DNA from: Leucobacter chromiiresistens
GTDB taxonomy: Bacteria; Actinomycetota; Actinomycetes; Actinomycetales; Microbacteriaceae
NCBI RefSeq assembly: GCF_001477055.1
Contig: NZ_LDRK01000010.1
Span: 62,001-126,000 of the forward strand
Length of the DNA: 64,000 nucleotides
Reading direction: 5' to 3'
Of the stretch, positions 1-64,000 are shown in pieces (position 1 is the first letter of the stretch; each line of letters opens with the position of its first letter). The translations under genes were made by a program, and so were the position numbers. A model generated the notes under the pieces. The model did not search any database and had not been told where the DNA came from. It saw only the letters and a program-made list of their open reading frames with translations.

Positions 1-1
1 G

Positions 2-1093
2 CTGGACCTCGGCGCGGACGACGAGGGGCCGCTCGTCGCGACCCTCGTCCGCTCCCTGCCGACGCCGCCCGGCCTGATCGATCGCCTGCTGCGCCGCACA
101 CCGCCTCTCGCCGATGTCGATGTGCTCTACGTGCACGGCTGGTCCGACTATTTCTTCCAGCGCAGCATGGCGCGCTTCTGGACCGATCGGGGCGCCCGCT
201 TCTACGCGCTCGACCTGCGCAAGTACGGCCGAAGCCTGCGCGACGGGCAGACGCCGGGCTACATCGAGAATCTCGATGACTACGATCTCGAGATCGGGTT
301 GGCGCTCGCGGCGATCGGGCACGGCGAGCCGCTGTCCGGCGCGGAGCCCCCACCCGGTCCCGGGCCGCAGGGCGGGGCGGCTCCTGCCGGCTCGGCACCG
401 CGAGACGGGGGCGCCCCGCGCAGACTCATCCTCTTCGGTCACTCCACGGGCGGCCTCATTCTGAGCCTGTGGGCAGCCACCCATCCGGGCCGGGCCGACG
501 CGCTCGTGCTCAACAGCCCGTGGCTCGAGTTCCAGCTGACGGGAGCGGGCCGGCAGATGCTCGCCCCGCTCCTCGATCTCGGCGCGAGGTTCAATCTGCG
601 GGACTCCGCACCGCAGTTCGATGCGGGGCTCTACACGCGCGCGCAGCGCACTGTGGGACCGCAGGACGAGCTGGCCGTGATCGACGAGCGCTGGAGGCCG
701 GCGCGCAGTCACGCGGTGCTCACCGTGTGGCTCCGCGCGATCCTCGCCGGCCATGCGCGGGTGAGTCGCGGCCTCGCCATCGAGTCACCGATCCTCATGC
801 TGCTGTCGGCCCGCTCGGCGCTCCCGCTGCGCTGGGACGAGTCGCTGACGAGCGCCGACACGGTGCTCGAGGTCGATGAGATCGCGAAGGCGTCGCTGCG
901 GCTGGGCTCGACGCTCACCGTCGAGCGACTCGACGGCGCCCTGCACGACGTCTTCCTGTCGCGGGACACGGTGCGCGCCGAGGCGTACGCCCGACTCGAG
1001 CGGTGGGTGACGGGCTGGACGGCGGCGCAGCGCGCGGCGGGAGGGCGCGCACCGCGGCGCCGGCGCGAGCGGGCCCACCCCGGCGCGGTCTGA
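2..1093 (+). CDS. alpha/beta hydrolase (5' partial)
   Basis: The reading frame is open to the left edge of the window, so the gene begins outside it; a GTG at 122 is only an internal codon, because about 40 in-frame residues precede it. The protein looks like a serine hydrolase of the lysophospholipase / S33 type. It has a YVHGWSDY strand-loop that would form the oxyanion hole, the nucleophile elbow GHSTGG (nt 439-456), and a late His in DGALHDVFLS (about nt 934-963) that fits the third triad residue. No signal peptide can be judged because the start is missing. The substrate cannot be read from sequence; monoglyceride or lysophospholipid esters are common in the family. The last 20 residues are Arg/Ala-rich and probably disordered. 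Confidence 0.85.
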   Translation: MDLGADDEGPLVATLVRSLPTPPGLIDRLLRRTPPLADVDVLYVHGWSDYFFQRSMARFWTDRGARFYALDLRKYGRSLRDGQTPGYIENLDDYDLEIGLALAAIGHGEPLSGAEPPPGPGPQGGAAPAGSAPRDGGAPRRLILFGHSTGGLILSLWAATHPGRADALVLNSPWLEFQLTGAGRQMLAPLLDLGARFNLRDSAPQFDAGLYTRAQRTVGPQDELAVIDERWRPARSHAVLTVWLRAILAGHARVSRGLAIESPILMLLSARSALPLRWDESLTSADTVLEVDEIAKASLRLGSTLTVERLDGALHDVFLSRDTVRAEAYARLERWVTGWTAAQRAAGGRAPRRRRERAHPGAV

Positions 1094-1134
1094 GCGCGTC
1101 GGCGCGGGCGGAGCGGCCTCGACGCCCGACCGAC

Positions 1135-1140
1135 TAGGCT
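1135..1140 (+). promoter_or_regulatory. -10 box of leaderless NUDIX gene
   Basis: TAGGCT followed by exactly six bases and then the ATG at 1147. Transcription would begin at or next to the start codon. The same spacing recurs at other genes of this window. No clear -35 box and no Shine-Dalgarno sequence are seen. Confidence 0.6.
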
Positions 1141-1146
1141 CGGATC

Positions 1147-1632
1147 ATGGATCTTCGAGTCGCCGCCTACGCCGTCGTTGAGCGGCGCGGCAAGATCCTG
1201 CTCACGCACTGGCGTCGGGGTCATCTGCACGGGTGGACGCTGCCGGGCGGCGGCATCGAGAGCGGCGAGGATCCCCGGGACGCGGTCGTGCGCGAGGTGG
1301 CGGAGGAGACCGGCCTCGAGGCGAAGGTCGGCAAGCTGCTCGGGGTGGATTCGCGTGTGATGGTGCGCGAGGAGGTGCCGGCGGGCGACGACCCCGAGCT
1401 GCACACCATCCGGATCGTCTACCGGGCGACCGTCGTGGACGGGCCGCTGCGCAACGAGGTCGACGGGTCGTCGGACGAGGCGCGGTGGGTGGCGCTCCGC
1501 GACATCAAGTCGCTGCGGACGCTCTCGCTGGTGCAGACGGGGCTGCGAATGGCGGGGCTGAATCGGCGCCCGGTGGGCAAGCCGGGCAAGGGCGCGAACC
1601 GTCAGGGCCGCTCGGGGAAGCCGCGCAAGTAG
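1147..1632 (+). CDS. NUDIX hydrolase
   Basis: A 161-residue NUDIX pyrophosphatase. The Nudix box lies at about residues 36-58 (GGIESGEDPRDAVVREV then AEETGL), with the REVAEE metal-binding glutamates intact. The family hydrolyses nucleoside diphosphates linked to another group; which substrate is used here cannot be told. The C-terminus is a Lys/Arg/Gly tail (about 20 residues) outside the fold. The ATG was chosen because the -10 box TAGGCT ends six bases before it, giving a leaderless transcript. The gene stands alone: a hydrolase ends upstream and a convergent gene follows past a shared terminator. Confidence 0.9.
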   Translation: MDLRVAAYAVVERRGKILLTHWRRGHLHGWTLPGGGIESGEDPRDAVVREVAEETGLEAKVGKLLGVDSRVMVREEVPAGDDPELHTIRIVYRATVVDGPLRNEVDGSSDEARWVALRDIKSLRTLSLVQTGLRMAGLNRRPVGKPGKGANRQGRSGKPRK

Positions 1633-1720
1633 TCGTTCGAGGGGATCGCGGCTCGCCGGAGAGAGGCAGCCGTTCGCGCACTGTCGGCGGGCGAGGATCG
1701 CGCCGACGGCGCGCAGAACG

Positions 1721-1758
1721 CGAATGGCGCCCCGGCTGGTGAGCCGGAGCGCCATTCG
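1721..1758. terminator. bidirectional hairpin terminator
   Basis: Stem CGAATGGCGC / GCGCCATTCG continued, after one mismatch, by CCGGCT / AGCCGG around a GGTG loop. It lies between the convergent NUDIX gene and the minus-strand gene ending at 1773. Confidence 0.75.
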
Positions 1759-1772
1759 TCGTTGCAGATGCC

Positions 1773-2264
1773 TCAGTTCTCGGGCGCGACCCAGAGCTCG
1801 TCATCCGTGCGGAAGGCCTGCCAGAGCGCGTAGCCGACGCCGACCGCTGCGGCGACGCCGAGCCCGACGGCGACGACACCGCCGGCCTTCTTCTTCGGCT
1901 TCAGGTACCCCGAGCGCTCGCCGAACCCGCGGACCTTCTTCGCCGCCTTGGGGTTGTCGATCTCGTCGAGCGTCTGGATCGTGCGCGCGAGCGCGCTCGC
2001 AACGATCGGGGTGGTCGCGCGACGCACCGTGCTCGCCGCACGACGGGCCGTCGCCACACCGCGATCGAGCGTCGGGCGCACCGCCTCAAGCGCGCCGTCC
2101 ACCCGCGGCATCAGATGCTCGTCGCTGAGGTGGCGGGCCTGACCGCCGACCTGGCCGAGCACCTCCCCGGCGTGCCCCAGCACCACGCGCTGCTGGTCGA
2201 GCAGCTCCTGGGCGTTCTTCCGCAGCTTCCGGAGTTCGCGGCGGCGCTTCCGTGAGAGATTCAT
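1773..2264 (-). CDS. small helical membrane-anchored protein, function unknown
   Basis: A 163-residue protein I do not recognise. It starts with a very basic stretch (MNLSRKRRRELRKLRKN), continues as predicted helices rich in Ala, Arg and Val, has a KPKKKAGG linker and ends with one hydrophobic segment of about 20 residues (GVVAVGLGVAAAVGVGYALW) followed by an acidic tail. This suggests a single-pass membrane protein. The start was placed at 2264 because AGGAGG stands 6-7 bases before that ATG; a longer frame up to 2459 lacks such a site and would run across the ppiA promoter. It is transcribed away from ppiA and ends against the NUDIX gene. Similar basic-N-terminus proteins occur in other Microbacteriaceae as far as I recall. 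Confidence 0.7.
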   Translation of the reverse strand: MNLSRKRRRELRKLRKNAQELLDQQRVVLGHAGEVLGQVGGQARHLSDEHLMPRVDGALEAVRPTLDRGVATARRAASTVRRATTPIVASALARTIQTLDEIDNPKAAKKVRGFGERSGYLKPKKKAGGVVAVGLGVAAAVGVGYALWQAFRTDDELWVAPEN

Positions 2265-2435
2265 TCGTATCCTCCTTGCTCGACGAGGCAATCCTTTGAG
2301 CCATATCACCCGTAGCCTCCACGCTACACCGAACCCGCCCGTCGGCGGCGGAGCGAGTTCCGAGAACCGCGCGTTGTCAGGGTTTCCCAGGCTCCGAAGG
2401 GCCTTGACAACACTTTCTTCCCACCCCTCCAGCCC

Positions 2436-2441
2436 TACACT
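2436..2441 (+). promoter_or_regulatory. -10 box of leaderless ppiA
   Basis: TACACT, six bases, then the ATG at 2448. A TTGACA at 2404-2409 is 26 bases upstream of it, too far to act as its -35 box. Confidence 0.6.
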
Positions 2442-2447
2442 GGTCGC

Positions 2448-2957
2448 ATGACGATTCACTCCTCAGTAGCGACCATCCACACGAACCACGGCGACATCGT
2501 CGTCAACCTCTTCGGAGACCACGCTCCGAAGACGGTGAAGAACTTCGTCGACCTCGCCGAGAAGGGGTTCTACGACGGCGTCATCTTCCACCGCATCATC
2601 CCGAACTTCATGATCCAGGGCGGCGACCCGACCGGCACCGGCACGGGCGGCCCCGGCTACACCTTCGACGACGAGATCCACCCGGAGCTCACCTTCAGCG
2701 AGCCCTACCAGCTGGCTATGGCCAACGCGGGCAAGCGCCCCGACATGACGGGCCGTCTCGCAGGCACCAACGGCTCGCAGTTCTTCATCACGACGACGGC
2801 GCCCGACTGGCTGAACGGCAAGCACACCATCTTCGGCGTCGTGGCCGATGACGCCTCCCGTTCGGTGGTGGACGCGATCTCGAACGTGCAGACCGGTGCG
2901 CAGGATCGTCCGGTCGAGGACGTCGTGATCTCCGGCGTCGACGTCGCTGCGGCCTGA
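2448..2957 (+). CDS. ppiA: peptidyl-prolyl cis-trans isomerase, cyclophilin type
   Basis: A 169-residue single-domain cyclophilin that catalyses cis-trans isomerisation of Xaa-Pro bonds during protein folding. The active-site signature FHRIIPNFMIQGGD is intact (residues about 47-60, catalytic Arg in FHR), as are GTNGSQFFIT and LNGKHTIFG, which line the proline pocket. No signal peptide is present, so the enzyme is cytoplasmic. The length is normal for the family. The start is the ATG six bases after a TACACT -10 box, with no Shine-Dalgarno sequence. The gene opens the conserved near-origin cluster that continues with the rhomboid protease and crgA, as in Streptomyces and mycobacteria. Confidence 0.95.
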   Translation: MTIHSSVATIHTNHGDIVVNLFGDHAPKTVKNFVDLAEKGFYDGVIFHRIIPNFMIQGGDPTGTGTGGPGYTFDDEIHPELTFSEPYQLAMANAGKRPDMTGRLAGTNGSQFFITTTAPDWLNGKHTIFGVVADDASRSVVDAISNVQTGAQDRPVEDVVISGVDVAAA

Positions 2958-2969
2958 GGACGAGCGCAG

Positions 2970-3896
2970 GTGACGAACGGGTCGGGGCCGGTGTACGGCG
3001 AACGCGTCGAACCCGGCCCCGACGACGTCTGCTACCGCCACCCCGGCGTGCGCAGTTTCGCGCTGTGCCAGCGGTGCGGACGCACGATCTGCGGGGACTG
3101 CCAGGTCGTGTCTGCGGTGGGGGTGCTGTGCCCCGAGTGCACGAAGGAGATGCGCGCACCCGCCGGGCAGCGAGCGGCGCGATCGACTCGGGTCGCGGGG
3201 CGCAGGATCGCGGCGCTCGATGCGCCGGTGACGTACGGGATCATGCTGCTGTGCGCGGTCGTCTTCGTCGCGCAGTGGCTGAGCGCGACCTTCGGCGGGA
3301 ACGGCGTCACGGCGGCCCTCTGGTACGCGCCGCTGTATTCGATGCCCGGCGCGTTCGAGCCGTGGCGACTGCTGACGGCGATGTTCACGCACTCGCCCAC
3401 GTTCTTCCTCCACATCCTCTTCAACCTCTACGCGCTGTGGTTGTTCGGGAGGAATCTGGAGCAGGCGATCGGGCGGGCGGCGTTCGCCGTGCTGTTCCTG
3501 TTCGCGGGAGTCGGGGGATCGCTGGGCGTCATGATGTGGGCCTACGTCGATCCGCAGGCCCTGGTCGCGCCGACTGTCGGCGCTTCGGGAGCGATCTTCG
3601 GCGTGCTCGCCGCGACGCTCGTCGCGATGCGGGCCGCCCGCGCCAACATCACGTCGCTCGCCGTGCTGATCGCGATCAACTTCGCGATCGGCCTGATTCC
3701 CGGAGCCGCGATCTCCTGGCAGGCGCATCTCGGCGGTCTGATCGTCGGGGCGGCGACGATGTGGCTGCTGCTCGCGACGCGCGGGCCGCGGTTGCGCCGG
3801 CGGCGCGTGGCGGGGCTCGTCGGGCTCGGCGCGCTGCTGGTGCTGATCTCGGGAGCGTACTTCGTCGTCGCGCCCGCAGCGCAGTTCGTCGGCTGA
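2970..3896 (+). CDS. rhomboid family intramembrane serine protease
   Basis: A 308-residue membrane protease. Residues 21-60 form a small Cys/His zinc-binding domain of B-box type (CYRHP, CQRC, CGDC, CPEC). Six or seven membrane segments follow from about residue 85. The catalytic dyad is visible as Ser206 in GASGAIFG and His253 in QAHLGG; Asn152 in LFNLYALW corresponds to the oxyanion residue. Rhomboids cut single-pass membrane proteins within or near the bilayer; the substrate here is unknown. The GTG at 2970 lies 12 bases after the ppiA stop, so the two genes are probably cotranscribed, and a strong terminator follows. Confidence 0.92.
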   Translation: MTNGSGPVYGERVEPGPDDVCYRHPGVRSFALCQRCGRTICGDCQVVSAVGVLCPECTKEMRAPAGQRAARSTRVAGRRIAALDAPVTYGIMLLCAVVFVAQWLSATFGGNGVTAALWYAPLYSMPGAFEPWRLLTAMFTHSPTFFLHILFNLYALWLFGRNLEQAIGRAAFAVLFLFAGVGGSLGVMMWAYVDPQALVAPTVGASGAIFGVLAATLVAMRAARANITSLAVLIAINFAIGLIPGAAISWQAHLGGLIVGAATMWLLLATRGPRLRRRRVAGLVGLGALLVLISGAYFVVAPAAQFVG

Positions 3897-3908
3897 TCTC
3901 TGCTCGAC

Positions 3909-3948
3909 AACTGACTGAGGCCCGGCGGATGCCGGGCCTCAGTCAGTT
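3909..3948 (+). terminator. strong hairpin terminator after rhomboid gene
   Basis: A perfect 18-bp inverted repeat (AACTGACTGAGGCCCGGC and its complement) around a GGAT loop. It also serves the convergent crgA gene, which ends at 4011. Confidence 0.85.
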
Positions 3949-3955
3949 ATCCACA
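3947..3955 (+). promoter_or_regulatory. perfect DnaA-box sequence TTATCCACA
   Basis: The nine bases match the canonical DnaA box exactly and overlap the last bases of the terminator stem. The surrounding gene cluster is near oriC in related genomes. A single box is not an origin; it could be a DnaA-titration or regulatory site, or a chance match. Confidence 0.45.
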
Positions 3956-4010
3956 GGTTCCTCCCCAACTGGGGAGAATTACACCCGTGTGATTCACGAC
4001 ACGTTTCGGG

Positions 4011-4286
4011 TCACTTCCACCACGGTGTCATGAGGAAGCCGACGAGCACGAGCCCGAAGCCGATGAAGATGTTGGCCTGACCGAAGGCGGGGATCGGCAG
4101 TTGCAGGCTCGAACTCGTGATGTAGTAGAGCACGATCCAGATCAGACCGAGCAGCATGAAGCCGAACATGACGGGCTTGAACCAGATCGGGTTCGGAGCC
4201 TCTTTGCGCGCAGCCGCCAGATCAGCGCGATTCTGCGCGACCTCGGCCGAATTCCGCTTGCTTACATTCTTCCCAGCTGCTGCCAT
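4011..4286 (-). CDS. crgA: cell division protein CrgA
   Basis: A 91-residue protein with the CrgA layout: a charged cytoplasmic N-terminus (residues 1-35), the motif NPIWFKPVM leading into membrane segment 1 (about 38-58), a short outer loop, and membrane segment 2 (about 68-86), ending with GFLMTPWWK. CrgA links FtsZ, FtsI and other divisome proteins at the septum of actinobacteria. The gene sits, as usual, between the rhomboid protease and the sortase/pabA/pknB block. A TAGACT -10 box ends seven bases before the ATG, so the mRNA is probably leaderless. It is transcribed divergently from the sortase. Confidence 0.95.
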   Translation of the reverse strand: MAAAGKNVSKRNSAEVAQNRADLAAARKEAPNPIWFKPVMFGFMLLGLIWIVLYYITSSSLQLPIPAFGQANIFIGFGLVLVGFLMTPWWK

Positions 4287-4293
4287 GGGTGAC

Positions 4294-4299
4294 AGTCTA
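4294..4299 (-). promoter_or_regulatory. -10 box of leaderless crgA
   Basis: TAGACT on the minus strand, seven bases before the crgA ATG. It lies 34 bases from the divergent -10 box of the sortase gene. Confidence 0.55.
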
Positions 4300-4333
4300 C
4301 CCGGAACCTGGTTCGCGCCCAGTGAGCACGCTT

Positions 4334-4339
4334 TAGAAT
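4334..4339 (+). promoter_or_regulatory. -10 box of leaderless sortase gene
   Basis: TAGAAT followed by six bases and a GTG at 4346. This spacing favours the GTG at 4346 over the in-frame GTG at 4340. Confidence 0.6.
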
Positions 4340-4345
4340 GTGGGG

Positions 4346-5122
4346 GTGAACGAGACAGTCCAGAGGGGTCGCCGCCGTCGCGCGAGGCTGAGCCCGTTGA
4401 CGGTGATCGGCGAGCTGCTGCTGGTCGGAGGCCTCGCCGTCATGGGCTACATCGTCTGGCAGCCCTGGCACACCGGAGTCGGAGTCACCGCCAAGCAGAC
4501 CGGCCTCTCCGACGAGGATTCGGCTCGGTGGGACAGCGAGGCGTCAGCGGAACCCTTCGACGGCGTCGTCCCCGTCCCGGCGCAGCCAGAGCCCGCGGAG
4601 GTCTTCGCCGTGCTGCGCGTCCCCTCGTTCGGCACCACCTACGCCAACCGGGTCGCCGAGGGCACGGACTGGGACACCGTGCTCAATCTCGACGACAAGG
4701 GGATCGGCCGGTACGAGACGACGCAGATGCCCGGTGAACCGGGCAACTTCGCCCTCGCCGGCCACCGCTCGGGGCCGCTCATCAACTCATTCCGCGAGGT
4801 GATGAATCTGCGCGTCGGGGATCCGCTCTTCGTCGAGACGGCCGACGGCTGGTACACCTACCGATTCCGGTCGATCGAGTACGTGACGCCCGACGAGGTC
4901 GACGTGCTCAATCCGTTCCCGCGCCTGGAGGGCACCCCCGGCGACGATCAGATCCTCACCCTCACCACCTGCCACCCCAAGATGGCGGGCAGCGACGAGC
5001 GAGCGATCGCCTACTCGGTGTTCGAGGGCTTCCAGCCCCGATCCGACGGCCCGCCGCAGGAACTCCTCGACCTCAATCCGACGATGGGCGCGACTCAGGC
5101 CCTCAGAGGGGATCAGGAATAG
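4346..5122 (+). CDS. srtE: class E sortase
   Basis: A 258-residue transpeptidase that would attach surface proteins to the cell wall at an LAXTG-like motif. It has a basic N-terminus, one membrane segment (about residues 18-38, VIGELLLVGGLAVMGYIVW), a Pro/Glu linker and a sortase domain from about residue 85. The catalytic residues are visible: His140 in LAGHRSG, Cys209 in LTTCHPK and Arg219 in DERAIAY. It belongs to the housekeeping sortase next to pabA in many actinobacteria. The GTG at 4346 is preferred because TAGAAT ends six bases upstream. Candidate substrates in this window are the proteins ending in LAATG (49032-51257) and LSNTG (57983-61246). The stop overlaps the GTG of the next small gene by one base. 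Confidence 0.93.
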   Translation: MNETVQRGRRRRARLSPLTVIGELLLVGGLAVMGYIVWQPWHTGVGVTAKQTGLSDEDSARWDSEASAEPFDGVVPVPAQPEPAEVFAVLRVPSFGTTYANRVAEGTDWDTVLNLDDKGIGRYETTQMPGEPGNFALAGHRSGPLINSFREVMNLRVGDPLFVETADGWYTYRFRSIEYVTPDEVDVLNPFPRLEGTPGDDQILTLTTCHPKMAGSDERAIAYSVFEGFQPRSDGPPQELLDLNPTMGATQALRGDQE

Positions 5123-5280
5123 TGTTCTCGATACTCTGGCGCTTCTTCCCGGGACCGGCATGGCTGCGCGTCATCGTGCTGCTCCTGGTCGCAGCAGTCA
5201 TCGTGTACGCGCTGATCGCGTACGTCTACCCCTGGGTCGCCACGCAGATGCCGGGCGAGGAAGTGACGGTCGCCACATGA
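5122..5280 (+). CDS. 52-residue single-pass membrane protein
   Basis: A small gene that starts with GTG at 5122, sharing one base with the sortase stop (TAGTG), and ends in an ATGA overlap with the ATG of pabA. Both junctions indicate translational coupling. The product begins MFSILWRFFPGPAWLR, has one long hydrophobic helix (VIVLLLVAAVIVYALIAYVY) and ends in a short acidic tail. I know no function. Its fixed position between srtE and pabA and the absence of any other frame in the gap make it a real gene. It could be an accessory of the sortase. Confidence 0.75.
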   Translation: MFSILWRFFPGPAWLRVIVLLLVAAVIVYALIAYVYPWVATQMPGEEVTVAT

Positions 5281-5912
5281 GCAGAATTCTCGTCATCGAC
5301 AACTACGACAGCTTCGTCTACACGCTGAACGGCTACCTGCAGCAGCTCGGCGCCGAGACGCACGTGATGCGCAACGACGAGGTGACGCCCGCCGGCCTCG
5401 AAGCGCTGGTCGCCGAATACGATGGGGTGCTGATCTCGCCCGGGCCGGGCACTCCCGCCGAGGCGGGTGTATCGATCGCCATGGTCGATCTCGCCCTCCG
5501 AACCGGTGTGCCGCTCCTGGGCGTGTGCCTCGGGCACCAGGCGATCGCCGAGGCGCTGGGCGGCGTCGTGACGCACGCCGAGGAGCTCATGCACGGCAAG
5601 GTGTCGCGCGTGGTGCACACCGACGATCCGTTCTTCGACGGCGTGGCCGCGGAGTTCGACGCGACCCGTTATCACTCGCTCGCCGTGGTGCGCGACACGG
5701 TGCCCGAGAGCCTCGTCATCACCGCCGAGACCGCGAGCGGCATCGTCATGGCGTTCCGCCACCGTGAACTGCCGATCTACGGGGTGCAGTACCATCCCGA
5801 GTCGGTGCTCACGGAGGGCGGATACCAGCAGCTCGGCAACTGGCTCACGGTCGTGGGCGTGCCCAACGCCGCCGAGGTCGCGCGCACACTGTCGCCGCTG
5901 CTCACCGACTGA
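5277..5912 (+). CDS. pabA: glutamine amidotransferase, aminodeoxychorismate/anthranilate synthase component II
   Basis: A 211-residue class I glutamine amidotransferase. It frees ammonia from glutamine for aminodeoxychorismate synthase (folate) or anthranilate synthase (tryptophan). Visible are the N-terminal NYDSFVYTL, the nucleophile elbow GVCLGHQ with the catalytic Cys, and the His/Glu pair in YHPESVLTEGG. The partner PabB/TrpE is not in the window, so the pathway cannot be fixed; the position next to crgA and pknB matches the gene called trpG or pabA in mycobacteria. Translation starts at 5277 in an ATGA overlap with the preceding small gene; a longer frame to 5160 would run through that gene. 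Confidence 0.9.
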   Translation: MSRILVIDNYDSFVYTLNGYLQQLGAETHVMRNDEVTPAGLEALVAEYDGVLISPGPGTPAEAGVSIAMVDLALRTGVPLLGVCLGHQAIAEALGGVVTHAEELMHGKVSRVVHTDDPFFDGVAAEFDATRYHSLAVVRDTVPESLVITAETASGIVMAFRHRELPIYGVQYHPESVLTEGGYQQLGNWLTVVGVPNAAEVARTLSPLLTD

Positions 5913-5928
5913 TCCGCGTCGGCGCGGG

Positions 5929-5988
5929 CTGAGGTTCGGCGGCGCCGACGGGCGCGGTCTGAGGTTCGGCGGCGCCGACGGGCGCGGG
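5929..5988. repeat. 30-bp tandem repeat, two copies
   Basis: Two adjacent copies with a 30-base period, each containing TGAGGTTCGGCGGCGCCGAC. The array lies 17 bases past the pabA stop, between pabA and the convergent pknB. The unit contains a TGA. GGCGGCGCCG within it is partly self-complementary and could help end transcription. Confidence 0.85.
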
Positions 5989-6032
5989 ATCGGCCGCATC
6001 GCAGCGAACGGGATCGGCCGCGCGCGGTCGCC

Positions 6033-7724
6033 TCAGCCCGAGCAGTACTTCAAGCTGAGCGCCGAACGCTGCGCCTGCGAGCCGACGATCGACTGCTCGA
6101 TGATCGGGTAGCCCTCGACCGTCGGGCACGACGGTTCGGGTGTGTAGGTCACGTTGAGGCCCAGGCTCTCCACCATCGACTTCGCGACCTGCATCGGCTG
6201 CGCGACGACATCGGGAACCTGCACGTTGCCGCTCGAGACCACCATCTCGATGCCGGTGCCCGACTGCACCTCGGTGCCGGGCTCGGGGCTGACGCTGAGC
6301 ACGCGGCCGGCGGCCTCGGTGGGATCGTCGCGCTTGGAGACGATGCCGACCGTCAGGCCGAGATCCTCGATCTTCTCGCGGTAGTCCTCTTCAGACATGC
6401 GTCCGATGGCGGGCACCTTCGCGGTCTCCGGCCCGGTCGACACGTAGACGGTGATGCTGTCGCCGGCCGTCAGCACCGATCCTGCCTCGGGAAGCGTGGA
6501 GATCACGTGGTCGTTCGCGATGGTGTCGCTCGTCTGCTCGACGCTGATCGTCGTCAGCTCCAGCTCGCGCAGGCGATCGAGGGCCTCAGCACTCGGCATG
6601 TCGACGAGCTCGGGCACCTCGCGGGAGGAATCCGGCATGAACTCCTGCGGGGCGAGGGTGACCAGCCAGAACACGACGGCGGCGATCACCGCGCCGATCG
6701 TGAGAATCGCGGCCCAGGTCCACATCACCGGCGGGCGGCTCTGCGTGCGGGTCGCACCGCCATCCGAGAGCTGGCGGAGCGCGAGATCCGACTCCGACAC
6801 CTCCTCGCCGCCGGAGAACAGCACCGTGTCCTGCTGCTGCACTGCGAGCTTCGGCATGCGGCCCTCGGCGGCCTCGCGCAGCGCCTCGCGGAACTCGGAG
6901 GCCGACTGGAAGCGCTTCGCGCGATCCTTCGCGAGACCGTAGAGCACCACGCGGTCGAGCTCGGGGGTGACCTCGGGCTCGCGCTCGCTCGGCGGCTTCG
7001 GCCGCTCGCTGACGTGCTGATACGCGACGGCCACAGCGGTGTCGCCGCGGAACGGCACGTCGCCCGTGAGCAGTTCGTAGAGCATGACCGCGGTCGAGTA
7101 CAGGTCGGTGCGCGCGTCGATTGACTCGCCCTTCGCCTGCTCGGGCGAGAAGTACGCCGCGGTGCCGAGAATGGCCGTCGTCTCCTGCAGCGTCGACGAC
7201 GTATCGGAGACGGCGCGGGCGATGCCGAAGTCCATCACCTTCACCTGACCACTCTTCGTGATCATGATGTTGGCGGGCTTGATGTCGCGGTGCACGATGC
7301 CGGCGCGGTGCGAGTACTCGAGCGCCGTGAGCACGGAGTCGACGACGCGGCACGCCTCCGTTTGCGAGAGGCGCCCCTCGGCTTCGAGCTGGCGCAGGTT
7401 GGTGCCCTCGACGTACTCCATCACGATGAACGGGAGGCGCTTCGGGCCCTCAGCGGTCTGAATCAGGTCGTCTCCGGCGTCGAACACGCGCACCACCGTG
7501 GGGTGCGCCATCCGCGATGCCGACTGCGCCTCCTGACGGAAGCGGGAGCGGAACTGCGCGTCACCCGCGAGGTCGGCCTTCATGACCTTGATGGCGACCT
7601 GCCGCCCGAGCTTCGTATCGGTGCCCCGGTACACCGTCGCCATGCCACCCTGGCCGACGAACTCCCCGATCGCGTACCGGCCGGCGAGAATCCGCTGTTC
7701 GCCGACGTCGGTCGTTTCGGGCAT
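6033..7724 (-). CDS. pknB: serine/threonine protein kinase PknB with PASTA domains
   Basis: A 563-residue membrane receptor kinase. Residues about 15-285 form the kinase (glycine loop GQGGMATVY, AIKVMK lysine, catalytic HRDIKPANIM, DFGIA). A juxtamembrane stretch leads to one membrane helix (about 334-357), then three extracellular PASTA repeats that bind muropeptides or lipid II in the family. The last PASTA carries two cysteines (SCPTVEG and KYCSG), which may form a disulphide. PknB phosphorylates FHA proteins and cell-wall enzymes and is reversed by PstP. I chose the ATG at 7724 because GGAAGAGG stands five bases before it; an in-frame ATG at 7745 adds seven residues. A TAAACT box at 7760-7765 may give this gene its own promoter. 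Confidence 0.95.
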   Translation of the reverse strand: MPETTDVGEQRILAGRYAIGEFVGQGGMATVYRGTDTKLGRQVAIKVMKADLAGDAQFRSRFRQEAQSASRMAHPTVVRVFDAGDDLIQTAEGPKRLPFIVMEYVEGTNLRQLEAEGRLSQTEACRVVDSVLTALEYSHRAGIVHRDIKPANIMITKSGQVKVMDFGIARAVSDTSSTLQETTAILGTAAYFSPEQAKGESIDARTDLYSTAVMLYELLTGDVPFRGDTAVAVAYQHVSERPKPPSEREPEVTPELDRVVLYGLAKDRAKRFQSASEFREALREAAEGRMPKLAVQQQDTVLFSGGEEVSESDLALRQLSDGGATRTQSRPPVMWTWAAILTIGAVIAAVVFWLVTLAPQEFMPDSSREVPELVDMPSAEALDRLRELELTTISVEQTSDTIANDHVISTLPEAGSVLTAGDSITVYVSTGPETAKVPAIGRMSEEDYREKIEDLGLTVGIVSKRDDPTEAAGRVLSVSPEPGTEVQSGTGIEMVVSSGNVQVPDVVAQPMQVAKSMVESLGLNVTYTPEPSCPTVEGYPIIEQSIVGSQAQRSALSLKYCSG

Positions 7725-7759
7725 GTTCACCTCTTCCGTGGTCATGGATTACCGTCCTC

Positions 7760-7765
7760 AGTTTA
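7760..7765 (-). promoter_or_regulatory. possible internal -10 box for pknB
   Basis: TAAACT on the minus strand in the 110-130 base gap between pknA and pknB, the only sizeable gap in the operon. Transcription would begin near 7753, giving a short leader. No -35 box is clear. Confidence 0.4.
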
Positions 7766-7855
7766 CCTTCATGCGAACCGGGTGTTCGCCGTGTGGCCGA
7801 CCTGTTATCAGTCGGTCCCGCTCACCGCTCGGCCGCCCTCACCGGTCCGTCCAGC

Positions 7856-9664
7856 TCACCGGTCGTCGCCGATCAGACCGGGCGCAGGGTTGCTGTTGCC
7901 GCCGCCCGAGCCGTTCGCACCCGAGTTGCCGCTGCCGCCCGTTCCGTTCCCGGCGCTCGGCTCCTCCTCGGGAGCCTCGACCGTGATCGAGAGATCGGGC
8001 GAGGCGGGCGACACGCGCTCGGTGCCGTTGCCCTGGCAGGCGACGGTGTAGTTCACCGTGATCGTGCCGCCCGCGTCGGGCGACTTCGCCTGGAGGTTCG
8101 CCGTCGTGCCCGAGATGCTCGCGAGGCTGCCGTCGCCCGACACCGTGACGTTGTAGTTCGACACCTGCATGCCGGTGGGGCACACGTACGTCGGCAGCGA
8201 GACCGTGAACGATGCGCCCGACTCCACCGAGCTCGGCCCGGTCGGCGCTCCCGGCGCCGGCGCCTCGCCGTAGGCCACGTTGTACGTCAGCGTGATGGGC
8301 TCGTCGAGCGGCACGCTGCTCCCCGTCGGGTTCACCGAGGTCACCAGGTTCACCTGATCGTCGGGTGCCTGGTTGCCCGGAGCCGTGGTGACGTTGGTGA
8401 AGCCGAGGCCCTGCAGGTAGGCGACGGCCTCGTCGACGTTGCGCCCGACCACCTCGTCGCCGTCGACGACGCCCGTGGTCGGCTCGGGCGGCGTCGTGGT
8501 CTCGGCCGGGGTGGTCGTGCGCGTCGGCGTCGACGTGGTCGGCGGCGTGTCGGCGTCATTGCTGCCGTTCAGCAGCGCGATGGCGGTGCCGCCGCCGATG
8601 AGCAGCAGCAGCACCAGCAGCGTGATCAGCGGCCAGGTCCACGGACTGCGCTTCTTCTTCTTCGGCTCCTCGTCGACCGGGGTCTCGTCCTCGGACGGCG
8701 CCTCGAGCGGCAGGGCGCCGGGCATCGCCGTCGTCTGCGGCAGCGCCGTGGTCGCGGCGTCGGAGACGGAGGTCTGCGGCAGCGCCATCGTCGCGGGCTG
8801 GCTGTCGCCGAGCACCTGCGGCACGTAGCTCGCGGCGAGCTGCACGTCGCCGCGGTGCAGCGCGGTCGCGGCCTGCGCGAGCTTGGCGGCCGTCATCGGG
8901 CGGCCGGCCGCATCCTTCGCGAGGCAGGCGAGCACGAGGTTGCGGACGGGCTCGGGGATGTCGGTCGGCAGGTCGGGCGGCGTGTCGTTGATCTGCGCCA
9001 TGGCGATGGCGACCTGCGACTCGCCGGTGAAGGGGCGCTTGCCGGCGAGGCACTCGTACGCGACGACGCCGAGCGAGTAGATGTCGGTGGCCGCGGTCGC
9101 GGTGTGGCCGCTGGCCTGCTCCGGCGCGAGGTACTGCACCGTGCCCATGACCTGACCGGTCGCGGTCAGCGGCACCTGGTCGGCGATCCGCGCGATGCCG
9201 AAGTCGGTGATCTTCACCCGGCCCTCGGGCGTGATGAGCAGGTTGCCGGGCTTGATGTCGCGGTGCACGAGACCCGCGTCGTGCGCCGCCTGCAGCGAGG
9301 TCGCGGTCTGCGCGACGATGCCGAGCACCCGGTTCGCGGGCAGGCGCCCCTCGCGGTCGATGATCGCCGACAGCGGCTCGCCGGGCACGAGCTCCATCAC
9401 GATGTACGCGGAGCCCTGCTCCTCGCCGTAGTCGAACACGTTCGCGATGCCCTCGTGGTTCACGAGCGCGGCGTGGCGCGCCTCGGCGCGGAAGCGCTCG
9501 AGGAAGCCGGGATCGCCCATGTACTCGTCCTTGAGGATCTTGATGGCGACGGTGCGGCCGATAATGCTGTCGGTCGCCTTCCAGACCTCACCCATGCCAC
9601 CGACGGCGATCCTCGAGCTGAGCTCGTAGCGTCCGCCGAATGTGATCCCTGCCGCTGGCCTCAT
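7856..9664 (-). CDS. pknA: serine/threonine protein kinase, PknA type, with unusual extracellular region
   Basis: A 602-residue receptor kinase. The kinase domain (about residues 10-275) has GGMGEVW, AIKILK, HRDIKPGNLL and DFGIARI. A KKKKRSPWTWP stop-transfer start precedes one membrane helix (about 345-368). Outside are one PASTA-like repeat, then an Ig-like beta domain with two cysteines (YVCPTG and YTVACQG) and a Gly/Asn/Ser-rich tail. Mycobacterial PknA lacks such a sensor domain, so this is a distinctive feature. The kinase is encoded between pbpA and pknB with a four-base ATGA overlap to pbpA, so it is cotranscribed with peptidoglycan synthesis genes, and probably regulates elongation and division with PknB. 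Confidence 0.93.
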   Translation of the reverse strand: MRPAAGITFGGRYELSSRIAVGGMGEVWKATDSIIGRTVAIKILKDEYMGDPGFLERFRAEARHAALVNHEGIANVFDYGEEQGSAYIVMELVPGEPLSAIIDREGRLPANRVLGIVAQTATSLQAAHDAGLVHRDIKPGNLLITPEGRVKITDFGIARIADQVPLTATGQVMGTVQYLAPEQASGHTATAATDIYSLGVVAYECLAGKRPFTGESQVAIAMAQINDTPPDLPTDIPEPVRNLVLACLAKDAAGRPMTAAKLAQAATALHRGDVQLAASYVPQVLGDSQPATMALPQTSVSDAATTALPQTTAMPGALPLEAPSEDETPVDEEPKKKKRSPWTWPLITLLVLLLLIGGGTAIALLNGSNDADTPPTTSTPTRTTTPAETTTPPEPTTGVVDGDEVVGRNVDEAVAYLQGLGFTNVTTAPGNQAPDDQVNLVTSVNPTGSSVPLDEPITLTYNVAYGEAPAPGAPTGPSSVESGASFTVSLPTYVCPTGMQVSNYNVTVSGDGSLASISGTTANLQAKSPDAGGTITVNYTVACQGNGTERVSPASPDLSITVEAPEEEPSAGNGTGGSGNSGANGSGGGNSNPAPGLIGDDR

Positions 9665-11148
9665 TCGCTCAACACCGCTTCCATTACTCGTTTTCCAACA
9701 GCCGTCGGAAGCTCGAACGAGCCTCCCTCATTTCCGAAGTTCGCGCCACCGCCGTCGGCGATCACTACGGCTACCGCGACCTCCGGATCCTCCACCGGTG
9801 CGAAACCAGTGAACCACAGCGTGAAGGGAAGATCATTCCCATCCGCGTCCGTGCCGTTCTCGGCGGTGCCCGTCTTCCCCGCGACGCGGACGCCGTCGAT
9901 CGCCGCGTTCTGCGCGAGCCCCTCCGGCTTGTTCACGCCGTGCTCCATCATGCTCGCCACCGCGTCGGCCGTCTTCTCGGAGACCGGCTGACTGAACTGC
10001 TCGGGGGAGAACTCCTTCTCCACCGTCAGATCGGGCGTGATGACCTTGTCGACGAGGTACGGCTTCATGACGGTGCCGCCGTTCGCGATTCCGGCCGACA
10101 CCATCGCGATCTGCAGCGGGGTGGCCCGCACGTCCTGCTGACCGATCGACGCGAGGGCGACCTGCGCCTTGCTCTCGGGCACGGGCGACTGGCTCGGGGT
10201 CACCGGGGTGGGGATCGCGAGATCCTGCCCGAACCCGAACTTCGCCGCCATGTCGGGCACCGCGTTGTCGTCCATCTTCGTCGTCATCTCGGCGATGGGG
10301 ATGTTGCACGACAGCACGAGCGCCTGATCGAGCGTCGCCTTGTCGCCCGACCCGCACGTGCTCCGCGACGCGTTCTGCAGCACGGAGCTCGACTGCGGCA
10401 GCGTCCACTGCGCCGGGTTGTCGAACTCGGTCGAGGGCGTCGCCGCACCCGACTCGATCGCCGCGGCGGCCGAGATCAGCTTGTAGACCGATCCCGGAGG
10501 GTACAGATCGCCCGCGATGGCGCGGTTCTGCAGCGGTTGCGACGGGTCGTCGTTGAGCTGGCGGTAGTTCGTGATGATGTCTGCGTCGTTGTTGCTCGAG
10601 AGCGCGTTCGGGTCGAACCCGGGCGTCGAGGTGAGCGCGAGGATCTTGCCGGTCTTCGGCTCCAGCGCGACGACGGCGCCCTCGAACCCGTTCTCGGTCA
10701 TCGCCGTGTACGCCGCCTCCTGCGCCGCCGGGTCGATGGTGGTCTCGATCGAGCTGCCCTGCGGCTCGACGCCGTTCAGGGTGTTCATGATGCGCGTGAA
10801 GAACTGGGCGTTGCCGCTGCCCGACAGGTCCTGGTTCATCGCGGCCTCGAGACCCGTCATGCCCTGCGTGCGCGAGAAATAGCCGGTGAGCGGCGCGTAC
10901 ATGGGGCCGTTCGCGTACTGCCGCACGTACTGGAAGTCGTCGTCGGTCGGCGTGGAGAAGGCGACGGGATCGCCGTCGACGAGGATCGCGCCGCGCTCGA
11001 CCTTGTAGCTGTTCATCAGCGCGCGCGAGTTCAGCGCGTTGGCGCGCAGGTCGTCGGCCTGCACGAACTGGATCATCGTGACCGAGAAGAACAGCACGAT
11101 GAACATGCCGAACACGGCGCGAGTGATGAGCTTGAGGGGCTTGTTCAT
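9661..11148 (-). CDS. pbpA: penicillin-binding protein 2 (transpeptidase)
   Basis: A 495-residue class B penicillin-binding protein that cross-links peptidoglycan. One N-terminal membrane anchor (about residues 8-28) is followed by a short dimerisation part and the transpeptidase domain. Active-site motifs are SVYK (Ser220, Lys223), SCN near residue 281 and KTG in AGKTGTAENG near residue 426. It is the short PbpA form found beside rodA/ftsW in actinobacteria, paired with that glycosyltransferase. The start ATG overlaps the stop of the preceding rodA/ftsW gene (ATGA), and the stop overlaps the pknA start in the same way, so the three are translationally coupled. Confidence 0.95.
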   Translation of the reverse strand: MNKPLKLITRAVFGMFIVLFFSVTMIQFVQADDLRANALNSRALMNSYKVERGAILVDGDPVAFSTPTDDDFQYVRQYANGPMYAPLTGYFSRTQGMTGLEAAMNQDLSGSGNAQFFTRIMNTLNGVEPQGSSIETTIDPAAQEAAYTAMTENGFEGAVVALEPKTGKILALTSTPGFDPNALSSNNDADIITNYRQLNDDPSQPLQNRAIAGDLYPPGSVYKLISAAAAIESGAATPSTEFDNPAQWTLPQSSSVLQNASRSTCGSGDKATLDQALVLSCNIPIAEMTTKMDDNAVPDMAAKFGFGQDLAIPTPVTPSQSPVPESKAQVALASIGQQDVRATPLQIAMVSAGIANGGTVMKPYLVDKVITPDLTVEKEFSPEQFSQPVSEKTADAVASMMEHGVNKPEGLAQNAAIDGVRVAGKTGTAENGTDADGNDLPFTLWFTGFAPVEDPEVAVAVVIADGGGANFGNEGGSFELPTAVGKRVMEAVLSE

Positions 11149-12545
11149 GAGCGGATCACCAGCTTCGGTCGGTTGCGAACCGAGTTCGACAGGAGGATCA
11201 GGAGGGCGATGATGATCCAGTTCGAGACGAGCGACGAACCGCCCGCGGCCAGGAACGGCGCGGTGAGGCCCGTGAGCGGGATCACCCGGGTGACGCCGCC
11301 GACCACGATGAAGACCTGGAACGCGATGGTGAACGCGAGGCCCGCGGCGAGCAGCTTGCCGAAGTCGTCGTGCCCGGCGAACCCGATGCGGAGGCCCCGG
11401 CCGACGAGCAGCAGGTAGGCGGCGAGGATCACGAAGAGCCCGATGAGGCCCAGCTCCTCGCCGATGCTCGGAATGATGTAGTCGCTGAACGAGAGCGGCG
11501 TCACCGCCGGGTACCCCTGGCCCAGGCCGGTGCCCGTCATGCCGCCGTTCGCCATGCCGAAGAGGCCCTGCACCATCTGGTAGCTCGCGCCGTTCGGATC
11601 GGCGAACGGGTCGAGCCAGTTCGCGAACCGGTTGCCGACGTAGGGCAGCGTCTGGCTCGCGATCAGGCCGCCCGCGAGGAAGAGGCCGAGGCCGAGGATG
11701 ATCCAGCCGATTCGGCCCGTCGCCAGGTACAGCATCGAGAGGAAGAGGCCGAAGTAGAGGAGCGAGGTGCCGAGATCGCGCTGGAACACGAGCACCGACA
11801 TCGCGGCGAGCCAGAACACGATGAGCGGACCGAGGTCGCGTGCGCGCGGGAAGCGGATGCCGAGGATCTTCTTGCCCGCCATCGCGAGCGAATCGCGGCT
11901 GCGCACCAGGTACCCGGCGAAGAAGACGGCGAGCAGGATCTTCGCGATCTCGCCCGGCTGGAACGAGAAGCCGCCGATGTTGATCCAGACGCGGGCGCCG
12001 TTGAGCGTCTGGCCGATGCCGGGAAGCATCGGCAGGAGCAGCAGCACCACCGCGGCGAGACCCGTGAGGTACGTGTACCGGAACAGCACCATGTGGTTGC
12101 GGATCACCCAGAGCACTGCGATGGCGGCGACGACCGCGATGGTCGACCAGAGGAGCTGCCGCACCGGGAAGGCCGCCTCCTCGTCGAAGGAGATGCGGTA
12201 GATCATCGCGATGCCGACCATGTTCAGCATCGCCGCGATCGGCATGATGAGCGGGTCGGCGTCGGGCGCGATGCGGCGGATGGTCAGGTGCAGCCCGATG
12301 AGCGCGACGGCGAACGCGGCGCCCATCGGCAGGAGCTCCGTCGACGGTGCGCCCCCGAGGGTGAGATCGATGATGACGATCGCGCCGACGCCGATGGCGA
12401 CCGCGAAGACGAGCAGCGCCAGCTCGAGCGCCTGCAGCTTGCGCGGCGCGCGCAGCGCCGTGATGCGCTGCAGCACCGTCTCGCTGGTGCGGGTCTTCTC
12501 GAACGTGCGGGCCTGCCCGCCGTCGGCCGACTGGGCGTCACTCAT
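11145..12545 (-). CDS. rodA: FtsW/RodA/SpoVE family peptidoglycan glycosyltransferase
   Basis: A 466-residue polytopic membrane protein of the SEDS family, which polymerises lipid II into glycan strands. At least ten hydrophobic segments are visible. Conserved stretches include LNGARVWINIGGFSFQPGEIAK and, near the C-terminus, the PSIGEELGLIG loop and GLTAPFLAAGGSS. The cytoplasmic N-terminus (about 40 residues) is polar and could be phosphorylated by the kinases encoded downstream. The gene order with pbpA suggests a RodA-PBP2 elongation pair; FtsW function cannot be excluded. A GGGGGA site lies six bases before the ATG, which sits inside the end of pstP (eight-base overlap). Confidence 0.93.
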   Translation of the reverse strand: MSDAQSADGGQARTFEKTRTSETVLQRITALRAPRKLQALELALLVFAVAIGVGAIVIIDLTLGGAPSTELLPMGAAFAVALIGLHLTIRRIAPDADPLIMPIAAMLNMVGIAMIYRISFDEEAAFPVRQLLWSTIAVVAAIAVLWVIRNHMVLFRYTYLTGLAAVVLLLLPMLPGIGQTLNGARVWINIGGFSFQPGEIAKILLAVFFAGYLVRSRDSLAMAGKKILGIRFPRARDLGPLIVFWLAAMSVLVFQRDLGTSLLYFGLFLSMLYLATGRIGWIILGLGLFLAGGLIASQTLPYVGNRFANWLDPFADPNGASYQMVQGLFGMANGGMTGTGLGQGYPAVTPLSFSDYIIPSIGEELGLIGLFVILAAYLLLVGRGLRIGFAGHDDFGKLLAAGLAFTIAFQVFIVVGGVTRVIPLTGLTAPFLAAGGSSLVSNWIIIALLILLSNSVRNRPKLVIRS

Positions 12546-13809
12546 CGGTATCCCCCAATCGCAGCACGATGTCGCGCGCCTCCTCCAGGGAGCCCGCCGT
12601 CAGCGTGCGCTTCACCTGCCGCTGCTCGAGGCCGTCGAGATCCTCCAGCGGAATCTCGGTGTCCTCGGCGACCGAGTAGAGCGAGAGCGCGCCGATGTTC
12701 TGCTGCACGCCCTGGTAGATGATGACCGTGCGGTCGTCGGTGCCGACGAAGTAGCGGGTCTGCGTCCACTGGTAGCCGACGAGCAGCGCGCCCCCGATGG
12801 CCACGAGCACGGCGATCCCGCCGAACGCCCACAGCAGGCGCCGGCGACGATTGCGGCGCTTCGTCTCCGCGATGAGCTCGGCCAGGTACTCGTCGACGCG
12901 CGACTCGAAGTGGCTCTCCTCGACCACGGGCGCCTTGCGCACCGCGCGCTTGCGGCTGAGCAGGCGGTTGCGGGCCGTCGACGTCGTGCCGTCCATCGCG
13001 GCCTCGGTCGTCGCGGCCGATCCGGCGAAGCGCCGGCCCTCCTGCTTGAGCTCGAGGGTGTCGCCCGGGTCGACCGCGGGAGCGGCGACGGTCTCGACGA
13101 GCACGACCGTCACGTTGTCGGGCGCGCCGTGCGACAGGCTCTTGTCGATGAGCGCGTCCACGCCGTTCTGCAGCGTCGAGCGGCGGCGCAGGATCTTCTC
13201 GATATCGGCGTCGTCGACGTAGCCGCAGAGGCCGTCCGAGCACAGCAGCCAGACGTCGCCCGGCTGCGTGTCGACCACCAGGGTGTCGACCTGCGGCGAG
13301 GAGTCGACGTCGCCGAGCACCCGCATCAGCACCGAGCGGCGCGGGTGGGTCTTCGCCTCCTCCTCGGTGATCTTGCCGCTGTCGACGAGGCGCTGCACGA
13401 ACGTGTGATCCTTGGTGATCTGCTGCAGCGCGTCGTCGCGCAGCAGGTACAGGCGGGAGTCGCCGATGTGGCCGATGGCCAGCTGATCCTCGACCGGGAT
13501 GAAGCCCGTGAAGGTCGTGCCCATGCCGGCCAGCTCGGGGCGGTCGCGCACGGTGGAGCGCAGCTTCGTGTTCGTGTCGAGGATCGCCGTGCGCAGCACG
13601 TTCGTCATCGCCTCTGGGCTGCCCGTCGGCGGTACGTCGAGCTCGGCCATCGCCTTCGCCGCGATCGCGGAGGCCACGTCGCCGCCCGCGTGACCGCCCA
13701 TGCCGTCTGCGACGAGATAGATGTGATCGCCGGCGAACGCCGAATCCTGGTTGTTGGACCGCACCATGCCCACATGGGAGCCGATGGCGCTCTCGTACGT
13801 GACCGTCAC
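12538..13809 (-). CDS. pstP: PP2C-type serine/threonine phosphatase PstP
   Basis: A 423-residue phosphatase that reverses PknA/PknB phosphorylation. The N-terminal PP2C domain (about residues 1-235) keeps the metal-binding motifs VADGMGGHAGGDVAS, LCSDGL and GAPDNVTVV. A charged linker with many Arg/Ser residues precedes one membrane helix (about 320-342) and an outer C-terminal part of roughly 80 residues, the same layout as mycobacterial PstP. I chose the GTG at 13809 (MTVTYESAIG), two bases after the fhaB stop; an open frame extends far upstream but it is the antisense-free shadow of fhaB. It is the third gene of the operon. Confidence 0.93.
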   Translation of the reverse strand: MTVTYESAIGSHVGMVRSNNQDSAFAGDHIYLVADGMGGHAGGDVASAIAAKAMAELDVPPTGSPEAMTNVLRTAILDTNTKLRSTVRDRPELAGMGTTFTGFIPVEDQLAIGHIGDSRLYLLRDDALQQITKDHTFVQRLVDSGKITEEEAKTHPRRSVLMRVLGDVDSSPQVDTLVVDTQPGDVWLLCSDGLCGYVDDADIEKILRRRSTLQNGVDALIDKSLSHGAPDNVTVVLVETVAAPAVDPGDTLELKQEGRRFAGSAATTEAAMDGTTSTARNRLLSRKRAVRKAPVVEESHFESRVDEYLAELIAETKRRNRRRRLLWAFGGIAVLVAIGGALLVGYQWTQTRYFVGTDDRTVIIYQGVQQNIGALSLYSVAEDTEIPLEDLDGLEQRQVKRTLTAGSLEEARDIVLRLGDTDE

Positions 13810-13811
13810 GC

Positions 13812-14375
13812 TCAGGGCCTCAACTCGAACGTGGTCGTGCCGATGGTGACCGGCGTGTACGGGGGCACGGGAACCGACTTCGTGACGCGCGCGCCGTCGA
13901 GACGGGTGCCGTTCGTGGAGTCGAGGTCGGTGAGGATCCACTCGCCGCCGGTGCGGGCGAGGCGGGCGTGATAGGTCGAGGTGTACTCGTCGACGATCAC
14001 CAGGGTGGAATCGCTGCTGCGCCCGATCGTCACCAGGTCGTCGTCGAGCACGATCGAGGTACCGGACGCGACGCCCGACGTGATGACGAGGTGCTTGGGA
14101 GCGCCCAGGCCGCCGGCCGTGGGCAGCGCGCCGCCGCTCGGGGTGATCGCCGGGGGCCCCGTCGCCGCCTGCGGTGCAGCGGGCGCGGCGGGGGCGGAGG
14201 ACCGCGGAGCCGCCGCCGGGGTGACCGCCTGCACCGATGCAGACCCGTCTCCCTTCATGCGACGCACCGGGGCGCCGAACAGGTCGCTGCGCAGCGCGTA
14301 GACGATGGCGAAGATGAAGATCCACAGCACCAGCAGGAAGCCGATGCGCAGGATCAGGAGGGTGAGTTCGCTCAC
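13812..14375 (-). CDS. fhaB: FHA domain protein FhaB (FipA-like)
   Basis: A 187-residue protein with an N-terminal membrane helix (about residues 4-27, LLILRIGFLLVLWIFIFAIVY), a Pro/Ala-rich linker and a C-terminal FHA domain (about 95-187) with IGRSSDST and STNGTRLDG, the residues that bind phosphothreonine. In mycobacteria the homologue is a PknA/PknB substrate that links FtsZ and FtsQ at the septum. The GTG start overlaps the stop of fhaA by four bases (GTGA), and a GGAGAGG site lies just ahead. Confidence 0.92.
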   Translation of the reverse strand: MSELTLLILRIGFLLVLWIFIFAIVYALRSDLFGAPVRRMKGDGSASVQAVTPAAAPRSSAPAAPAAPQAATGPPAITPSGGALPTAGGLGAPKHLVITSGVASGTSIVLDDDLVTIGRSSDSTLVIVDEYTSTYHARLARTGGEWILTDLDSTNGTRLDGARVTKSVPVPPYTPVTIGTTTFELRP

Positions 14376-15298
14376 AGGCCTCTCCAGAAGTCTTCGTCGA
14401 TGCCCGGAGCCGCGTCTCGCGCGGGCTTCGGGTTCGACGTGCGGGGGGTGCTGCGCCCGACGCCTCGGTCGGGTGCGTCCGCCGCGCGGGGCGCGGGGCC
14501 GGCGCTCGGCGCAGCGCTCGGGAAATCTGCGGGGGGCGTCAGTCGCTGCGCAGGCCGGGCGGGCTGCGGCGGCTGCGCCGATTGTGCGGGCTGCGCGCGC
14601 GTCGGTGCGGGAGGCGCTGCTCGCCGGCTGCTCTCCCGGCCGGGGACCAGCTGGAACTGCAGGCTCGTCTGACCGATGGTGATGACGGTGCCGGGGGAGA
14701 GCGCCGCTTCGCGGAACCGCTGGCCGTTGATCTTCGAGCCGTTCGTGGAGCCGAGGTCGCGGGCGATGCCCGCCGCCCCGTCCCAGATCAGCTCGAGGTG
14801 CTTGCGCGAGGCGGCGTTGTCGCTGATGCGGATGCCGCAGTCGCTGCCGCGGCCCACCGTGGTGGTGCCCCGGCCCAGCTCGTGGCGCGTGCCGTCGACG
14901 TCGATGGCCGCGACCCAGTCGACCGCGCCCTCCACCCGCGAGGCGTCGACCTGCAGCACGCCGACCGTGATCGAGCTGTCGCTGCGGATCTCGACGTCGG
15001 GCTCGCCGAGCAACTGGTAGCTCTGCCGCTTCGCGTGCTTCACGATGATGCCCCGCAGCTCCTGCCCGAGCGTGCTGCCGAGCTGGTACAGGCGATCCGC
15101 GTCCTTCTCCGACACGCGCACGACGAAGCGGTTCGGGGCGAGCACGCGGTCGCGGTCGACCACGACGGCGCCGATGTCGAGCTCGCGCTTGAGCGCCGAG
15201 GCGATCTCGACCGGCTGCACTCCCGAGCGGAACGTGCGCGCGAACGCGCCGTTGACGGCTCGTTCGAGCCCGCGCTCGACGCTGTCCAGAATGCCCAC
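14372..15298 (-). CDS. fhaA: FHA domain protein FhaA (DUF3662)
   Basis: A 308-residue cytoplasmic scaffold. The N-terminal DUF3662 domain (about residues 1-120, starting MGILDSVERGLERAVNGAFARTF) is followed by an FHA domain (about 135-215) with VGRGSDCGIRIS, ASRKHLEL and STNGSKING, and a Pro/Ala/Arg-rich tail with the C-terminal DEDFWRGL. FhaA binds phosphorylated partners such as the MurJ-like lipid II flippase in mycobacteria. It is the first gene of the operon, so its upstream gap should hold the main promoter; a TAAACT box lies at 15352-15357 on the minus strand. The start is GTG. Confidence 0.92.
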   Translation of the reverse strand: MGILDSVERGLERAVNGAFARTFRSGVQPVEIASALKRELDIGAVVVDRDRVLAPNRFVVRVSEKDADRLYQLGSTLGQELRGIIVKHAKRQSYQLLGEPDVEIRSDSSITVGVLQVDASRVEGAVDWVAAIDVDGTRHELGRGTTTVGRGSDCGIRISDNAASRKHLELIWDGAAGIARDLGSTNGSKINGQRFREAALSPGTVITIGQTSLQFQLVPGRESSRRAAPPAPTRAQPAQSAQPPQPARPAQRLTPPADFPSAAPSAGPAPRAADAPDRGVGRSTPRTSNPKPARDAAPGIDEDFWRGL

Positions 15299-15351
15299 GT
15301 GCCGTGTCGTCCCTTCGTCAGCCCCGGATCGCGCCCGAGGCGGTTTGGTTT

Positions 15352-15357
15352 AGTTTA
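15352..15357 (-). promoter_or_regulatory. possible -10 box of the fhaA-pknB operon
   Basis: TAAACT on the minus strand, 54 bases before the fhaA GTG. It resembles the TAAACT found before pknB. No convincing -35 box at 16-18 bases. Confidence 0.4.
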
Positions 15358-15432
15358 GCCCGCTTTGGCGAGTCGGGCTTCGGCTGCTAAGCTAGGGGAG
15401 TTGTCTGAGTGGAAGCGCTCAGGAAACGACTC

Positions 15433-15515
15433 GCGCGAGTGGCGGAATGGCAGACGCGCTGGCTTCAGGTGCCAGTGCCCGCAAGGGCGTGGGGGTTCAA
15501 GTCCCCCCTCGCGCA
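15433..15515 (+). tRNA. tRNA-Leu (anticodon CAG)
   Basis: The acceptor arms GCGCGAG and CTCGCGC pair fully. The anticodon stem CTGGC / GCCAG encloses the loop TTCAGGT with anticodon CAG. A long variable arm (TGCCCGCAAGGGCG) marks a class II tRNA, and the T arm GGGGG-TTCAAGT-CCCCC is perfect. The discriminator is A and CCA is not encoded. A leucine tRNA next to fhaA is a conserved neighbour in actinobacteria. Confidence 0.97.
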
Positions 15516-15522
15516 CGAGTGC

Positions 15523-15564
15523 AGCGCCCGGTCCCGGAAGGGGTCGGGCGCTGTTGCGTTTTCC
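15523..15564 (+). terminator. terminator after tRNA-Leu
   Basis: AGCGCCCG and CGGGCGCT form an 8-bp stem around a G/C-rich loop, followed by GTTGCGTTTTCC. Confidence 0.75.
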
Positions 15565-15855
15565 GGGGGAGCCCGCGCAGCGCGCGATATCGCGCGGGCC
15601 TCGCTCATGCGGCCGTGCTCGTGGGGCAGTACTCGCGCGGTGGACGCGCGCCTCTCGCGCAGGGGATCCGCGTTCGTACAGGAGGCTTCTGCTCTTTGCG
15701 ACCGCGTGACGCCGGATCTCCTGCATAACGGAGGGCGGAGCATGACGGGGGCTCGGAGCATGGCGGGGCGCCGGAGCGCAACGCCCCGCTGCGGGCGCAC
15801 TAGAGCGAGTAGCTTGGCCTCGAGACGATGCGCGCGAGCGCGAACAGGGGTGACG
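15565..15855. other. 290-base intergenic stretch with no gene seen
   Basis: Between the tRNA terminator and the ZIP gene I see no credible reading frame. It holds a hairpin-forming stretch around GCGCGATATCGCGC (15586-15599) and a near-duplicate GGAGCATG(A/G)CGGGG at about 15736 and 15756. The promoter of the ZIP gene should lie here but I cannot place it. Confidence 0.5.
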
Positions 15856-16614
15856 ATGATTCCGATGTGGCTGCAGGCCCTGTGGTGGGGGTTCGTGGGC
15901 GGCGCCGCCCTGCTGCTCGGAGCGTTCGTCGCCTGGCGGTGGCGGATCCCGCCGAAGGCGATCTCGACGATCATGGCCTTCGGCGCCGGCGTGCTGATCT
16001 CGGCCCTCGCCTTCGAGCTCGTCGACGAGGCCGCCGACGGCGGCGGGCTGCTCCCCACCGTCTCCGGCTTCCTCACCGGTGCCGTAATCTTCGTGGCGGC
16101 GAACGCCGTACTCGCCCGGAAGGGCGCGCGGCACCGCAAGCGCTCGAACGGGCGCCAGAAGAGCGAGTCGGAGCAGCCGGGCAGCGGCACCGCCATCGCG
16201 GTCGGCGCCCTGCTCGACGGCGTTCCCGAATCACTGGTGCTCGGGCTGGGGCTCGTGACCGCGGGCGCCGTGAGCCCCGCCATGCTCGTCGCCGTCTTCA
16301 TCTCGAATGTTCCCGAGGGGCTTTCGAGCAGCGCCGGCATGAAGCAGGCGGGCCGCAGCGCGGCCTACGTGTTCGGCGTGTGGAGCGTCATCGCGGTGCT
16401 GTCGGGCGTGTCGGCCGCGGCGGGGTTCCTGCTGCTCGACGGCGCCCCCGACGGGCTGATCGCGTTCATCACGGCGCTCGCCGCAGGCGCGATCCTCGCG
16501 ATGCTCTCCGACTCGATGATTCCCGAGGCGTTCGAGAACGACCACATGCTGACGGGGCTCACCACGGCGCTCGGCTTCGCCGTCGCGTTCACCGTGCACT
16601 CCCTCGGCGGCTGA
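15856..16614 (+). CDS. ZIP family divalent metal transporter
   Basis: A 252-residue membrane protein of the ZIP family, which moves Zn2+, Fe2+ or Mn2+ into the cytoplasm. Around eight hydrophobic segments are visible. Transmembrane-segment motifs GTAIAVGALLDGVPESLVLG and ISNVPEGLSSSAG provide the Asp/Asn, Pro and Glu residues that form the metal site. A basic loop (ARKGARHRKRSNGRQK) sits between segments three and four; a His-rich loop is absent. The start is either the GTG at 15850 or the ATG at 15856; I chose the latter because GGGGTG precedes it at a usable distance. No metal-responsive operator was recognised. Confidence 0.85.
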   Translation: MIPMWLQALWWGFVGGAALLLGAFVAWRWRIPPKAISTIMAFGAGVLISALAFELVDEAADGGGLLPTVSGFLTGAVIFVAANAVLARKGARHRKRSNGRQKSESEQPGSGTAIAVGALLDGVPESLVLGLGLVTAGAVSPAMLVAVFISNVPEGLSSSAGMKQAGRSAAYVFGVWSVIAVLSGVSAAAGFLLLDGAPDGLIAFITALAAGAILAMLSDSMIPEAFENDHMLTGLTTALGFAVAFTVHSLGG

Positions 16615-16716
16615 CGGGCGGGCGCGGCGCACCGCCGCGAGCGAAGTGGTGCTTGCGGTCGGCGACGCGACGGGAGTTTACTGGGCGCAGGGGGAACTCG
16701 AACCAGGGGAGGCTCG

Positions 16717-17727
16717 ATGTTCGAAGTCGACATGGAGGGCGTGCGGCAGCGCGCCTCGACGGGTTCGCTCCCCGGGCGCGAGCGCGTCGCCGAGCTGCTC
16801 CGCGAGGCCCACGAACGCTACGCCCCGATGCGAGACGGCGTCGTCGCCGACTACATCCCGGTGCTCGCGCGGGCCGATCCCGATCGGTTCGGGCTCTCGC
16901 TGATCGGCGTCGACGGCGCCACCTCGGAGGTCGGCGCCGCCGGCGATCCGTTCACCATCCAGTCGATCTCGAAGGCGTTCGTCTTCGCGCTGGTCTGCGA
17001 GGCGATCGGCCACCACGCCGTGCACGAGCGCGTCGGCGTGAACAACACGGGCCTGCCGTTCAACTCGGTGATGGCGCTCGAGCTGAACCTCGGCAGTCCG
17101 ATGAACCCGATGGTCAACGCGGGCGCGATCGCGACGACCGCGATGATGCCGGCGGAGTCGCACGACGAGCGCTGGGAGGCGATCCGGGGCGGGCTCTCGC
17201 GCTTCGCGGGGCGCGAGCTCGCGGTCGATGTCGAGGTGTACGAGTCGGAGATGCGCACGAACACCCGCAACCGGGCCATCGCGCGGCTCCTCGAGGGGTA
17301 CGGCCGGCTCGAACGCGACCCGGCCGCCATCGTCGACATGTACACGCGCCAGTGCGCCCTCACCGTGACCGCCCACGACCTCGCCGTGATGGGGGCGACG
17401 CTCGCCGACGGGGGCGTCAACCCGGTGACCGGCGTGCGCGTCGTCGCCGAGGAGGTCGCGCGCGACACGCTCACCGTGCTCGCCTCATGCGGCATGTACG
17501 AGCGCTCCGGCGAGTGGCTCTTCGAGATCGGTCTGCCGGCCAAGTCGGGGGTCTCGGGCGGGATCGTGGCGATCTCGCCGGGCAAGGGCGCTCTCGGATC
17601 GTTCTCGCCGCCGCTCGATCCGGCCGGCAATAGCGTGCGCGGCCAGCGCGCGTGCGCCTTCCTCTCGCGCGCACTCGGTCTCAATCTGTTCGCCAGCGGG
17701 GTCTCGAGAACGGGGAGCACGGCATGA
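16717..17727 (+). CDS. glsA: glutaminase
   Basis: A 336-residue serine-dependent beta-lactamase-like glutaminase that hydrolyses L-glutamine to glutamate and ammonia. The nucleophile motif is QSISKAF (Ser83, Lys86). Family blocks NNTGLPFNSVMALE, NPMVNAGAI, MRTNTRNRAIA, MYTRQCALTVTAHDLA and LPAKSGVSGGIVAISPGKG are all present. There is no STAS domain. A GGGGAGG site stands five bases before the ATG. The stop overlaps the start of the MFS gene by four bases, so both are made together. Ammonia release by glutaminase can neutralise acid, but no classical glutamate antiporter is next to it. Confidence 0.95.
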   Translation: MFEVDMEGVRQRASTGSLPGRERVAELLREAHERYAPMRDGVVADYIPVLARADPDRFGLSLIGVDGATSEVGAAGDPFTIQSISKAFVFALVCEAIGHHAVHERVGVNNTGLPFNSVMALELNLGSPMNPMVNAGAIATTAMMPAESHDERWEAIRGGLSRFAGRELAVDVEVYESEMRTNTRNRAIARLLEGYGRLERDPAAIVDMYTRQCALTVTAHDLAVMGATLADGGVNPVTGVRVVAEEVARDTLTVLASCGMYERSGEWLFEIGLPAKSGVSGGIVAISPGKGALGSFSPPLDPAGNSVRGQRACAFLSRALGLNLFASGVSRTGSTA

Positions 17728-19352
17728 GCAATGCACAGCGCACGACGGTCGCGGCGGCGGAGGAGCGCAGATCCTGGATCCCGATGATCGGGCTCTTCTT
17801 GGCGCAGGTGCTGATGTCGTTCAACGTCGCAGCGCTGCCGATCTCGCTCGGCGGGTTCGTCGAGGACTTCGGCGTTCCCCCGACCACGGCCAGCACCACG
17901 ATCGTGGTCTACGGGCTCGCGGTCGCCGCACTCGTGATGACCGGTGCGAAGCTGGGCCAGCGCGTCGGGTGGGTGCTGATCTTCCGCATCGTCCTCGTCG
18001 CGTTCGCCGGGTCGTCGCTCCTCATGATCTTCTCGCCCTCCATCGAGTGGGCCATCGGGGGGCAGGTGCTCGCCGGCGCCTCCGCTGCGATCATCGTGCC
18101 GTCGCTCGTCGCCCTCATCGCCGAGAACTACCGTGGGGATCAGCAGGCCACCGCGGTGGGTTCGCTCGGCTCGGCCCGCGCCTTCTCGGGGGTCAGCGCC
18201 TTCCTGATCGGCGGCACGCTCGGCACCCTGGTCGGGTGGCGCCCGGTGTTCATCATCACGCTCGGTCTCGCGGTCGCGGTGTTCGCGCTGAGCTTCCGCC
18301 TGCGATCCGACCGCGGCGATCGCTCCGTGCGCATCGACGTCGTGGCCTCCGTGCTCATCGGCGTCGCGATCGTCATGCTGACGCTCGGATTCAACAACCT
18401 CAACGGCTGGGGCGTGGTCTCGGTGCGGGAGGGGGCGCCGTTCTCGGTGCTCGGGCTCTCGCCGGCGCCCGTGCTCGTGGTGCTCGGCGTGGTGTTCGGG
18501 CAGCTCTTCTTCATGTGGACGCGGCGCCGCATGCGCAGTGGCAGAACGCCGCTCGTCGACCTGAGCGTGCTCGACCGGCCGCAGGAGCGCGCGGCGATCT
18601 ACGCCATGTTCATCATCGTGCTGATGGAGGCGGCGGTGAACTTCGCGCTGCCGACCTACATCCAGGTGGTGCAGGGGCGCACGCCGTTCGACACCTCGCT
18701 CGCGATGATGCCGTTCAACCTGACCGTGTTCGTCACCGCCACGCTGATCGTGCGCTTCTACTCCCGATTCGCGCCGCGCACGATCGCCCTGTTCTCGTTC
18801 GGGCTGACGACGGCGGCCCTCGTGTGGCTCGCGTTCGTCGTCACGAACAACTGGGAGACGATTCCGACGATCGCGGGGCTCATCGTCTTCGGGGTCGGCC
18901 AGGGCGCGCTCGTCACGCTCGTGTTCAACGTGCTCGTGACCGCCGTGCCGAAGCATCTCGCGGGCGACGTCGGCTCGATCCGCGGAACGACGCAGAACCT
19001 GGCGTCGGCGGTGGGCACGGCCGTGATGGGCGCGGTGCTCGTGACGCTGCTGACCACGGGGGTCGCGCGGGCGGTGGAGGATCACCCGGAGCTGCCGCCG
19101 GAGCTCGTCGCGCAGGTGGATCTCGACTCGGTGAACTTCGTCGGCAACGACGAGCTGCGCGGGGCGCTGGAGGGCACGTCGGCGACACCCGAGCAGATCG
19201 ACGCCGCGGTGGCGGTGAACGAGGATCAGCGGTTGCGCACGCTGAAGCTCGGCTTCCTCATCCTCGCCGGCATCAGCGCGGTGGCAGCTCTGCCGGCTTC
19301 GCGGCTGCCGAGTTACAAGCCCGACGAGATTCCGGATCCCGAGGCCGAGTAG
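17724..19352 (+). CDS. MFS transporter, 14-helix DHA2 type
   Basis: A 542-residue major facilitator transporter with about 14 hydrophobic helices, the number typical of the DHA2 drug:proton antiporters. The region GQVLAGASAAIIVPSLVALIAENYRGDQQATAVG matches the motif C area of antiporters, which supports export rather than uptake. A soluble loop of about 60 residues near the C-terminus (HPELPPELVAQVDLDSVNFV) lies outside. The ATG at 17724 overlaps the glutaminase stop. A link between glutaminase and this exporter is suggested by coupling only; the cargo could be a drug or an amino-acid product. Confidence 0.88.
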   Translation: MSNAQRTTVAAAEERRSWIPMIGLFLAQVLMSFNVAALPISLGGFVEDFGVPPTTASTTIVVYGLAVAALVMTGAKLGQRVGWVLIFRIVLVAFAGSSLLMIFSPSIEWAIGGQVLAGASAAIIVPSLVALIAENYRGDQQATAVGSLGSARAFSGVSAFLIGGTLGTLVGWRPVFIITLGLAVAVFALSFRLRSDRGDRSVRIDVVASVLIGVAIVMLTLGFNNLNGWGVVSVREGAPFSVLGLSPAPVLVVLGVVFGQLFFMWTRRRMRSGRTPLVDLSVLDRPQERAAIYAMFIIVLMEAAVNFALPTYIQVVQGRTPFDTSLAMMPFNLTVFVTATLIVRFYSRFAPRTIALFSFGLTTAALVWLAFVVTNNWETIPTIAGLIVFGVGQGALVTLVFNVLVTAVPKHLAGDVGSIRGTTQNLASAVGTAVMGAVLVTLLTTGVARAVEDHPELPPELVAQVDLDSVNFVGNDELRGALEGTSATPEQIDAAVAVNEDQRLRTLKLGFLILAGISAVAALPASRLPSYKPDEIPDPEAE

Positions 19353-19571
19353 CGCTGCGCCCTCGAGCGGGGCGGGGTGCGGGAGCGCCCGGAACACGCC
19401 CGGCGGTGGCCTCGGCGCGCCCGGGCACGGGCAGAGAACTGAACACTGCGCGCCGTCCGAGTAGCGAGGAATTCCCGGAATTGCTGGACTCGAGGCGAGA
19501 AAGTGATACAGTCGTTCAGAAATCGGGCGACGCGCGCGTCCGATGCTCGCACCGGAACGAAGGAGTTTCTC

Positions 19572-21074
19572 GTGTCCCCCGACCTCCACCCCGCCCCCGC
19601 ACTGGGCAGCACATCCGGCACCGCCGGCGCCCTCGCCCCGGGCAAGCTCGGCACCCTCGACATCGTCTTCTTCGTCGTCTCGGCCGCCGCCCCCCTGACC
19701 GTCGCGGTGAGCTCGGCTCCGCTCGCGTTCCTCGTCGGCGGCATCGGCGCCCCGGGAGCGATGCTCGCGAGCGGCGTCGTGCTCATCCTCTTCGCCATCG
19801 GCTTCACCGCGATGTCGCGCTACGTGCGCAACACGGGCGCCTTCTACGCGTACGCGGCAGCCGGCCTCGGCAAGCCGATCGGCGTGGGCGTCGCCTTCAT
19901 CACGATCGTGTCGTACGCCTTCCTCTGCATCTGCTTCTACGCCCTGCTCGGCTTCTTCGCGCAACTCACATTCGCCCACCTCCTCGGTCTCGACCTGCAC
20001 TGGGGCGTCTGGTCGATCGCCTCCGTGCTCGCCGTCGGCGTGCTCGGCTACCGGCGCATCGACGTCGGCGCCAAGGTGCTCGCCGTGCTCCTCACCGCGG
20101 AGATCGCGATCCTCCTCATCATCGCGCTCGCCACGATCGCGCAGAACGGGGCGAACATCGCCGAGGCGACCGCCGCATCCTTCGACCCCCGCAACGTGCT
20201 CTTCGCCTCGGGCGCGAGCGCGCTCTTCGTGTTCGGATTCGGCGCCTTCCTCGGCTTCGAGGGCACCGTGATCTACGCCGAGGAGGCGAAGCGCCCGAGA
20301 CGCACCGTGCCCCGCGCGACCTACGTCGCGATCGCCTTCCTCGCCGTGTTCTACGCGTTCACCTTCTGGTCGCTCACCGTGGCGTTCGGCGTCGACGGCA
20401 TCATCGCGCTCGCGCAATCGGAGAACTTCGAGGAGATGATGTTCATCGCCGGCGAGAACGCGCTCGGCGCGTGGGCCGGAGTGACGGTCGAAGTGCTCAT
20501 CGTCACCAGCTTCTTCGCCTGCACGCTCGCCTTCCACAACGCCTGCTCGCGCTACCTCTTCTCCCTCGGCCGCGAACGGCTGCTGCCCGCCGTGCTCGCG
20601 CGCACCCACCCCCGCATGCGGTCGCCGTTCACGGCGAGCCTCACGCTCACCACGATCAGCCTCATCGCGATCCTCGCCGCCGTGCTGGCCGGGGCCGACC
20701 CGTTCCTCGGCGTCGGACTCTGGAGCTACGCGATCGGCGTGGCCGGCCTCGTCTTCTCGCAGGGGATCGCCGCGATCTCCGTCGTCGGGTTCTTCTGGAG
20801 GGATCGCCGCGGGCACGGCGTCTGGGAGGTGGTGGTCGCGCCGATCCTCGGAGCGACCGGGCTGCTCGCCGCCTTCCTCGTCATCGCCACCCACTTCGAC
20901 CTCGTCTCCGGCGTCGAAGGGCCGATCAACGGGTTCATGCTCGCCTGCGTGCCGCTCGTGTTCGCCTTCGGCGTCGTCGTCGCTATCGTGATGAGACGGC
21001 GATCGCCGGAGAAGTACGCGGCGCTGACGCAGACCGTCACGGTCGTGCCCCAGACGGAGACGGAGAACGACTGA
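19572..21074 (+). CDS. APC family amino acid permease
   Basis: A 500-residue permease of the amino acid-polyamine-organocation superfamily, with about 12 membrane helices. The first helix has the unwound substrate segment (FVVSAAAPLTVAVSS), and FLGFEGTVIYAEEAKRPRRTVPRATY in the middle is typical of the family. The GTG at 19572 is chosen for the GAAGGAG site six bases upstream; an upstream in-frame ATG at 19503 lacks one. The stop overlaps the TetR gene (TGATG). Uptake of amino acids or of peptide/amide products handled by the downstream aminopeptidase is a reasonable inference. Confidence 0.88.
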   Translation: MSPDLHPAPALGSTSGTAGALAPGKLGTLDIVFFVVSAAAPLTVAVSSAPLAFLVGGIGAPGAMLASGVVLILFAIGFTAMSRYVRNTGAFYAYAAAGLGKPIGVGVAFITIVSYAFLCICFYALLGFFAQLTFAHLLGLDLHWGVWSIASVLAVGVLGYRRIDVGAKVLAVLLTAEIAILLIIALATIAQNGANIAEATAASFDPRNVLFASGASALFVFGFGAFLGFEGTVIYAEEAKRPRRTVPRATYVAIAFLAVFYAFTFWSLTVAFGVDGIIALAQSENFEEMMFIAGENALGAWAGVTVEVLIVTSFFACTLAFHNACSRYLFSLGRERLLPAVLARTHPRMRSPFTASLTLTTISLIAILAAVLAGADPFLGVGLWSYAIGVAGLVFSQGIAAISVVGFFWRDRRGHGVWEVVVAPILGATGLLAAFLVIATHFDLVSGVEGPINGFMLACVPLVFAFGVVVAIVMRRRSPEKYAALTQTVTVVPQTETEND

Positions 21075-21715
21075 TGGCAGCAGCCAAGACCGCCCAGCGC
21101 CGACGCGACCTGCTCGAAGCGACCACGCGCATCATCGGCGAGCGCGGGCTGTCGGGGGCGAGCGTGCGCGCCGTCGCCGAACGCGCGCAGGTGAGCGCCG
21201 GGAGCGTGCTCTACCACTTCGAGAGCTTCGACCAGCTCGTCGAAGCGGCCGTGCGCGGGGCGATCGGGGAGTTCATCGACGCCCGCCGCGCAGTGGCCGA
21301 GGGGCATCGCGATCCCGTCGACCGACTCCGCGCCACGATCCACGCCGGCATCCCCGAGCGCATCAGCGACGACCTGCGCATCGTGTACGAGGCATCGGCG
21401 GTCGCCCGCGAGCAGCCGCGGTTCCGCCTCGACATCGCCCTGCTCCTCGAACGGCAGGTCGCGCTGTACACCTCCATCATCGTCGTCGGCGTCGCCCTGG
21501 GCGCCTTCGCGCCGCGCATGGACGTGCCCGCGATCGCCGCCAACCTCGTCGCCCTCGAAGACGCGTACGACCTGTACCTGCTCGATCCCGACAACTGGCA
21601 GCGGGAGACGTACCTCGCCAACACGCTGCAGTTCGCGGAGATCGCACTCGACTGCCGCCTCACCGGCGACCGCACCCCGCCCGCCGCGCGCACCGACTCC
21701 GAGGAGACCGCATGA
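21074..21715 (+). CDS. TetR family transcriptional regulator
   Basis: A 213-residue regulator. The N-terminal TetR helix-turn-helix is at about residues 9-55 (RRDLLEATTRIIGERGLSGASVRAVAERAQVSAGSVLYHF, given in two overlapping parts of the fold). The C-terminal ligand domain is unassigned. It is encoded between a permease and an aminopeptidase with overlaps on both sides (TGATG, ATGA), so it is likely an autoregulator of its own operon. No operator palindrome was found with certainty ahead of the permease. Confidence 0.88.
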   Translation: MAAAKTAQRRRDLLEATTRIIGERGLSGASVRAVAERAQVSAGSVLYHFESFDQLVEAAVRGAIGEFIDARRAVAEGHRDPVDRLRATIHAGIPERISDDLRIVYEASAVAREQPRFRLDIALLLERQVALYTSIIVVGVALGAFAPRMDVPAIAANLVALEDAYDLYLLDPDNWQRETYLANTLQFAEIALDCRLTGDRTPPAARTDSEETA

Positions 21716-22878
21716 CGACCCCCGCCGCCCGACCCCGCCTGCGACCCGGCCCGCGCGCCCGCGACCTCGGAGTGCCGCTCGACGGGGAGCCCGGAATCGA
21801 GAACGCGATCACCGATGTGCCCGGTCTCACCGTCGGCTACACGACGCTCATCGGCGACGATCCGGTGGTGACGCGCACGGGAGTCACCGCGATCCTTCCC
21901 CGGGGCGCCGACCTCGCGGGGGCCCCGTGCGCGGCGGGCATCGCCGTGCTCAACGGCAACGGCGAGCTCACCGGCCGCAGCTGGATCGAGGAGTCCGGCC
22001 AGCTGCAGACGCCCATCGCGATCACGAACTCCCACGCCGTCGGGGCCGTGCACCAGGGCGTGGACGAGTGGATGGCGGAGCGGCATCCGGCGGCCGCGGC
22101 CCAGTGGATGCTGCCCGTGGTGGGCGAGACGTGGGACGGCTATCTGAACTCGATCAACGCCGGCGCCGTGCAGCCCGAGCACGCGCGCGCCGCCCTCGAC
22201 TCGGCGGCCTCCGGCGCGATCGCCGAGGGCGACGTGGGCGGTGGCACGGGCATGAACTGCTACGGGTTCAAGGGGGGCACGGGAACCTCCTCCCGACTCG
22301 TGCGCGCCGGCGAGCAGCAGTGGACGGTCGGGGTGCTGCTCCAGGCGAACTTCGGATCGCGGCGCGAACTGCGCGTCGTCGGCCGCCCGCTGGGGCGCGA
22401 CTCTGCGGCGCCGTGCCCCATGGAGGCGAGCGACTGGTTCGAGCGCGAGGTCGAAGCGGCGGGCGGCGCCGCGCTCGGACGGGCGGTGCCGGGCGCGGGC
22501 AGCGTCATCGTGGTCGTCGCGACCGACGCCCCCCTCCTCCCCGATCAGTGCCGCGCCCTCGCGCGGCGCGTGCCGCTCGGCCTCGCGCGCACGGGCACGA
22601 CGGGGAGCCACTTCTCCGGCGACATCTTCCTCGCGTTCTCCACCGCGAACAGCGGCGGGCTGCGGTCTCGGATGGGCACCCCCGGCGGCACGGTCGAGAC
22701 CCTCGCCCACGTGAGCTGGGGCGCCATCGACGCGCTCTACACCGCCGTGGTCGAGGCGACCGAGGAGGCCGTGCTGAACGCACTCGTCGCGGCGCGCGAC
22801 ATGGAGGGCCGCGACGGCCACGCCAGCTTCGCGCTGCCCCACGACGAGGTGCGCGCTGCGTTCTCCGGGGCGTCCTAG
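21712..22878 (+). CDS. P1 family peptidase (DmpA-like aminopeptidase)
   Basis: A 388-residue member of the DmpA/BapA family, N-terminal nucleophile hydrolases that cleave D-, L- or beta-amino acid amides and peptides and mature by self-cleavage. The start of the fold is seen in ITDVPGLTVGYTTL, ITNSHAVGAVHQG and GDVGGGTGMNCYGFKGG; self-cleavage is expected before the serine in the GTGTSSRLV segment (about residue 195). No signal peptide is present. Its ATG overlaps the TetR stop by four bases, and it is the last gene of the permease operon, so transport and hydrolysis of the same amino-acid derivative seem linked. Confidence 0.88.
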   Translation: MTTPAARPRLRPGPRARDLGVPLDGEPGIENAITDVPGLTVGYTTLIGDDPVVTRTGVTAILPRGADLAGAPCAAGIAVLNGNGELTGRSWIEESGQLQTPIAITNSHAVGAVHQGVDEWMAERHPAAAAQWMLPVVGETWDGYLNSINAGAVQPEHARAALDSAASGAIAEGDVGGGTGMNCYGFKGGTGTSSRLVRAGEQQWTVGVLLQANFGSRRELRVVGRPLGRDSAAPCPMEASDWFEREVEAAGGAALGRAVPGAGSVIVVVATDAPLLPDQCRALARRVPLGLARTGTTGSHFSGDIFLAFSTANSGGLRSRMGTPGGTVETLAHVSWGAIDALYTAVVEATEEAVLNALVAARDMEGRDGHASFALPHDEVRAAFSGAS

Positions 22879-22920
22879 CCCGCCGTGCGGAGCGGGCGCC
22901 CGCCGCGTCCGCGAGGCGCG

Positions 22921-23020
22921 CAGCGCCTGAGTCCGCCCCGGCGCGCAGCGCCTGAGTCCGCCCCGGCCCGCGGCGCCTCAGTCCACCCCGGCCCGCAGTG
23001 CATCAGTCCACCCCGGCCCG
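22921..23020. repeat. 25-bp tandem repeat, four copies
   Basis: Four consecutive 25-base units of the form CAGCGCCTGAGTCCGCCCCGGCGCG with small changes, continuing into a partial fifth unit. On the minus strand each late unit reads as the last codons of the metallo-hydrolase gene plus its stop (RAGVD-stop). The array therefore looks like repeated copying of the gene end. Copies 3 and 4 carry A in place of G (CCACCCC). Confidence 0.9.
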
Positions 23021-23788
23021 CAGCGCCTCCTGCACGGCTCGCGGCGCCCCCTGCTCGAACGGGGCGCCGTGGCCGGGCAGCACGAGCTCCGCTCCGGTGC
23101 GGGCGAGCGGGTCGAGGGAGCGGAACCCGAGATCGGCGTCCGCCGTCGCCGCCCGCGCGACCACGCGCGGGCCCCGCTTGCCCGTGTACGGGTCGTAGGT
23201 GACGAGCGCGTCGCCGCTGAACAGCACGTCGACGGGCGTTCCGGCTCGCGAGGCCCGGTACTGCAGCGCGCAGTGCCCGAACGTGTGCCCCGGGCTGAAT
23301 ACGGGGGTGAAGCCGCGCGTGGCCGCGTCGCGGTCGAGGAGGTCGCGGTGCTCCGCGACGCCGCGCACGCCGAGGGCCCCCGCAGCGACCATGCGCCCGA
23401 GGCCGGGGACCGCCGCGGGGTAGCGCAGCGGGTACTTGAGGCGCGCGGACTGATGCGCGTAGCGGTAGGGGTACCGCAGCAGCGGCGCATCGGCGTCGTG
23501 CACGTGCACCGGCACGCCGTGGTCGTGCTGCAGCTCCCTGCAGAGGCCCACGTGGTCGAAGTGGGCGTGCGTCAGCAGCACCGCGACGAGATCTCGAGGC
23601 CGGTGCCCGAACATCGTCAGCGCCTCCGCGAGCAGACGCCGGCTCCCGGGCAGCCCGGCGTCGACCAGCACGGGGCCCTCCGTCGCATCCACGAGGTAGC
23701 AGTTCACATTCGCGCGGGTGATCATCGCCACGTCGTCGGCGACGAGGCGCACCCCGTCGCCCGGCGGGGAGGGGCGCGCCTCATCCAC
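23003..23788 (-). CDS. MBL-fold metallo-hydrolase
   Basis: A 261-residue metallo-beta-lactamase-fold hydrolase. The metal motif THAHFDHVG (HxHxDH) is complete; the further His residues are in SPGHTFGHC and LPGHGAPF and the bridging Asp in FSGDALV. It resembles glyoxalase II-like hydrolases, but the thioester or lactone substrate is not evident. The GTG start lies inside the end of the preceding gene (eight-base overlap), so it belongs to the dehydrogenase operon. Its final codons lie in the 25-bp repeat array. Confidence 0.88.
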   Translation of the reverse strand: MDEARPSPPGDGVRLVADDVAMITRANVNCYLVDATEGPVLVDAGLPGSRRLLAEALTMFGHRPRDLVAVLLTHAHFDHVGLCRELQHDHGVPVHVHDADAPLLRYPYRYAHQSARLKYPLRYPAAVPGLGRMVAAGALGVRGVAEHRDLLDRDAATRGFTPVFSPGHTFGHCALQYRASRAGTPVDVLFSGDALVTYDPYTGKRGPRVVARAATADADLGFRSLDPLARTGAELVLPGHGAPFEQGAPRAVQEALRAGVD

Positions 23789-24350
23789 GACGGCGCCCCC
23801 GCAGCAGCAGCGACCCGACGAGGGCCGCCCCGAGCACCCAGGGGCCGGCGACGATCAGCGGATCCAGCCACGCGTGCCGGAGATCGACTCTGCCCCTCCC
23901 GACCCGCGAGCGCACGGGGTGCGCGCGCAGTTCGCCGAGCACACCCGTCTGCGTCACAGGGTTGTCGGGGCGCAGGGTGGCGAACGAGCGCAGGTGCGCG
24001 CCGACCGCCTCGACGCGATCGCCGAGCACGAGGAGCAGCCAGCGCGTGTTCTTCCCCTCCCCGAAACGGCGATACGCGAGGCGCCGGATCGATCCCGACA
24101 CCCCGCGCAGAGGCTGCGCGGTGCCGAACACCGGAGGCAGCGTCTCGTGCTCGATCGAACGCTCGCGGCTGCCGTCGTCGGGCTGGCGCTCTGGGAACTC
24201 CCAGTGCGCGCCGGTCGGCTGCGGCTCGGCGGTCTCCATCGGCCATGACGGCCGCTGCGCGGCGTCGAGGTCGGCTCCCCAGCCCGGGATGCGCGCCCGC
24301 AGCTCGTCGGAGGAGGGCGCCCGGTTCGAGTGTTCGGCGCGATACGGCAT
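23781..24350 (-). CDS. conserved protein of unknown function next to FdhA-like dehydrogenase
   Basis: A 189-residue protein with no catalytic motif that I recognise. Conserved-looking stretches are ARIPGWGADLD near the N-terminus, LPPVFGTAQPLRGVSGSIRRLAYRRF in the middle, and a C-terminal hydrophobic anchor (about residues 163-182) ending in RGRRRG. From memory, proteins with this layout are often encoded beside zinc-dependent formaldehyde or alcohol dehydrogenases in proteobacteria and actinobacteria, exactly as here. It lies four bases after the dehydrogenase stop and overlaps the hydrolase start. Confidence 0.75.
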   Translation of the reverse strand: MPYRAEHSNRAPSSDELRARIPGWGADLDAAQRPSWPMETAEPQPTGAHWEFPERQPDDGSRERSIEHETLPPVFGTAQPLRGVSGSIRRLAYRRFGEGKNTRWLLLVLGDRVEAVGAHLRSFATLRPDNPVTQTGVLGELRAHPVRSRVGRGRVDLRHAWLDPLIVAGPWVLGAALVGSLLLRGRRRG

Positions 24351-24354
24351 GGTG

Positions 24355-25503
24355 CTACTCCGTTCCCGTGAGAATGACCGGCTTGATGCAGTCGTCGAGT
24401 TTCGAGGAGAACAGGTGGTACCCCTCGGCGATGTGCTCCAGTGGAATGCGGTGCGTCAGCAGCTCGCCCGGGTGCACGTCTCCGTTGCGGATGTGCTCGA
24501 GCAGGCGCGGCCACTGCCGCTTCACCGGCGCCTGGTTCGCGCGGATCGTCAGCCCCTTGTTCATCGCGTCTCCGAACCGGATCGCGGAGGGGAGCGGCCC
24601 GTACGCCCCCAGCACCGCCACGCGGCCGCCCTTGCGAGCCGAGTCGATCGCCCAGTTGAGCGCCACCGGCGATCCGCCCTGCAGCTTCAGCTTCGCGGCG
24701 GTGACGTGCTGCAGCACGCCGCCGTCGGCCTCGGCCCCGACCGCGTCGATGACGACGTCGGCCCCGAGCCCGTCGGTGAGCCGCTTCATCTCCACGACGA
24801 CATCGCGGTGGTCGCCGATGGCGACAGTCTCGGCGAACGCGAACGTTCGGGCCTTCTCGAGCCGGTAGTCCAGGTGGTCGACCACGATGACGCGGCCGGC
24901 GCCCATGAACCAGGCGGAGCGCGCGGCGGCCAGCCCGACGGGCCCCGCGCCCAGCACGACCACGGTCTCGCGCTCCGCGATCTCGCCGAGCTGCGCGCCG
25001 AAGTATCCGGTGGAGAACGCGTCGGTCAGCATGAGCGCGTCGTCGTCGCTCAGCCAGTCGGGGATCACCGCGGGGCCGACGTCGGCGAACGGAACGCGCA
25101 CGAGCTCCGCCTGCCCGCCGTCGTAGCCTCCCGCCGAGTGCGAGTACCCGTAGATGCCCCCGATGGCGGTCGCGTTCGGGTTGACGTTGTGGCAGTTCGA
25201 CAGCAGGCCGCGCGCGCAGAAGTAGCACGAACCGCAGGAGATGTTGAAGGGCACCATCACTCGATCGCCCGGCGACAGGCTCTCGACCGACGGCCCCACC
25301 GCTTCGACCACTCCCACGATCTCGTGCCCGAAGGTGTGGCCGATCCGGGTATCGGGGATCAGCCCGTGGTACAGGTGCAGGTCGGATCCGCAGATCGCGG
25401 CCCGCGTCACCCTGACGATCGCGTCGTTCGGGTGCTCGATCCTCGGTTCGGCTTTGTTCTCGACGCGCACCTGGTACGGGCCGCGGTACGTCATTGCTCT
25501 CAT
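24355..25503 (-). CDS. zinc-dependent alcohol/formaldehyde dehydrogenase (FdhA-like)
   Basis: A 382-residue medium-chain dehydrogenase. Catalytic zinc ligands are in ICGSDLHLY and GHEIVGVV; the structural zinc cysteines are CGSCYFCARGLLSNC. The nucleotide fold shows VVLGAGPVGLAAARSA and VDHLDYRLEKA, with Asp at the end of strand two, which favours NAD. The insert between zinc and nucleotide domains resembles the glutathione-independent formaldehyde dehydrogenase class. I chose the ATG at 25503 because a GGAGGAGG site stands about seven bases ahead; the frame extends upstream without such a site. It is divergent from a TetR gene that may control it. Confidence 0.9.
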   Translation of the reverse strand: MRAMTYRGPYQVRVENKAEPRIEHPNDAIVRVTRAAICGSDLHLYHGLIPDTRIGHTFGHEIVGVVEAVGPSVESLSPGDRVMVPFNISCGSCYFCARGLLSNCHNVNPNATAIGGIYGYSHSAGGYDGGQAELVRVPFADVGPAVIPDWLSDDDALMLTDAFSTGYFGAQLGEIAERETVVVLGAGPVGLAAARSAWFMGAGRVIVVDHLDYRLEKARTFAFAETVAIGDHRDVVVEMKRLTDGLGADVVIDAVGAEADGGVLQHVTAAKLKLQGGSPVALNWAIDSARKGGRVAVLGAYGPLPSAIRFGDAMNKGLTIRANQAPVKRQWPRLLEHIRNGDVHPGELLTHRIPLEHIAEGYHLFSSKLDDCIKPVILTGTE

Positions 25504-25678
25504 CTCGTGCCTCCTCCCCCCACCCTGAGAGCTCGGCGCGGCGAGTGAGAGTGCCTTGCCAGGGCGAGTCGAGTGAGGTAACGGACCCGGGGGTGGGGGA
25601 TGATGTTCCTCAGCGAGACAGATACCTTGGAACGGGCCCGACGGCTCGGGCCGAGGCAGTGACACCGAGGGGGAGCCC
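25504..25678. promoter_or_regulatory. divergent promoter region of dehydrogenase and TetR genes
   Basis: Contains a short perfect inverted repeat GGCCCGA-CGGC-TCGGGCC at about 25635-25652 and a TACCTT box at 25623-25628 that could serve the TetR gene. The inverted repeat is a candidate TetR operator. Neither is certain. Confidence 0.4.
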
Positions 25679-26302
25679 ATGGCACCGCACGTCGAAGGCG
25701 CTGGGACGAAGCAGCAGCGCGGCATCGAGACGCGCATGGCGCTGCTCGAGGCGTCGGGGCGGGTCTTCTCGAGACTCCCGTACGACCAGGCGAAGCTGAA
25801 AGACATCTCCGACGAGGCGGGGGCGAGCCAGGGCTCCATCTACTTCCACTTCGGCAACAAGTACGACATCGCCGAGGCCGTGCTCGCGGTGCAGCAGGAG
25901 CGCATGCGGGCCGCACTCGACGAGGAGCTCGCCGTGGGCCGCAACGGCTACGAGACCATCGTCGTCATGCTGCGCCGGCTCGCCGATCTGATGGCGACCG
26001 ACCGGCTCGTGCAGGCCGGACTGCAGCTCGTCGACTCCCTGCCGGAGGCGCTGCGGGATCACGGCCACAACTCCTACGTCACGTGGCAGGCCAATGCGGC
26101 GATGCTGATCGAGCGGGGCGTCGCCGACGGGTCGATCACGTCGACCGAGTCGCCGCGGCTGCTCGCGGAGGTCATCAACGAACTTTACGTGGGCGCGCAG
26201 ATGATGGCGGGTATGGCGGATCGCTGGGGGTCGCTGCCCGACCGCGTCGACCGCTTCCTCCCCTTCGTGCGGCTGCTCCTGCGCCCCGAACCCGCGCGCT
26301 GA
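25679..26302 (+). CDS. TetR family regulator, ScbR-like
   Basis: A 207-residue TetR protein. The HTH (about residues 14-60) ends in ASQGSIYFHFGNKYDIAEAV, followed by an AVQQER stretch that recalls the gamma-butyrolactone receptor (ScbR/ArpA) branch; this resemblance is by eye only. It is divergent from the FdhA-like dehydrogenase and probably represses it or itself. A GAGGGGGA site precedes the ATG by about five bases. The stop codon is the start of a 13-bp tandem array. Confidence 0.82.
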   Translation: MAPHVEGAGTKQQRGIETRMALLEASGRVFSRLPYDQAKLKDISDEAGASQGSIYFHFGNKYDIAEAVLAVQQERMRAALDEELAVGRNGYETIVVMLRRLADLMATDRLVQAGLQLVDSLPEALRDHGHNSYVTWQANAAMLIERGVADGSITSTESPRLLAEVINELYVGAQMMAGMADRWGSLPDRVDRFLPFVRLLLRPEPAR

Positions 26303-26348
26303 CTCCGCGCGCTGACCCCGTGCGCTGACCCCGTGCGCTGACTCCGCG
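26297..26348. repeat. 13-bp tandem repeat, four copies including a stop codon
   Basis: Four units of GCGCTGAC(T/C)CCG(C/T)-type, period exactly 13 bases. The first unit contains the TGA of the TetR gene. It lies between convergent genes. Confidence 0.9.
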
Positions 26349-26366
26349 CGCGAGGCCGGGCGGGGC

Positions 26367-27551
26367 TCACTCGGCGAGACAGGCGCCGGTCGGCACGGGC
26401 GACTGCGCCGTGTCGAGGGTCGCGAGCACGGGGAGCAGCTCGGCGAGCGTCATCGCGTAGCCCACGTTCGCGCGCTCCGTGTCGCGCGCGAAGATCACCC
26501 CGGCGACGCCGCCCTCGGCCGTGAGCAGCGGACCGCCGGAGTTGCCGGGCCGCACGTCGGCGGAGAGCACGTGCACCGACCGCGGCGATGTCGACGAGCC
26601 GTAGATGTCGGAGATCGGCACGTCGCGCGTGGCGAGCACCCCCGCCGCCACTGTGGTGAAGGGGCCGCCGTACGGGTATCCCTGCACTGCCCCGGCGCCG
26701 CCCGCGACGAGCGAATCGTCGAGGGGGAGCGGGTTCGCATCCACGTCGGCGGCGATGACGGCGAGGTCGTCGACGGGATCGAAGTACACGACCGTGCCGT
26801 CGCGGGCGGGCTCCCCGGGCAGTTCCACGAGCGGCCGTTCGATGCCGGCGACGACGTGGGCGTTCGTGACGATGCGATCCTCGGCCACGACGAAGCCGGT
26901 GCCCGTCGGCATCGTGCCGCAGCCGTACGCGAGCCCCGAGATGCGCGCCACCGACGCCGCCGCCGAGGCCAGCGCGGGGTCATCGGTGTCGATCGCGGCG
27001 GCGGGCGTCTCCGTGCCGAGATCGGAGTCGAGCAGCGCGTCGACGGTCGGGATCACGGTGTCGCCGAGCACCGCCGCGTGCAGGCGGGCGGCCGCGTCGG
27101 TGAGCGGTTTCGGCGTCCACTGCTGCAGGGTGCGCAGCACCGAGGACGAGGCGACGGCCGACGAGACGACGGGCACGCCCGACGAGGCGATGGCGGCGCC
27201 GATGAGGGAGACCGCCGTCACCGAGGCCACGAGACCGAGCGCCCCGCCCAGCAGGCGCTCGATGGCGCGGAGCTTGAGGCGATCCGCCCCGCGGCGCAGA
27301 AACCTGCCGATGAGCGAACCGAGCCACGCTCCGAGAGCCAGCAGCAGGATCGCCGAACCGACGACCGCGGCGCTGCGCGCCCCGTTCTCGGGCAGCTCGC
27401 GGGCGACGAGCGGCAGCAGCCACGGCGATACGGCCGAGCCGACCACGAGGCCCGCGAGGGCTCCGAGCACGGAGAAGAACCCGGAGCGCACGCCGGCGAG
27501 CGCGGCCACGATGAGTACGACCACGATGATGATGTCGACGATCGGCAGCAC
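26367..27551 (-). CDS. marP: MarP-like membrane serine protease (CvpA plus trypsin-like domain)
   Basis: A 394-residue protein. The first 120 residues form a CvpA-like domain with four membrane segments. The periplasmic part is a chymotrypsin-like protease with His232 (TNAHVVAG), Asp262 (DDLAVI) and Ser338 (GNSGGP). Cys211 and Cys391 match the disulphide that keeps mycobacterial MarP active. MarP protects mycobacteria from acid by processing a peptidoglycan hydrolase; that role here is inferred. Translation starts at GTG 27551. The gene is convergent with a TetR gene. Confidence 0.9.
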   Translation of the reverse strand: MLPIVDIIIVVVLIVAALAGVRSGFFSVLGALAGLVVGSAVSPWLLPLVARELPENGARSAAVVGSAILLLALGAWLGSLIGRFLRRGADRLKLRAIERLLGGALGLVASVTAVSLIGAAIASSGVPVVSSAVASSSVLRTLQQWTPKPLTDAAARLHAAVLGDTVIPTVDALLDSDLGTETPAAAIDTDDPALASAAASVARISGLAYGCGTMPTGTGFVVAEDRIVTNAHVVAGIERPLVELPGEPARDGTVVYFDPVDDLAVIAADVDANPLPLDDSLVAGGAGAVQGYPYGGPFTTVAAGVLATRDVPISDIYGSSTSPRSVHVLSADVRPGNSGGPLLTAEGGVAGVIFARDTERANVGYAMTLAELLPVLATLDTAQSPVPTGACLAE

Positions 27552-27605
27552 CCGGTCCCGTCCCCTTCCGCGCGCGGGCCGCGTGCCCGCTGCGTCTCGG
27601 GAACA

Positions 27606-28295
27606 CTACTGAGCGGGGCTGGGAACCCTCCGCAGGATCGCTGAGCGCAGCCGCACTCGGCTGAGCGCCCAGACCAGCGCGCCGCTCGCGAGGAGGGCGA
27701 CGAGCAGCGCACCGCTCGTCGCCAGCAGCGCGGCCGCGCCGCGCTCGGGCAGGAGGAAGCCGTACGGCACCCATCCGTCGGTGGCTCCGCGCAGGAGCAC
27801 GACCGCGAGCCAGAGGAGCGGGTACGGCAGTACGACCCAGAGGCTGCGCCAGGGGAGCGGTGGCCGATCGTGGATGCAGACCCAGTCGAGCAGGAGCAGG
27901 GCGGGGAATGCGGCGTGCAGCGTCGCACTGATCCAGGGCGCCGCCGAGCCGGTGCCGGGCACGACGGCGTTGTAGACGACCGCCACGATCAGCATGCATG
28001 CGAGCGCGGTGCCACGGCCGAGCGGAAGCCACCGCGGCGCGGAGCTCCGCCGCATTCCGATGCACCCGGCCGCGATGAGGAGGGCGGCCGACAGTGCGCT
28101 CGTGAGGTTCGTGAAGTAGCCGAAGAAGTCGAACGCGGGGCCGCCGCCCGCCTGGACGTAGGCGACGATGAGCGTGACGACGACGGCGGCGCCCACGAGG
28201 ATGCGCGCCCCCGCGACCGCGATAGGGGCGGCGCTCGCCGCAACCCGTTCCGACTCGCTCCGGCTGGTCACCGTGCGAGTCACCGCTTCGGCCAT
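27606..28295 (-). CDS. Pr6Pr family membrane protein
   Basis: A 229-residue protein with six hydrophobic segments, matching the Pr6Pr group of six-helix proteins of unknown function. Recognisable are FDFFGYFTNLTSALSA in helix two and the LHAAFPALLLLDWVCIHDRPPLPW region. The start is either the ATG at 28295 (16-base overlap with the ATPase gene) or the GTG at 28283, which overlaps the ATPase stop as GTGA; I list the longer form. Confidence 0.8.
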   Translation of the reverse strand: MAEAVTRTVTSRSESERVAASAAPIAVAGARILVGAAVVVTLIVAYVQAGGGPAFDFFGYFTNLTSALSAALLIAAGCIGMRRSSAPRWLPLGRGTALACMLIVAVVYNAVVPGTGSAAPWISATLHAAFPALLLLDWVCIHDRPPLPWRSLWVVLPYPLLWLAVVLLRGATDGWVPYGFLLPERGAAALLATSGALLVALLASGALVWALSRVRLRSAILRRVPSPAQ

Positions 28296-29425
28296 TCCCA
28301 GCGCGGCACGTCGAGCGGGCCCTGGCCCGCCACCTCCGTGCCGAGTCCCTCCGAGATCAGCTCGATCGACGAGCCCGCGCCCTCGAGCGCTCGGCGGAGC
28401 ACGCTCGAGTGCGTCACGACGATCACCTGTGTGCGCTGCGCCGCGGTGGCGATGAGCGACGCGAGGGGCAGGATCAGATTCTCGTGCAGCGAGGCCTCCG
28501 GCTCGTTGACGACGATCAGCGGGGGCGGGTCGGAGGGGAGGAGGGCCGCGCAGAGCAGGAGGTAGCGCAGCGTGCCGTCCGAGAGTTCGGCGGTCGAGAG
28601 CGGGCGGAGGAGCCCAGGTTGGCTGAGCATGAGCCGGAACACCCCGCCTGAGACGTCGATCGACACCTGCGAACCCGGGAATGCGTCGCCGACCGCAGCG
28701 GCGAGGTCGCGGTGCTGATCGGCCTCGATCGCCGTCGCCCAGACGGCTGCGAGGTCGGCGCCGTCGTCGCTGAGCCACCGCGTGCGGGTGCCCACCTGCG
28801 GGGCCCGGGAGGGGGCCTCGCGGTCGGTGCGGAAGTGGTCGTAGAACCGCCACTGCGCCATGCGGTGACGCAGGCGCAGCGTGTCGGGAAGCGCCGCGGC
28901 GTCTTCGAGGTCGAGCAGCACGCTCTGACCCGGGCCGAGCGTCTGCGCCAGCATTCGCCACTCCGGGTCCCGAACGCGCACCGCAGTACGCGTGCGATCG
29001 ACGATGACGGACGCCGGCCGGGCGAACGGCCCCACGAAGACCTGCTCGCGCTTCACCTCGGGATCCTGCACGAAGAAGCTGCGCCCCGAGTCGACCTGCG
29101 GGAGGCCGAGGTCGGTCAGGTAGCCGAACTCCTCCGAGCTGAACCCGAGGCGCAGCGAGACGGGGTGCTGGGAGCCGCCGCCCGCCACCGGCCCGGCGGT
29201 GCGCCGGGCCACCTTCGGGCCGGCCCAGAGCGCGCTCGCCAACCCGCCCTCCCGCGCGATCGAGCCGATGATGCGCCCCTCCCCGGCGGCGGCGAGCAGC
29301 CGCATCGCGCGGTAGAGGTTCGACTTACCCGTGCCGTTCGCCCCCGACACCACGGTGAGCCGATTGAGCGGCACGATGAGGTCGACGAGCGATCGGTACC
29401 CCGAGACGGCGAACGTGGTGAGCAT
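28280..29425 (-). CDS. AAA/ABC-type ATPase, RecF/OLD-like
   Basis: A 381-residue cytoplasmic ATPase. Walker A is GANGTGKSN (about residues 28-36), the ABC-like signature is STAELSDGTLRYLLL, Walker B is PLIVVNEPEASLH and the switch His is in VIVVTHSS. This is the arrangement of AAA_21 / RecF-like proteins, which act alone or with nucleases; no TOPRIM nuclease domain follows. The ATG lies six bases after GAGAAT, a weaker version of the leaderless layout. It follows the type VII-like genes by about 60 bases but its fold is unrelated to the FtsK-type EccC ATPase. Confidence 0.82.
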   Translation of the reverse strand: MLTTFAVSGYRSLVDLIVPLNRLTVVSGANGTGKSNLYRAMRLLAAAGEGRIIGSIAREGGLASALWAGPKVARRTAGPVAGGGSQHPVSLRLGFSSEEFGYLTDLGLPQVDSGRSFFVQDPEVKREQVFVGPFARPASVIVDRTRTAVRVRDPEWRMLAQTLGPGQSVLLDLEDAAALPDTLRLRHRMAQWRFYDHFRTDREAPSRAPQVGTRTRWLSDDGADLAAVWATAIEADQHRDLAAAVGDAFPGSQVSIDVSGGVFRLMLSQPGLLRPLSTAELSDGTLRYLLLCAALLPSDPPPLIVVNEPEASLHENLILPLASLIATAAQRTQVIVVTHSSVLRRALEGAGSSIELISEGLGTEVAGQGPLDVPRWEWPKR

Positions 29426-29488
29426 GGCTGCATTCTCGCAGCGGCCGCCGACAATCGCCGGGGCGACCCGCGCCGCTTCGACGGGGCG

Positions 29489-30850
29489 TCAGGGGTGCGG
29501 TGCGCGACTTCCGGCCCGCGACGCCCGCGCGGGCGGCGTCTCGTACTCCTCGTCCTCGAGCCGTGGCGCCACGTAGCGCCCGAACCGTGTGGTCGTCTTC
29601 GCCTTCTCGGATGCTCCGCCTGCACCGCCCCCCATCATGACGCCGCCGGGGCGCAGGCCCCGTCCGGTCGGACCCGCTCCCGACCCGGCGCTCGACGGGC
29701 GCCCGGTCCCATTGCCGGCGGCAGCCGAGGCGGTTCCGCGAGGGCCGCCGCCGGCCGCGCCAGGGGCACCCGTGCCGGCTGCGCCCGCAATCGCGGCGAG
29801 AGCCCCGCCGACACCGCTCCCGCCCCCGATGCCCGCCGCTCGCGCGGCGGCCGCGAGTCCGGCCGCCGTCCGCGCGGTGCTCCCGGGCCCGCCGCGCAGC
29901 GTGGAGCCGTCGAGCGTGCTGTCGACGCTCGGGCCGGAGCCGGGGTGCACCGGCGCGACGCCTGCGGGGCCGGGATCGCCGGGGTGCGCCCGTCCGGGGC
30001 CCTCCCCGGGCCGGCCGTGGCGTGGTGCGGGATCTCCGGGCGAGGTCGCATCCGGATCGGTGATCGTGTGCGGGCTTCTCGGAGCAGGCGTCTCGCCCGG
30101 GTGCCCCGGCACCGGGGCTCCATCGCTCGGCGGAGGAGTCGCCGCCGTCTGATGTGCGGCGGGCTGCGATGCGAGTGCCGGGCCGCCGCCACTCGAGCCG
30201 ATGCCGCCGGCGCCGGCGGGCTGCTCGGCGCCCCCGCTGCCACCGCCGCTGCGCGGACCGCCGTCTTCTGCGCCGCCGCTGCCTCCGCCGTCGCGACTCG
30301 TGCCCGCGGCATCGACCCGGGCGAACCCGGTCTCGATGCAGGCTTGCACAGATCGACTGTGCGCCTCGATCATCAAGATGATCTCGCGCCTGGCTACCTG
30401 AGCAGCCTGCTCGCGCGCGTCCGCGAAGTGCGCGTTGAGCTGCTCCAGCCCCCTCGGACCCGCGGCCACCGCGGAGACGCCGTACGCGGTGAGCACGGCG
30501 TGCCGGCCCTGCGAGAACGCGTCCCAGACGGCCAGCGGAAGATCCCCCGAGGGGAGCGCGTCGAGCAGCTCGTTGGCGCGGTGCGGAATATCGGTGTTCG
30601 CGGTGGTGAGGAGTCGGGATACGGAGTTCACCCACTCGTTCGCGTTCCCATGGCTCTCGAAGGCGGCGTGCAGGTGCGCGGCCGCCGCGCTCGCCGCCGC
30701 ACCCGTCCACGCACCGCTGCGGATCTCGGTCTCCAGTCGCCGGATGCGGGCGCCGATCATCGCCAGCGCGCCGGCCATTGGTCTCAGCGCGGGCAGCGCC
30801 CACCCGCTGCTCGATGCGATCTCCTCGAGTTGCCGTTCGGCTTCGCTCAT
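29489..30850 (-). CDS. PPE/Esp-like putative type VII secretion substrate
   Basis: A 453-residue protein. The first 160 residues are helical with SGAWTGAAASAAAAHLHAAF, a WxG-like turn between helices, as in WXG100/PPE-type proteins. The middle (about 170-390) is low complexity, rich in Gly, Pro, Ser and Ala. The C-terminus has LRPGGVMMGGGAGG followed by RFGRYVAP and EDEEYETPPA, a tail also seen in ESX-linked actinobacterial proteins. No signal peptide is present. It overlaps the mycosin gene by four bases (ATGA), so it is its operon partner. Secretion is inferred from these features. Confidence 0.65.
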   Translation of the reverse strand: MSEAERQLEEIASSSGWALPALRPMAGALAMIGARIRRLETEIRSGAWTGAAASAAAAHLHAAFESHGNANEWVNSVSRLLTTANTDIPHRANELLDALPSGDLPLAVWDAFSQGRHAVLTAYGVSAVAAGPRGLEQLNAHFADAREQAAQVARREIILMIEAHSRSVQACIETGFARVDAAGTSRDGGGSGGAEDGGPRSGGGSGGAEQPAGAGGIGSSGGGPALASQPAAHQTAATPPPSDGAPVPGHPGETPAPRSPHTITDPDATSPGDPAPRHGRPGEGPGRAHPGDPGPAGVAPVHPGSGPSVDSTLDGSTLRGGPGSTARTAAGLAAAARAAGIGGGSGVGGALAAIAGAAGTGAPGAAGGGPRGTASAAAGNGTGRPSSAGSGAGPTGRGLRPGGVMMGGGAGGASEKAKTTTRFGRYVAPRLEDEEYETPPARASRAGSRAPHP

Positions 30851-32400
30851 GACGCCTCACCCCGCTCCTCCGAGCGCCCTCGCGATCGTGCGCGCCGTGC
30901 AGCTGATCTCCAGACGATGACGCCGGCGGCCGCCAGGCCCACGAGCGACACGGCGCCGAGGGCGACCGACGTCCGCAGATGCGACGAAACGGTCGACGGC
31001 TCGCGCCCGGTCTGCGCCTCGGCGCCGGCATCGGTCTGAGGTTTCGAGTACGGGGTCTCGATCGGTTCGTCCAACGTCATGATCGGCTCCCCGTCGACGT
31101 ACACCGCACGGTACTTATCGAGGCCCTCGGGAAACGGGCCGGTCGTCCAGTGGCACCTGGGAAGCCCGTTCGACTCGTCGAAGTGCCCTTCGGTGCCTTC
31201 GGCGTCGACGCATCGCGGATCCTCGAGACTCGTCACCCACTGCGGGTTCTCGTCGGGGAAATTTCGCGGGTCGGCCGCGAGCAGTTCGGGCACGTTCAGG
31301 TATCCGGCTCCGAGACGGTCCTGCGCCCACTCGATGTCGTGCGCTCCGCCGGTACCCGTCGTGCGCAGCACGGCCTGCATCACCTGGAACGGCGTGGCCT
31401 CGGGGTGCTGCTCCAGGGCGAGTGCCACCGCCGCAGCGGTGATGGGCGTCGCGTACGAGGTGCCCGCGATGAGCGTCGGCCCCCACCCGTCGGCGCCGCC
31501 CACGCCGAGCAGCTGGTCGCCGGGCGCTGCGACGGCGATGTTGTTGCTCAGCATGCCCGACGACTTGCCGGTCTCCCGGTCCGTCAGCAGCCGGCCATCG
31601 GGCTCGATCGCGTTCACCGGGAACAGGCCGTTCGTCCCGATCGGACCGGCCGGTAGCATCAGCTCCCGGAGCGGGTTCAGCACGCCGAACACGATGGGCA
31701 CCTCCGCGATCATCGACTCGAACGCGACCTGCTCCCAGTTGGCCGACGATCCGCTGAGCACCGACATCGTTATGACATCGGCGCCGTCGCGGATCGCTGC
31801 GCGGGCGGCGAGCGCCGTCGGGTCGCCCAGTCCTTGTATATTCTCCTCCACCTCGCCGGCGAACCAGGAGAGGTCGCGGGTGAGATCGATGCCGTCGGCC
31901 TCCACGGTCGGATCCTGCAGTGCGCAGTGCTCCGGATCGGCCGCATCGAGGGAGCCGACGCCGTAGAACCAGACCTCGGCATCCGGTGCGACGCCCCGCG
32001 CGCCGGGGCCGCCGTCGCCCGCCTGGCCGGTGCCCACCAGCATCGACACGACGTTCGTGCCGTGGGCTGCGTGCGCGGGGTCGTCGCTCACGATCTGCCT
32101 CGGCGCCCCCGTCTCCGGGTCTGCGCAGGTGGATCCGCGCACCTGCACGTCGGCGCCCTGCAGCTCCGGCACGTCGGGGTTGATGAACGTGTCGATGACC
32201 GCGATCGTCACGCCCTCCCCGGTCGCGCCCTCCGCCTGCACCGCGTCGAGGCCCAGCATGTCGACGTGCCAGAGCCCCTCGGCTCGCTCGTCAGCCCCCA
32301 CCGTTTGCGCTGCCGCGGGCGTCACCGGCGCCAGGACCAGTGCTGCGGCAGCGGTCACGATCACCGTGGCGCTCCATCGACTGCGCGATCTACTCCGCAC
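30847..32400 (-). CDS. mycP: S8 subtilisin-like protease, mycosin type
   Basis: A 517-residue protease with a signal peptide (residues 1-31, Arg/Ser n-region, then ATVIVTAAAALVLAPVTPAAA), a subtilase domain and a C-terminal membrane helix followed by a basic tail. The triad is Asp70 (IAVIDTFIN), His113 (AAHGTNVVS) and Ser315 (AGTSYATP); Asn242 may complete the oxyanion hole. Paired cysteines are typical of the family. Mycosins stabilise and regulate ESX secretion complexes. I chose the GTG at 32400, which gives an ideal signal peptide, has a GGGGGG site six bases ahead and overlaps the upstream gene end; an ATG at 32445 adds 15 residues. Confidence 0.85.
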   Translation of the reverse strand: MRSRSRSRWSATVIVTAAAALVLAPVTPAAAQTVGADERAEGLWHVDMLGLDAVQAEGATGEGVTIAVIDTFINPDVPELQGADVQVRGSTCADPETGAPRQIVSDDPAHAAHGTNVVSMLVGTGQAGDGGPGARGVAPDAEVWFYGVGSLDAADPEHCALQDPTVEADGIDLTRDLSWFAGEVEENIQGLGDPTALAARAAIRDGADVITMSVLSGSSANWEQVAFESMIAEVPIVFGVLNPLRELMLPAGPIGTNGLFPVNAIEPDGRLLTDRETGKSSGMLSNNIAVAAPGDQLLGVGGADGWGPTLIAGTSYATPITAAAVALALEQHPEATPFQVMQAVLRTTGTGGAHDIEWAQDRLGAGYLNVPELLAADPRNFPDENPQWVTSLEDPRCVDAEGTEGHFDESNGLPRCHWTTGPFPEGLDKYRAVYVDGEPIMTLDEPIETPYSKPQTDAGAEAQTGREPSTVSSHLRTSVALGAVSLVGLAAAGVIVWRSAARRARSRGRSEERGEAS

Positions 32401-32785
32401 CGGGCACCCCCCGGCTCTGGCGCGCGGCCGCTGGCCCTGCGCCATCTGCGCCACCGGTGACGCCCGCGTCATCGACGCCCACCTCGAAGCGCGCCAGTGC
32501 CGCGCGCAGCTCGTCGGCGATCGACGCCTCCGTCTCCTGCTGATCGGCGACCGCGGCGGCGACGGTGCGCTCCAGAGCCTGCAGGTCGCGATCCAAGTCC
32601 ATGATGACGCTATGCATGCGGCCGGCGCCGGCTGCCAAGTCGTTGGCGATGTGCTTCCCCAGTCCATTGCCGGGGCCGGTCACGGCCTGCATCTCGTCGA
32701 CGCGGGGGTACTGCGTCTCCGTGTTCCGAATGAGTGCCAGCTGATCTGCGAAGCCGCTCTCCATACTGATGCGCTGTTCGCCCAT
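32390..32785 (-). CDS. small helical protein, WXG/EspC-like, first gene of type VII-like operon
   Basis: A 131-residue protein predicted to be almost all helix from residue 8 to 98, with heptad-like spacing (DLDRDLQALERTVAAAVADQQETEASIADEL) and no signal peptide or membrane segment. The canonical WxG turn is not seen; GNGLGKHIANDLAAG may be the inter-helix region. Its size, helicity and position ahead of the mycosin suggest a secreted WXG100/EspC-like partner. The C-terminal 30 residues are Gly/Ala-rich. Function is inferred from context only. Confidence 0.6.
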   Translation of the reverse strand: MGEQRISMESGFADQLALIRNTETQYPRVDEMQAVTGPGNGLGKHIANDLAAGAGRMHSVIMDLDRDLQALERTVAAAVADQQETEASIADELRAALARFEVGVDDAGVTGGADGAGPAAARQSRGVPGAE

Positions 32786-33038
32786 GGGTCGTCCTCGTAC
32801 CTCTCTCGTGCGTCACTGCATCGAGCGACGGCGTCGGGTGCGCATGCGCACGACGCCGGCATCGATCTGTGCCATCGACGGTAGGTATGGACGCGGCACC
32901 GCACCCGGTGCTCACGCGTTTTGCAGTATCAGATGCGGGCGAAAGCAGTATGTCGCCGGCGGGATTGCAGTAGGACTCTTCGGAGATGCAGTGCGCCCTA
33001 CGCGCCCCGCCTGCGCTCGCACCGTCCGCGACGGGGCG
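32786..33038. other. intergenic region upstream of the type VII-like operon
   Basis: About 250 bases between the divergent ends of two minus-strand genes. I see no gene. It contains four GCAGTR direct repeats and should hold the operon promoter. Confidence 0.55.
32933..32993. promoter_or_regulatory. four GCAGT(A/G) direct repeats on one helical face
   Basis: GCAGTA at 32933, 32945 and 32967 and GCAGTG at 32988. The steps are 12, 22 and 21 bases, close to one and two DNA turns. This suggests cooperative binding of a regulator ahead of the operon starting at 32785. No known regulator was matched. Confidence 0.45.
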
Positions 33039-33620
33039 TCAGGCGGCGCGGATGAGTGCGAGGGCCGTGTCGATGGCGGCGACCGCGCTCGCGCCGTCGA
33101 TCCGGGCGAGGGCCAGCGCCGCGATGACCTGCCCGGTGCAGGCGTCGGCCAGGCGATCCGCATCCCGCTGCTCGAGATGCGGCAGACGGGCCGCGACGCC
33201 GCGACCGAGGGCTGCGCGGAGTTCGCTCCGGTAGGCGGCGACCGTCGCGGCGACCGCCGCGTCGTGCCCGATCGGGGAGCCCGCCGTGTTGATGAGGAGG
33301 CAGCCGCTGCGGGCGGAGTGCGAGGCGGGATCGGCGAGTGCGGCGCGCAGCCCCTCCAGGTAGGCGACGATCGCGTCGGGGGCGACCTCGTCGTCGTGCA
33401 GCAGGCGCACGCGCGGGCGGATCACCGTATCGAGGTACTGCTCGACGGCGGCGTCGAAGAGACCGCGCTTCGATCCGAAGCTGTTGTAGATGCTGGATCG
33501 CCGCAGCCCCGTCGCCTGCTCGAGATCGGAGATCGCGGCGCCCTCGTAGCCGACGGACCAGAACACGTCCATCGCGGCGCGCACGACGGCTCTGCGGTCG
33601 AAGCCAGCGGTGCGTGCCAT
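33039..33620 (-). CDS. TetR family repressor of the adjacent oxidoreductase
   Basis: A 193-residue TetR regulator. HTH residues lie at about 8-50 (AISDLEQATGLRRSSIYNSFGSKRGLF). The C-terminal part resembles the TetR_C domain with CLLINTAGSPIG, a stretch common in regulators of redox or electrophile-responsive genes. The ATG at 33620 follows a short AAAGG site. Two copies of the palindrome GGAACGNNCGTTCC lie directly upstream and flank the -10 boxes of both divergent genes, so the protein most likely represses itself and the oxidoreductase at 33734. Confidence 0.88.
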   Translation of the reverse strand: MARTAGFDRRAVVRAAMDVFWSVGYEGAAISDLEQATGLRRSSIYNSFGSKRGLFDAAVEQYLDTVIRPRVRLLHDDEVAPDAIVAYLEGLRAALADPASHSARSGCLLINTAGSPIGHDAAVAATVAAYRSELRAALGRGVAARLPHLEQRDADRLADACTGQVIAALALARIDGASAVAAIDTALALIRAA

Positions 33621-33634
33621 GGGAGCGCCTTTCG

Positions 33635-33672
33635 GGAACGGTCGTTCCAGTATATATTGGAACGACCGTTCC
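33635..33672. promoter_or_regulatory. double TetR operator with embedded divergent -10 boxes
   Basis: The arms GGAACGGTCGTTCCA (33635-33649) and its exact complement (33658-33672) are separated by eight A/T-rich bases. Each arm is itself a palindrome GGAACG-N2-CGTTCC. The spacer and flanks give TATATT on the plus strand and TATACT on the minus strand. Bound repressor would block both promoters. Confidence 0.85.
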
Positions 33673-33733
33673 GAATAGCCGAGGCCCCGCCCGGCACCCG
33701 AGGGCGCACCATCGCCCAACACCTGGAGGTATC

Positions 33734-34753
33734 GTGACCGCACCCACCGCACCCATCAGCACCCAGATCCAGCTCGTCTCGCGGCCGAGCGGCTGGCCCA
33801 CCCACGACGACTTCCGCACCGTGCAGGTCGAGCTCGCCGACCTGCAGCCGGGGGAGGTGCGCGTGCGCAACGAGTTCGTCTCGGTCGACCCCTACATGCG
33901 GGGGCGCATGAACGACGCCCGCAGCTACGTCGCGCCCTACGCGCTCGGCGAGCAGATTCAGGGCGGGGCCATCGGCCGCGTCATCGCCTCCGCCTCCGAC
34001 GACGTTCCCGAGGGCGCGGTCGTGCTCCACCAGCACGGGTGGTCGGACCTCGTGCAGGCCGACGCCGGCACCTTCCGCGTCGTTCCCGAGATCCCCGGCG
34101 CGCCGCTCTCGCTGCGCCTCCACATCATGGGCATGACCGGGCTGACCGCCTACGTCGGCCTCACCGCCATCGCGAAGATGCGGGAGGGGGACACCGTCTT
34201 CATCTCCGGCGCCGCCGGAGCGGTCGGCACCGCAGCCGGGCAGATCGCGAAGCTCCTCGGAGCGGGCCGGGTGGTCGGCTCCGCGGGATCCGCCGAGAAG
34301 GTCGCGCTGCTCACCGAGAAGTACGGCTACGACGCGGCGTTCAACTACAAGGACGGCGACGTGCGCGCCCAGCTCGCCGAGGCGGCCCCCGGCGGTATCG
34401 ACGTCTTCTTCGACAACGTCGGCGGCGATCACCTCGAAGCCGCACTCGACGCCTTCAACGACGACGGTCGCGCGGCGCTCTGCGGCGCCATCTCCCAGTA
34501 CAACACGTCCGAGGCCGCCCCCGGGCCCGACAACATGGCGAACATCATCACCCGGGCCCTCACGCTCGAGGGCTTCACCGTCGGCAAGCACCTGCAGCAC
34601 GCGCCCGAGTTCCAGGAGCGCATGGCGCAGTGGTTCGCCGCGGGAGACATCGCCTACGACGAGACCATCGTCGACGGCATCGAGCACACGGTCGACGCGT
34701 TCCTCGACATGATGCGCGGGGCCAACACCGGCAAGATGCTCGTGCGGGTGTAG
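33734..34753 (+). CDS. NADPH-dependent medium-chain oxidoreductase, CurA/leukotriene B4 dehydrogenase-like
   Basis: A 339-residue zinc-independent medium-chain reductase. VDPYMRGRMND near residue 55, GMTGLTAYVGL, the nucleotide site VFISGAAGAVGTAAGQIAKLLG and FDNVGGDHLEAAL are all hallmarks of the 15-oxoprostaglandin 13-reductase / CurA group, which reduces alpha,beta-unsaturated carbonyls with NADPH. Structural and catalytic zinc cysteines are absent. The GTG at 33734 has GGAGG five bases upstream. Control by the divergent TetR repressor suggests induction by reactive electrophiles. Confidence 0.92.
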   Translation: MTAPTAPISTQIQLVSRPSGWPTHDDFRTVQVELADLQPGEVRVRNEFVSVDPYMRGRMNDARSYVAPYALGEQIQGGAIGRVIASASDDVPEGAVVLHQHGWSDLVQADAGTFRVVPEIPGAPLSLRLHIMGMTGLTAYVGLTAIAKMREGDTVFISGAAGAVGTAAGQIAKLLGAGRVVGSAGSAEKVALLTEKYGYDAAFNYKDGDVRAQLAEAAPGGIDVFFDNVGGDHLEAALDAFNDDGRAALCGAISQYNTSEAAPGPDNMANIITRALTLEGFTVGKHLQHAPEFQERMAQWFAAGDIAYDETIVDGIEHTVDAFLDMMRGANTGKMLVRV

Positions 34754-34796
34754 CCCGCCGGTGTGCGGACGGCGCTCGTCCCCGGCCGCGCACGAC

Positions 34797-34834
34797 GCAG
34801 CGCCCGCGCTCTCTCCCGAGACCGCGGGCGCTGC
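34797..34834. terminator. hairpin terminator after oxidoreductase
   Basis: A perfect 12-bp stem GCAGCGCCCGCG / CGCGGGCGCTGC with a 14-base loop. Confidence 0.7.
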
Positions 34835-34846
34835 CCATCGGTACAG

Positions 34847-34886
34847 CAATGTGCCCGCCTCTCCTGTGCGAGCGACGGGCACATTG
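34847..34886. terminator. hairpin terminator of fasciclin gene
   Basis: A perfect 11-bp stem CAATGTGCCCG / CGGGCACATTG between convergent genes. Confidence 0.7.
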
Positions 34887-34950
34887 GTCTTGCAGGCGAT
34901 CGGACCGCGTCGACGCGGACTCCGATGCCGGGTCTTGCAGGCCGGCGAGA

Positions 34951-35628
34951 TTACTCGGCCGGCGGCATCAGCACGCTGTCGACCAGGTACACGGTCGCGT
35001 TGGCAGTCTGCACGCCGCCGCAGATCACGTTCGCGTCGTTGACCATCAGCTCGTCGCCCGAACCGGTCACCTCGAGATCGGCACCCTGCACGGTGGTGTG
35101 CATGCCCTCGATGTCGGCCGGCTCGATCTGGCCGGGGACCACGTGGTAGGTCAGGATGCTGGTGAGCAGGTCGCTGTCGGTCTTCAGCGTGTCGATGGTG
35201 CCCGCGTCGATCTTGGCGAACGCGTCATCGACCGGCGCGAAGACGGTGAACTCGTCACCGTTCAGCGTGTCGACGAGATCCACATCGGGGTTCAGCTGGC
35301 CGCTGACCGCCGAGACGAGCGTCTTCAGCATCGGGTTGTTCGATGCGGCCACCGCGACCGGATCCTGCGACATGCCCTGGATCGATCCGTCGCCGTCCGG
35401 CACCGCCTCGGCGTAGGCCGCGCAACCGGGGCCTACGAGGTTCGCGGCCGGATCCATCGCGTCCGACGACTCCGTCGGCTCCTCCATCGGCGTCGACTCC
35501 TCGGTCTGCTCCGTCGTCTGATCCTCGGCCGCCTCGTCCGATGCCCCCATCGAGCAGCCGGTGAGCATTGCGGCGCCGACCAGCGTCATTGCGAACGCGG
35601 CGCCGAGGGTCTTCTTCTTGGTGAACAT
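34951..35628 (-). CDS. fasciclin-domain lipoprotein, MPT70/MPT83-like
   Basis: A 225-residue exported lipoprotein. The signal peptide ends in the lipobox LTGC (Cys25); a Glu/Thr/Pro-rich linker precedes one FAS1 domain (about residues 80-225) with [14 protein letters not shown] and [15 protein letters not shown], the H1 and H2 blocks of the fold. MPT70 and MPT83 of Mycobacterium tuberculosis share this build and are controlled by SigK. Here it is divergent from dipZ, and the ECF sigma factor and anti-sigma factor follow. GAGGAGG lies five bases before the ATG. A promoter CCATCC-N16-CGAAGA lies about 47 bases upstream of the start. Confidence 0.92.
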
Positions 35629-35674
35629 GGTTCCTCCTCAGATGAGATCCGCAGTTTTCCGCGGCTTGTGAACG

Positions 35675-35702
35675 TCTTCGGAGCCCTCCTGGGGTCGGAT
35701 GG
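35675..35702 (-). promoter_or_regulatory. ECF (SigK-like) promoter of fasciclin gene
   Basis: On the minus strand: CCATCC (35702-35697), 16 bases, CGAAGA (35680-35675). The spacer begins with GACC and ends with CTC. It is nearly identical in layout to the dipZ promoter. The predicted transcript begins near 35668. Confidence 0.75.
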
Positions 35703-35975
35703 AAAATTCTTCGAAAAGTTTTCGATGCGGCTCCCGCGTGCGGGCTCGGCCGTCTGGCTGCCGGGTGCCCCGCGGGCGCCGGCTGACGGAGAGGCGACAG
35801 AATCTCTGCTGAATCCGGCCCCGCGAATGGACCTTCTGTCGCATCTCTCACTGGAGGCGCGAGCGCGCGCACGCGGGCGCGCGCGAGCCCGCGACCCGCG
35901 CACCTGCGCACGACGCATGCCGGGCGAGGATCCTCCGCGGTCCCGAAGTGCCGCGAGTGCATCGGGTCGCACGAC

Positions 35976-36003
35976 CCATCCGAACGGCCGTCCGCTCCGA
36001 AGC
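35976..36003 (+). promoter_or_regulatory. ECF (SigK-like) promoter of dipZ
   Basis: CCATCC (35976-35981), 16 bases, CGAAGC (35998-36003), then a leader of about 16 bases to the dipZ ATG. The spacer also starts with G and ends with CTC. Confidence 0.75.
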
Positions 36004-36026
36004 ACCTCTCAACAGGAAGGCTTCTC

Positions 36027-37754
36027 ATGGATATCGTGCTTATCGGTCTGCTCGGCGGGCTCATCACCGGCATATCGCCGTGCATTCTGCCGGTGCTCCC
36101 GGTCATCTTCCTGACGGCGGGGGCCCGGCCCGCGGCGCCCGGCAAGGCGCCCGAGGTCATCGCGGCGAAGCGCAGCCGCCCGTTCTGGATCATCGCGGGG
36201 CTCGTGATCAGCTTCTCCGTGGTGACGCTCCTCGGGTCGCTGCTCCTCGGCCTGCTGAACATTCCGCAGAGCGCGATCCGCTGGGCGGGCGTCGCCGTGC
36301 TGCTCATCATCGGCGTCGGCATGCTCTTCCCCGGTTTCGAGCAGCTGCTCGAGAAGCCGTTCCAGCGTCTGCCGCGGCGCAAGGTCGGCGAGGGCGGCAA
36401 CGGCTTCGGCATGGGCCTCGCCCTCGGAACGGTCTTCGTGCCCTGCGCGGGCCCCGTGCTCGCCGCGATCATCGTGGCAGGCGCGACGGGTCAGATCGGG
36501 ATCGAGACGGTGCTGCTCACGGTCTCCTTCGCGGTCGGCGTCGCGATCCCGCTGCTCGTGTTCGCCCTCGCCGGGAGCAAGGTCGCGCAGCGCATCCGCG
36601 GCTTCCGCAAGCGGGAGCGCGTGCTGCGCATCGTGGGCGGCGTCGCGCTGATCGCGCTCGCCGTCGGCCTCGCGTTCAACGTGCCCCAGGCGCTTCAGCG
36701 CCTGCTGCCCGACTACACCTCGGGCATCCAGAAGGATCTCGCCGAGAGCGAGGCCGGGCAGAGCGCGCTGAACCTCGGCGGGCTCGTCACCGACGAGAAC
36801 CGCGATCTCGACAAGTGCGCGAACGACGCGGAGGAGCTCGCGTCGTGCGGCAAGGCGCCCTCCATCAAGGGCATCGAGGCGTGGCTGAACACGCCGGGCG
36901 GCGAGGCGCTCGACCTCGACGATCTCAAGGGGCAGGTCGTGCTCATCGACTTCTGGGCCTACTCCTGCATCAACTGCCAGCGCTCCATCCCGCACGTGGT
37001 CGCGTGGGATGAGGCCTACGGCGACCAGGGCCTCCAGGTGATCGGCGTCCACTCGCCCGAGTACGCGTTCGAGAAGGAGCGGGCGAACGTCGAGGCCGGC
37101 ATCGCGGACTTCGGCATCGAGTACCCGGTCGCCATGGACAACAACCTCTCGACGTGGACGAACTACCGCAACCGGTACTGGCCCGCGCACTACCTCATCG
37201 ACGCTGAGGGCACGGTGCGTCACATCTCCTTCGGCGAGGGCAACTACGAGACCACGGAGAAGCTCATGCGCGAACTGCTCGAGGAGGCGAACCCCGACGA
37301 GCAGCTCCCCGAGGAGACGGACGTCTCCGACGCCACGCCCGAGGTCGGGAGCACCACGCCCGAGACCTTCCTCGGCTCCTCGAAGGATCGCAACTTCGCC
37401 GGCCCCGGCGAGTACCGCGCAGGCGAGGGCGAGTACGAGTTCCCGGAGCAGCAGCAGCAGGACACGTTCGCGCTCGACGGCGCATGGACTGTCGAGACGC
37501 AGTACGTGACGCCGACGGCCGGAGCGGGCGACGGTTCGAAGATCCGCCTCGACTACCGCGGGCAGGAGGTGCGCACCGTCGTCGCCGGCAGCGGCACCAT
37601 CGAAGTCGCTGTGGAGGGCGGCGGCACCCGCACCATCGAGATCGACGGGACGCCGCGCTCGTACCGGGTGGTCGAAGCGGACGATCCCGCCGAGGGCGTG
37701 CTCGAGATGACCGTGCCGGAGGGCGTGCAGGTCTACTCGTTCACGTTCGGGTAG
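36027..37754 (+). CDS. dipZ: DipZ: CcdA-like membrane domain fused to thioredoxin-like domain
   Basis: A 575-residue thiol-disulphide transporter. The first 225 residues form a CcdA domain with about six membrane helices; its redox cysteines are Cys19 (SPCILP) and Cys140 (VPCAGPV). An extracellular TlpA-like thioredoxin domain follows (about 285-420) with the active site Cys314-Ile-Asn-Cys317. The C-terminal 120 residues form a beta-rich domain, as in mycobacterial DipZ. It carries electrons across the membrane to reduce exported proteins. An AGGAAGG site precedes the ATG. It shares its promoter type with the fasciclin gene and lies 110 bases ahead of the sigma factor, so read-through may give autoregulation. 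Confidence 0.93.
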   Translation: MDIVLIGLLGGLITGISPCILPVLPVIFLTAGARPAAPGKAPEVIAAKRSRPFWIIAGLVISFSVVTLLGSLLLGLLNIPQSAIRWAGVAVLLIIGVGMLFPGFEQLLEKPFQRLPRRKVGEGGNGFGMGLALGTVFVPCAGPVLAAIIVAGATGQIGIETVLLTVSFAVGVAIPLLVFALAGSKVAQRIRGFRKRERVLRIVGGVALIALAVGLAFNVPQALQRLLPDYTSGIQKDLAESEAGQSALNLGGLVTDENRDLDKCANDAEELASCGKAPSIKGIEAWLNTPGGEALDLDDLKGQVVLIDFWAYSCINCQRSIPHVVAWDEAYGDQGLQVIGVHSPEYAFEKERANVEAGIADFGIEYPVAMDNNLSTWTNYRNRYWPAHYLIDAEGTVRHISFGEGNYETTEKLMRELLEEANPDEQLPEETDVSDATPEVGSTTPETFLGSSKDRNFAGPGEYRAGEGEYEFPEQQQQDTFALDGAWTVETQYVTPTAGAGDGSKIRLDYRGQEVRTVVAGSGTIEVAVEGGGTRTIEIDGTPRSYRVVEADDPAEGVLEMTVPEGVQVYSFTFG

Positions 37755-37788
37755 AGCGGATCCGGGTGCGGAGGAGCGTTCGATGTAC

Positions 37789-37842
37789 GCGACGAGACCA
37801 CTCGCAGGGATGCGACGAAGCGACTCGCAGGATGCGACGAAG
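37789..37842. repeat. GCGACGA repeats ahead of the sigma factor gene
   Basis: A 20-21 base direct repeat (ACTCGCAGG(G)ATGCGACGAAG) at 37800 and 37823, with a third GCGACGA at 37789. The core heptamer recurs at 37789, 37812 and 37834, steps of 23 and 22 bases. This could be an operator or a recent duplication. Confidence 0.6.
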
Positions 37843-37864
37843 GCGGAGTGGAGGTGAATGAGGC

Positions 37865-38464
37865 ATGCTAAGTGTGATGGTCATTGACGGGGTGGAGATA
37901 CCGGAGGACGGCGCGAGCGTCGATCCGGCGGACAGGGCGCTCGCACGCGCCGCGGTGGGAGACCAGCGCGCCTTCGCAGAGCTGTACGATCTGCTCTCGG
38001 CTCGCGTGTTCGGCCTGATCCTCAGGGTGCTGGTCGATCGGTCGCAGAGCGAGGAGGTGCTGCAGGAGGTCTTCCTCGAAGCGTGGCAGACCGCCGACTC
38101 GTTCGACCCGGATCGCGGCCGGGCCCGCACATGGCTCCTCACGATCGCCCACCGCCGAGCCGTCGACCGGGTGCGCGCCTCGCAGGCGTCGCGCCGCCGG
38201 GACCTCGCCGTCGGCACCCGCGACCTCGTCGCTCCGCAGCCGGGGGTCGACGACGAGGTGGAGCTGATGATCGACGGCACCCGCGCCGTGCGGGGCCTCG
38301 GCGAACTGCCCGAGCCGCAGCGGCGCGCGATCGTGCTCGCCTATTTCGGCGGGTACAGCCAGAGCGAGATCGCAGTGCTCCTCGGAGCCCCGCTCGGCAC
38401 CATCAAATCGAGAATTCGAGACGGCTTGACCCGTCTCAGGAAAGAAATGGAGGCGACGCGATGA
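37865..38464 (+). CDS. sigK: ECF sigma factor, SigK-like
   Basis: A 199-residue ECF sigma factor. Region 2 is at about residues 32-105 (FAELYDLLSARVFGLILRVL, VLQEVFLEAW, WLLTIAHRRAVDRVR) and region 4 at about 135-190 (LPEPQRRAIVLAYFGGYSQSEIA, LGTIKSRIRDGLTRLR). There is no extra C-terminal domain. The next gene overlaps by four bases and encodes an RskA-type anti-sigma factor, and the neighbours dipZ and a fasciclin lipoprotein are the classic SigK targets. I therefore call it SigK, although ECF families are hard to separate by eye. The ATG at 37865 has a weak ribosome site; a GTG and ATG just downstream are alternatives. Confidence 0.88.
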   Translation: MLSVMVIDGVEIPEDGASVDPADRALARAAVGDQRAFAELYDLLSARVFGLILRVLVDRSQSEEVLQEVFLEAWQTADSFDPDRGRARTWLLTIAHRRAVDRVRASQASRRRDLAVGTRDLVAPQPGVDDEVELMIDGTRAVRGLGELPEPQRRAIVLAYFGGYSQSEIAVLLGAPLGTIKSRIRDGLTRLRKEMEATR

Positions 38465-39375
38465 ACGAGCAACAGTTCCGCGAGCTCTCCGCGGCCCGCG
38501 CCCTGCACGCGCTCTCCCCGGAGGAGGAGCAGGCGTTCTCGGAAGCGCTGACGGCTCACCCCGAGTGGCTCTCGGTCGTCGATGAGGATCGCGAGACCGT
38601 CGCAGCACTGGCGACGTCGATCGGCGAGGTCGCGCCGCCCCGCGCGGCGCGCGCCGCGATCCTCGACCTGATCTCGCGCTCGCCGCAGTTCGAGGCGGAC
38701 GCGGGCGGCGCGGCGCGCCCCGGCGGGCCGGTCTCCGGCTCGGCCGCGAGCGGCGCCTCCGATGCGGCTGCCGGATCCGGTGCCGCGGATGCCGCGGATG
38801 GCGCGGATGCTGCGGACGGCGCCGGCGGCGCTGCGGGGGATTCGCGCCCCGCCCGGCCGTCAGACCTGGTGCCCGAGCTGATCGAGGAGCCCGAGGATCC
38901 CGAGCTCGCGTTCACGCGGGCTCGCCGCAAGAAGGCCTGGTTCGGGCTGGCCGCGTCGGTCGCGGTGCTGCTCGCGATCGCGCTGGCGCTGCCGCTGCAG
39001 GGCGGCATGGGGCCGCAGGATCCGGTGTCGGTCGCGATGCAGCAGGTCGAGGCCGCTCCCGACGCGCAGTCGGCGACGGTGAGCGTCGGGTCGGCGGAGG
39101 CCACGCTCCACTGGTCGGACTCGACGCGGCAGGCCGTGTTCATGACCGAGGGCATGGATCCGGCGCCCGAGAACCACGATTACGAGCTGTGGATCGTGCG
39201 CGGCGACGAGCCCATCTCGCTCGGCGTGATGCACGCCGACGCGAACGGCGGCGCCGCGGTGCTCGCCGAGGGCTTCACGCCCGGCGATGCGCTCGCCGTG
39301 ACGGTCGAGGATCGCGGCGGGTCGCCCACGGGCGCCCCGACCACCGACCCGATCGTCGTCGTCGCCTCCGCGTAG
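38461..39375 (+). CDS. rskA: anti-sigma-K factor RskA
   Basis: A 304-residue membrane anti-sigma factor. The cytoplasmic N-terminus (residues 1-80) has the RskA start ALHALSPEEEQAFSEALTAHPEW; unlike ZAS proteins it has no HxxxCxxC zinc motif. A long Ala/Gly/Asp-rich insert (about 85-125) is unusual. One membrane helix lies at about 162-180, and the outer domain is the RskA C-terminal fold (HDYELWIVRGDEPISLGVM). It should hold the sigma factor inactive until cut by membrane proteases; the rhomboid and site-2 type proteases are candidates only by analogy. The ATG overlaps the sigma stop (ATGA). Confidence 0.93.
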   Translation: MNEQQFRELSAARALHALSPEEEQAFSEALTAHPEWLSVVDEDRETVAALATSIGEVAPPRAARAAILDLISRSPQFEADAGGAARPGGPVSGSAASGASDAAAGSGAADAADGADAADGAGGAAGDSRPARPSDLVPELIEEPEDPELAFTRARRKKAWFGLAASVAVLLAIALALPLQGGMGPQDPVSVAMQQVEAAPDAQSATVSVGSAEATLHWSDSTRQAVFMTEGMDPAPENHDYELWIVRGDEPISLGVMHADANGGAAVLAEGFTPGDALAVTVEDRGGSPTGAPTTDPIVVVASA

Positions 39376-39394
39376 CACTCGGAGAGCACCCGTC

Positions 39395-39448
39395 GAGAGC
39401 GCGTTTCGGGCTCCCGCTTCGCACGAGTGGAGCCAGAAACGCGCTCTC
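39395..39448 (+). terminator. long hairpin after rskA
   Basis: GAGAGCGCGTTTC / GAAACGCGCTCTC pair around an inner GGCTCC / GGAGCC stem. Confidence 0.8.
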
Positions 39449-39454
39449 GGCGCA

Positions 39455-39490
39455 GAAGGCCCCGGGATCCCGCGGGATCCCGGGGCCTTC
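39455..39490. terminator. 36-bp perfect palindrome, bidirectional terminator
   Basis: Two 18-base halves (GAAGGCCCCGGGATCCCG and its complement) with no loop bases. It lies between convergent genes and directly follows the previous hairpin. Confidence 0.8.
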
Positions 39491-39497
39491 GCGCTCG

Positions 39498-40544
39498 TCA
39501 GAGGGCGTGCGCCGTATCCTCCACCTCGCCCACGAGCTCCTCGACGATGTCCTCCAGGAACAGCACGCCCGTGAACCCGCCGTCCGCCGAGCGCACGCGG
39601 GCGATGTGCGCACCGCGTTCGCGCAGCAGCTCGAGCGCCTCCTCGACCTCGGCGTCCGAGGTCACGGTCGGGAGTTCGCGCGCACGATCCGCGGGAATGG
39701 GCGCGTCGATCTCGCTCGGCGTCGAGAGCTCGAGGATGTCCTTGAGGTGCAGGTAGCGCTCCGGAGTGCCGTCGGCCGAGTGGAGCACGTAGCGGGAGTA
39801 GCCGTGCTCCGACACCGCCTGCTGCACCTGGCGCGGGGTGGCGTCGAGCGGCAGCCGCACGAGGGAGTCGAGCGGCACCTCCACATCGGAGACGTGCTTC
39901 TCCGTGAACTCGAAGGCGGCCGAGATCGTGCCGCTCGTGTCCTCGAGCGTTCCCTCGCGCGTCGACTGCTCCACGATGCTCGCGACCTGGTCGATGGTGA
40001 ACGCCGTGTTCGCCTCGTCCCTCGGCTGCACGCCGCAGAGGCGCAGGAAGCCGTTGGCCACCCAGTTGAGCGAGCGGATCAGGGGCCCCACGACCTTCGA
40101 CACGAAGACGAGGGGCGGCGCGAGCAGGAGTGCTGCGCGATCCGGCACCGAGAACGCGAGGTTCTTCGGCACCATCTCGCCGAACACGACGTGCAGGAAC
40201 GTGACCAGCACGAGGGCGACGATGAACGCCGTGACGGAGACCGCTTCGGCGGTGAGTCCCGTCCAGGCGAGCAGCGGGATCTCGAGGAGATGGTGGATCG
40301 CGGGTTCGGAGACGTTCAGGATGACGAGCGAGCAGACGGTGATGCCGAGCTGACTCGTCGCCAGCATGAGCGTCGCGTGCTCCATCGCCCAGAGCGTGGT
40401 CTTGGCGGCCTTGCTGCCGGCCGCTGCACGGGGCTCGATCTGCGAGCGGCGCGCCGAGATGACGGCGAACTCGGCGCCCACGAAGAAGGCGTTCACCACC
40501 AGCAGCACGACGAGCCAGATGAGGCCGGGAAGGTACTCGTTCAT
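39498..40544 (-). CDS. CNNM/CorC-HlyC family membrane protein (second of pair)
   Basis: A 348-residue protein with an N-terminal DUF21 domain of about four helices (LIWLVVLLVVNAFFVGAEFAVISARRSQIE), then two CBS motifs (about 200-340) ending in GVLFLEDIVEELVGEVEDTAH. It lacks the C-terminal CorC/HlyC domain, being shorter than its upstream paralogue. The family handles Mg2+ or Co2+ export and resistance. The ATG overlaps the preceding gene by four bases, so both probably work together, perhaps as a heterodimer. Confidence 0.9.
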   Translation of the reverse strand: MNEYLPGLIWLVVLLVVNAFFVGAEFAVISARRSQIEPRAAAGSKAAKTTLWAMEHATLMLATSQLGITVCSLVILNVSEPAIHHLLEIPLLAWTGLTAEAVSVTAFIVALVLVTFLHVVFGEMVPKNLAFSVPDRAALLLAPPLVFVSKVVGPLIRSLNWVANGFLRLCGVQPRDEANTAFTIDQVASIVEQSTREGTLEDTSGTISAAFEFTEKHVSDVEVPLDSLVRLPLDATPRQVQQAVSEHGYSRYVLHSADGTPERYLHLKDILELSTPSEIDAPIPADRARELPTVTSDAEVEEALELLRERGAHIARVRSADGGFTGVLFLEDIVEELVGEVEDTAHAL

Positions 40545-41986
40545 CGGTCGACTCCCTCGCGTCGGCTCTGCGTCTCAGGGTGCGCGCTCGGCGCGGTCGG
40601 CGCGGGTGCGCGATCCTCACGGGGGACCTGCTGGCCTCGCTCGAACGCGTCGATCACCTTGTTGCGGGTGTCGAAGGCGGGATCGTTCTCGCGGTCGGAG
40701 GTGAGGTACCGGAGGCGGGTGATGCGCGATCCGTCGAACTCCTCGACGCGCAGAGTGCCGTGGCTCAGCGGAAGCTCCTCGCCGAGATCGGGGATGCGCT
40801 CCAGGGTGTCGAGCACGTACCCGGCGATCGTCTCGTACTCCTCGCTCTCGGGGACGCGGATCGCGAGGCGGTCCCAGAGCTCGTCGGGGCGCAGCGAGGC
40901 GGGGAAGAGGATCTCGTCTCCGCTCACCACCACGTCTTCGAGGAGGGCGTCGTGCTCGTCGCGCACCTCCCCGAGCAGCTCCTCGACGAGGTCCTCCAGT
41001 GTGACGACGCCCGCGGTGCCGCCGTGCTCGTCGACCACGACGGCCATCTGGTAGCTGCGCTGCCGCAGCACCTCGAGCAGCGATTCGACCCCGGCGGCCT
41101 CGGGCACGCGCACGGGCTCCGACATGATCTCGGAGACGGACGTGTACTCGCGGCGCTCGAAGTCGACTCCGTAGGCGGACTTCACGTGGACGATGCCCAC
41201 GATGTCGTCGACGCTCTCGTCGAAGATCGGGTAGCGGGAGTGGCCGGTCTCGACACTTCGCGCCACGACCTCGGCCGCCGTCGCGGTGCGGGGCAGCATC
41301 TCGGCGACGACGCGCGGCGTCATCACATCCTCCGCGGTGCGCGACGAGAAGGAGAGCGTTCGGTGCAGCATGGTCGCCTCGTCGTGGTCGAGGGATCCCT
41401 CGAGCGCCGAGCGGCGCACGAGGAAGCTGAGCTCCTCAGCGGTGCGCGCCCCCGACAGCTCCTCCTTCGGTTCGACGCCCATCGACCGGATCAGCCGGTT
41501 GGCGGTGCCGTTCAGCAGTGCGACGACCGGGCGGAAGACGAACGTGAACGCGATCTGCAGCGGGATGACGACCTTCGAGGTCGCGAGCGGAACGGCGAGC
41601 GCGAAGTTCTTCGGGATCAGTTCGCCGAAGATCATCGAGAACAGTGTGGCGAGCACGATCGCGACGACCGCTCCGACGCCGACGACGCCCGCCTCGGGTA
41701 CCCCGGCGCTCATGAGCGGCCCGCGCAGCAGCGAGCTGATCGCGGGCTCGAACGTGTAGCCGGCGAGCAGCGTCGTCAGCGTGATGCCGAGCTGCGCCGC
41801 CGAGAGGTGCGTCGACGTGATCTTCAGCGCCGAGATGGTCGGGCTCAGGCGCCGCTCGCCGCGGGTGCGCCGCTGCTCGAGCTCGGGCCGGTCCAGGTTC
41901 ACGAGTGCGAACTCAGACGCCACGAAGACGCCCGTGCCGAGCGTCAAGAGGACCCCCGCGAGGAGGCCCCAGATTTCCCCTGTCAT
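40541..41986 (-). CDS. CNNM/CorC-HlyC family membrane protein (first of pair)
   Basis: A 481-residue protein with a DUF21 membrane domain (about 1-190, beginning WGLLAGVLLTLGTGVFVASEFALVNLDR), a CBS pair (about 215-335, ending VVTLEDLVEELLGEV) and the CorC_HlyC domain (about 350-440). The C-terminal tail is Arg/Pro-rich. Likely a magnesium/cobalt transporter or regulator. The upstream gap of 227 bases to the divergent reductase gene should contain the promoter of the two-gene operon. Confidence 0.92.
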   Translation of the reverse strand: MTGEIWGLLAGVLLTLGTGVFVASEFALVNLDRPELEQRRTRGERRLSPTISALKITSTHLSAAQLGITLTTLLAGYTFEPAISSLLRGPLMSAGVPEAGVVGVGAVVAIVLATLFSMIFGELIPKNFALAVPLATSKVVIPLQIAFTFVFRPVVALLNGTANRLIRSMGVEPKEELSGARTAEELSFLVRRSALEGSLDHDEATMLHRTLSFSSRTAEDVMTPRVVAEMLPRTATAAEVVARSVETGHSRYPIFDESVDDIVGIVHVKSAYGVDFERREYTSVSEIMSEPVRVPEAAGVESLLEVLRQRSYQMAVVVDEHGGTAGVVTLEDLVEELLGEVRDEHDALLEDVVVSGDEILFPASLRPDELWDRLAIRVPESEEYETIAGYVLDTLERIPDLGEELPLSHGTLRVEEFDGSRITRLRYLTSDRENDPAFDTRNKVIDAFERGQQVPREDRAPAPTAPSAHPETQSRREGVDR

Positions 41987-42201
41987 CGCTCACCCCCCGC
42001 GCGTTCCGGGCGGGTGAGCTTCGTACTATGACCGGGTCTGTCGTCCATGGGACAAGAAAGTAGCGGTGCCAGCCGTGAAAGTGCCGAGACTCGGCGGGCT
42101 CGCGGCGCACCCGCGATCAGCCTGCTGCGCGCCCGCGATCCGCCCGCTAGCGCGAGTGCGTGGAATGCGAAAGCCCCTGATATCGCGCCCGCCACCCGCC
42201 G

Positions 42202-42207
42202 TACGCT
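42202..42207 (+). promoter_or_regulatory. -10 box of leaderless reductase gene
   Basis: TACGCT, six bases, then the ATG at 42214. Confidence 0.6.
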
Positions 42208-42213
42208 CGGTGC

Positions 42214-42864
42214 ATGTCGGGATATGAAACCACCTTTGATGACCATGACGAAGCCCTGATCGCCGCGCCGAGGGCGCTGCTCATCAACTGCACGCTGAAG
42301 CCCTCGCCCCAGCCGTCGAGCGGCGATGTGCTCGGCGGGCAGGTGCTGCGTCAGCTGGAGGAGCACGGCGTGCAGGGGTCCTCCATCCGCGCCGTCGACC
42401 ACCGGATCCTGCCGGGCGTCGAGAGCGACATGGGCGAGGGCGATGCGTGGCCCGAGATCCGCGAGGCGGTGCTGCAGGCCGACGTGCTCGTCTTCGTGAC
42501 GCCCACCTGGTTGGGGCAGCACTCGAGCGTCGCCCAGCGGGTGCTCGAGCGGCTCGATGCCGAGATCTCGGCGACCGACGAGACCGGCCGGCCCACGCTC
42601 TTCGGCAAGGTCGCGATCCCGGTCGTCGTGGGCAACGAGGACGGGGCGCACCACATCTGCGGCATCCTCGCGCAGGCGCTCGGCGACACGGGCTTCACGA
42701 TTCCCGCCCAGTCCTCCGTCTACTGGAATGGCCGCGCGATGGAGGGCGTCGACTACCGCGAGCTCTCGGAGACGCCCGAGGCGGTCGCCACGGCGATCCG
42801 CACCGCCGCGGCGAACGCGGCGCACCTCGCGGAGCTGCTGCGGAGCGAGCCCTACCCGGCCTGA
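42214..42864 (+). CDS. flavodoxin-fold NAD(P)H-dependent FMN reductase
   Basis: A 216-residue protein with a flavodoxin-like fold. The FMN phosphate loop region is INCTLKPSPQPSSGDVLGGQVL near residues 24-45, and the second flavin loop is FVTPTWLGQHSSVAQRVLERLD. It is likely a soluble FMN or quinone reductase; the true substrate is unknown. The ATG follows TACGCT by six bases and has no ribosome site, so the transcript is leaderless. A hairpin terminator follows. Confidence 0.85.
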   Translation: MSGYETTFDDHDEALIAAPRALLINCTLKPSPQPSSGDVLGGQVLRQLEEHGVQGSSIRAVDHRILPGVESDMGEGDAWPEIREAVLQADVLVFVTPTWLGQHSSVAQRVLERLDAEISATDETGRPTLFGKVAIPVVVGNEDGAHHICGILAQALGDTGFTIPAQSSVYWNGRAMEGVDYRELSETPEAVATAIRTAAANAAHLAELLRSEPYPA

Positions 42865-42870
42865 GCGGCC

Positions 42871-42898
42871 GCCGTCTCGTCGCGCTCGGCGAGACGGC
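42871..42898. terminator. hairpin terminator between reductase and GntR gene
   Basis: Stem GCCGTCTCG / CGAGACGGC with a ten-base loop, between convergent genes. Confidence 0.7.
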
Positions 42899-42910
42899 GC
42901 ACCCGTGGTG

Positions 42911-43603
42911 TCACGGATCGAGGCGGTAGGTCTCGTTCAGGTGATGCCGCAGCAGCGACTCGAAGCGGGCGAGCGCTCGTTCGGCGCGAGCGGCCTCGCC
43001 GGTTTCGGGCGGCGCTTGCCCGGGCGCTCCCGCTTCGTGCAGCGCATCGAGCATCGCCGCATGCTCGGTGAGGATCTCGTCGCTGCGATCGAACAATCGC
43101 CGCCCGTAGCTGAACAGCAGGAAGCGCTGGCGATCCGCCAGTCGGTCGTAGAGCTCGGTGAGCACCGCATTGCGCGCCGCGGTGACGAACGAGCGGTGGA
43201 ACTCGATGCTGAGCTCGACGAACGCGGGGAGGTCGCGCGCCTCGAGGCGCTCGCGCTGAGCTTCGAGCTGCGGGCGGAGTGCGTCGGCCGTGCGGCGACG
43301 CGAAGTGGGCGGGGCCGAGCGCACGGCGCCCGATTCGAGGAGCACCTTCGATCCGGCCAGGTCGGCGACCGCCTGAGCGCTCACTTCGCGTACCAGTGCG
43401 CCGCGCTTGGGGAAGATGGTCAGCCAGCCCTCGTCCTGCAGGCGGATCAGCGCGGCCCGCACGGGGGTGCGGCTCATGCCGATGGAGGAGGCGACGGCCG
43501 ACTCGCTGAGCATGCTGCTGCCCGGATGCACGCCGGAGAGGATGCCGTCCAGGATGGCGCGGTACGCGCGGGAGGCGGCGGACTCGTCGGCGGCAGCGTG
43601 CAT
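42911..43603 (-). CDS. GntR family regulator, FCD (FadR) subfamily
   Basis: A 230-residue GntR protein. The winged HTH is at about residues 8-75 (AYRAILDGILSGVHPGSSML, SMSRTPVR-type helix in SIGMSRTPVRAALIRLQDEG); the C-terminal FCD ligand domain contains ELSIEFHRSF and LLRHHLNETY with His residues for a metal. I placed the start at 43603, where GGAGAA stands about eight bases before the ATG; the open frame runs further through a 10-bp repeat array. A palindrome at 43682-43700 lies on the promoter of the divergent dsbA-like gene and is the probable operator. Confidence 0.88.
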   Translation of the reverse strand: MHAAADESAASRAYRAILDGILSGVHPGSSMLSESAVASSIGMSRTPVRAALIRLQDEGWLTIFPKRGALVREVSAQAVADLAGSKVLLESGAVRSAPPTSRRRTADALRPQLEAQRERLEARDLPAFVELSIEFHRSFVTAARNAVLTELYDRLADRQRFLLFSYGRRLFDRSDEILTEHAAMLDALHEAGAPGQAPPETGEAARAERALARFESLLRHHLNETYRLDP

Positions 43604-43620
43604 GGGACCATTCTCCCGTG

Positions 43621-43680
43621 TCGGGCCGGATCGGGCCGGATCGGGCCGGATGGGGCCGGATGGGGCCGGATCGGGCCGGC
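43621..43680. repeat. 10-bp tandem repeat, six copies
   Basis: Six uninterrupted units TCGGGCCGGA (third base pair varies: copies 4 and 5 are TGGGGCCGGA; the last ends in C). The array lies in the predicted 5' leader of the GntR gene. GGGCCGG/CCGGCCC is partly self-complementary, so the leader RNA could fold. Confidence 0.9.
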
Positions 43681-43681
43681 A

Positions 43682-43700
43682 AGGATACATCTTGTATCCT
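43682..43700. promoter_or_regulatory. GntR operator overlapping divergent -10 boxes
   Basis: A perfect palindrome AGGATACA-TCT-TGTATCCT. Its right half supplies TATCCT (43695-43700), six bases before the GTG of the dsbA-like gene; its left half supplies the same box on the minus strand. Binding would block both promoters. Confidence 0.8.
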
Positions 43701-43706
43701 AGATTC

Positions 43707-44480
43707 GTGTCGCAGCGATCAATCCCCTCTCGAACGTCTCAGCGTCGACTGAAGTCCTGGCTCTTCCTCGCGGCCGCGGTGATCGTGTTCCTCGGCGTCG
43801 TGATCTTCGCGCAGGCGTCAATGAACTCGGGCAACGGCTCGTTCGGCTCGGCAGCGAAGCAGGGCGAGGCGGCTGCAGACGGCAGCGGCGCCGACACCGG
43901 CGACTCCGCGGCGCGGACCGGCTTCGAGACGCGCGATCCCGCCGACCCCATGGCGATCGGAGACGCCGACGCGCCGGTCGTGCTCGTGGAGTGGACCGAT
44001 ATGCGCTGCCCCTACTGCGCGGTCTTCAACCAGGAGACCCTGCCGACCATCGTGGACGAGTACGTCGAGGCGGGGACGGTGCGCATCGAGGTGCGCGACG
44101 TCGCGTTCTTCGGCGAAGCCTCGGAGACGGCCTCCGTCGCCGCCCGGGCCGCCGGCGAGCAGGGCAGGTTCATGGAGTACCTGGATGCCGTCTACGCAGC
44201 GGCGCCCGCAGAGGGGCACCCCGATCTCCCCGTGGATCAGCTGATCGGATTCGCCGAGGAGGTCGGCGTGCCCGACATCGCGAAGTTCACGGCGGATCTC
44301 GAAGACCCGGCACTGCGCGCCGCCGTGCAGCAGAGCACCGCGACCGCGCAGCAGCTGGGCGTCACCGGCGTTCCGTTCTTCGCGGTCGGCACCGACGCGC
44401 TCTCCGGCGCGCAGCCGATCGACGCGTTCCGCAGCTTCCTCGACGCCGCGATCGAAGCGGCGCCGGACTCGGCCGGCTGA
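43707..44480 (+). CDS. membrane-anchored DsbA-family thiol oxidoreductase
   Basis: A 257-residue protein with a basic N-terminus, one membrane helix (about residues 17-36), a Gly/Ser/Ala linker, and a DsbA-like thioredoxin domain with active site Cys101-Pro-Tyr-Cys104 and the cis-proline segment GVTGVPFF. It would form or shuffle disulphides outside the membrane. The GTG at 43707 lies six bases after TATCCT and has no ribosome site, so translation is probably leaderless. It is followed after three bases by a CcdA gene and is divergent from the GntR repressor. Confidence 0.88.
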   Translation: MSQRSIPSRTSQRRLKSWLFLAAAVIVFLGVVIFAQASMNSGNGSFGSAAKQGEAAADGSGADTGDSAARTGFETRDPADPMAIGDADAPVVLVEWTDMRCPYCAVFNQETLPTIVDEYVEAGTVRIEVRDVAFFGEASETASVAARAAGEQGRFMEYLDAVYAAAPAEGHPDLPVDQLIGFAEEVGVPDIAKFTADLEDPALRAAVQQSTATAQQLGVTGVPFFAVGTDALSGAQPIDAFRSFLDAAIEAAPDSAG

Positions 44481-44483
44481 CCC

Positions 44484-45344
44484 GTGGAGCTCGGCCTGCT
44501 CGGAGCCTTTCTCGGCGGGGTGCTGACGCTGTTGAGCCCCTGCTCGGTGATGCTGCTTCCCGCGTTCTTCTCGTACGCCTTCACCTCGCCCGGTGCGATG
44601 CTGGCCCGCACGGGCGTCTTCTACCTCGGGCTGATCACGACGCTCGTGCCGCTCGGGGTGCTGGCCGGCACACTGGGCGCCTTCGTGAACGCCCACCGCG
44701 AGGCGTTCGTGCTCGTGGCCTCGGTCGTCATCATCGTGCTCGGAGCGATGCTGCTGCTCGGCATCCCCATGCCCTTCATGCGCGGTCGCGAAGGCGGGGC
44801 CGGCACGACCGCGCTCTCCGTCTACGCGCTCGGCACGGTCTACGGTCTCGCCGGGGTCTGCGCCGGGCCGCTGCTCGGCGCGGCGCTCACCATGGCCGCG
44901 GTCTCGGGCAACGCCCTGCTCGGCGGCGTGACCCTGCTGGTGTTCGCCGCGGGCATGGCCGTGCCCCTGCTCGTCCTGAGCCTGCTGTGGACGCGCCTGC
45001 CGTTCGTGCGCCGCATCGTCAGGCCGCGGGAGGTGCGCGTCGGCAGGTGGCGCAGCACGTGGAGCAGCATCATCGGAGGCACCCTCAGCATCGGCATCGG
45101 CGTCTTCATGCTGGCGACCCGCGGCACCACGAGCCTGGGCGGTGCGCTCAGCGCCTCCGATCAGATGCGTCTCGAGGGGTGGGTGCTCGAGCAGTCGCGA
45201 TCCGTGCCCGACGCCCTCGTCGTCGGCATCGCCCTCGCGGTCGCGGCTAGCGCCCTGTGGTGGTCGCGCCGTCGCGCTCGGCGAGACGACGCACCCGCTG
45301 GGCCCGGATCGCCGCGTTCCACCGCTTCGCGCAGAGCGCGGTGA
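44484..45344 (+). CDS. ccdA: CcdA-family cytochrome c biogenesis / thiol transport protein
   Basis: A 286-residue polytopic protein with six core helices. The redox cysteines are in LSPCSVMLLPAFF (Cys20) and LAGVCAGPLLGAAL. It transfers reducing power across the membrane to a thioredoxin-like partner, here most likely the DsbA-like protein encoded three bases upstream. A C-terminal extension adds one further hydrophobic helix and a basic tail. The start is GTG. The last 98 bases overlap, on the other strand, a small membrane protein gene. Confidence 0.88.
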   Translation: MELGLLGAFLGGVLTLLSPCSVMLLPAFFSYAFTSPGAMLARTGVFYLGLITTLVPLGVLAGTLGAFVNAHREAFVLVASVVIIVLGAMLLLGIPMPFMRGREGGAGTTALSVYALGTVYGLAGVCAGPLLGAALTMAAVSGNALLGGVTLLVFAAGMAVPLLVLSLLWTRLPFVRRIVRPREVRVGRWRSTWSSIIGGTLSIGIGVFMLATRGTTSLGGALSASDQMRLEGWVLEQSRSVPDALVVGIALAVAASALWWSRRRARRDDAPAGPGSPRSTASRRAR

Positions 45345-45408
45345 CGATGGCGGCGACGACGCCGGGGACGGCGATCGTCATGATCAGGATGAGTGCCTGC
45401 GGTTCCAT
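45247..45408 (-). CDS. 53-residue membrane protein (hidden small gene)
   Basis: An ATG at 45408 opens a 53-codon frame ending in TAG at 45247. The product starts MEPQALILIMTIAVPGVVAA, a single hydrophobic helix, and continues with a very basic helix (KRWNAAIRAQRVRRLAERD). A TAGGCT -10 box lies exactly six bases before the ATG, the same leaderless layout as at other genes of this window. It overlaps the 3' end of ccdA by 98 bases on the opposite strand. I recognise no function. Confidence 0.6.
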   Translation of the reverse strand: MEPQALILIMTIAVPGVVAAIVTALCAKRWNAAIRAQRVRRLAERDGATTTGR

Positions 45409-45414
45409 GCTTCG

Positions 45415-45420
45415 AGCCTA
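45415..45420 (-). promoter_or_regulatory. -10 box of hidden small gene
   Basis: TAGGCT on the minus strand, six bases before the ATG at 45408. Confidence 0.5.
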
Positions 45421-45545
45421 GGCGCGGGTTGGCCCCCCGCGCCTCCCCCCAGAGGATGAGCGTCGCTACAGTGGAACGCGGAAGCGTCGTGCACCACGCC
45501 GCTCCTGGCGCGTCGAAGCGCCGCCTATCTGGAGGAAAGATAACC

Positions 45546-46922
45546 ATGTCCAAGTACCGGGTGCAGAATCCTGCCACGGGTGAGGTTCTCGAGACGTTCG
45601 AGGCCGCCACCGACGCGCAGATCGAGGAGGCGCTCGCGGGCGCCGACGCCGTATACCGGGAATGGCGGGAGCGGGGCGTGCAGGAGCGCGCCGCTGTCGT
45701 CAAGCGAGTCGCCGAGCTGTTTCTGGAGCGGAAGGACGAGCTCGCTCGTCTGATCGCGCTGGAGATGGGCAAGTCGATCGCCGAGTCGATCGACGAGGTC
45801 GAATTCGCCGCCCAGATCATCGAGTACTACGCCGTGCACGGTCCGAGCCTGATCACGGATTACGAGATCCCGAGCACCATTCCGGGGAAGGCATACATCG
45901 AGCACCGTCCCGTGGGCGCCCTGCTCGGCGTGATGCCGTGGAACTTCCCGTACTACCAGGTGGCCCGCTTCGCGGCGCCGAACCTGGTGCTCGGCAACAC
46001 GATCCTGCTGAAGCACGCCGATGTCTGCGGGCGCTCGGCGCTGACCATTCAGGAGATCATGGAGGAGGCCGGCGTTCCCGTCGGCGGCTACCAGAACGTC
46101 TTCGCGTCGCACGACCAGATCGCCACGATCATCGCCGACCCCCGCGTGCAGGGCGTCTCGCTCACGGGCTCCGAGCGGGCCGGGGCGATCATCGGCGCGC
46201 AGGCCGGATCGCACCTGAAGAAGGCCGTGCTCGAACTCGGCGGCATCGACGCGATGGTCGTGCTCGACTCCGACGACGTCGCGGGTGTCGCGAAGCAGGC
46301 GTGGGACTTCCGCGTCTACAACGCCGGCCAGGTGTGCAACTCGAACAAGCGCCTCATCGTGATGGACGACATCTACGACGAGTTCGTCGCCGAGCTCGTG
46401 CGCCTCGCCGAGGGTCTCGAACCGGGCGACCAGCTGGACCTGCAGGAGGGGCAGTACGTGCCGCTCTCCTCGCGCGGCGCCGCCGAGACCGTCGACGCCC
46501 AGGTGCGGAAGGCCGTCTCGGAGGGCGCGAAGCTGCTCGCCGGCGGCGTGCTCTCGGAGGGGCCCGCGGCGTACTACTCGCCCGCCGTGCTCGTCGACGT
46601 GCCTCGCGACTCCGAGTCGTACGGCGAGGAGATCTTCGGACCGGTCGCCACGGTGTACCGGGTGTCGAGCGATGCGGAGGCGCTGGAACTCGCGAACGAC
46701 TGCGCGCTGGGCCTCGGCGGTTCGGTGTTCTCGACCGACGAGGCCCGCGCGGCGCGCGTCGCCTCGCGCCTCGAGACCGGCATGAGCCACGTGAACACGA
46801 TCGCGGCGGAGTCTGCGGAGATTCCGTTCGGCGGGGTGAAGCGCTCGGGCTTCGGCCGCGAGATGGGGCCGATCGGCATCGGCGAGTTCGCCAACAAGCG
46901 GCTCTACTTCGTCGCGAAGTAG
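45546..46922 (+). CDS. gabD: NAD(P)-dependent succinate-semialdehyde dehydrogenase family protein
   Basis: A 458-residue aldehyde dehydrogenase. The general base is Glu in VLELGGIDA, the nucleophile is Cys in NAGQVCNSNK, and MPWNFPYYQ, LTGSERAGAIIG and EEIFGPVATVYRV are conserved blocks. The length matches the short succinate-semialdehyde dehydrogenase group, which completes GABA or related degradation; other semialdehydes are possible. The ATG at 45546 has GGAGGAAAG upstream. The gene is alone and ends at a strong hairpin. Confidence 0.9.
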   Translation: MSKYRVQNPATGEVLETFEAATDAQIEEALAGADAVYREWRERGVQERAAVVKRVAELFLERKDELARLIALEMGKSIAESIDEVEFAAQIIEYYAVHGPSLITDYEIPSTIPGKAYIEHRPVGALLGVMPWNFPYYQVARFAAPNLVLGNTILLKHADVCGRSALTIQEIMEEAGVPVGGYQNVFASHDQIATIIADPRVQGVSLTGSERAGAIIGAQAGSHLKKAVLELGGIDAMVVLDSDDVAGVAKQAWDFRVYNAGQVCNSNKRLIVMDDIYDEFVAELVRLAEGLEPGDQLDLQEGQYVPLSSRGAAETVDAQVRKAVSEGAKLLAGGVLSEGPAAYYSPAVLVDVPRDSESYGEEIFGPVATVYRVSSDAEALELANDCALGLGGSVFSTDEARAARVASRLETGMSHVNTIAAESAEIPFGGVKRSGFGREMGPIGIGEFANKRLYFVAK

Positions 46923-46940
46923 GTCGTTCCCTCCGTTTCG

Positions 46941-46974
46941 AACGGGCCGCAGCACCTCGGTGCTGCGGCCCGTT
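46941..46974 (+). terminator. terminator after gabD
   Basis: AACGGGCCGCAGCAC / GTGCTGCGGCCCGTT form a perfect 15-bp stem with a CTCG loop. Confidence 0.85.
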
Positions 46975-47060
46975 CGTCGTTGCAGGGCGGGCTGCACCGC
47001 GCGGGTGACCGGAGGATGCTCCCTCGGCCCGTTCGCATGCATCGGGTGCACACTGGAGGC

Positions 47061-47576
47061 ATGCGCATCCGCACCGAGTTCGAAGCCGACTGCCCGCCCG
47101 AGGCGGCGTGGCGAGCCCTGCACGATCCGAGCGTCGCGACCCAGCTGTACGCCCCGCTCCTCGTCATGCGCCCCGAGACCGCGTTTCCCGAGACCCTCGG
47201 CACCGGCACCGAGATGCGCACGCGGCTGCGGGCCCTCGGCGTGCTGCCGGTCGGCTCGCAGCTGATCCGGATCACGGATCTCGCCGCCCCCACCGGGCCG
47301 GCCCCGGCAGGCACCGCGCCCGCCGGCACCGCCCCCGCCGCCTGGCCGCGCACCATGCGCGACCACGGCCGGCCGCTCTCGGGCCCGCTCGCCGTGCTCA
47401 CGGAGTGGCGCCACGAGATGACCGTCTCGCGCTCGCGGGCGTCGCAGCACCGCGCGGTCTGGACCGACGAGCTGCACATCGGGGGTGCACTCGCCCCGCT
47501 GTTCCGGCCGGTGCTCGCCCTCATGTGGCGGTGGCGGGGGCGCAAGCTCAAGCGGCTGTCGCGGGACTGGCGGTAG
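47061..47576 (+). CDS. SRPBCC-like (START-fold) protein
   Basis: A 171-residue protein. The opening MRIRTEFEADCPPEAAWRALHDP resembles the first strand and helix of the SRPBCC/polyketide-cyclase fold, where APPEAVW...L.DP is common. A low-complexity insert of PAGTAPAG type (residues about 84-94) is unusual. The C-terminus forms a long basic helix. No ligand can be named. The ATG has GGAGG three to six bases upstream. Confidence 0.6.
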   Translation: MRIRTEFEADCPPEAAWRALHDPSVATQLYAPLLVMRPETAFPETLGTGTEMRTRLRALGVLPVGSQLIRITDLAAPTGPAPAGTAPAGTAPAAWPRTMRDHGRPLSGPLAVLTEWRHEMTVSRSRASQHRAVWTDELHIGGALAPLFRPVLALMWRWRGRKLKRLSRDWR

Positions 47577-47632
47577 CGGGAGTGGGGGGCGCGGATGCGC
47601 AGCGCGCGGCGGCGGCGCAGCGCGGAGGATAC

Positions 47633-48436
47633 GTGCGCATCAGCGGGGTCGACCTCTACGCGGAGACCGCGGGTGCGGGCGAACCGGTCGTGGTGCTGCA
47701 CGGCGGCTTCTGCTCGCTGGAGTCGCTCGCCCCGATCGCCGAGGCGCTCGCCGCCGAGTACCGGGTGCACGCCTACGAGCGGCCGGGCCACGGGCGTTCG
47801 GCCGACATCGCCGGGGAGTACGACTACGACCGCGGCGTCTCCGACGCGCTCGCGTTCCTCGACGCCCACGGTCTCGCCGACGCGCACGTGGTCGGGTACA
47901 GCGACGGCGCGATCATCGGGCTGCTCCTCGCGATGCGCCGCCCCGAGCGGGTGCGCTCGCTGACGGCCATCAGCGCGAACCTCGATCCCTTGGCCTACGA
48001 TCAGGACCCCGAGGTGAACGGGCCGATCCTGCCCCCGCTGCCTCCGCTGCCCCCGCTGCCCCGGGGACCCCGCGTCGATGGGGCGACGGGTGCGGGCGCG
48101 GAGGAGGATCGCGTGAGCCCCGAACGCGCAGCCTACGAGCGCCTGTCGCCCGACGGTGCGGCGCACGCCGACGCCGTGTGGGAGAAGTGCGTGCGGCTCT
48201 GGACGACCGAGCCGCACATCGACCCCGCCGACCTCGCGGGCGTCGCCGTGCCGACCCTGGTGCTCGCCGGCGATCGCGACACGGTGCGCCCGCTGCACAC
48301 GCTGCGCATCGCGGCGGCACTGCCGAACGCGCGTCTGGGTCTCGTGCCCGGCACCACGCACGGCCTCGTCGACGAGAAGCCGGAGCTCGTGACGGCGCTG
48401 GTGCGCGACTTCCTGGCGGAGGTCGCGCGGCGGTGA
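47633..48436 (+). CDS. alpha/beta hydrolase
   Basis: A 267-residue hydrolase. VVVLHGGFCS carries the oxyanion loop, GYSDGA the nucleophile elbow with Ser, LVLAGDRDTV the Asp and GTTHGLV the His. A proline-rich loop (ILPPLPPLPPLP) sits in the cap region, encoded by imperfect CCGCTGCCC repeats at about 48030-48060. The GTG at 47633 has GGAGG five bases ahead. Likely a cytoplasmic esterase; the substrate is unknown. Confidence 0.85.
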   Translation: MRISGVDLYAETAGAGEPVVVLHGGFCSLESLAPIAEALAAEYRVHAYERPGHGRSADIAGEYDYDRGVSDALAFLDAHGLADAHVVGYSDGAIIGLLLAMRRPERVRSLTAISANLDPLAYDQDPEVNGPILPPLPPLPPLPRGPRVDGATGAGAEEDRVSPERAAYERLSPDGAAHADAVWEKCVRLWTTEPHIDPADLAGVAVPTLVLAGDRDTVRPLHTLRIAAALPNARLGLVPGTTHGLVDEKPELVTALVRDFLAEVARR

Positions 48437-48592
48437 CCGCCGGGTGCGTCGACGGCGGCGCCAGTGCACCCCGTGCGCGCCGATGCACATGCGAATACCG
48501 GGTGCGTCGGCGAGGATGACGTGCACCGGCGGCGGGGCGGCCGCGCGCGATCGCCGGTGGCGGGCACGCCGACCGTGCGCGAGAATCGAGGC

Positions 48593-48976
48593 GTGGACGG
48601 CGAGACGATGCAGCGGCGAGCGGCGCTGCGCGCGGACGAGCTGCCGGGCGCCTCGCTCGAGCACCCGTTCGGCCCCGATTTCGACGTCTTCAAGGTTTGC
48701 GGCAAGGTCTTCATGCTGATGTCGGATCTGCGCGGCACCCCGATCGTGACCGTGAAGTCGGCGCCCGCCGACGGGAGCGTGCTGCGGGAGGCCTACCCCG
48801 AGATCACGCCGGGCTATCACATGAACAAGCGCCACTGGATCACCATCACGGGAGGCGGCGCACTCGCACCCGGGCTGCTCGACGATCTCGTGACGGAGTC
48901 GTACCTGCTCGTCGTCGAGACACTGCCGCGGCGGCTGCGGCCCGTGGACCCCGCGACCTTCGGGCGCCGCGCATAG
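48593..48976 (+). CDS. MmcQ/YjbR family protein
   Basis: A 127-residue protein of the MmcQ/YjbR family, a small double-wing fold often called DNA-binding. Typical are PGASLEHPFGPDFDVFKVCGKVF, the central KSAPADGS segment and GYHMNKRHWITI. The GTG at 48593 follows GAGAAT by exactly six bases, a weaker form of the leaderless layout found elsewhere in the window. A perfect hairpin terminator follows. Confidence 0.82.
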   Translation: MDGETMQRRAALRADELPGASLEHPFGPDFDVFKVCGKVFMLMSDLRGTPIVTVKSAPADGSVLREAYPEITPGYHMNKRHWITITGGGALAPGLLDDLVTESYLLVVETLPRRLRPVDPATFGRRA

Positions 48977-48978
48977 CG

Positions 48979-49010
48979 CTGCCCCGCGACTCGGCGGAGT
49001 CGCGGGGCAG
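48979..49010. terminator. bidirectional terminator
   Basis: A perfect 14-bp stem CTGCCCCGCGACTC / GAGTCGCGGGGCAG with a GGCG loop, between convergent genes. Confidence 0.85.
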
Positions 49011-49031
49011 TCGCCGGGCGGGTGGCCGCGC

Positions 49032-51257
49032 TCAGCGCGCGGAGCGACGCGCCGCGCGCCCGCCGAGCACGAGCGCGCCGGTCAGCAGGAGCGCGGTGGC
49101 GACGCCCGCCCATGGCCCGACGGGGGCGCCCGTCGCGGCGAGCTCGGCCGAGCTCGCCGATGCGGGAGCGGGCGCCGCGGCGGAAGCGGGAGCCGAGTCG
49201 CCGCTCCCGGCGGTGCCGTGCGCACCGGTGGCAGCGTCGGAGCCATCCGCGCCCGAGCCGGCAGCTCCCGAACCGGCAGCTCCCGAACCGTCGGCCGCAC
49301 CATCGGCGCCGCCCACTGCCGTACCATCGGCTGCTCCGTCGGTGCCGTCGGCAGCCCCGTCGGCAGCTCCGTCAACACCACCGTCGGCAGCGCCGCCGTC
49401 AGCCCCGCCATCGGCGGCCTCCCCGGCGTCGGCCGGGACCGTCGCCGTCACCGAGAACGGCAGGGGCACCTTCTCGGCGTCCATGGCCGCCCCGGTCGTC
49501 AACCACCACGGGCGCAGCTGCGGATCGAGCCACTGCACGAAGTCGGCGGGGTAGGAGTCGGGGTACGTGCGCCCGTCCAGTTCGAGGGCGCGCCCGGCGA
49601 ACTCGGGCGTCGCGGTCATGGTGAGCCGGTCCCCGTCGCGCGAGACCTCGGCGTTCGAGAACGTCGCGAGGGTCACGCGCCGGTAGCCGTCGCTCGCGAG
49701 CGAGCCGGTGACGCGCCATGCGACGTCGAACGACAGCGATCCGGTGCCGTCGGCGGCGATCTGCAGGCGCGGGTTGCCGAGGATCGTGCTGACCTCGGGT
49801 GCGAGGCCCGGGTAGTGCTGCACGAAGATGCCGTCGCGCCACACGAGGTCCGCGGCCCCCGTCGCCGGGTCGACCCATCCGGCGCCGTCGGCGAAGGCGA
49901 ACTCCGCGTTCTCGCGGGTGGTCGCGCCGAGCGGGCGCGGCGACCACGCCAGCATGTAGTCGTTGACCGCCCAGGCGAGCCCGCCGTCGTCGACCGATGT
50001 CGCCCCGGCGGGCGCGTCGCCCGGCTCGGGTGCGGCCGGGCCCTCCCAGGGGCTGTTCTCCGCCGGCGGCTCGGGCTCCGCCTCCTGCCCGGGCGTGACG
50101 GCGCGCCGCGTCGGCTCCACGATGTCGCCCGACCGCACGAGCTCGCTCAGCCGGTCGGTGTAGGGGTGGGTGACGAAGATGCGCGATCCTCCGGCCCCGA
50201 CGCCGAGCCCCCAGGTGTCGGCATTGCCCGACCCGGTGCCGCCGGTGACGCCCGCCGCGGTGAAGTCGACGGCCTGCTGCGCCGTCCAGGTGTCGGGGCT
50301 GATGACGGAGACCGCGTTCGAGAAGCCGTCGGTGGTGAAGACCTCGTGCGTGGTCGGGTCGACCTCCATCTCGTAGACGTTCTCGCCGACCTCGATCGGC
50401 GATCCGACGAAACGGCCGTCGGCGACGCGCAGGCTCACGACCTTGGAGCGGTCCCACGAGTCGGTCAGCGTGGGCGACACCGCGATGTGCAGCTCGCCGA
50501 GCTCCTCGTCCATCGCGAGGGCCGCCGCGCGGCCGCCCACCGGCGCCCCGTCGACGACGAGGGCGGAGACGGGGAACGCCAGGGAGTCGACCCAGGTGCT
50601 CGTGATGGTGCTGTACCCGGTGATCACCTTCGCGCGGCCCTCGGCGATCCAGATCATGTGATTCGTCGCGTCGTAGACCGCGTCCTTGATGAGCGGGTAG
50701 CGCTCCGTGCTGATCGCGACCGGCGCGGAGACCTCGCCCGTGGCGGGGTTCACGCGCGTGAGCGCGCTCGAATCGTAGACGTACAGCAGACCCGTGTCGC
50801 GATCCTCGACCATGCCGCTCGGGAGCGCGGGCACGCCGGCGATCTCGCGCACGTCGTGCCCGGCGGAGTCGAGGTCGACGACGCTGATCGTTCCGGTGCG
50901 GGAATGGGAGACGTAGAGGCTGCGGCCGTCGGCGCTCAGCACGATGTCGGAGGGTGCGGCCTTCGGCAGGTCGATGACCTCCGCCGAGGGTGCGCCCGTC
51001 TGCATGTCGAACCAGGCGATCTGCCCGCGGGGGGTGCCGTCCGCGCTGCTGTCGACGGTGACGTAGACGCGCTGCCGGGCGTCGTCGACGACGGCGGTGC
51101 GGCTGACTTCGCCGACGCCGTGCGTGCCGGCGAGGGTGAACTGCGATGCTGCCGCGCGGGCGGGCTGCGGCATGAGCATGAGGGCGAGCCCGCCGAGCAG
51201 GAGCGCGGTGAGCGCGACGGCGAGGGCTCGGAGTGGGATGGGGGCGTGGGTTCGCAT
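49032..51257 (-). CDS. sortase-anchored surface protein with beta-propeller and HtaA-like haem-binding domain
   Basis: A 741-residue exported protein. It has a signal peptide (about 1-36), a YncE-like beta-propeller (about 37-390), an HtaA-like domain (about 455-640; LAWAVNDYMLAW, WRDGIFVQHYPGLAPEVSTILGNP) and an Ala/Gly/Asp repeat stalk. The sorting signal LAATG (706-710) is followed by a membrane helix and RAARR. HtaA domains bind haem in corynebacterial iron uptake. The match is by eye. The LAATG motif fits the class E sortase at 4346. The ATG at 51257 was chosen for its signal peptide. A palindrome AAGGGTACCCTT lies about 55 bases upstream. Confidence 0.75.
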   Translation of the reverse strand: MRTHAPIPLRALAVALTALLLGGLALMLMPQPARAAASQFTLAGTHGVGEVSRTAVVDDARQRVYVTVDSSADGTPRGQIAWFDMQTGAPSAEVIDLPKAAPSDIVLSADGRSLYVSHSRTGTISVVDLDSAGHDVREIAGVPALPSGMVEDRDTGLLYVYDSSALTRVNPATGEVSAPVAISTERYPLIKDAVYDATNHMIWIAEGRAKVITGYSTITSTWVDSLAFPVSALVVDGAPVGGRAAALAMDEELGELHIAVSPTLTDSWDRSKVVSLRVADGRFVGSPIEVGENVYEMEVDPTTHEVFTTDGFSNAVSVISPDTWTAQQAVDFTAAGVTGGTGSGNADTWGLGVGAGGSRIFVTHPYTDRLSELVRSGDIVEPTRRAVTPGQEAEPEPPAENSPWEGPAAPEPGDAPAGATSVDDGGLAWAVNDYMLAWSPRPLGATTRENAEFAFADGAGWVDPATGAADLVWRDGIFVQHYPGLAPEVSTILGNPRLQIAADGTGSLSFDVAWRVTGSLASDGYRRVTLATFSNAEVSRDGDRLTMTATPEFAGRALELDGRTYPDSYPADFVQWLDPQLRPWWLTTGAAMDAEKVPLPFSVTATVPADAGEAADGGADGGAADGGVDGAADGAADGTDGAADGTAVGGADGAADGSGAAGSGAAGSGADGSDAATGAHGTAGSGDSAPASAAAPAPASASSAELAATGAPVGPWAGVATALLLTGALVLGGRAARRSAR

Positions 51258-51310
51258 GCGGCGATCTCTCTGATGGTGACGGGTGGACAGACCACTCATC
51301 ATACGAAAGT

Positions 51311-51322
51311 AAGGGTACCCTT
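51311..51322. promoter_or_regulatory. possible iron-repressor (DtxR/IdeR-like) box
   Basis: AAGGGTACCCTT is a perfect 12-bp palindrome upstream of the HtaA-like gene. It partly resembles the TTAGGTTAGGCTAACCTAA-type iron box. It also lies on the last codons of the neighbouring methyltransferase-like gene. Confidence 0.4.
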
Positions 51323-52230
51323 CACAACGTCCGACCATCTCTCGGGAGTTTCGCGTCGCGAGGGCGCGGGATCCGCGGCACCCAGCACGCGACCTCGCGC
51401 GCATAGGCATCGAACTCCCCGCCGAACCGCGCGCGCAGATCCGCCTCCTCGTGCGGCCTGATCACCCGGTTCCAGAAGAGCGACCCTGCGAGCGCGTACG
51501 CGACAACGAGCCACGAGCCCAGCAGGAGCCCCACGCCGACGCCCTGCGCGATGCCCGCCACCGCCATCGGATTGCGCACCCAGCGGTACGGGCCGGCCAC
51601 CACGAGGCGCCGCGCCGCAGCCGAGGGCAGCGGCGTCCCCTCCCCGCGCGTCGACATGGCGAGCGCAGACCAGATGCCGAGGGCGCTCGCCGCCGTGAAG
51701 CAGACGCCGCCGATCGCGCCCCACGCGAGGGGCGCCGGAGGGGAGACCCGCACCCCCCAGCGCGCCTCCAGCATCGCGATGCCGAGCGGCAGCACGCCGA
51801 GGAAGACGACCCAGAACACGACCAGCTGCCGGGCCGTGCGCGCGACATTGCGGCGCTCGGGTGCCCGCTCCGCCTCGCGGAAGGCGAACGGGCCGACGAG
51901 CAGCCGCTCGGTCGGGAGGCGGCCGCAGCGCAGCAGCACGGCCGCCCCGATGCTGCCGACCGCCGCCGCCAGCATCGCGATCGCGCCCCACCCCGCGAGC
52001 CCGGTGAGGGTCGCGTACCCGGTCATGCCGACAGCGACGAGCAGCGTCCAGGGCACCGCGATCCAGGCCGCCCAGCGGCCGCCGAGCGCGACGATCAGCG
52101 ATGCCGCCACGAAGAGGGGCAGATCGAACGCGGCCACGGTCACGGGGTCGAGGTCGCCCAGTGTGGCCAGCCGCACCGCGGGTGCCGTGAAGACGCCCAC
52201 CCACCAGAGCGCACCGGCCGCCGCCTGCAC
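51322..52230 (-). CDS. isoprenylcysteine carboxyl methyltransferase-like membrane protein
   Basis: A roughly 302-residue membrane protein with about seven hydrophobic segments. The C-terminal half has the ICMT/phospholipid methyltransferase pattern: GPYRWVRNPMAVAGIAQGVG, SLFWNRVIRPHEEADLRARFG and EFDAYAREVACWVPR, which bind S-adenosylmethionine. The frame has no ATG; the first usual start is GTG 52230. The preceding LuxR gene ends at 52269, and a CTG at 52272 or ATT at 52266 in frame would give a more complete first helix through a rare start. It probably modifies small lipids; the substrate is unknown. Confidence 0.78.
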   Translation of the reverse strand: MQAAAGALWWVGVFTAPAVRLATLGDLDPVTVAAFDLPLFVAASLIVALGGRWAAWIAVPWTLLVAVGMTGYATLTGLAGWGAIAMLAAAVGSIGAAVLLRCGRLPTERLLVGPFAFREAERAPERRNVARTARQLVVFWVVFLGVLPLGIAMLEARWGVRVSPPAPLAWGAIGGVCFTAASALGIWSALAMSTRGEGTPLPSAAARRLVVAGPYRWVRNPMAVAGIAQGVGVGLLLGSWLVVAYALAGSLFWNRVIRPHEEADLRARFGGEFDAYAREVACWVPRIPRPRDAKLPRDGRTL

Positions 52231-52268
52231 CGCGAAGTACGCGCGGGCCGCGGCACCGCTCCGAATGC

Positions 52269-54845
52269 TCAGACCAGGCCCATCTGGCGGGCGCGCGCGA
52301 GCGCCTCCGTGCGGCTCGAGACCTTGAGCTTCTTGTAGATGCTGCGGGTCTGCGTCTTGATCGTGTTCGACGACACGTGCAGGTCGCCCGCGATCTCGTC
52401 GATCGATCCGCCCCGGGCCAGTTCGAGCAGCACGAGCGCCTCGCGCTTCGAGAGCTGCTCGAGCACGACGTCGTCGCCGGCGAACGGGCTTCCCGGGGGC
52501 ATGCGCCAGACGTCCGGCGGCACCAGGGAGCGGATGAGGGCGAGCTCCGCCGCCGGGATCCAGAGGAGCGGCAGCAGGTTGTCGAGGCGATCGAGGGCGA
52601 GGAAGGCCTGGGTGGCGAGCGAGGTGGCGCACTCGGTGTCGCCCCGACGCGCCAGTGCGCCCGCGCGGAGCAGCTGCAGCTGGGCGAGCTGCGCGGGGAA
52701 GAGCCCCGCATCGGGGGTGCGGGGGTCGCGCGCCTCGGCATCGAGCGCGTCGAGGAGCGCCAGGGCTTCGTCCGGCCGGGAGGCGAGGATCGCGAGACGC
52801 GCGCGGGCGAGGCGCGACGAGGCCGCATTCCCGTCGTGGGCGAGCGCGGCGCGCGCGCCGACCAGATCGCCCGTCGCGAGCAGGAACTCCCCGCGCAGCG
52901 TGCGCAGCTCCTCCGTCCAGCCCGCGCTGACCGGCAGGTGCTCGCGTTCGGCGAGCGCCGCCTCGAGCTCCTGATGCCCGAGCGCGGCCTGATCGGCGAC
53001 CAGGCGCGCCTTGCCCCGCGTCCACACGATCGCCGGCCACAGTTCCGAGTCGTCCATGCGCGGAGCGACGGCCGCGAGCGCCGCGAACGCATCGTCGTGC
53101 CGTCCGAGGCTCGCCGTGCGCAGCGCGGTCGCGAGATGCCAGCCGATGCTGTGCGTCGTCTCCAGCCATCCCGCCTGGGAGGGATCGACGGCCGCGAGCT
53201 CTCGCTTCGACGCCCGCAGGTCGCCCATGCGGGCGTGCGCGAAGGCGAGTATGGCGTGGAGGTGGGCCTGGCGGCCCGGATGCGCGTCGTCGGCGAGCCC
53301 CTCGGCGAGGTCGAGCACGCGCTGCGCGCGCCCCGCGAGCAGCTCCGTGAGGATGATCTGCAGGCGGGCGGCGCTCATGCCCGACCGCCAACTCGGGGAG
53401 GCGAGCGCGCTCTGCCGCAGGAACTGCTCGCCCACCTCCGCCGCCTCATCGTACGCGCGGCTCACCCGGAGGCCGGCGAAGCGGGCGAGCAGGAGGAGGC
53501 TGCCCGCCGCGCCCCTCGCCTCGGCGGCCCGATGCTCGAGCGACGGCATGCCGATCTCGAGCAGTTCGCGCATGCGCGGCGTCGGAACGAGGGCGTCCTC
53601 GCTGAGCGCCACAGCGATCATGATCGGAATGGTGCCCTCGCGCAGCTGCCGTTCGGGGGAGATGCTCCCCGCGATCGCGACGAGTTCGCGCGAGCGCTTC
53701 AGGCTGATCTCCGTGAAGTTGCGCACGAAGTGCGGGAAGATGGCGCGGTCCATGTTCCCGTCGATGAGCAGTTCGAGGATGTCGATCGGGTCTGCGTGCT
53801 CGTACAGGTGGGCGAAGGCGAGACGTCGCACCTCGGCGATGCGCTCGGCGGGGAGCTCGGCGAGCGCCCGCGGGCGGAGCGCTCCCGCGATGAGCGTCTG
53901 GAGGCGGAACACCGTGCGCCCGTGCCGCGATGCGAGGCGCCCGTACCCGAGGGTGTCGAAGCGCTCGAAGTCGGCCCATGACGCCGCGCCGCCGAGCTGC
54001 TCGGCGAACGCTCCGTCGATCTCGGGCACGAGGGAGGCGATGAGCGCGAGCTCGTGGTCGCGCGGCGACGGGAACTCGGGGACGAAGCCGGCGAGCATGC
54101 TCTCGACGCCGCGCTGCACCTCGTCCGCGGACGGGCGGCGGGTGCCGCCGCGCGACAGGTTCGCCATCACCGACAGCGCGAGCCGCACCGCGAGCGGGTG
54201 GCCCCGGGTGGTGCGGCGCAGACCGGCGATCTCGGGTTCCGACAGCTGGTAGGGGAGCACGGCCGCTGCCTGCGCGATCTCGTTCGCGGTGAACGCGAGC
54301 GCGTCGGCGTGCAGCGCGGTCACGGCGAGACCGGCCGCGGTGACGGGAACCTCGAACCGCGTGCGCGTGCGCGAGGCCGCGAGCAGCTGCAGGTTCGGCG
54401 ACCGGCGCAGCAGCGACACCAGTTGATCCTGCACCGCGTCGGCGGCGAAGTGCAGGTCGTCGATCACGAGCACCATCGGCTCCGGGTCGCGCATCGAGGC
54501 CGACGTGATGCGGGGGAGCGCCTCCTCGGGTGGGATGCGGCCGTGCGCGTAGTCGTGCTCGAGTGCGGCGAACGCCTCGGGCCGTGCTGCGCTCATCGCC
54601 TGCATGACGCGCGACCAGAACGTGCGCGGGTCGCCCGCTCCGGCGTCGAGCGCGATCCAGGCGAACGCGCTCGATCGCTGCTGCGACAGCCACTGCGACA
54701 TGAGGTCGGTCTTTCCCGCGCCCTGCTCCGCGGTGATGACGACGACGCGCCCACCGTGGGCGAGGCGGTGCACGAGGTGGTCGCGCCGTACGTGACCGTG
54801 CGTCGCGATCGCGCCGATCTTCTCGGCCACCATCTCCCCCGGCAC
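52269..54845 (-). CDS. large LuxR-family (LAL/MalT-like) transcriptional activator
   Basis: An 858-residue ATP-dependent regulator. The N-terminal STAND-type ATPase has Walker A AEQGAGKT (about residues 39-46) and Walker B MVLVIDDLHFA (about 122-132). The middle consists of helical TPR-like repeats (about 400-780). The C-terminal LuxR helix-turn-helix is LSKREALVLLELARGGSIDEIA (given as the first part) and SSNTIKTQTRSIYKKLKVSSR. Such proteins respond to a sugar or metabolite and often activate adjacent genes; the methyltransferase-like gene downstream and the divergent ABC transporter are candidates. The start is GTG 54845, with GGGG seven bases ahead. Confidence 0.92.
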   Translation of the reverse strand: MPGEMVAEKIGAIATHGHVRRDHLVHRLAHGGRVVVITAEQGAGKTDLMSQWLSQQRSSAFAWIALDAGAGDPRTFWSRVMQAMSAARPEAFAALEHDYAHGRIPPEEALPRITSASMRDPEPMVLVIDDLHFAADAVQDQLVSLLRRSPNLQLLAASRTRTRFEVPVTAAGLAVTALHADALAFTANEIAQAAAVLPYQLSEPEIAGLRRTTRGHPLAVRLALSVMANLSRGGTRRPSADEVQRGVESMLAGFVPEFPSPRDHELALIASLVPEIDGAFAEQLGGAASWADFERFDTLGYGRLASRHGRTVFRLQTLIAGALRPRALAELPAERIAEVRRLAFAHLYEHADPIDILELLIDGNMDRAIFPHFVRNFTEISLKRSRELVAIAGSISPERQLREGTIPIMIAVALSEDALVPTPRMRELLEIGMPSLEHRAAEARGAAGSLLLLARFAGLRVSRAYDEAAEVGEQFLRQSALASPSWRSGMSAARLQIILTELLAGRAQRVLDLAEGLADDAHPGRQAHLHAILAFAHARMGDLRASKRELAAVDPSQAGWLETTHSIGWHLATALRTASLGRHDDAFAALAAVAPRMDDSELWPAIVWTRGKARLVADQAALGHQELEAALAEREHLPVSAGWTEELRTLRGEFLLATGDLVGARAALAHDGNAASSRLARARLAILASRPDEALALLDALDAEARDPRTPDAGLFPAQLAQLQLLRAGALARRGDTECATSLATQAFLALDRLDNLLPLLWIPAAELALIRSLVPPDVWRMPPGSPFAGDDVVLEQLSKREALVLLELARGGSIDEIAGDLHVSSNTIKTQTRSIYKKLKVSSRTEALARARQMGLV

Positions 54846-55127
54846 TGAGATTCCCCACTTCTTCAGCCCGGTTCGTTCCCGCGATCACGGGCTGAGGTGC
54901 TTCGCGAATCAAGCGGCTCCTGGTCGAGCCGGTCACAGCTTAACCGGAATGTTACCTCACCCGGCGGGCCCGGGAAGCTGCGGATTGCTGCGGCGATCCG
55001 GCCGCGGCGACAGCCGCTGTCTGGACCGGGGGAGAGACTCTGTCACAGATCCGTTACGCGAGCGCAGTAGGCTCGGGGGCGAGATTCAGACCGGACTCCC
55101 AGTCCCTTCCGAAACATGGAGACATCA
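54846..55127. other. divergent intergenic region of LuxR and ABC transporter genes
   Basis: About 280 bases without a gene. A TAGGCT box at 55068-55073 is a candidate -10 for the ABC operon with a leader of about 50 bases. The palindromic GGATCCGGCCGC-like G/C stretches near 54995 have no clear role. Confidence 0.5.
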
Positions 55128-56027
55128 ATGAAGATTCGTTTCGCACTTCCCGCCTTCGCCGCGGCGGCCGTGCTCGCACTCACCGGTTGCGTGAACAACG
55201 CCGAGTCCGAGGGAGGCGCGGGATCCGGCGACGCCGCTCCGGCGACCGAGATCACGGCCGACGACGCCGCGGTCGCGCTGCTGCCCCAGGAGCTCAAGGA
55301 CTCGGGCGAACTGCGCATCGGCACCGACGCGGAGTACCCGCCGAACGAGTACAAGGACGCCGACGGCAACCCGGTCGGCTGGGGCGTCACGCTCGCCGAG
55401 GCGATCGCCGCGAAGCTCGGGCTCGAGCCGAAGTGGGAGATCCTCGGCTTCGACAGCATCATCCCCCGCATCCAGGAGGGCGCGCTCGACATGGGCTCCT
55501 CGTCCTTCACCGACAACGTCGAGCGCCAGCAGTCGGTCGACTTCGTCGACTTCCTGAACGCGGGCACGCAGTGGGCCGCCGCCAGCGGGTCCGACGTCGA
55601 CCCCGACGACGCCTGCGGGCTGACGGTCGCCGTGCAGGCGACCACGGTGCAGGACACCGATGAGCTGCCGGCGAAGTCGAAGGCCTGCACCGACGCCGGC
55701 AAGGAGGCCATCGAGATCCTGCGCTTCGACGGTCAGCCCGAGGTCACGCAGGCCGTGGTCGACGGCCGCGCCGACGCATTCTCGGCCGACCTCCCCGTCA
55801 CCGGCGACGCGGTCGCGAAGCTGGGCGATCAGCTCGAGACCGTGGGCGACGTGTTCGACGCCGCCCCGTACGGCTTCGCGACGCAGAAGGACGGCGAGAC
55901 CACGAAGGCCGTGCAGGCGGCGCTGCAGTCGCTCATCGACGACGGCACGTACCTCGACATCCTCACCGAGGCGGGCATCGAGGACGGCGCGGTCGAGCAG
56001 GCCGAGATCAACGCCGGCACGGAGTAG
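55128..56027 (+). CDS. amino acid ABC transporter substrate-binding lipoprotein
   Basis: A 299-residue family 3 solute-binding protein. The signal peptide ends in the lipobox LTGC (Cys21). The mature protein has [25 protein letters not shown], the ligand loop typical of polar amino acid binding proteins, then [18 protein letters not shown] and [15 protein letters not shown]. It delivers a polar amino acid to the permease encoded next. I chose the ATG at 55128 (GGAGA six bases before); an in-frame ATG at 55116 adds four residues. Confidence 0.93.
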
Positions 56028-56038
56028 TCGCGCACATC

Positions 56039-57063
56039 ATGACGCATACGCACTCCTCGGGTGCGGGGCCGGACGCCTCGCACCCGGAGTCGGCGCCGAT
56101 CGAGGCGATCCGGCTCCGCCACCCCTGGCGCACCGTGTTCGCCGTGGTGCTTCTGCTCCTCGTCGCACTCTTCATCTACGACGCCGCCTTCAACCGCCCG
56201 GTGTTCAACTGGGGCGAGGTCGGCAAGTACCTCTTCGACGTGCGCATCGTCTCCGGCGCGGGCTACGCGCTGCAGCTCACCGTCTACTCGATGATCATCG
56301 CCGTGGTGCTCGGCGTCGCGATCGCGGTGATGCGCCAGTCGCCGAACCCCGTCGTGAAGTCGATCGCCTGGGTCTTCCTGTGGCTCTTCCGCGGCACGCC
56401 GGTCTACGTGCAGCTCGTCTTCTGGGGCCTGGTGCCCACGATCTACAAGTCGATCAGTCTGGGCGTGCCCTTCACCGAGGCCGCCTTCACCCTCAACACC
56501 AAGGACCTGCTGAGCTACTTCACGCTCGCCGTCATCGGCCTGGCCCTCAACGAGGCCGCGTACATGGCGGAGATCGTGCGGGCGGGTCTCCTGTCGGTCG
56601 ACAAGGGGCAGAACGAGGCGGCCACCGCGCTCGGGCTCGGCTGGTGGCACACGATGAGCCGCGTGATCCTGCCCCAGGCGATGCGCGTCATCATCCCGCC
56701 CACAGGCAACGAGGTCATCTCGATGCTGAAGACGACCTCGCTCGTCACGGCGGTGCCCTTCACGCTCGACCTCTACGGCCGCGCGCGCGACATCTCGGCG
56801 GTGACGTACCAGCCGGTGCCGATGCTGATCGTGGCGTCCATCTGGTACCTGGCCGTCACCTCGATCCTCATGGTCGGCCAGTACTTCCTCGAACGGCACT
56901 TCGCGCGCGGCGTGCTCCAGCGGCCCGACGTCATGAAGCCGACGGTCGAGACCCAGTCGGTGGGCGTCGTCGGCGTGGAGGATCCGGCGCACCCGACCTA
57001 CCCCGGTGCCGGCGGCGGCGAGAGCATCGTGCCACCGCACCATCGACCCGGAGGGGGAGGCGC

Positions 57064-57067
<4 letters not shown>
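56039..57067 (+). CDS. amino acid ABC transporter permease
   Basis: A 342-residue HisM/GlnP-type permease. A cytoplasmic N-terminus and one early helix (about 38-58) precede the five-helix core. The coupling loop is [25 protein letters not shown], which contacts the ATPase, and [14 protein letters not shown] is a family mark. The C-terminal tail (about 40 residues) is Gly/Pro-rich. One permease gene suggests a homodimer. It begins 11 bases after the binding-protein stop and its stop overlaps the ATPase ATG (ATGA). Confidence 0.95.
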
Positions 57068-57843
<776 letters not shown>

Positions 57844-57877
57844 ACGTCTGAACCTCTCCGCCACGACGGCGGAGGAT

Positions 57878-57909
57878 CGTGGCGAGGGCCCGAGCGGGCT
57901 CTCGCCACG
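57878..57909 (+). terminator. terminator of ABC transporter operon
   Basis: CGTGGCGAG / CTCGCCACG outer stem with an inner GGCCCG / CGGGCT pairing. Confidence 0.8.
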
Positions 57910-57982
57910 TGTGCAATACCCGGCGGTGCGGGGTGCGAACCCGGTGCGGCCGGAGTCAATGAGGACTGAGAGAAAGGCAACG

Positions 57983-60900
57983 ATGGTTACGAAACGGTCA
58001 TCAACGGCCATGATCGGTGCGGGGGCACTGGTCGCGGCGTTGTTCGCGGGGGCGATGCCCACCGCGGCGACTGCGGCACCGGGCGACGCGCCCACCCCCA
58101 TCACCTACGAGATCTCCGACCGCGTGCAGGGGCCGGCGAGCTACCCGGTGCAGACCCCGCTCCCCGAGTCGCCGGATGACGCGAACGATCAGTCGCTCGT
58201 CCGCGGCGCCGTGCCCTACGCGGAGGTGGCGCGCACGGTGAACGGTCTGATGGCCGAGAGCGACCGCGTGTCGGCCCAGGTGGTGGGCAGCTCCGTGCAG
58301 GGGCGCGACATCCAGCTCGTCACGGTCACCGCCCCCGAGACGGCGGAGCAGACCGCGCAGCAGCGCGCCTGGAAGGAGCGCATCAAGCAGGATCCGGCGG
58401 GCGCCGCCGCCGACACCGCCCTCACCGAGGGCTACAAGGTGCCGATCTGGTTCAACGGCAACATCCACGGCAACGAGTGGGAGGGCGCCGACATCATTCT
58501 CGAGTACATCGAGAAGCTCGCCACCTCCGATGATCCGGCGATCGTCGACATGCTCGAGCAGTACCGGTTCTACTTCACGGTGACCAACAACCCCGACGGC
58601 CGCGTCAACGGCACGCGCGCCAACGCCGAGGGGTTCGACGCGAACCGCGACATGATCACGGGCGCGACGCCGGAGTCGCGCGTGATCCGCGACCTCGCGG
58701 GCGTCATCCAGCCGACCTTCTACGTCGACCTGCACGGCTACACCGACGTGCTGCAGATCGAGCCCTGCGGCCCGCCGCACGGCGAGAACTACGAGTACGA
58801 CCTCTTCCTGCCGCACGCCTACTCGGCGGCGCTCGCCATCGAGGAGGCCGTGGTCGGCGCGAACATCGAGGGCAACACCTACGCCGACGCCCAGGGCAAC
58901 GCGACGACGGAGAACACGGGCAAGATCCTGATCCCCTACCGCGACATCCGCTCGGGGTGGGATGACTGGCCCCCGCTGTTCACGCCGCAGTTCCTCGCCT
59001 ACCAGGGCGCCGTCACCAACACGGTGGAGCTGCCCCTGGGCCGCGGCGGCAACCCCGACCAGGCGGAGCGCGAGCGCCGCACGGGCGTCAACGTCGAGGT
59101 CGGCATGGTGACGGTCGAGTCCGCGACCGCCTACTTCGCCGAGAACTCGGGGGCCCTGCTGCAGAACCAGATGGAGATCTTCCGTCGCGGCGACGCGGGC
59201 GAGCCCCTCAAGACCATCCCCGCCGATCCGAACCCCGCCGACTACCCGGGCATTCCGCACGAGTGGATCGACGTCTGGGACGAGACGGACGTGTACGGGG
59301 CGGAGTTCCCCCGCGCCTACGTGATCCCGGAGAACACGGAGCAGCAGCGCTCCGTGACCGACGCCGCGCGGCTGGTCGACCAGCTGATCGCGAACGGGGT
59401 CGAGGTCTCGCGCGCGACCACGCCGCTGACCGTGGGCGACACGACGTACCCGGCCGGAAGCTACGTGGTCGACATGCACCAGCCGCTCCGCGGCATGGCG
59501 AACGTGCTGCTCGCCGACGGCTCCGACATCTCGGAACGCGTGCCCGACATGTACGACATGTCGGCGTGGAGCCTCGCACTGCTGTGGGGCGCCGACGTCT
59601 TCGCCGTGGGCGCATCGCAGGATGCGTCGCTCGACGGCGTCGGCCTCGAACTCCTCGCCGAGGCGGCGCCGACCGGCGTGCTGCCGGAGGAGGCCGGCTA
59701 CCTCGAGCTCGAGACGCCGGGCGCGGCCGAGTACCAGGCGATCAACGTGCTGCTCGCGCAGGGCGTCGCCGTCTCGTCGTTCGCCGACGGCTCGGTCATC
59801 ATCGGGGCCGACGAGGCATCGCGCGCGGCCGCCCAGGCCGTCGCGGAGACGTACGGCGTGCAGTTCACCGCGACCACGGGCGTGCGCCTGCTCACCGAGC
59901 CGAGCACGCCGCTCAAGGCGCTGCGCGTCGCCTACTCGGGCGCGCAGGACGACCGGGTGACGCTGAGCCGTCTCGGCTTCACCGATCAGGTGCGCGTCGA
60001 CGCGGCGTCGCTCACGGCCGATCCGACGCTGCTCGACGGCGTCGACGTGCTGTGGGTCGGCGGCAACCTCGCGTTCACGCCGGCGCAGACCGCCGGATCC
60101 GATGCCGTGGCAGCCTTCATCGCCGCCGGCAACGGCGTCGCGGGCCGGGGCACCGCCGTCGCGAACTTCGCGAACGCCTTCGGGCTGACCCAGGTCACCG
60201 CGAAGACGGGGACCAGCGGCTCCAACGGCATCGTCCGTGTGGAGAACGCCGAGGGCGGCCTGCTCTCGACGTACCCGCAGGACACCGCGTTCGTCACGCC
60301 CGCGGTGTGGTACACCGCTCTCGGCGAGAACGCCGAGGTCGAGCAGAGCTACGCTGCGGAAAACCTGTTCGTCTCGGGGCACTGGCGCGATGTCGGCAGC
60401 AACGGGGCGGCGGGCACCGCGCGCGCCGATGCCGCGGGCCAGGCGTCCGCGGTGTCCGCCGTCGCGGAGTCGGGGAGCGAGCTCGTCATGCTCGGCACCT
60501 CGGTGAACTTCCGCACCCACCCCGTGGGCAGCTACCCGTGGATCGCGCGGGCGCTGTTCGAGGTGAATGCGAACCCGGGCACGGCCGTGCCGGTGGAGCT
60601 CGGCGAGGAGCACCTCACCGACGACACCCGGGGCGGCGTGCAGGTGCCCGCCGAGATCGAGATCGGCGCGTCGTTCGACGTGACCTTCTCCGATGTCGCG
60701 GACGGCACCGAGGTGGCGCTCAGCTACTTCGGCGAGGGCGTTCCCGCCTCGTCGGGCGGAGCCGCCGCGGAGTCGCTCGTCGCGATGGGCACGGTGACCG
60801 GCAACACGCTCACGGTCGATGCGCTCCCCGAGGGCATCGAGCCCGGCGAGCTGCGCATCGCCGCGACGCAGGCCGAGGGCACGGTGCTCATCGGCTGGGA

Positions 60901-61246
60901 CGACACGGTCGCCGTGGCGGCCGAGGTTCCCGGCGGCGACCCCGGTGCGAACGCGGCCGGCGCCGCTGACGGCACGGCGGCCGGTGCCGCCGACGGCACC
61001 GCGAGCGGGTCGGCCGCGGGCGCGGCCGACGGCACCTCCTCGGCCGCGGGCGGATCGGCCTCGGCCGACGGCGCTGCGGCGAACGGGGGCGCCGATGGGC
61101 GTCAGGGCGAGCTCAGCAACACGGGCGGCATGGAGCTCACCGCGGGCATCGCGCTCGCGCTGCTGCTCGCGCTCGGCGGAGGCGCCGTGCTGATGGCGCG
61201 TCGCAAGCGTCTCGCATCGGAGAGCGCGCAGGAGACTGCCGCGTAA
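57983..61246 (+). CDS. sortase-anchored M14 zinc carboxypeptidase
   Basis: A 1087-residue surface enzyme. The signal peptide covers about residues 1-32. The M14 domain (about 70-370) has zinc ligands His162 and Glu165 (HGNEWEGAD), His251 (VDLHGY), substrate Arg222 (ANRD) and catalytic Glu349 (TNTVELPLGRGG). About 650 residues of repeated alpha/beta and beta-rich domains follow. The C-terminus has an Ala/Gly/Asp stalk, LSNTG (1044-1048), a membrane helix and RRKR. It would trim C-terminal residues from peptides at the cell surface and be joined to the wall by the class E sortase. The ATG at 57983 has AAAGG about five bases ahead. Confidence 0.9.
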   Translation: MVTKRSSTAMIGAGALVAALFAGAMPTAATAAPGDAPTPITYEISDRVQGPASYPVQTPLPESPDDANDQSLVRGAVPYAEVARTVNGLMAESDRVSAQVVGSSVQGRDIQLVTVTAPETAEQTAQQRAWKERIKQDPAGAAADTALTEGYKVPIWFNGNIHGNEWEGADIILEYIEKLATSDDPAIVDMLEQYRFYFTVTNNPDGRVNGTRANAEGFDANRDMITGATPESRVIRDLAGVIQPTFYVDLHGYTDVLQIEPCGPPHGENYEYDLFLPHAYSAALAIEEAVVGANIEGNTYADAQGNATTENTGKILIPYRDIRSGWDDWPPLFTPQFLAYQGAVTNTVELPLGRGGNPDQAERERRTGVNVEVGMVTVESATAYFAENSGALLQNQMEIFRRGDAGEPLKTIPADPNPADYPGIPHEWIDVWDETDVYGAEFPRAYVIPENTEQQRSVTDAARLVDQLIANGVEVSRATTPLTVGDTTYPAGSYVVDMHQPLRGMANVLLADGSDISERVPDMYDMSAWSLALLWGADVFAVGASQDASLDGVGLELLAEAAPTGVLPEEAGYLELETPGAAEYQAINVLLAQGVAVSSFADGSVIIGADEASRAAAQAVAETYGVQFTATTGVRLLTEPSTPLKALRVAYSGAQDDRVTLSRLGFTDQVRVDAASLTADPTLLDGVDVLWVGGNLAFTPAQTAGSDAVAAFIAAGNGVAGRGTAVANFANAFGLTQVTAKTGTSGSNGIVRVENAEGGLLSTYPQDTAFVTPAVWYTALGENAEVEQSYAAENLFVSGHWRDVGSNGAAGTARADAAGQASAVSAVAESGSELVMLGTSVNFRTHPVGSYPWIARALFEVNANPGTAVPVELGEEHLTDDTRGGVQVPAEIEIGASFDVTFSDVADGTEVALSYFGEGVPASSGGAAAESLVAMGTVTGNTLTVDALPEGIEPGELRIAATQAEGTVLIGWDDTVAVAAEVPGGDPGANAAGAADGTAAGAADGTASGSAAGAADGTSSAAGGSASADGAAANGGADGRQGELSNTGGMELTAGIALALLLALGGGAVLMARRKRLASESAQETAA

Positions 61247-61262
61247 TCGGTTCGCAGGATCA

Positions 61263-61297
61263 GAGCGGGGGTGGAAGCCGGGCTTCCACCCCCGCTC
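61263..61297. terminator. bidirectional terminator
   Basis: A 17-bp perfect inverted repeat GAGCGGGGGTGGAAGCC around a single G, between convergent genes. Confidence 0.85.
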
Positions 61298-61303
61298 GTC
61301 GTG

Positions 61304-61702
61304 TTACGCGCCCTCGCCGAGGTCGTTCTTGATCTTGGTCGTCGAGACGCCCTCGGTGCGATCGAGGTAGACGACCTCGCAGTAGTCGCGAAGAATCTCG
61401 AAGCGCGGGTCGCCCTCCCAGTCGCCGCCCATCACCACGGTGTCGATCTCGTACTTCTGCACGTCGCGGATCTTCTGATCCCAGGCATCTTCGGGGATCA
61501 CGAGGTCGACGTAGCGCACCGCCTCGAGCATGTTCTTGCGCGTCTCGAAGTCGTGATACGTCTGCTTGCCCTTGCCGGCGTTGAACGCCTCCGTCGATGC
61601 CGCGACGACGAGATAGTCGCCGAGCGCGCGGGCGCGTCGCAGGAGTCGAATGTGGCCCCAGTGCAGCAGGTCGAACGTGCCGTAGGTCAGGATCCGCTTC
61701 AT
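61304..61702 (-). CDS. tagD: glycerol-3-phosphate cytidylyltransferase-like (TagD)
   Basis: A 132-residue nucleotidyltransferase. Motifs TYGTFDLLHWGH (HxGH active site) and RTEGVSTTKIK are complete. The family makes CDP-glycerol from CTP and glycerol 3-phosphate for wall teichoic acids or similar polymers; polyol or sugar variants exist. The ATG at 61702 is chosen because TACACT ends six bases before it, and a GGGAGG run fills that space and could also bind the ribosome. No other teichoic acid gene is near. Confidence 0.9.
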   Translation of the reverse strand: MKRILTYGTFDLLHWGHIRLLRRARALGDYLVVAASTEAFNAGKGKQTYHDFETRKNMLEAVRYVDLVIPEDAWDQKIRDVQKYEIDTVVMGGDWEGDPRFEILRDYCEVVYLDRTEGVSTTKIKNDLGEGA

Positions 61703-61708
61703 CCTCCC

Positions 61709-61714
61709 AGTGTA
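61709..61714 (-). promoter_or_regulatory. -10 box of leaderless tagD
   Basis: TACACT on the minus strand, six bases before the ATG at 61702. Confidence 0.55.
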
Positions 61715-61763
61715 CGGTTCGCGTCGAGGCGGAATCCGCGACCGCCCCTCCCGGCCCGTTTCA

Positions 61764-61783
61764 GGCGCCGGGCGCGCGGCGCC
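61764..61783 (-). terminator. short hairpin after SCO4848-like gene
   Basis: GGCGCCG / CGGCGCC with a six-base loop, just past the stop at 61789. Confidence 0.5.
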
Positions 61784-61788
61784 GGGCG

Positions 61789-62007
61789 TCAGGCGACCAG
61801 CACCCACACGCCCGCGATCGCCGAGACGATCGCGATGAGCAGGGCGAGGCCGATCAGCACGGCGTGCATCGTGAGGAAGGTGGTGGCGCGCCCCTGCTCG
61901 TCGCGCGCACGCGGATCCTTCGAGATGCGCGACCAGAAGCGCGGCCAGACGACCACGTTGTAGAAGGCGTTGACGAGCAGCAGGATTCCGGCGAAGACGA
62001 CCATCAT
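61789..62007 (-). CDS. SCO4848 family small membrane protein
   Basis: A 72-residue protein with two hydrophobic helices (VFAGILLLVNAFYNVVVWPRF and AVLIGLALLIAIVSAIAGVWVLV) joined by RISKDPRARDEQGRATTF. The pattern VWPRFWxRISKDPRA matches the actinobacterial SCO4848 family of unknown function. The ATG at 62007 lies six bases after TACACT, so the mRNA is leaderless; the longer upstream frame crosses the MFS gene. Confidence 0.85.
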   Translation of the reverse strand: MMVVFAGILLLVNAFYNVVVWPRFWSRISKDPRARDEQGRATTFLTMHAVLIGLALLIAIVSAIAGVWVLVA

Positions 62008-62013
62008 CTGTTC

Positions 62014-62019
62014 AGTGTA
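62014..62019 (-). promoter_or_regulatory. -10 box of leaderless SCO4848-like gene
   Basis: TACACT on the minus strand, six bases before the ATG at 62007. Confidence 0.55.
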
Positions 62020-62063
62020 GATGCGCCCGGGCGCCGCCGCAGCGGTGCGCCCGCGAACCGCGA

Positions 62064-63251
62064 TCACGCCGCGGCGGGCCGGGAGGCGCGCAGGCTCGCG
62101 AGGCCGAACGCGAGCTCGCAGACGGCGACGGCGGAGAGCATGAGGAGCACCGCGGGCCACCCCGCCCCGGCCTCGACGAGGAGGCCCGGGGCGAGCGGAC
62201 CGACCGCGGCGGCGGCGTAGCCGAAGCCCTGGCTGATCGCCGAGAACGCCGCGGTCTGCGCCACGTTCGGGGAGGTGAACACGATGAGCGCGATCGACAG
62301 GCCGAAGGCGGCGCTCAGCGCGACGCCGAGGATGGCGACCGCCGCGGGCATCAGCGCGGCCGGGGCGAAGCCGAGACCGACGAGGCCCGTGACCGCGAGG
62401 GAGGCCGCGCCGATGATGAGGCCGGCGCGCCAGCGCGGGCGGGAGGCGAGACTGGGGGCGAGGAGCGACGCGGGAAGGCCGGCGATGCTCATCCAGGCGA
62501 GCAGGAGCCCCGCTTCCGTCGGGTCTGCGCCCCGGTCGATGGCGATGGTCGGCAGCCATGCGGTGAGCGAGAAGTAGATGAGTGCCTGGCATCCGAAGAA
62601 CCCGGTGACGGGCCAGAGGCCGCGCGCCCGGAAGACGGACTCGCGCGGGCGGTCCGAGTGGATCGTTCCGGCCCCGTCGCCGCCCTCGATGCGCGGCCCG
62701 AACACGAGGGAGAGCGCGCAGGCGATGAGGAGCGGCACGGTCCACGCGGCGAGCGCCGCGCCGACGCGCTCGCCGAGGGCGTGGAAGAGGGGAACGGCGA
62801 GCGCGGCGCCGGCCGCGGCGCTGATGCCGAACGAGGTCGTGTAGACGCCGGTCCAGAAGCCGCCCCGCGCGGAGAGCGCGAGTCGGATGATCTGCGGCGC
62901 CAGGATCCCGAGCAGTGCGATGGCGGCGCCGACCGCGACGGTGCCGGCGAAGAGCGGGGCGGGGGCCAGCGGGCGCAGCAGGGTCGCGCCTGCGAGCACG
63001 GCGAGCAGCACGGCGATCGCCCGCGAGAGGCCGAGGCGTCGCACCAGGGCCGGTGCGAGCGGCGCGGCGAGGCCGAAGAGCAGCACGGGGATCGCGGCGA
63101 GCACCGCGATCGCGGTGTGCGGGAGCCGGTAGGCGTCGCCGATCTCGTCGAGCAGGGGCGACACGCTCGTGATCGGGTAGCGCACGCTCAGCCCGACGGC
63201 GACGATGAGTACTCCTGCGGCGATCCCGGGTCTGCGGCTACGGCCGCTCAT
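62064..63251 (-). CDS. MFS transporter, CynX/NimT-like
   Basis: A 395-residue major facilitator with 12 hydrophobic helices. It begins MSGRSRRPGIAAGVLIVAVGLSVRYP and has LLDEIGDAYRLP after helix one, a mark of the cyanate/nitroimidazole (CynX/NimT) group. The central basic loop (GPRIEGGDGAGTIHSDRP) separates two halves. The ATG at 63251 overlaps the GntR gene by 14 bases, so the regulator and transporter form an operon. The substrate is unknown. Confidence 0.85.
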   Translation of the reverse strand: MSGRSRRPGIAAGVLIVAVGLSVRYPITSVSPLLDEIGDAYRLPHTAIAVLAAIPVLLFGLAAPLAPALVRRLGLSRAIAVLLAVLAGATLLRPLAPAPLFAGTVAVGAAIALLGILAPQIIRLALSARGGFWTGVYTTSFGISAAAGAALAVPLFHALGERVGAALAAWTVPLLIACALSLVFGPRIEGGDGAGTIHSDRPRESVFRARGLWPVTGFFGCQALIYFSLTAWLPTIAIDRGADPTEAGLLLAWMSIAGLPASLLAPSLASRPRWRAGLIIGAASLAVTGLVGLGFAPAALMPAAVAILGVALSAAFGLSIALIVFTSPNVAQTAAFSAISQGFGYAAAAVGPLAPGLLVEAGAGWPAVLLMLSAVAVCELAFGLASLRASRPAAA

Positions 63252-63921
63252 CGAGCAGACGCTCCTGCTCGGCGAGCACGCCGAGTGCTGCGTCGCGCGC
63301 GCGCTCGGCGTCGCCGTCGGCGATGGCGCGCAGCAGCGTCTCGTGCTGGTCGGTGGGGTCGGGATCCCCGCCGGCTGCCAGGCACGACGCGTCGGAGATC
63401 GACTCCCGCAGGGAGGTGTCGAAGCTCGCGTAGATGTCGGAGAGCAGGCGGTTGCCCGAGGCTGCGGCGATGCCGAGGTGGTACGCGACATCGGCCTCGG
63501 TGAACGCCTGCGAGTCGCGCACCCGGACGGCGGCCTGGCGCTGCTCGAGCAGCGCGGTGAGGTGCGCGACGTCCTCCTCCGTGCGCGAGGTCGCCGCCTC
63601 CGCCGCGGCGAGGGCGTCGAGGGCGCGCCGCACGCGGATGACCTCTCGGCTGTCGGCGAAGTGGAGGGCGCGCCGCAGCGCGACCTGGGTGGGGTCGGTC
63701 GCGATGACATACGTGCCGTCGCCCTGCCGGGTCTCGAGGAGTCCGAGCTGCACGAGAGCGCGCACGCCCTCGCGCACCGAGGGGCGACTGACGCCGAGCA
63801 CGACGGTGAGCTCGGCCTCCGAGGGGATGCGGGTGCCGAGCACCCATCTGCCCTCGCTGATCTCGCGCTTCAACTCGTCGACCACCGTGTCGACGAGTGA
63901 GCGCCGCTGAATTTGTCGCAC
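63238..63921 (-). CDS. GntR family regulator, FadR (FCD) subfamily
   Basis: A 227-residue GntR protein. The winged HTH is at about residues 5-75 (LVDTVVDELKREISEGRWVLG, then TVVLGVSRPSVREGVRALVQLGLL); the C-terminal FCD domain (about 90-215) has ADVAYHLGIAAASGN and DQHETLLRAI. The GTG at 63921 has AAGGA about nine bases ahead. It is cotranscribed with the MFS gene and likely controls it. Confidence 0.88.
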   Translation of the reverse strand: MRQIQRRSLVDTVVDELKREISEGRWVLGTRIPSEAELTVVLGVSRPSVREGVRALVQLGLLETRQGDGTYVIATDPTQVALRRALHFADSREVIRVRRALDALAAAEAATSRTEEDVAHLTALLEQRQAAVRVRDSQAFTEADVAYHLGIAAASGNRLLSDIYASFDTSLRESISDASCLAAGGDPDPTDQHETLLRAIADGDAERARDAALGVLAEQERLLDERP

Positions 63922-63939
63922 GTCACCATCCTTGCAGAT

Positions 63940-63970
63940 TCGAGTACTTGTATGGTTATCATATGTCTTA
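63940..63970 (-). promoter_or_regulatory. promoter and possible operator of GntR-MFS operon
   Basis: TATGAT (minus strand, 63963-63958) is a good -10 box. ATGATAACCAT next to it is an imperfect palindrome (8 of 11 positions) of the kind bound by FCD-type GntR proteins. Confidence 0.4.
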
Positions 63971-64000
63971 CGTTTAACCGGCGCCATCCCGTACCCGTAC

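Follow-up and report, generated by a model that had tools for sequence, protein, structure and literature searches.

A probable SigK-RskA regulon with regulator and targets at one locus in Leucobacter chromiiresistens

In Mycobacterium tuberculosis and Mycobacterium bovis, the mpt83-dipZ-mpt70 and sigK-rskA loci are reported to be separate (PMC10540498), and in M. tuberculosis the promoters of mpt83, dipZ, and mpt70 are reported to depend on SigK (PMC9861118). In the window, a stretch of 64,000 nucleotides from L. chromiiresistens, a fasciclin lipoprotein gene on the minus strand is followed by dipZ, sigK, and rskA on the plus strand, all at one locus, raising the question of whether regulator and targets here form one unit. 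It is very probable that they do, as a self-contained SigK-RskA regulon. Such a compact locus, with the regulator and its likely targets together, opens the whole circuit to study outside pathogens; MPB70, MPB83, and SigK-RskA have been studied in bovine tuberculosis (PMC9861118, PMC10540498).

The four genes and their protein families

The first-pass annotation described a fasciclin protein, DipZ, an ECF sigma factor, and an RskA-like anti-sigma factor as lying side by side, and all four were found. The mpt83-type fasciclin (FAS1) lipoprotein gene (34951-35628, minus strand, 225 amino acids) and dipZ are divergent and 398 bases apart; that the fasciclin gene is on the opposite strand is absent from the earlier description. 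Downstream of dipZ (36027-37754, plus strand, 575 amino acids) there is a spacer of 110 bases containing a short direct duplication (37755-37864), then sigK (37865-38464, plus strand, 199 amino acids) and rskA (38461-39375, plus strand, 304 amino acids), which overlap at ATGA.

The fasciclin protein contains the Pfam Fasciclin domain and belongs with MPT70/MPT83, having the FAS1 domain, two cysteines in the mature protein (Cys69 and Cys203), and a lipid anchor at Cys25 of the lipobox LTGC, read by eye from the sequence. Its best solved structure is MPT70 (1nyo, E 5.2e-66), with 68 % identity over the M. tuberculosis stretch. DipZ (Pfam DsbD_TM, AhpC-TSA, and Thioredoxin_10) is a full-length fusion of a CcdA-like membrane domain (Cys19, Cys140), a thioredoxin-like domain (CINC, Cys314/317), and a C-terminal domain; the best solved structure is the M. 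tuberculosis ectodomain (2hyx, E 1.4e-108), with 65 % identity across the 184 ectodomain residues compared.

The sigma factor (Pfam Sigma70_r2/r4_2) has M. tuberculosis SigK as its best solved structure (4nqw, E 2e-40, 47 % identity) and scores 228.4 bits against the NCBIfam SigK model NF007228, narrowly above the cut-off of 226, with the next family at 121.9. When six relatives were scanned with the same model, five scored 258-286 bits and one, locus L234, scored 179, below the cut-off. In a sigma factor tree with an arbitrary root and 26 of its 63 inner branches unresolved, the protein groups with cassette-linked sigma factors and the 4nqw sequence, and two other alignable ECF factors of the same genome are placed apart from it. 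Model, if narrowly, and tree thus point to the SigK group, in the ECF18/ECF19 neighbourhood; M. tuberculosis SigK is assigned to ECF18 in one source (PMC7509140), and its partner group is given as AS19-1 of ECF19 in another (PMC7406223). A sigma factor from some other ECF group, which the first-pass annotation named as the finding that would count against its reading, is contradicted by the tree and by a model score more than 100 bits above the next family.

Likewise, the anti-sigma factor is predicted to be of the RskA type: its gene adjoins sigK, N-terminal sigma-binding helices are predicted, and an RskA_C domain is predicted outside the membrane (PF10099, 80.3 bits; NF052375, 136.4 bits against a cut-off of 100). 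By eye there is a long Ala/Gly/Asp-rich linker and one membrane span, and the N-terminus resembles the AS19-1 motif as quoted in PMC7406223. The protein contains no cysteine, and a PDB sequence search with it returned no relative.

Predicted SigK promoters at both target genes

Exact copies of CCATCC-N15-CCGAA occur only twice in the 2.79 Mb assembly (completeness 93.7 %), one 48 bases ahead of the fasciclin start codon (35677-35702, minus strand) and the other 25 bases ahead of the dipZ start codon (35976-36001, plus strand). Allowing up to one mismatch, there are 62 sites in the genome, the two exact and 60 with one mismatch; the reversed pattern matched 13 times, though it was judged to be of little use as a control given the high GC content of the genome. 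Three of the 60, picked for closeness to the consensus, were viewed in context: by eye, two point antisense into a gene, and the third, of CCAACC type, falls within the last part of an NRPS-like gene, approximately 70 bases ahead of an MbtH-like gene, and is regarded as weak. The regulon had been called complete; given the 60 single-mismatch sites, this is unproved.

A strict first pattern, C[AC]ATCC-N15/16-CCGAA, was dropped due to missing many Microbacterium dipZ promoters. It was relaxed, after the data had been seen, because 23 Microbacterium loci showed that the conserved core is CGAA, and was then checked with reversed-motif and shuffle controls. Among the 80 nearest named loci of 554, the looser motif is upstream of 73 of 79 fasciclin genes and 77 of 80 dipZ genes (shuffle means 0.3 and 0.2; reversed motif 0). 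Wider samples have lower shares: a site precedes 37 of the 58 leading fasciclin genes and 16 of the 33 leading dipZ genes sampled from the family, and 28 of 57 and 10 of 31, respectively, of those sampled from the class. When 14 divergent regions of Leucobacter type are aligned, the blocks that stand out by eye as conserved are the two sites, the ribosome-binding regions, and a leader stem. The putative SigK-type promoters upstream of both targets link the regulator to its targets and, together with the SigK model and the tree, bear out the earlier reading of a SigK regulator adjacent to its likely targets.

The leader stem-loop, CCGCGGAAAACTGCGG (35649-35664, minus strand), is early in the leader of the predicted fasciclin mRNA. 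It is kept, with paired changes, across 68 aligned leaders; RNAalifold supports only three of its pairs, and an Rfam search with the stem gave no match.

Read-through from dipZ and control of SigK

In the proposed mechanism, RskA, a membrane protein, would hold SigK through its N-terminal part until a cell-surface signal, by analogy with the M. tuberculosis system, frees or activates the sigma factor. RNA polymerase with SigK would then start from both promoters, which stand back to back in the 398 bases between the divergent genes; one leads to the MPT83-like fasciclin lipoprotein and the other to dipZ and on into sigK-rskA. DipZ may transfer electrons through the membrane to the thioredoxin-like domain it carries; its family and a suggestion in the literature make it the probable agent that forms or corrects the fasciclin disulfide. 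It is not indispensable for the fasciclin gene, which persists without dipZ in 2 of 27 Leucobacter genomes. Whereas M. tuberculosis SigK has Cys133 and Cys183, the Leucobacter SigK has neither, nor any other cysteine; the pair does not define the group, its reported conservation being 94 % in ECF18 and 56 % in ECF19 (PMC7509140). Due to the absence of these two redox-switch cysteines, sensing is probably via RskA or its proteolysis, and the genome has one member of the site-2-protease family.

The dipZ transcript is expected to run into sigK-rskA because neither a terminator-like structure nor a second SigK-type site was found in the 110-base spacer; judging from this layout and from relatives, both the sigma factor and its brake would be amplified. 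Autoregulation of the sigma factor through dipZ read-through had been suggested in the first-pass annotation. Among relatives, sigK has a SigK-type site of its own in 1 of 90 cases when closely behind dipZ or the fasciclin gene and in 31 of 60 elsewhere, a contrast confounded by relatedness, by genomes counted in both sample sets, and by the little room in short gaps. A test with independent pairs gave the same direction in 200 of 200 pairings, with a median p of 0.5 from too few pairs. In two congeners dipZ is reduced to a remnant and its promoter is kept ahead of sigK. In M. tuberculosis, sigK is reported to be autoregulated via Rv0449cp (PMC7509140). The suggestion is therefore indirectly supported by the spacer, the pattern in relatives, confounded as it is, and the kept promoters; we infer it from layout and relatives.

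It is unlikely that, with the fasciclin gene and dipZ under SigK, sigK-rskA are instead transcribed from a constitutive, non-SigK promoter of their own, with no autoregulation from dipZ. The putative M. tuberculosis promoter sigKp, just ahead of sigK, is reported not to be SigK-regulated (PMC7509140), and a spacer of 110 bases leaves room for such a promoter; in most relatives, however, the gaps leave little (54 of 60 in named relatives are 60 bases or less). Simple consensus scans of 34700-39600 found no sigma-70-like or terminator-like site, the promoter scan covering only the sigma-70 consensus and the terminator scan only T-run hairpins, of which shuffles average 1.2; a constitutive promoter within dipZ or the spacer may thus have been missed. 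The SigK-type sites at 31 of the 60 sigK genes not closely behind a target, and the site retained ahead of sigK where dipZ has decayed, also argue against a constitutive promoter and for read-through.

For the Microbacteriaceae, a wider picture is put forward tentatively, and only as a whole. The dipZ promoter may double as the autoregulatory promoter of sigK; a sigK close behind a target may shed its own site, and the promoter may outlive a decayed dipZ. SigK control would on this view work through the target-led operon as its unit, and the split M. tuberculosis layout would be derived, with the cysteine-free SigK sensing by a route other than the known redox switch and the conserved 5′ stem-loop setting the life or translation of the fasciclin mRNA.

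Gene order in relatives and known systems

Conservation of the gene order in Microbacteriaceae had been proposed as a check, and by tblastn 59 of the 80 named dipZ loci nearest to the window, of 554, share the four-gene order. A stricter HMM string gives 57, with the order in every one of the 13 Leucobacter loci and in 42 of the 47 from Microbacterium. Within Leucobacter, the 27 of 54 genomes that have the fasciclin gene are exactly those that have sigK (both at 65 % identity or more). The absence of the whole set from the other 27 is consistent with loss or transfer, yet it is improbable that the cluster arose recently in Leucobacter, by chance or by transfer, rather than being an old module, given the recurrence of the order in both genera, the adjacency of fasciclin-sigK-rskA or dipZ-sigK-rskA in other families of the class, and the grouping of the six Leucobacter sequences in the sigma tree (100/94).

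It is most improbable that another regulator or ECF factor acts at the sites and that the sigma factor is a mere neighbour. In the family, SigK-like genes often have no fasciclin neighbour (102 of 142 tabulated matches), and the strict motif is absent at 29 of 57 fasciclin genes in the class sample, but all 54 Leucobacter genomes have either both the fasciclin gene and sigK or neither, the same motif precedes 12 of the 20 sigK genes examined that have no fasciclin neighbour, and it recurs at mycobacterial-type mpt83/dipZ/mpt70 loci, whose genes are reported to be SigK-dependent (PMC9861118). At these mycobacterial-type loci, the motif is upstream of all three genes in L218, of dipZ only in L216, and of one of two fasciclin genes in L220; the search found none in L244 and L248. 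All four protein types are common to the Leucobacter locus and the SigK regulon of M. tuberculosis and M. bovis, with two loci and two fasciclin genes in M. tuberculosis and one of each in Leucobacter.

An mpt83-sigK-rskA cassette was reportedly described by Veyrier, Said-Salim and Behr in 2008. As in that cassette, a fasciclin lipoprotein gene here adjoins sigK-rskA with a SigK site upstream; the difference is that dipZ is in between, with the fasciclin gene divergent and sigK after dipZ. The locus is related to a control system of tuberculosis bacteria, the additional gene in the middle being dipZ. The cassette is reported outside M. tuberculosis and as conserved even in Yersinia (PMC7509140, citing Veyrier 2008). 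In Corynebacterium pseudotuberculosis, cskE, sigK, and dipZ are listed together in the PiCp2 island, which resembles the present locus in the adjacency of sigma factor, anti-sigma factor, and dipZ and differs in that the portion of the table consulted includes no fasciclin gene (PMC3078919). Adjacency of sigma factor and target is therefore not new, both the mpt83-sigK-rskA core (PMC7509140) and dipZ beside sigK in Corynebacterium (PMC3078919) having been published. No description of the four-gene order in Microbacteriaceae was found in the literature searched, most subscription papers being outside its scope.

At locus L234, taken as corynebacterium-like, sigK points away from dipZ. In three genomes of genus g102 (L221-L223), dipZ and sigK-rskA are together; the stretch includes no fasciclin gene, and the search found no SigK-type motif. 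In two of these genomes dipZ immediately precedes sigK-rskA, at 71 and 60 bases, the gap in L222 being larger. The SigK proteins of the three are 76-78 % identical to that of M. tuberculosis, and other g102 genomes have the mpt83-dipZ-mpt70 layout.

Full-length dipZ was found in named genomes of Leucobacter, Microbacterium, and Demequina, which are mostly environmental genera. Its presence there bears on the published statement that full-length dipZ in Actinobacteria is exclusive to pathogens (PMC3078919, citing Veyrier 2008).

Predicted SigK-type promoters of the locus

Two exact copies of the SigK-type site, CCATCC-N15-CCGAA, are present in the 64 kb window, and the 2.79 Mb assembly contains no others: one lies 48 bases upstream of the start of fasciclin (34951-35628, minus strand) and the other 25 bases upstream of the start of dipZ (36027-37754, plus strand). 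A repeat search returned the two sites as an inverted repeat. Behind dipZ on the plus strand lie sigK (37865-38464) and rskA (38461-39375), and the Pfam and NCBIfam assignments are concordant. By eye, the blocks conserved among 14 such divergent intervals from the genus (159-398 bases) are the two sites, the ribosome-binding regions, and the fasciclin-leader stem. The divergent region is 398 bases in the window versus 159-288 in 13 aligned relatives, all of which have a gap at an inverted repeat (35771-35865, arms GCGACAGAA / TTCTGTCGC).

A looser form of the motif, C[AC]ATCC-N16/17-CGAA, was sought up to 200 bases upstream of each gene. In the 80 named loci, it was found at fasciclin in 73 of 79, dipZ in 77 of 80, sigK in 1 of 63, and rskA in 3 of 66. 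The corresponding counts are 37/58, 16/33, 21/60, and 0/61 in the family sample and 28/57, 10/31, 6/27, and 0/28 in the class sample. The reversed motif gave 0 in every set and the shuffle mean was at most 0.3; the window itself holds three occurrences, the third at 49875.

SigK sites are stated in PMC7509140 to be highly conserved between Actinobacteria, and the mpt70 site to be recognised by SigK from different species; PMC9861118 gives mpt83, mpt70, and dipZ of M. tuberculosis a SigK-dependent promoter each. Among mycobacterial-type loci, L218, in which the DipZ stretch is 87 % identical to M. tuberculosis DipZ, has the motif ahead of its mpt83-, dipZ-, and mpt70-like genes alike, L220 has it at dipZ and one fasciclin gene, and L216 at dipZ only; the motif scan found none in L244 and L248.

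The leader of the predicted fasciclin mRNA has a conserved stem-loop close to its 5′ end (35649-35664, minus strand), with paired changes across relatives. On folding, the stem starts 10-13 bases past CGAA in 68 of 127 unique fasciclin leaders. In a separate set of 68 aligned leaders, pairing is standard in 90.6 % of pair cells, with double-sided changes in 15 cells against 3.8 in shuffles (0/500 as high) and five pairs changed on both sides (21/500 shuffles as high); sliding the pairing partner gave far lower values. RNAalifold supports three pairs only, and an Rfam search of 34900-39500 gave no match. The stem is possibly an mRNA stabiliser.

Proposed read-through from dipZ into sigK

The dipZ promoter is predicted to drive sigK-rskA as well, by read-through, which would make the sigma factor autoregulated. 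Cases were classed as tight when no more than 150 bases separate the sigK start from a codirectional dipZ or fasciclin gene ahead of it, and sites were sought up to 250 bases upstream. Only 1 of 90 tight cases has its own SigK-type site at sigK, versus 31 of 60 other cases, some genomes being counted twice because the named and sample sets overlap (L141/L290 and L069/L205, for example, are pairs on equally long contigs); Fisher p is 2e-14, a raw value uncorrected for relatedness. A pair test based on the tree, covering 62 rows (tight 0/29, loose 17/33), points the same way but lacks power. A short gap also limits the space in which a promoter could lie. The leading gene has an upstream SigK-type site in 79 of the 90 tight cases. 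The dipZ-sigK interval of the window showed no terminator-like structure. This spacer contains a short direct duplication (37789-37842), which may account for its greater length than in relatives.

Most of dipZ has been lost in G014 and G628, two genomes of the window's genus. A short frame is left from the first and last dipZ codons in locus L055 and the remnant in L289 is more decayed; both retain CAATCC-N15-CCGAA at the former place of dipZ, the only such site directed at sigK in the stretch. The G014 and G628 loci have flanking sequence in common, and the two losses may descend from one event.

Both the components and the core cassette have been described before. The literature searched (Veyrier 2008 being outside its scope) did not show the divergent four-gene form led by dipZ or how it is spread in Microbacteriaceae, the lack of a sigK promoter behind a target gene, or the survival of the promoter after loss of dipZ.

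Proteins of the locus

By sequence search of the PDB, fasciclin, DipZ, and SigK have their nearest experimental structures in MPT70, DipZ, and SigK of M. tuberculosis, with identities to the M. tuberculosis stretches of 68, 65, and 47 %, respectively; no relative of RskA was returned. The closest named relatives of DipZ are from Leucobacter (Leucobacter sp. L43 at 91 %), and on this basis the window's genus is taken to be Leucobacter. Pfam matches a single fasciclin protein in the whole genome. PMC9861118 suggests for mycobacteria that DipZ helps to form the disulfides of the fasciclin proteins, which agrees with the two mature cysteines in the sequence of the fasciclin protein. A few kb from dipZ, a protein with a DsbA-like thioredoxin fold (43407-44480, plus strand) is a possible further thiol partner.

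In the sigma tree, SigK falls in a clade of six genus sequences (100/94), among SigK factors including that of M. tuberculosis, and the genome's two other alignable ECF factors branch well away from it; resolution is lacking at many inner branches. No Microbacteriaceae sequence in the cysteine-comparison set has both M. tuberculosis switch cysteines (133/183, numbers derived from chain length); both are present in L221-L223, Lentzea, and several other class members. Their absence matches the SigK without these cysteines reported in PMC7509140, where cysteine-free Nocardia SigK is described as highly active without RskA; unlike in those Nocardia, RskA of the window is full length. The same source describes RIP1 proteolysis of M. 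tuberculosis RskA, and the genome has one site-2-protease family member. RskA has a long Ala/Gly/Asp-rich linker (38660-38880), read from the sequence, ahead of the membrane span. At 30847-32667 (minus strand) is a Subtilase-family protein with a hydrophobic C-terminal segment, mycosin-like by eye.

Distribution and gene order

In the family sample (199 genomes), dipZ is present in 37 (E 1e-60), fasciclin in 62 (1e-20), and a sigK-like gene in 130 (1e-20). Within 8 kb of fasciclin in 58 genomes (at least 52 % identity, four weaker rows excluded), and among the sigK matches listed minus the last eight rows (36-41 % identity), there are dipZ and sigK in 28, sigK only in 12, dipZ only in 5, and neither in 13. 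The named set, being the best 80 of 554 dipZ relatives, favours near relatives; in it, divergent fasciclin and dipZ-sigK-rskA are found in 59 loci, the same divergent pair without sigK in the stretch in 16 (some contigs end early), and other forms in 5; the four-gene order is complete in each of the 13 Leucobacter loci of this set.

Across the genus, fasciclin is present in 27 of 54 genomes and the same 27 carry sigK at 65 % identity or more, with a weaker sigma match alone in two further genomes (53 and 33 %); dipZ is intact in 24 of the 27, split in one, and missing from two. The split copy, in G594 (L291, 2330-3996), is two overlapping frames, through frameshift or sequencing error. In L290, another Leucobacter locus, approximately 6 kb (2800-8660) separates fasciclin from dipZ and contains, as named by eye, an ion-exchanger-like gene and a large rhamnosidase-like gene; both promoters are retained in L141, which appears to be this contig again.

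The class sample (394 genomes) has dipZ in 36 (1e-60) and fasciclin in 122 (1e-40). Codirectional fasciclin-sigK-rskA is a common form in its stretches (31 dipZ and 40 fasciclin, hand-picked to spread over genera). L225 has dipZ-fasciclin-sigK-rskA in one direction, and L221-L223 have dipZ ahead of sigK-rskA, in a genus where other genomes show the mpt83-dipZ-mpt70 layout. SigK-like sigma genes distant from any fasciclin gene occur in many members of the family (L112-L131), and a SigK-type site lies upstream of sigK itself in 12 of the 20 examined.
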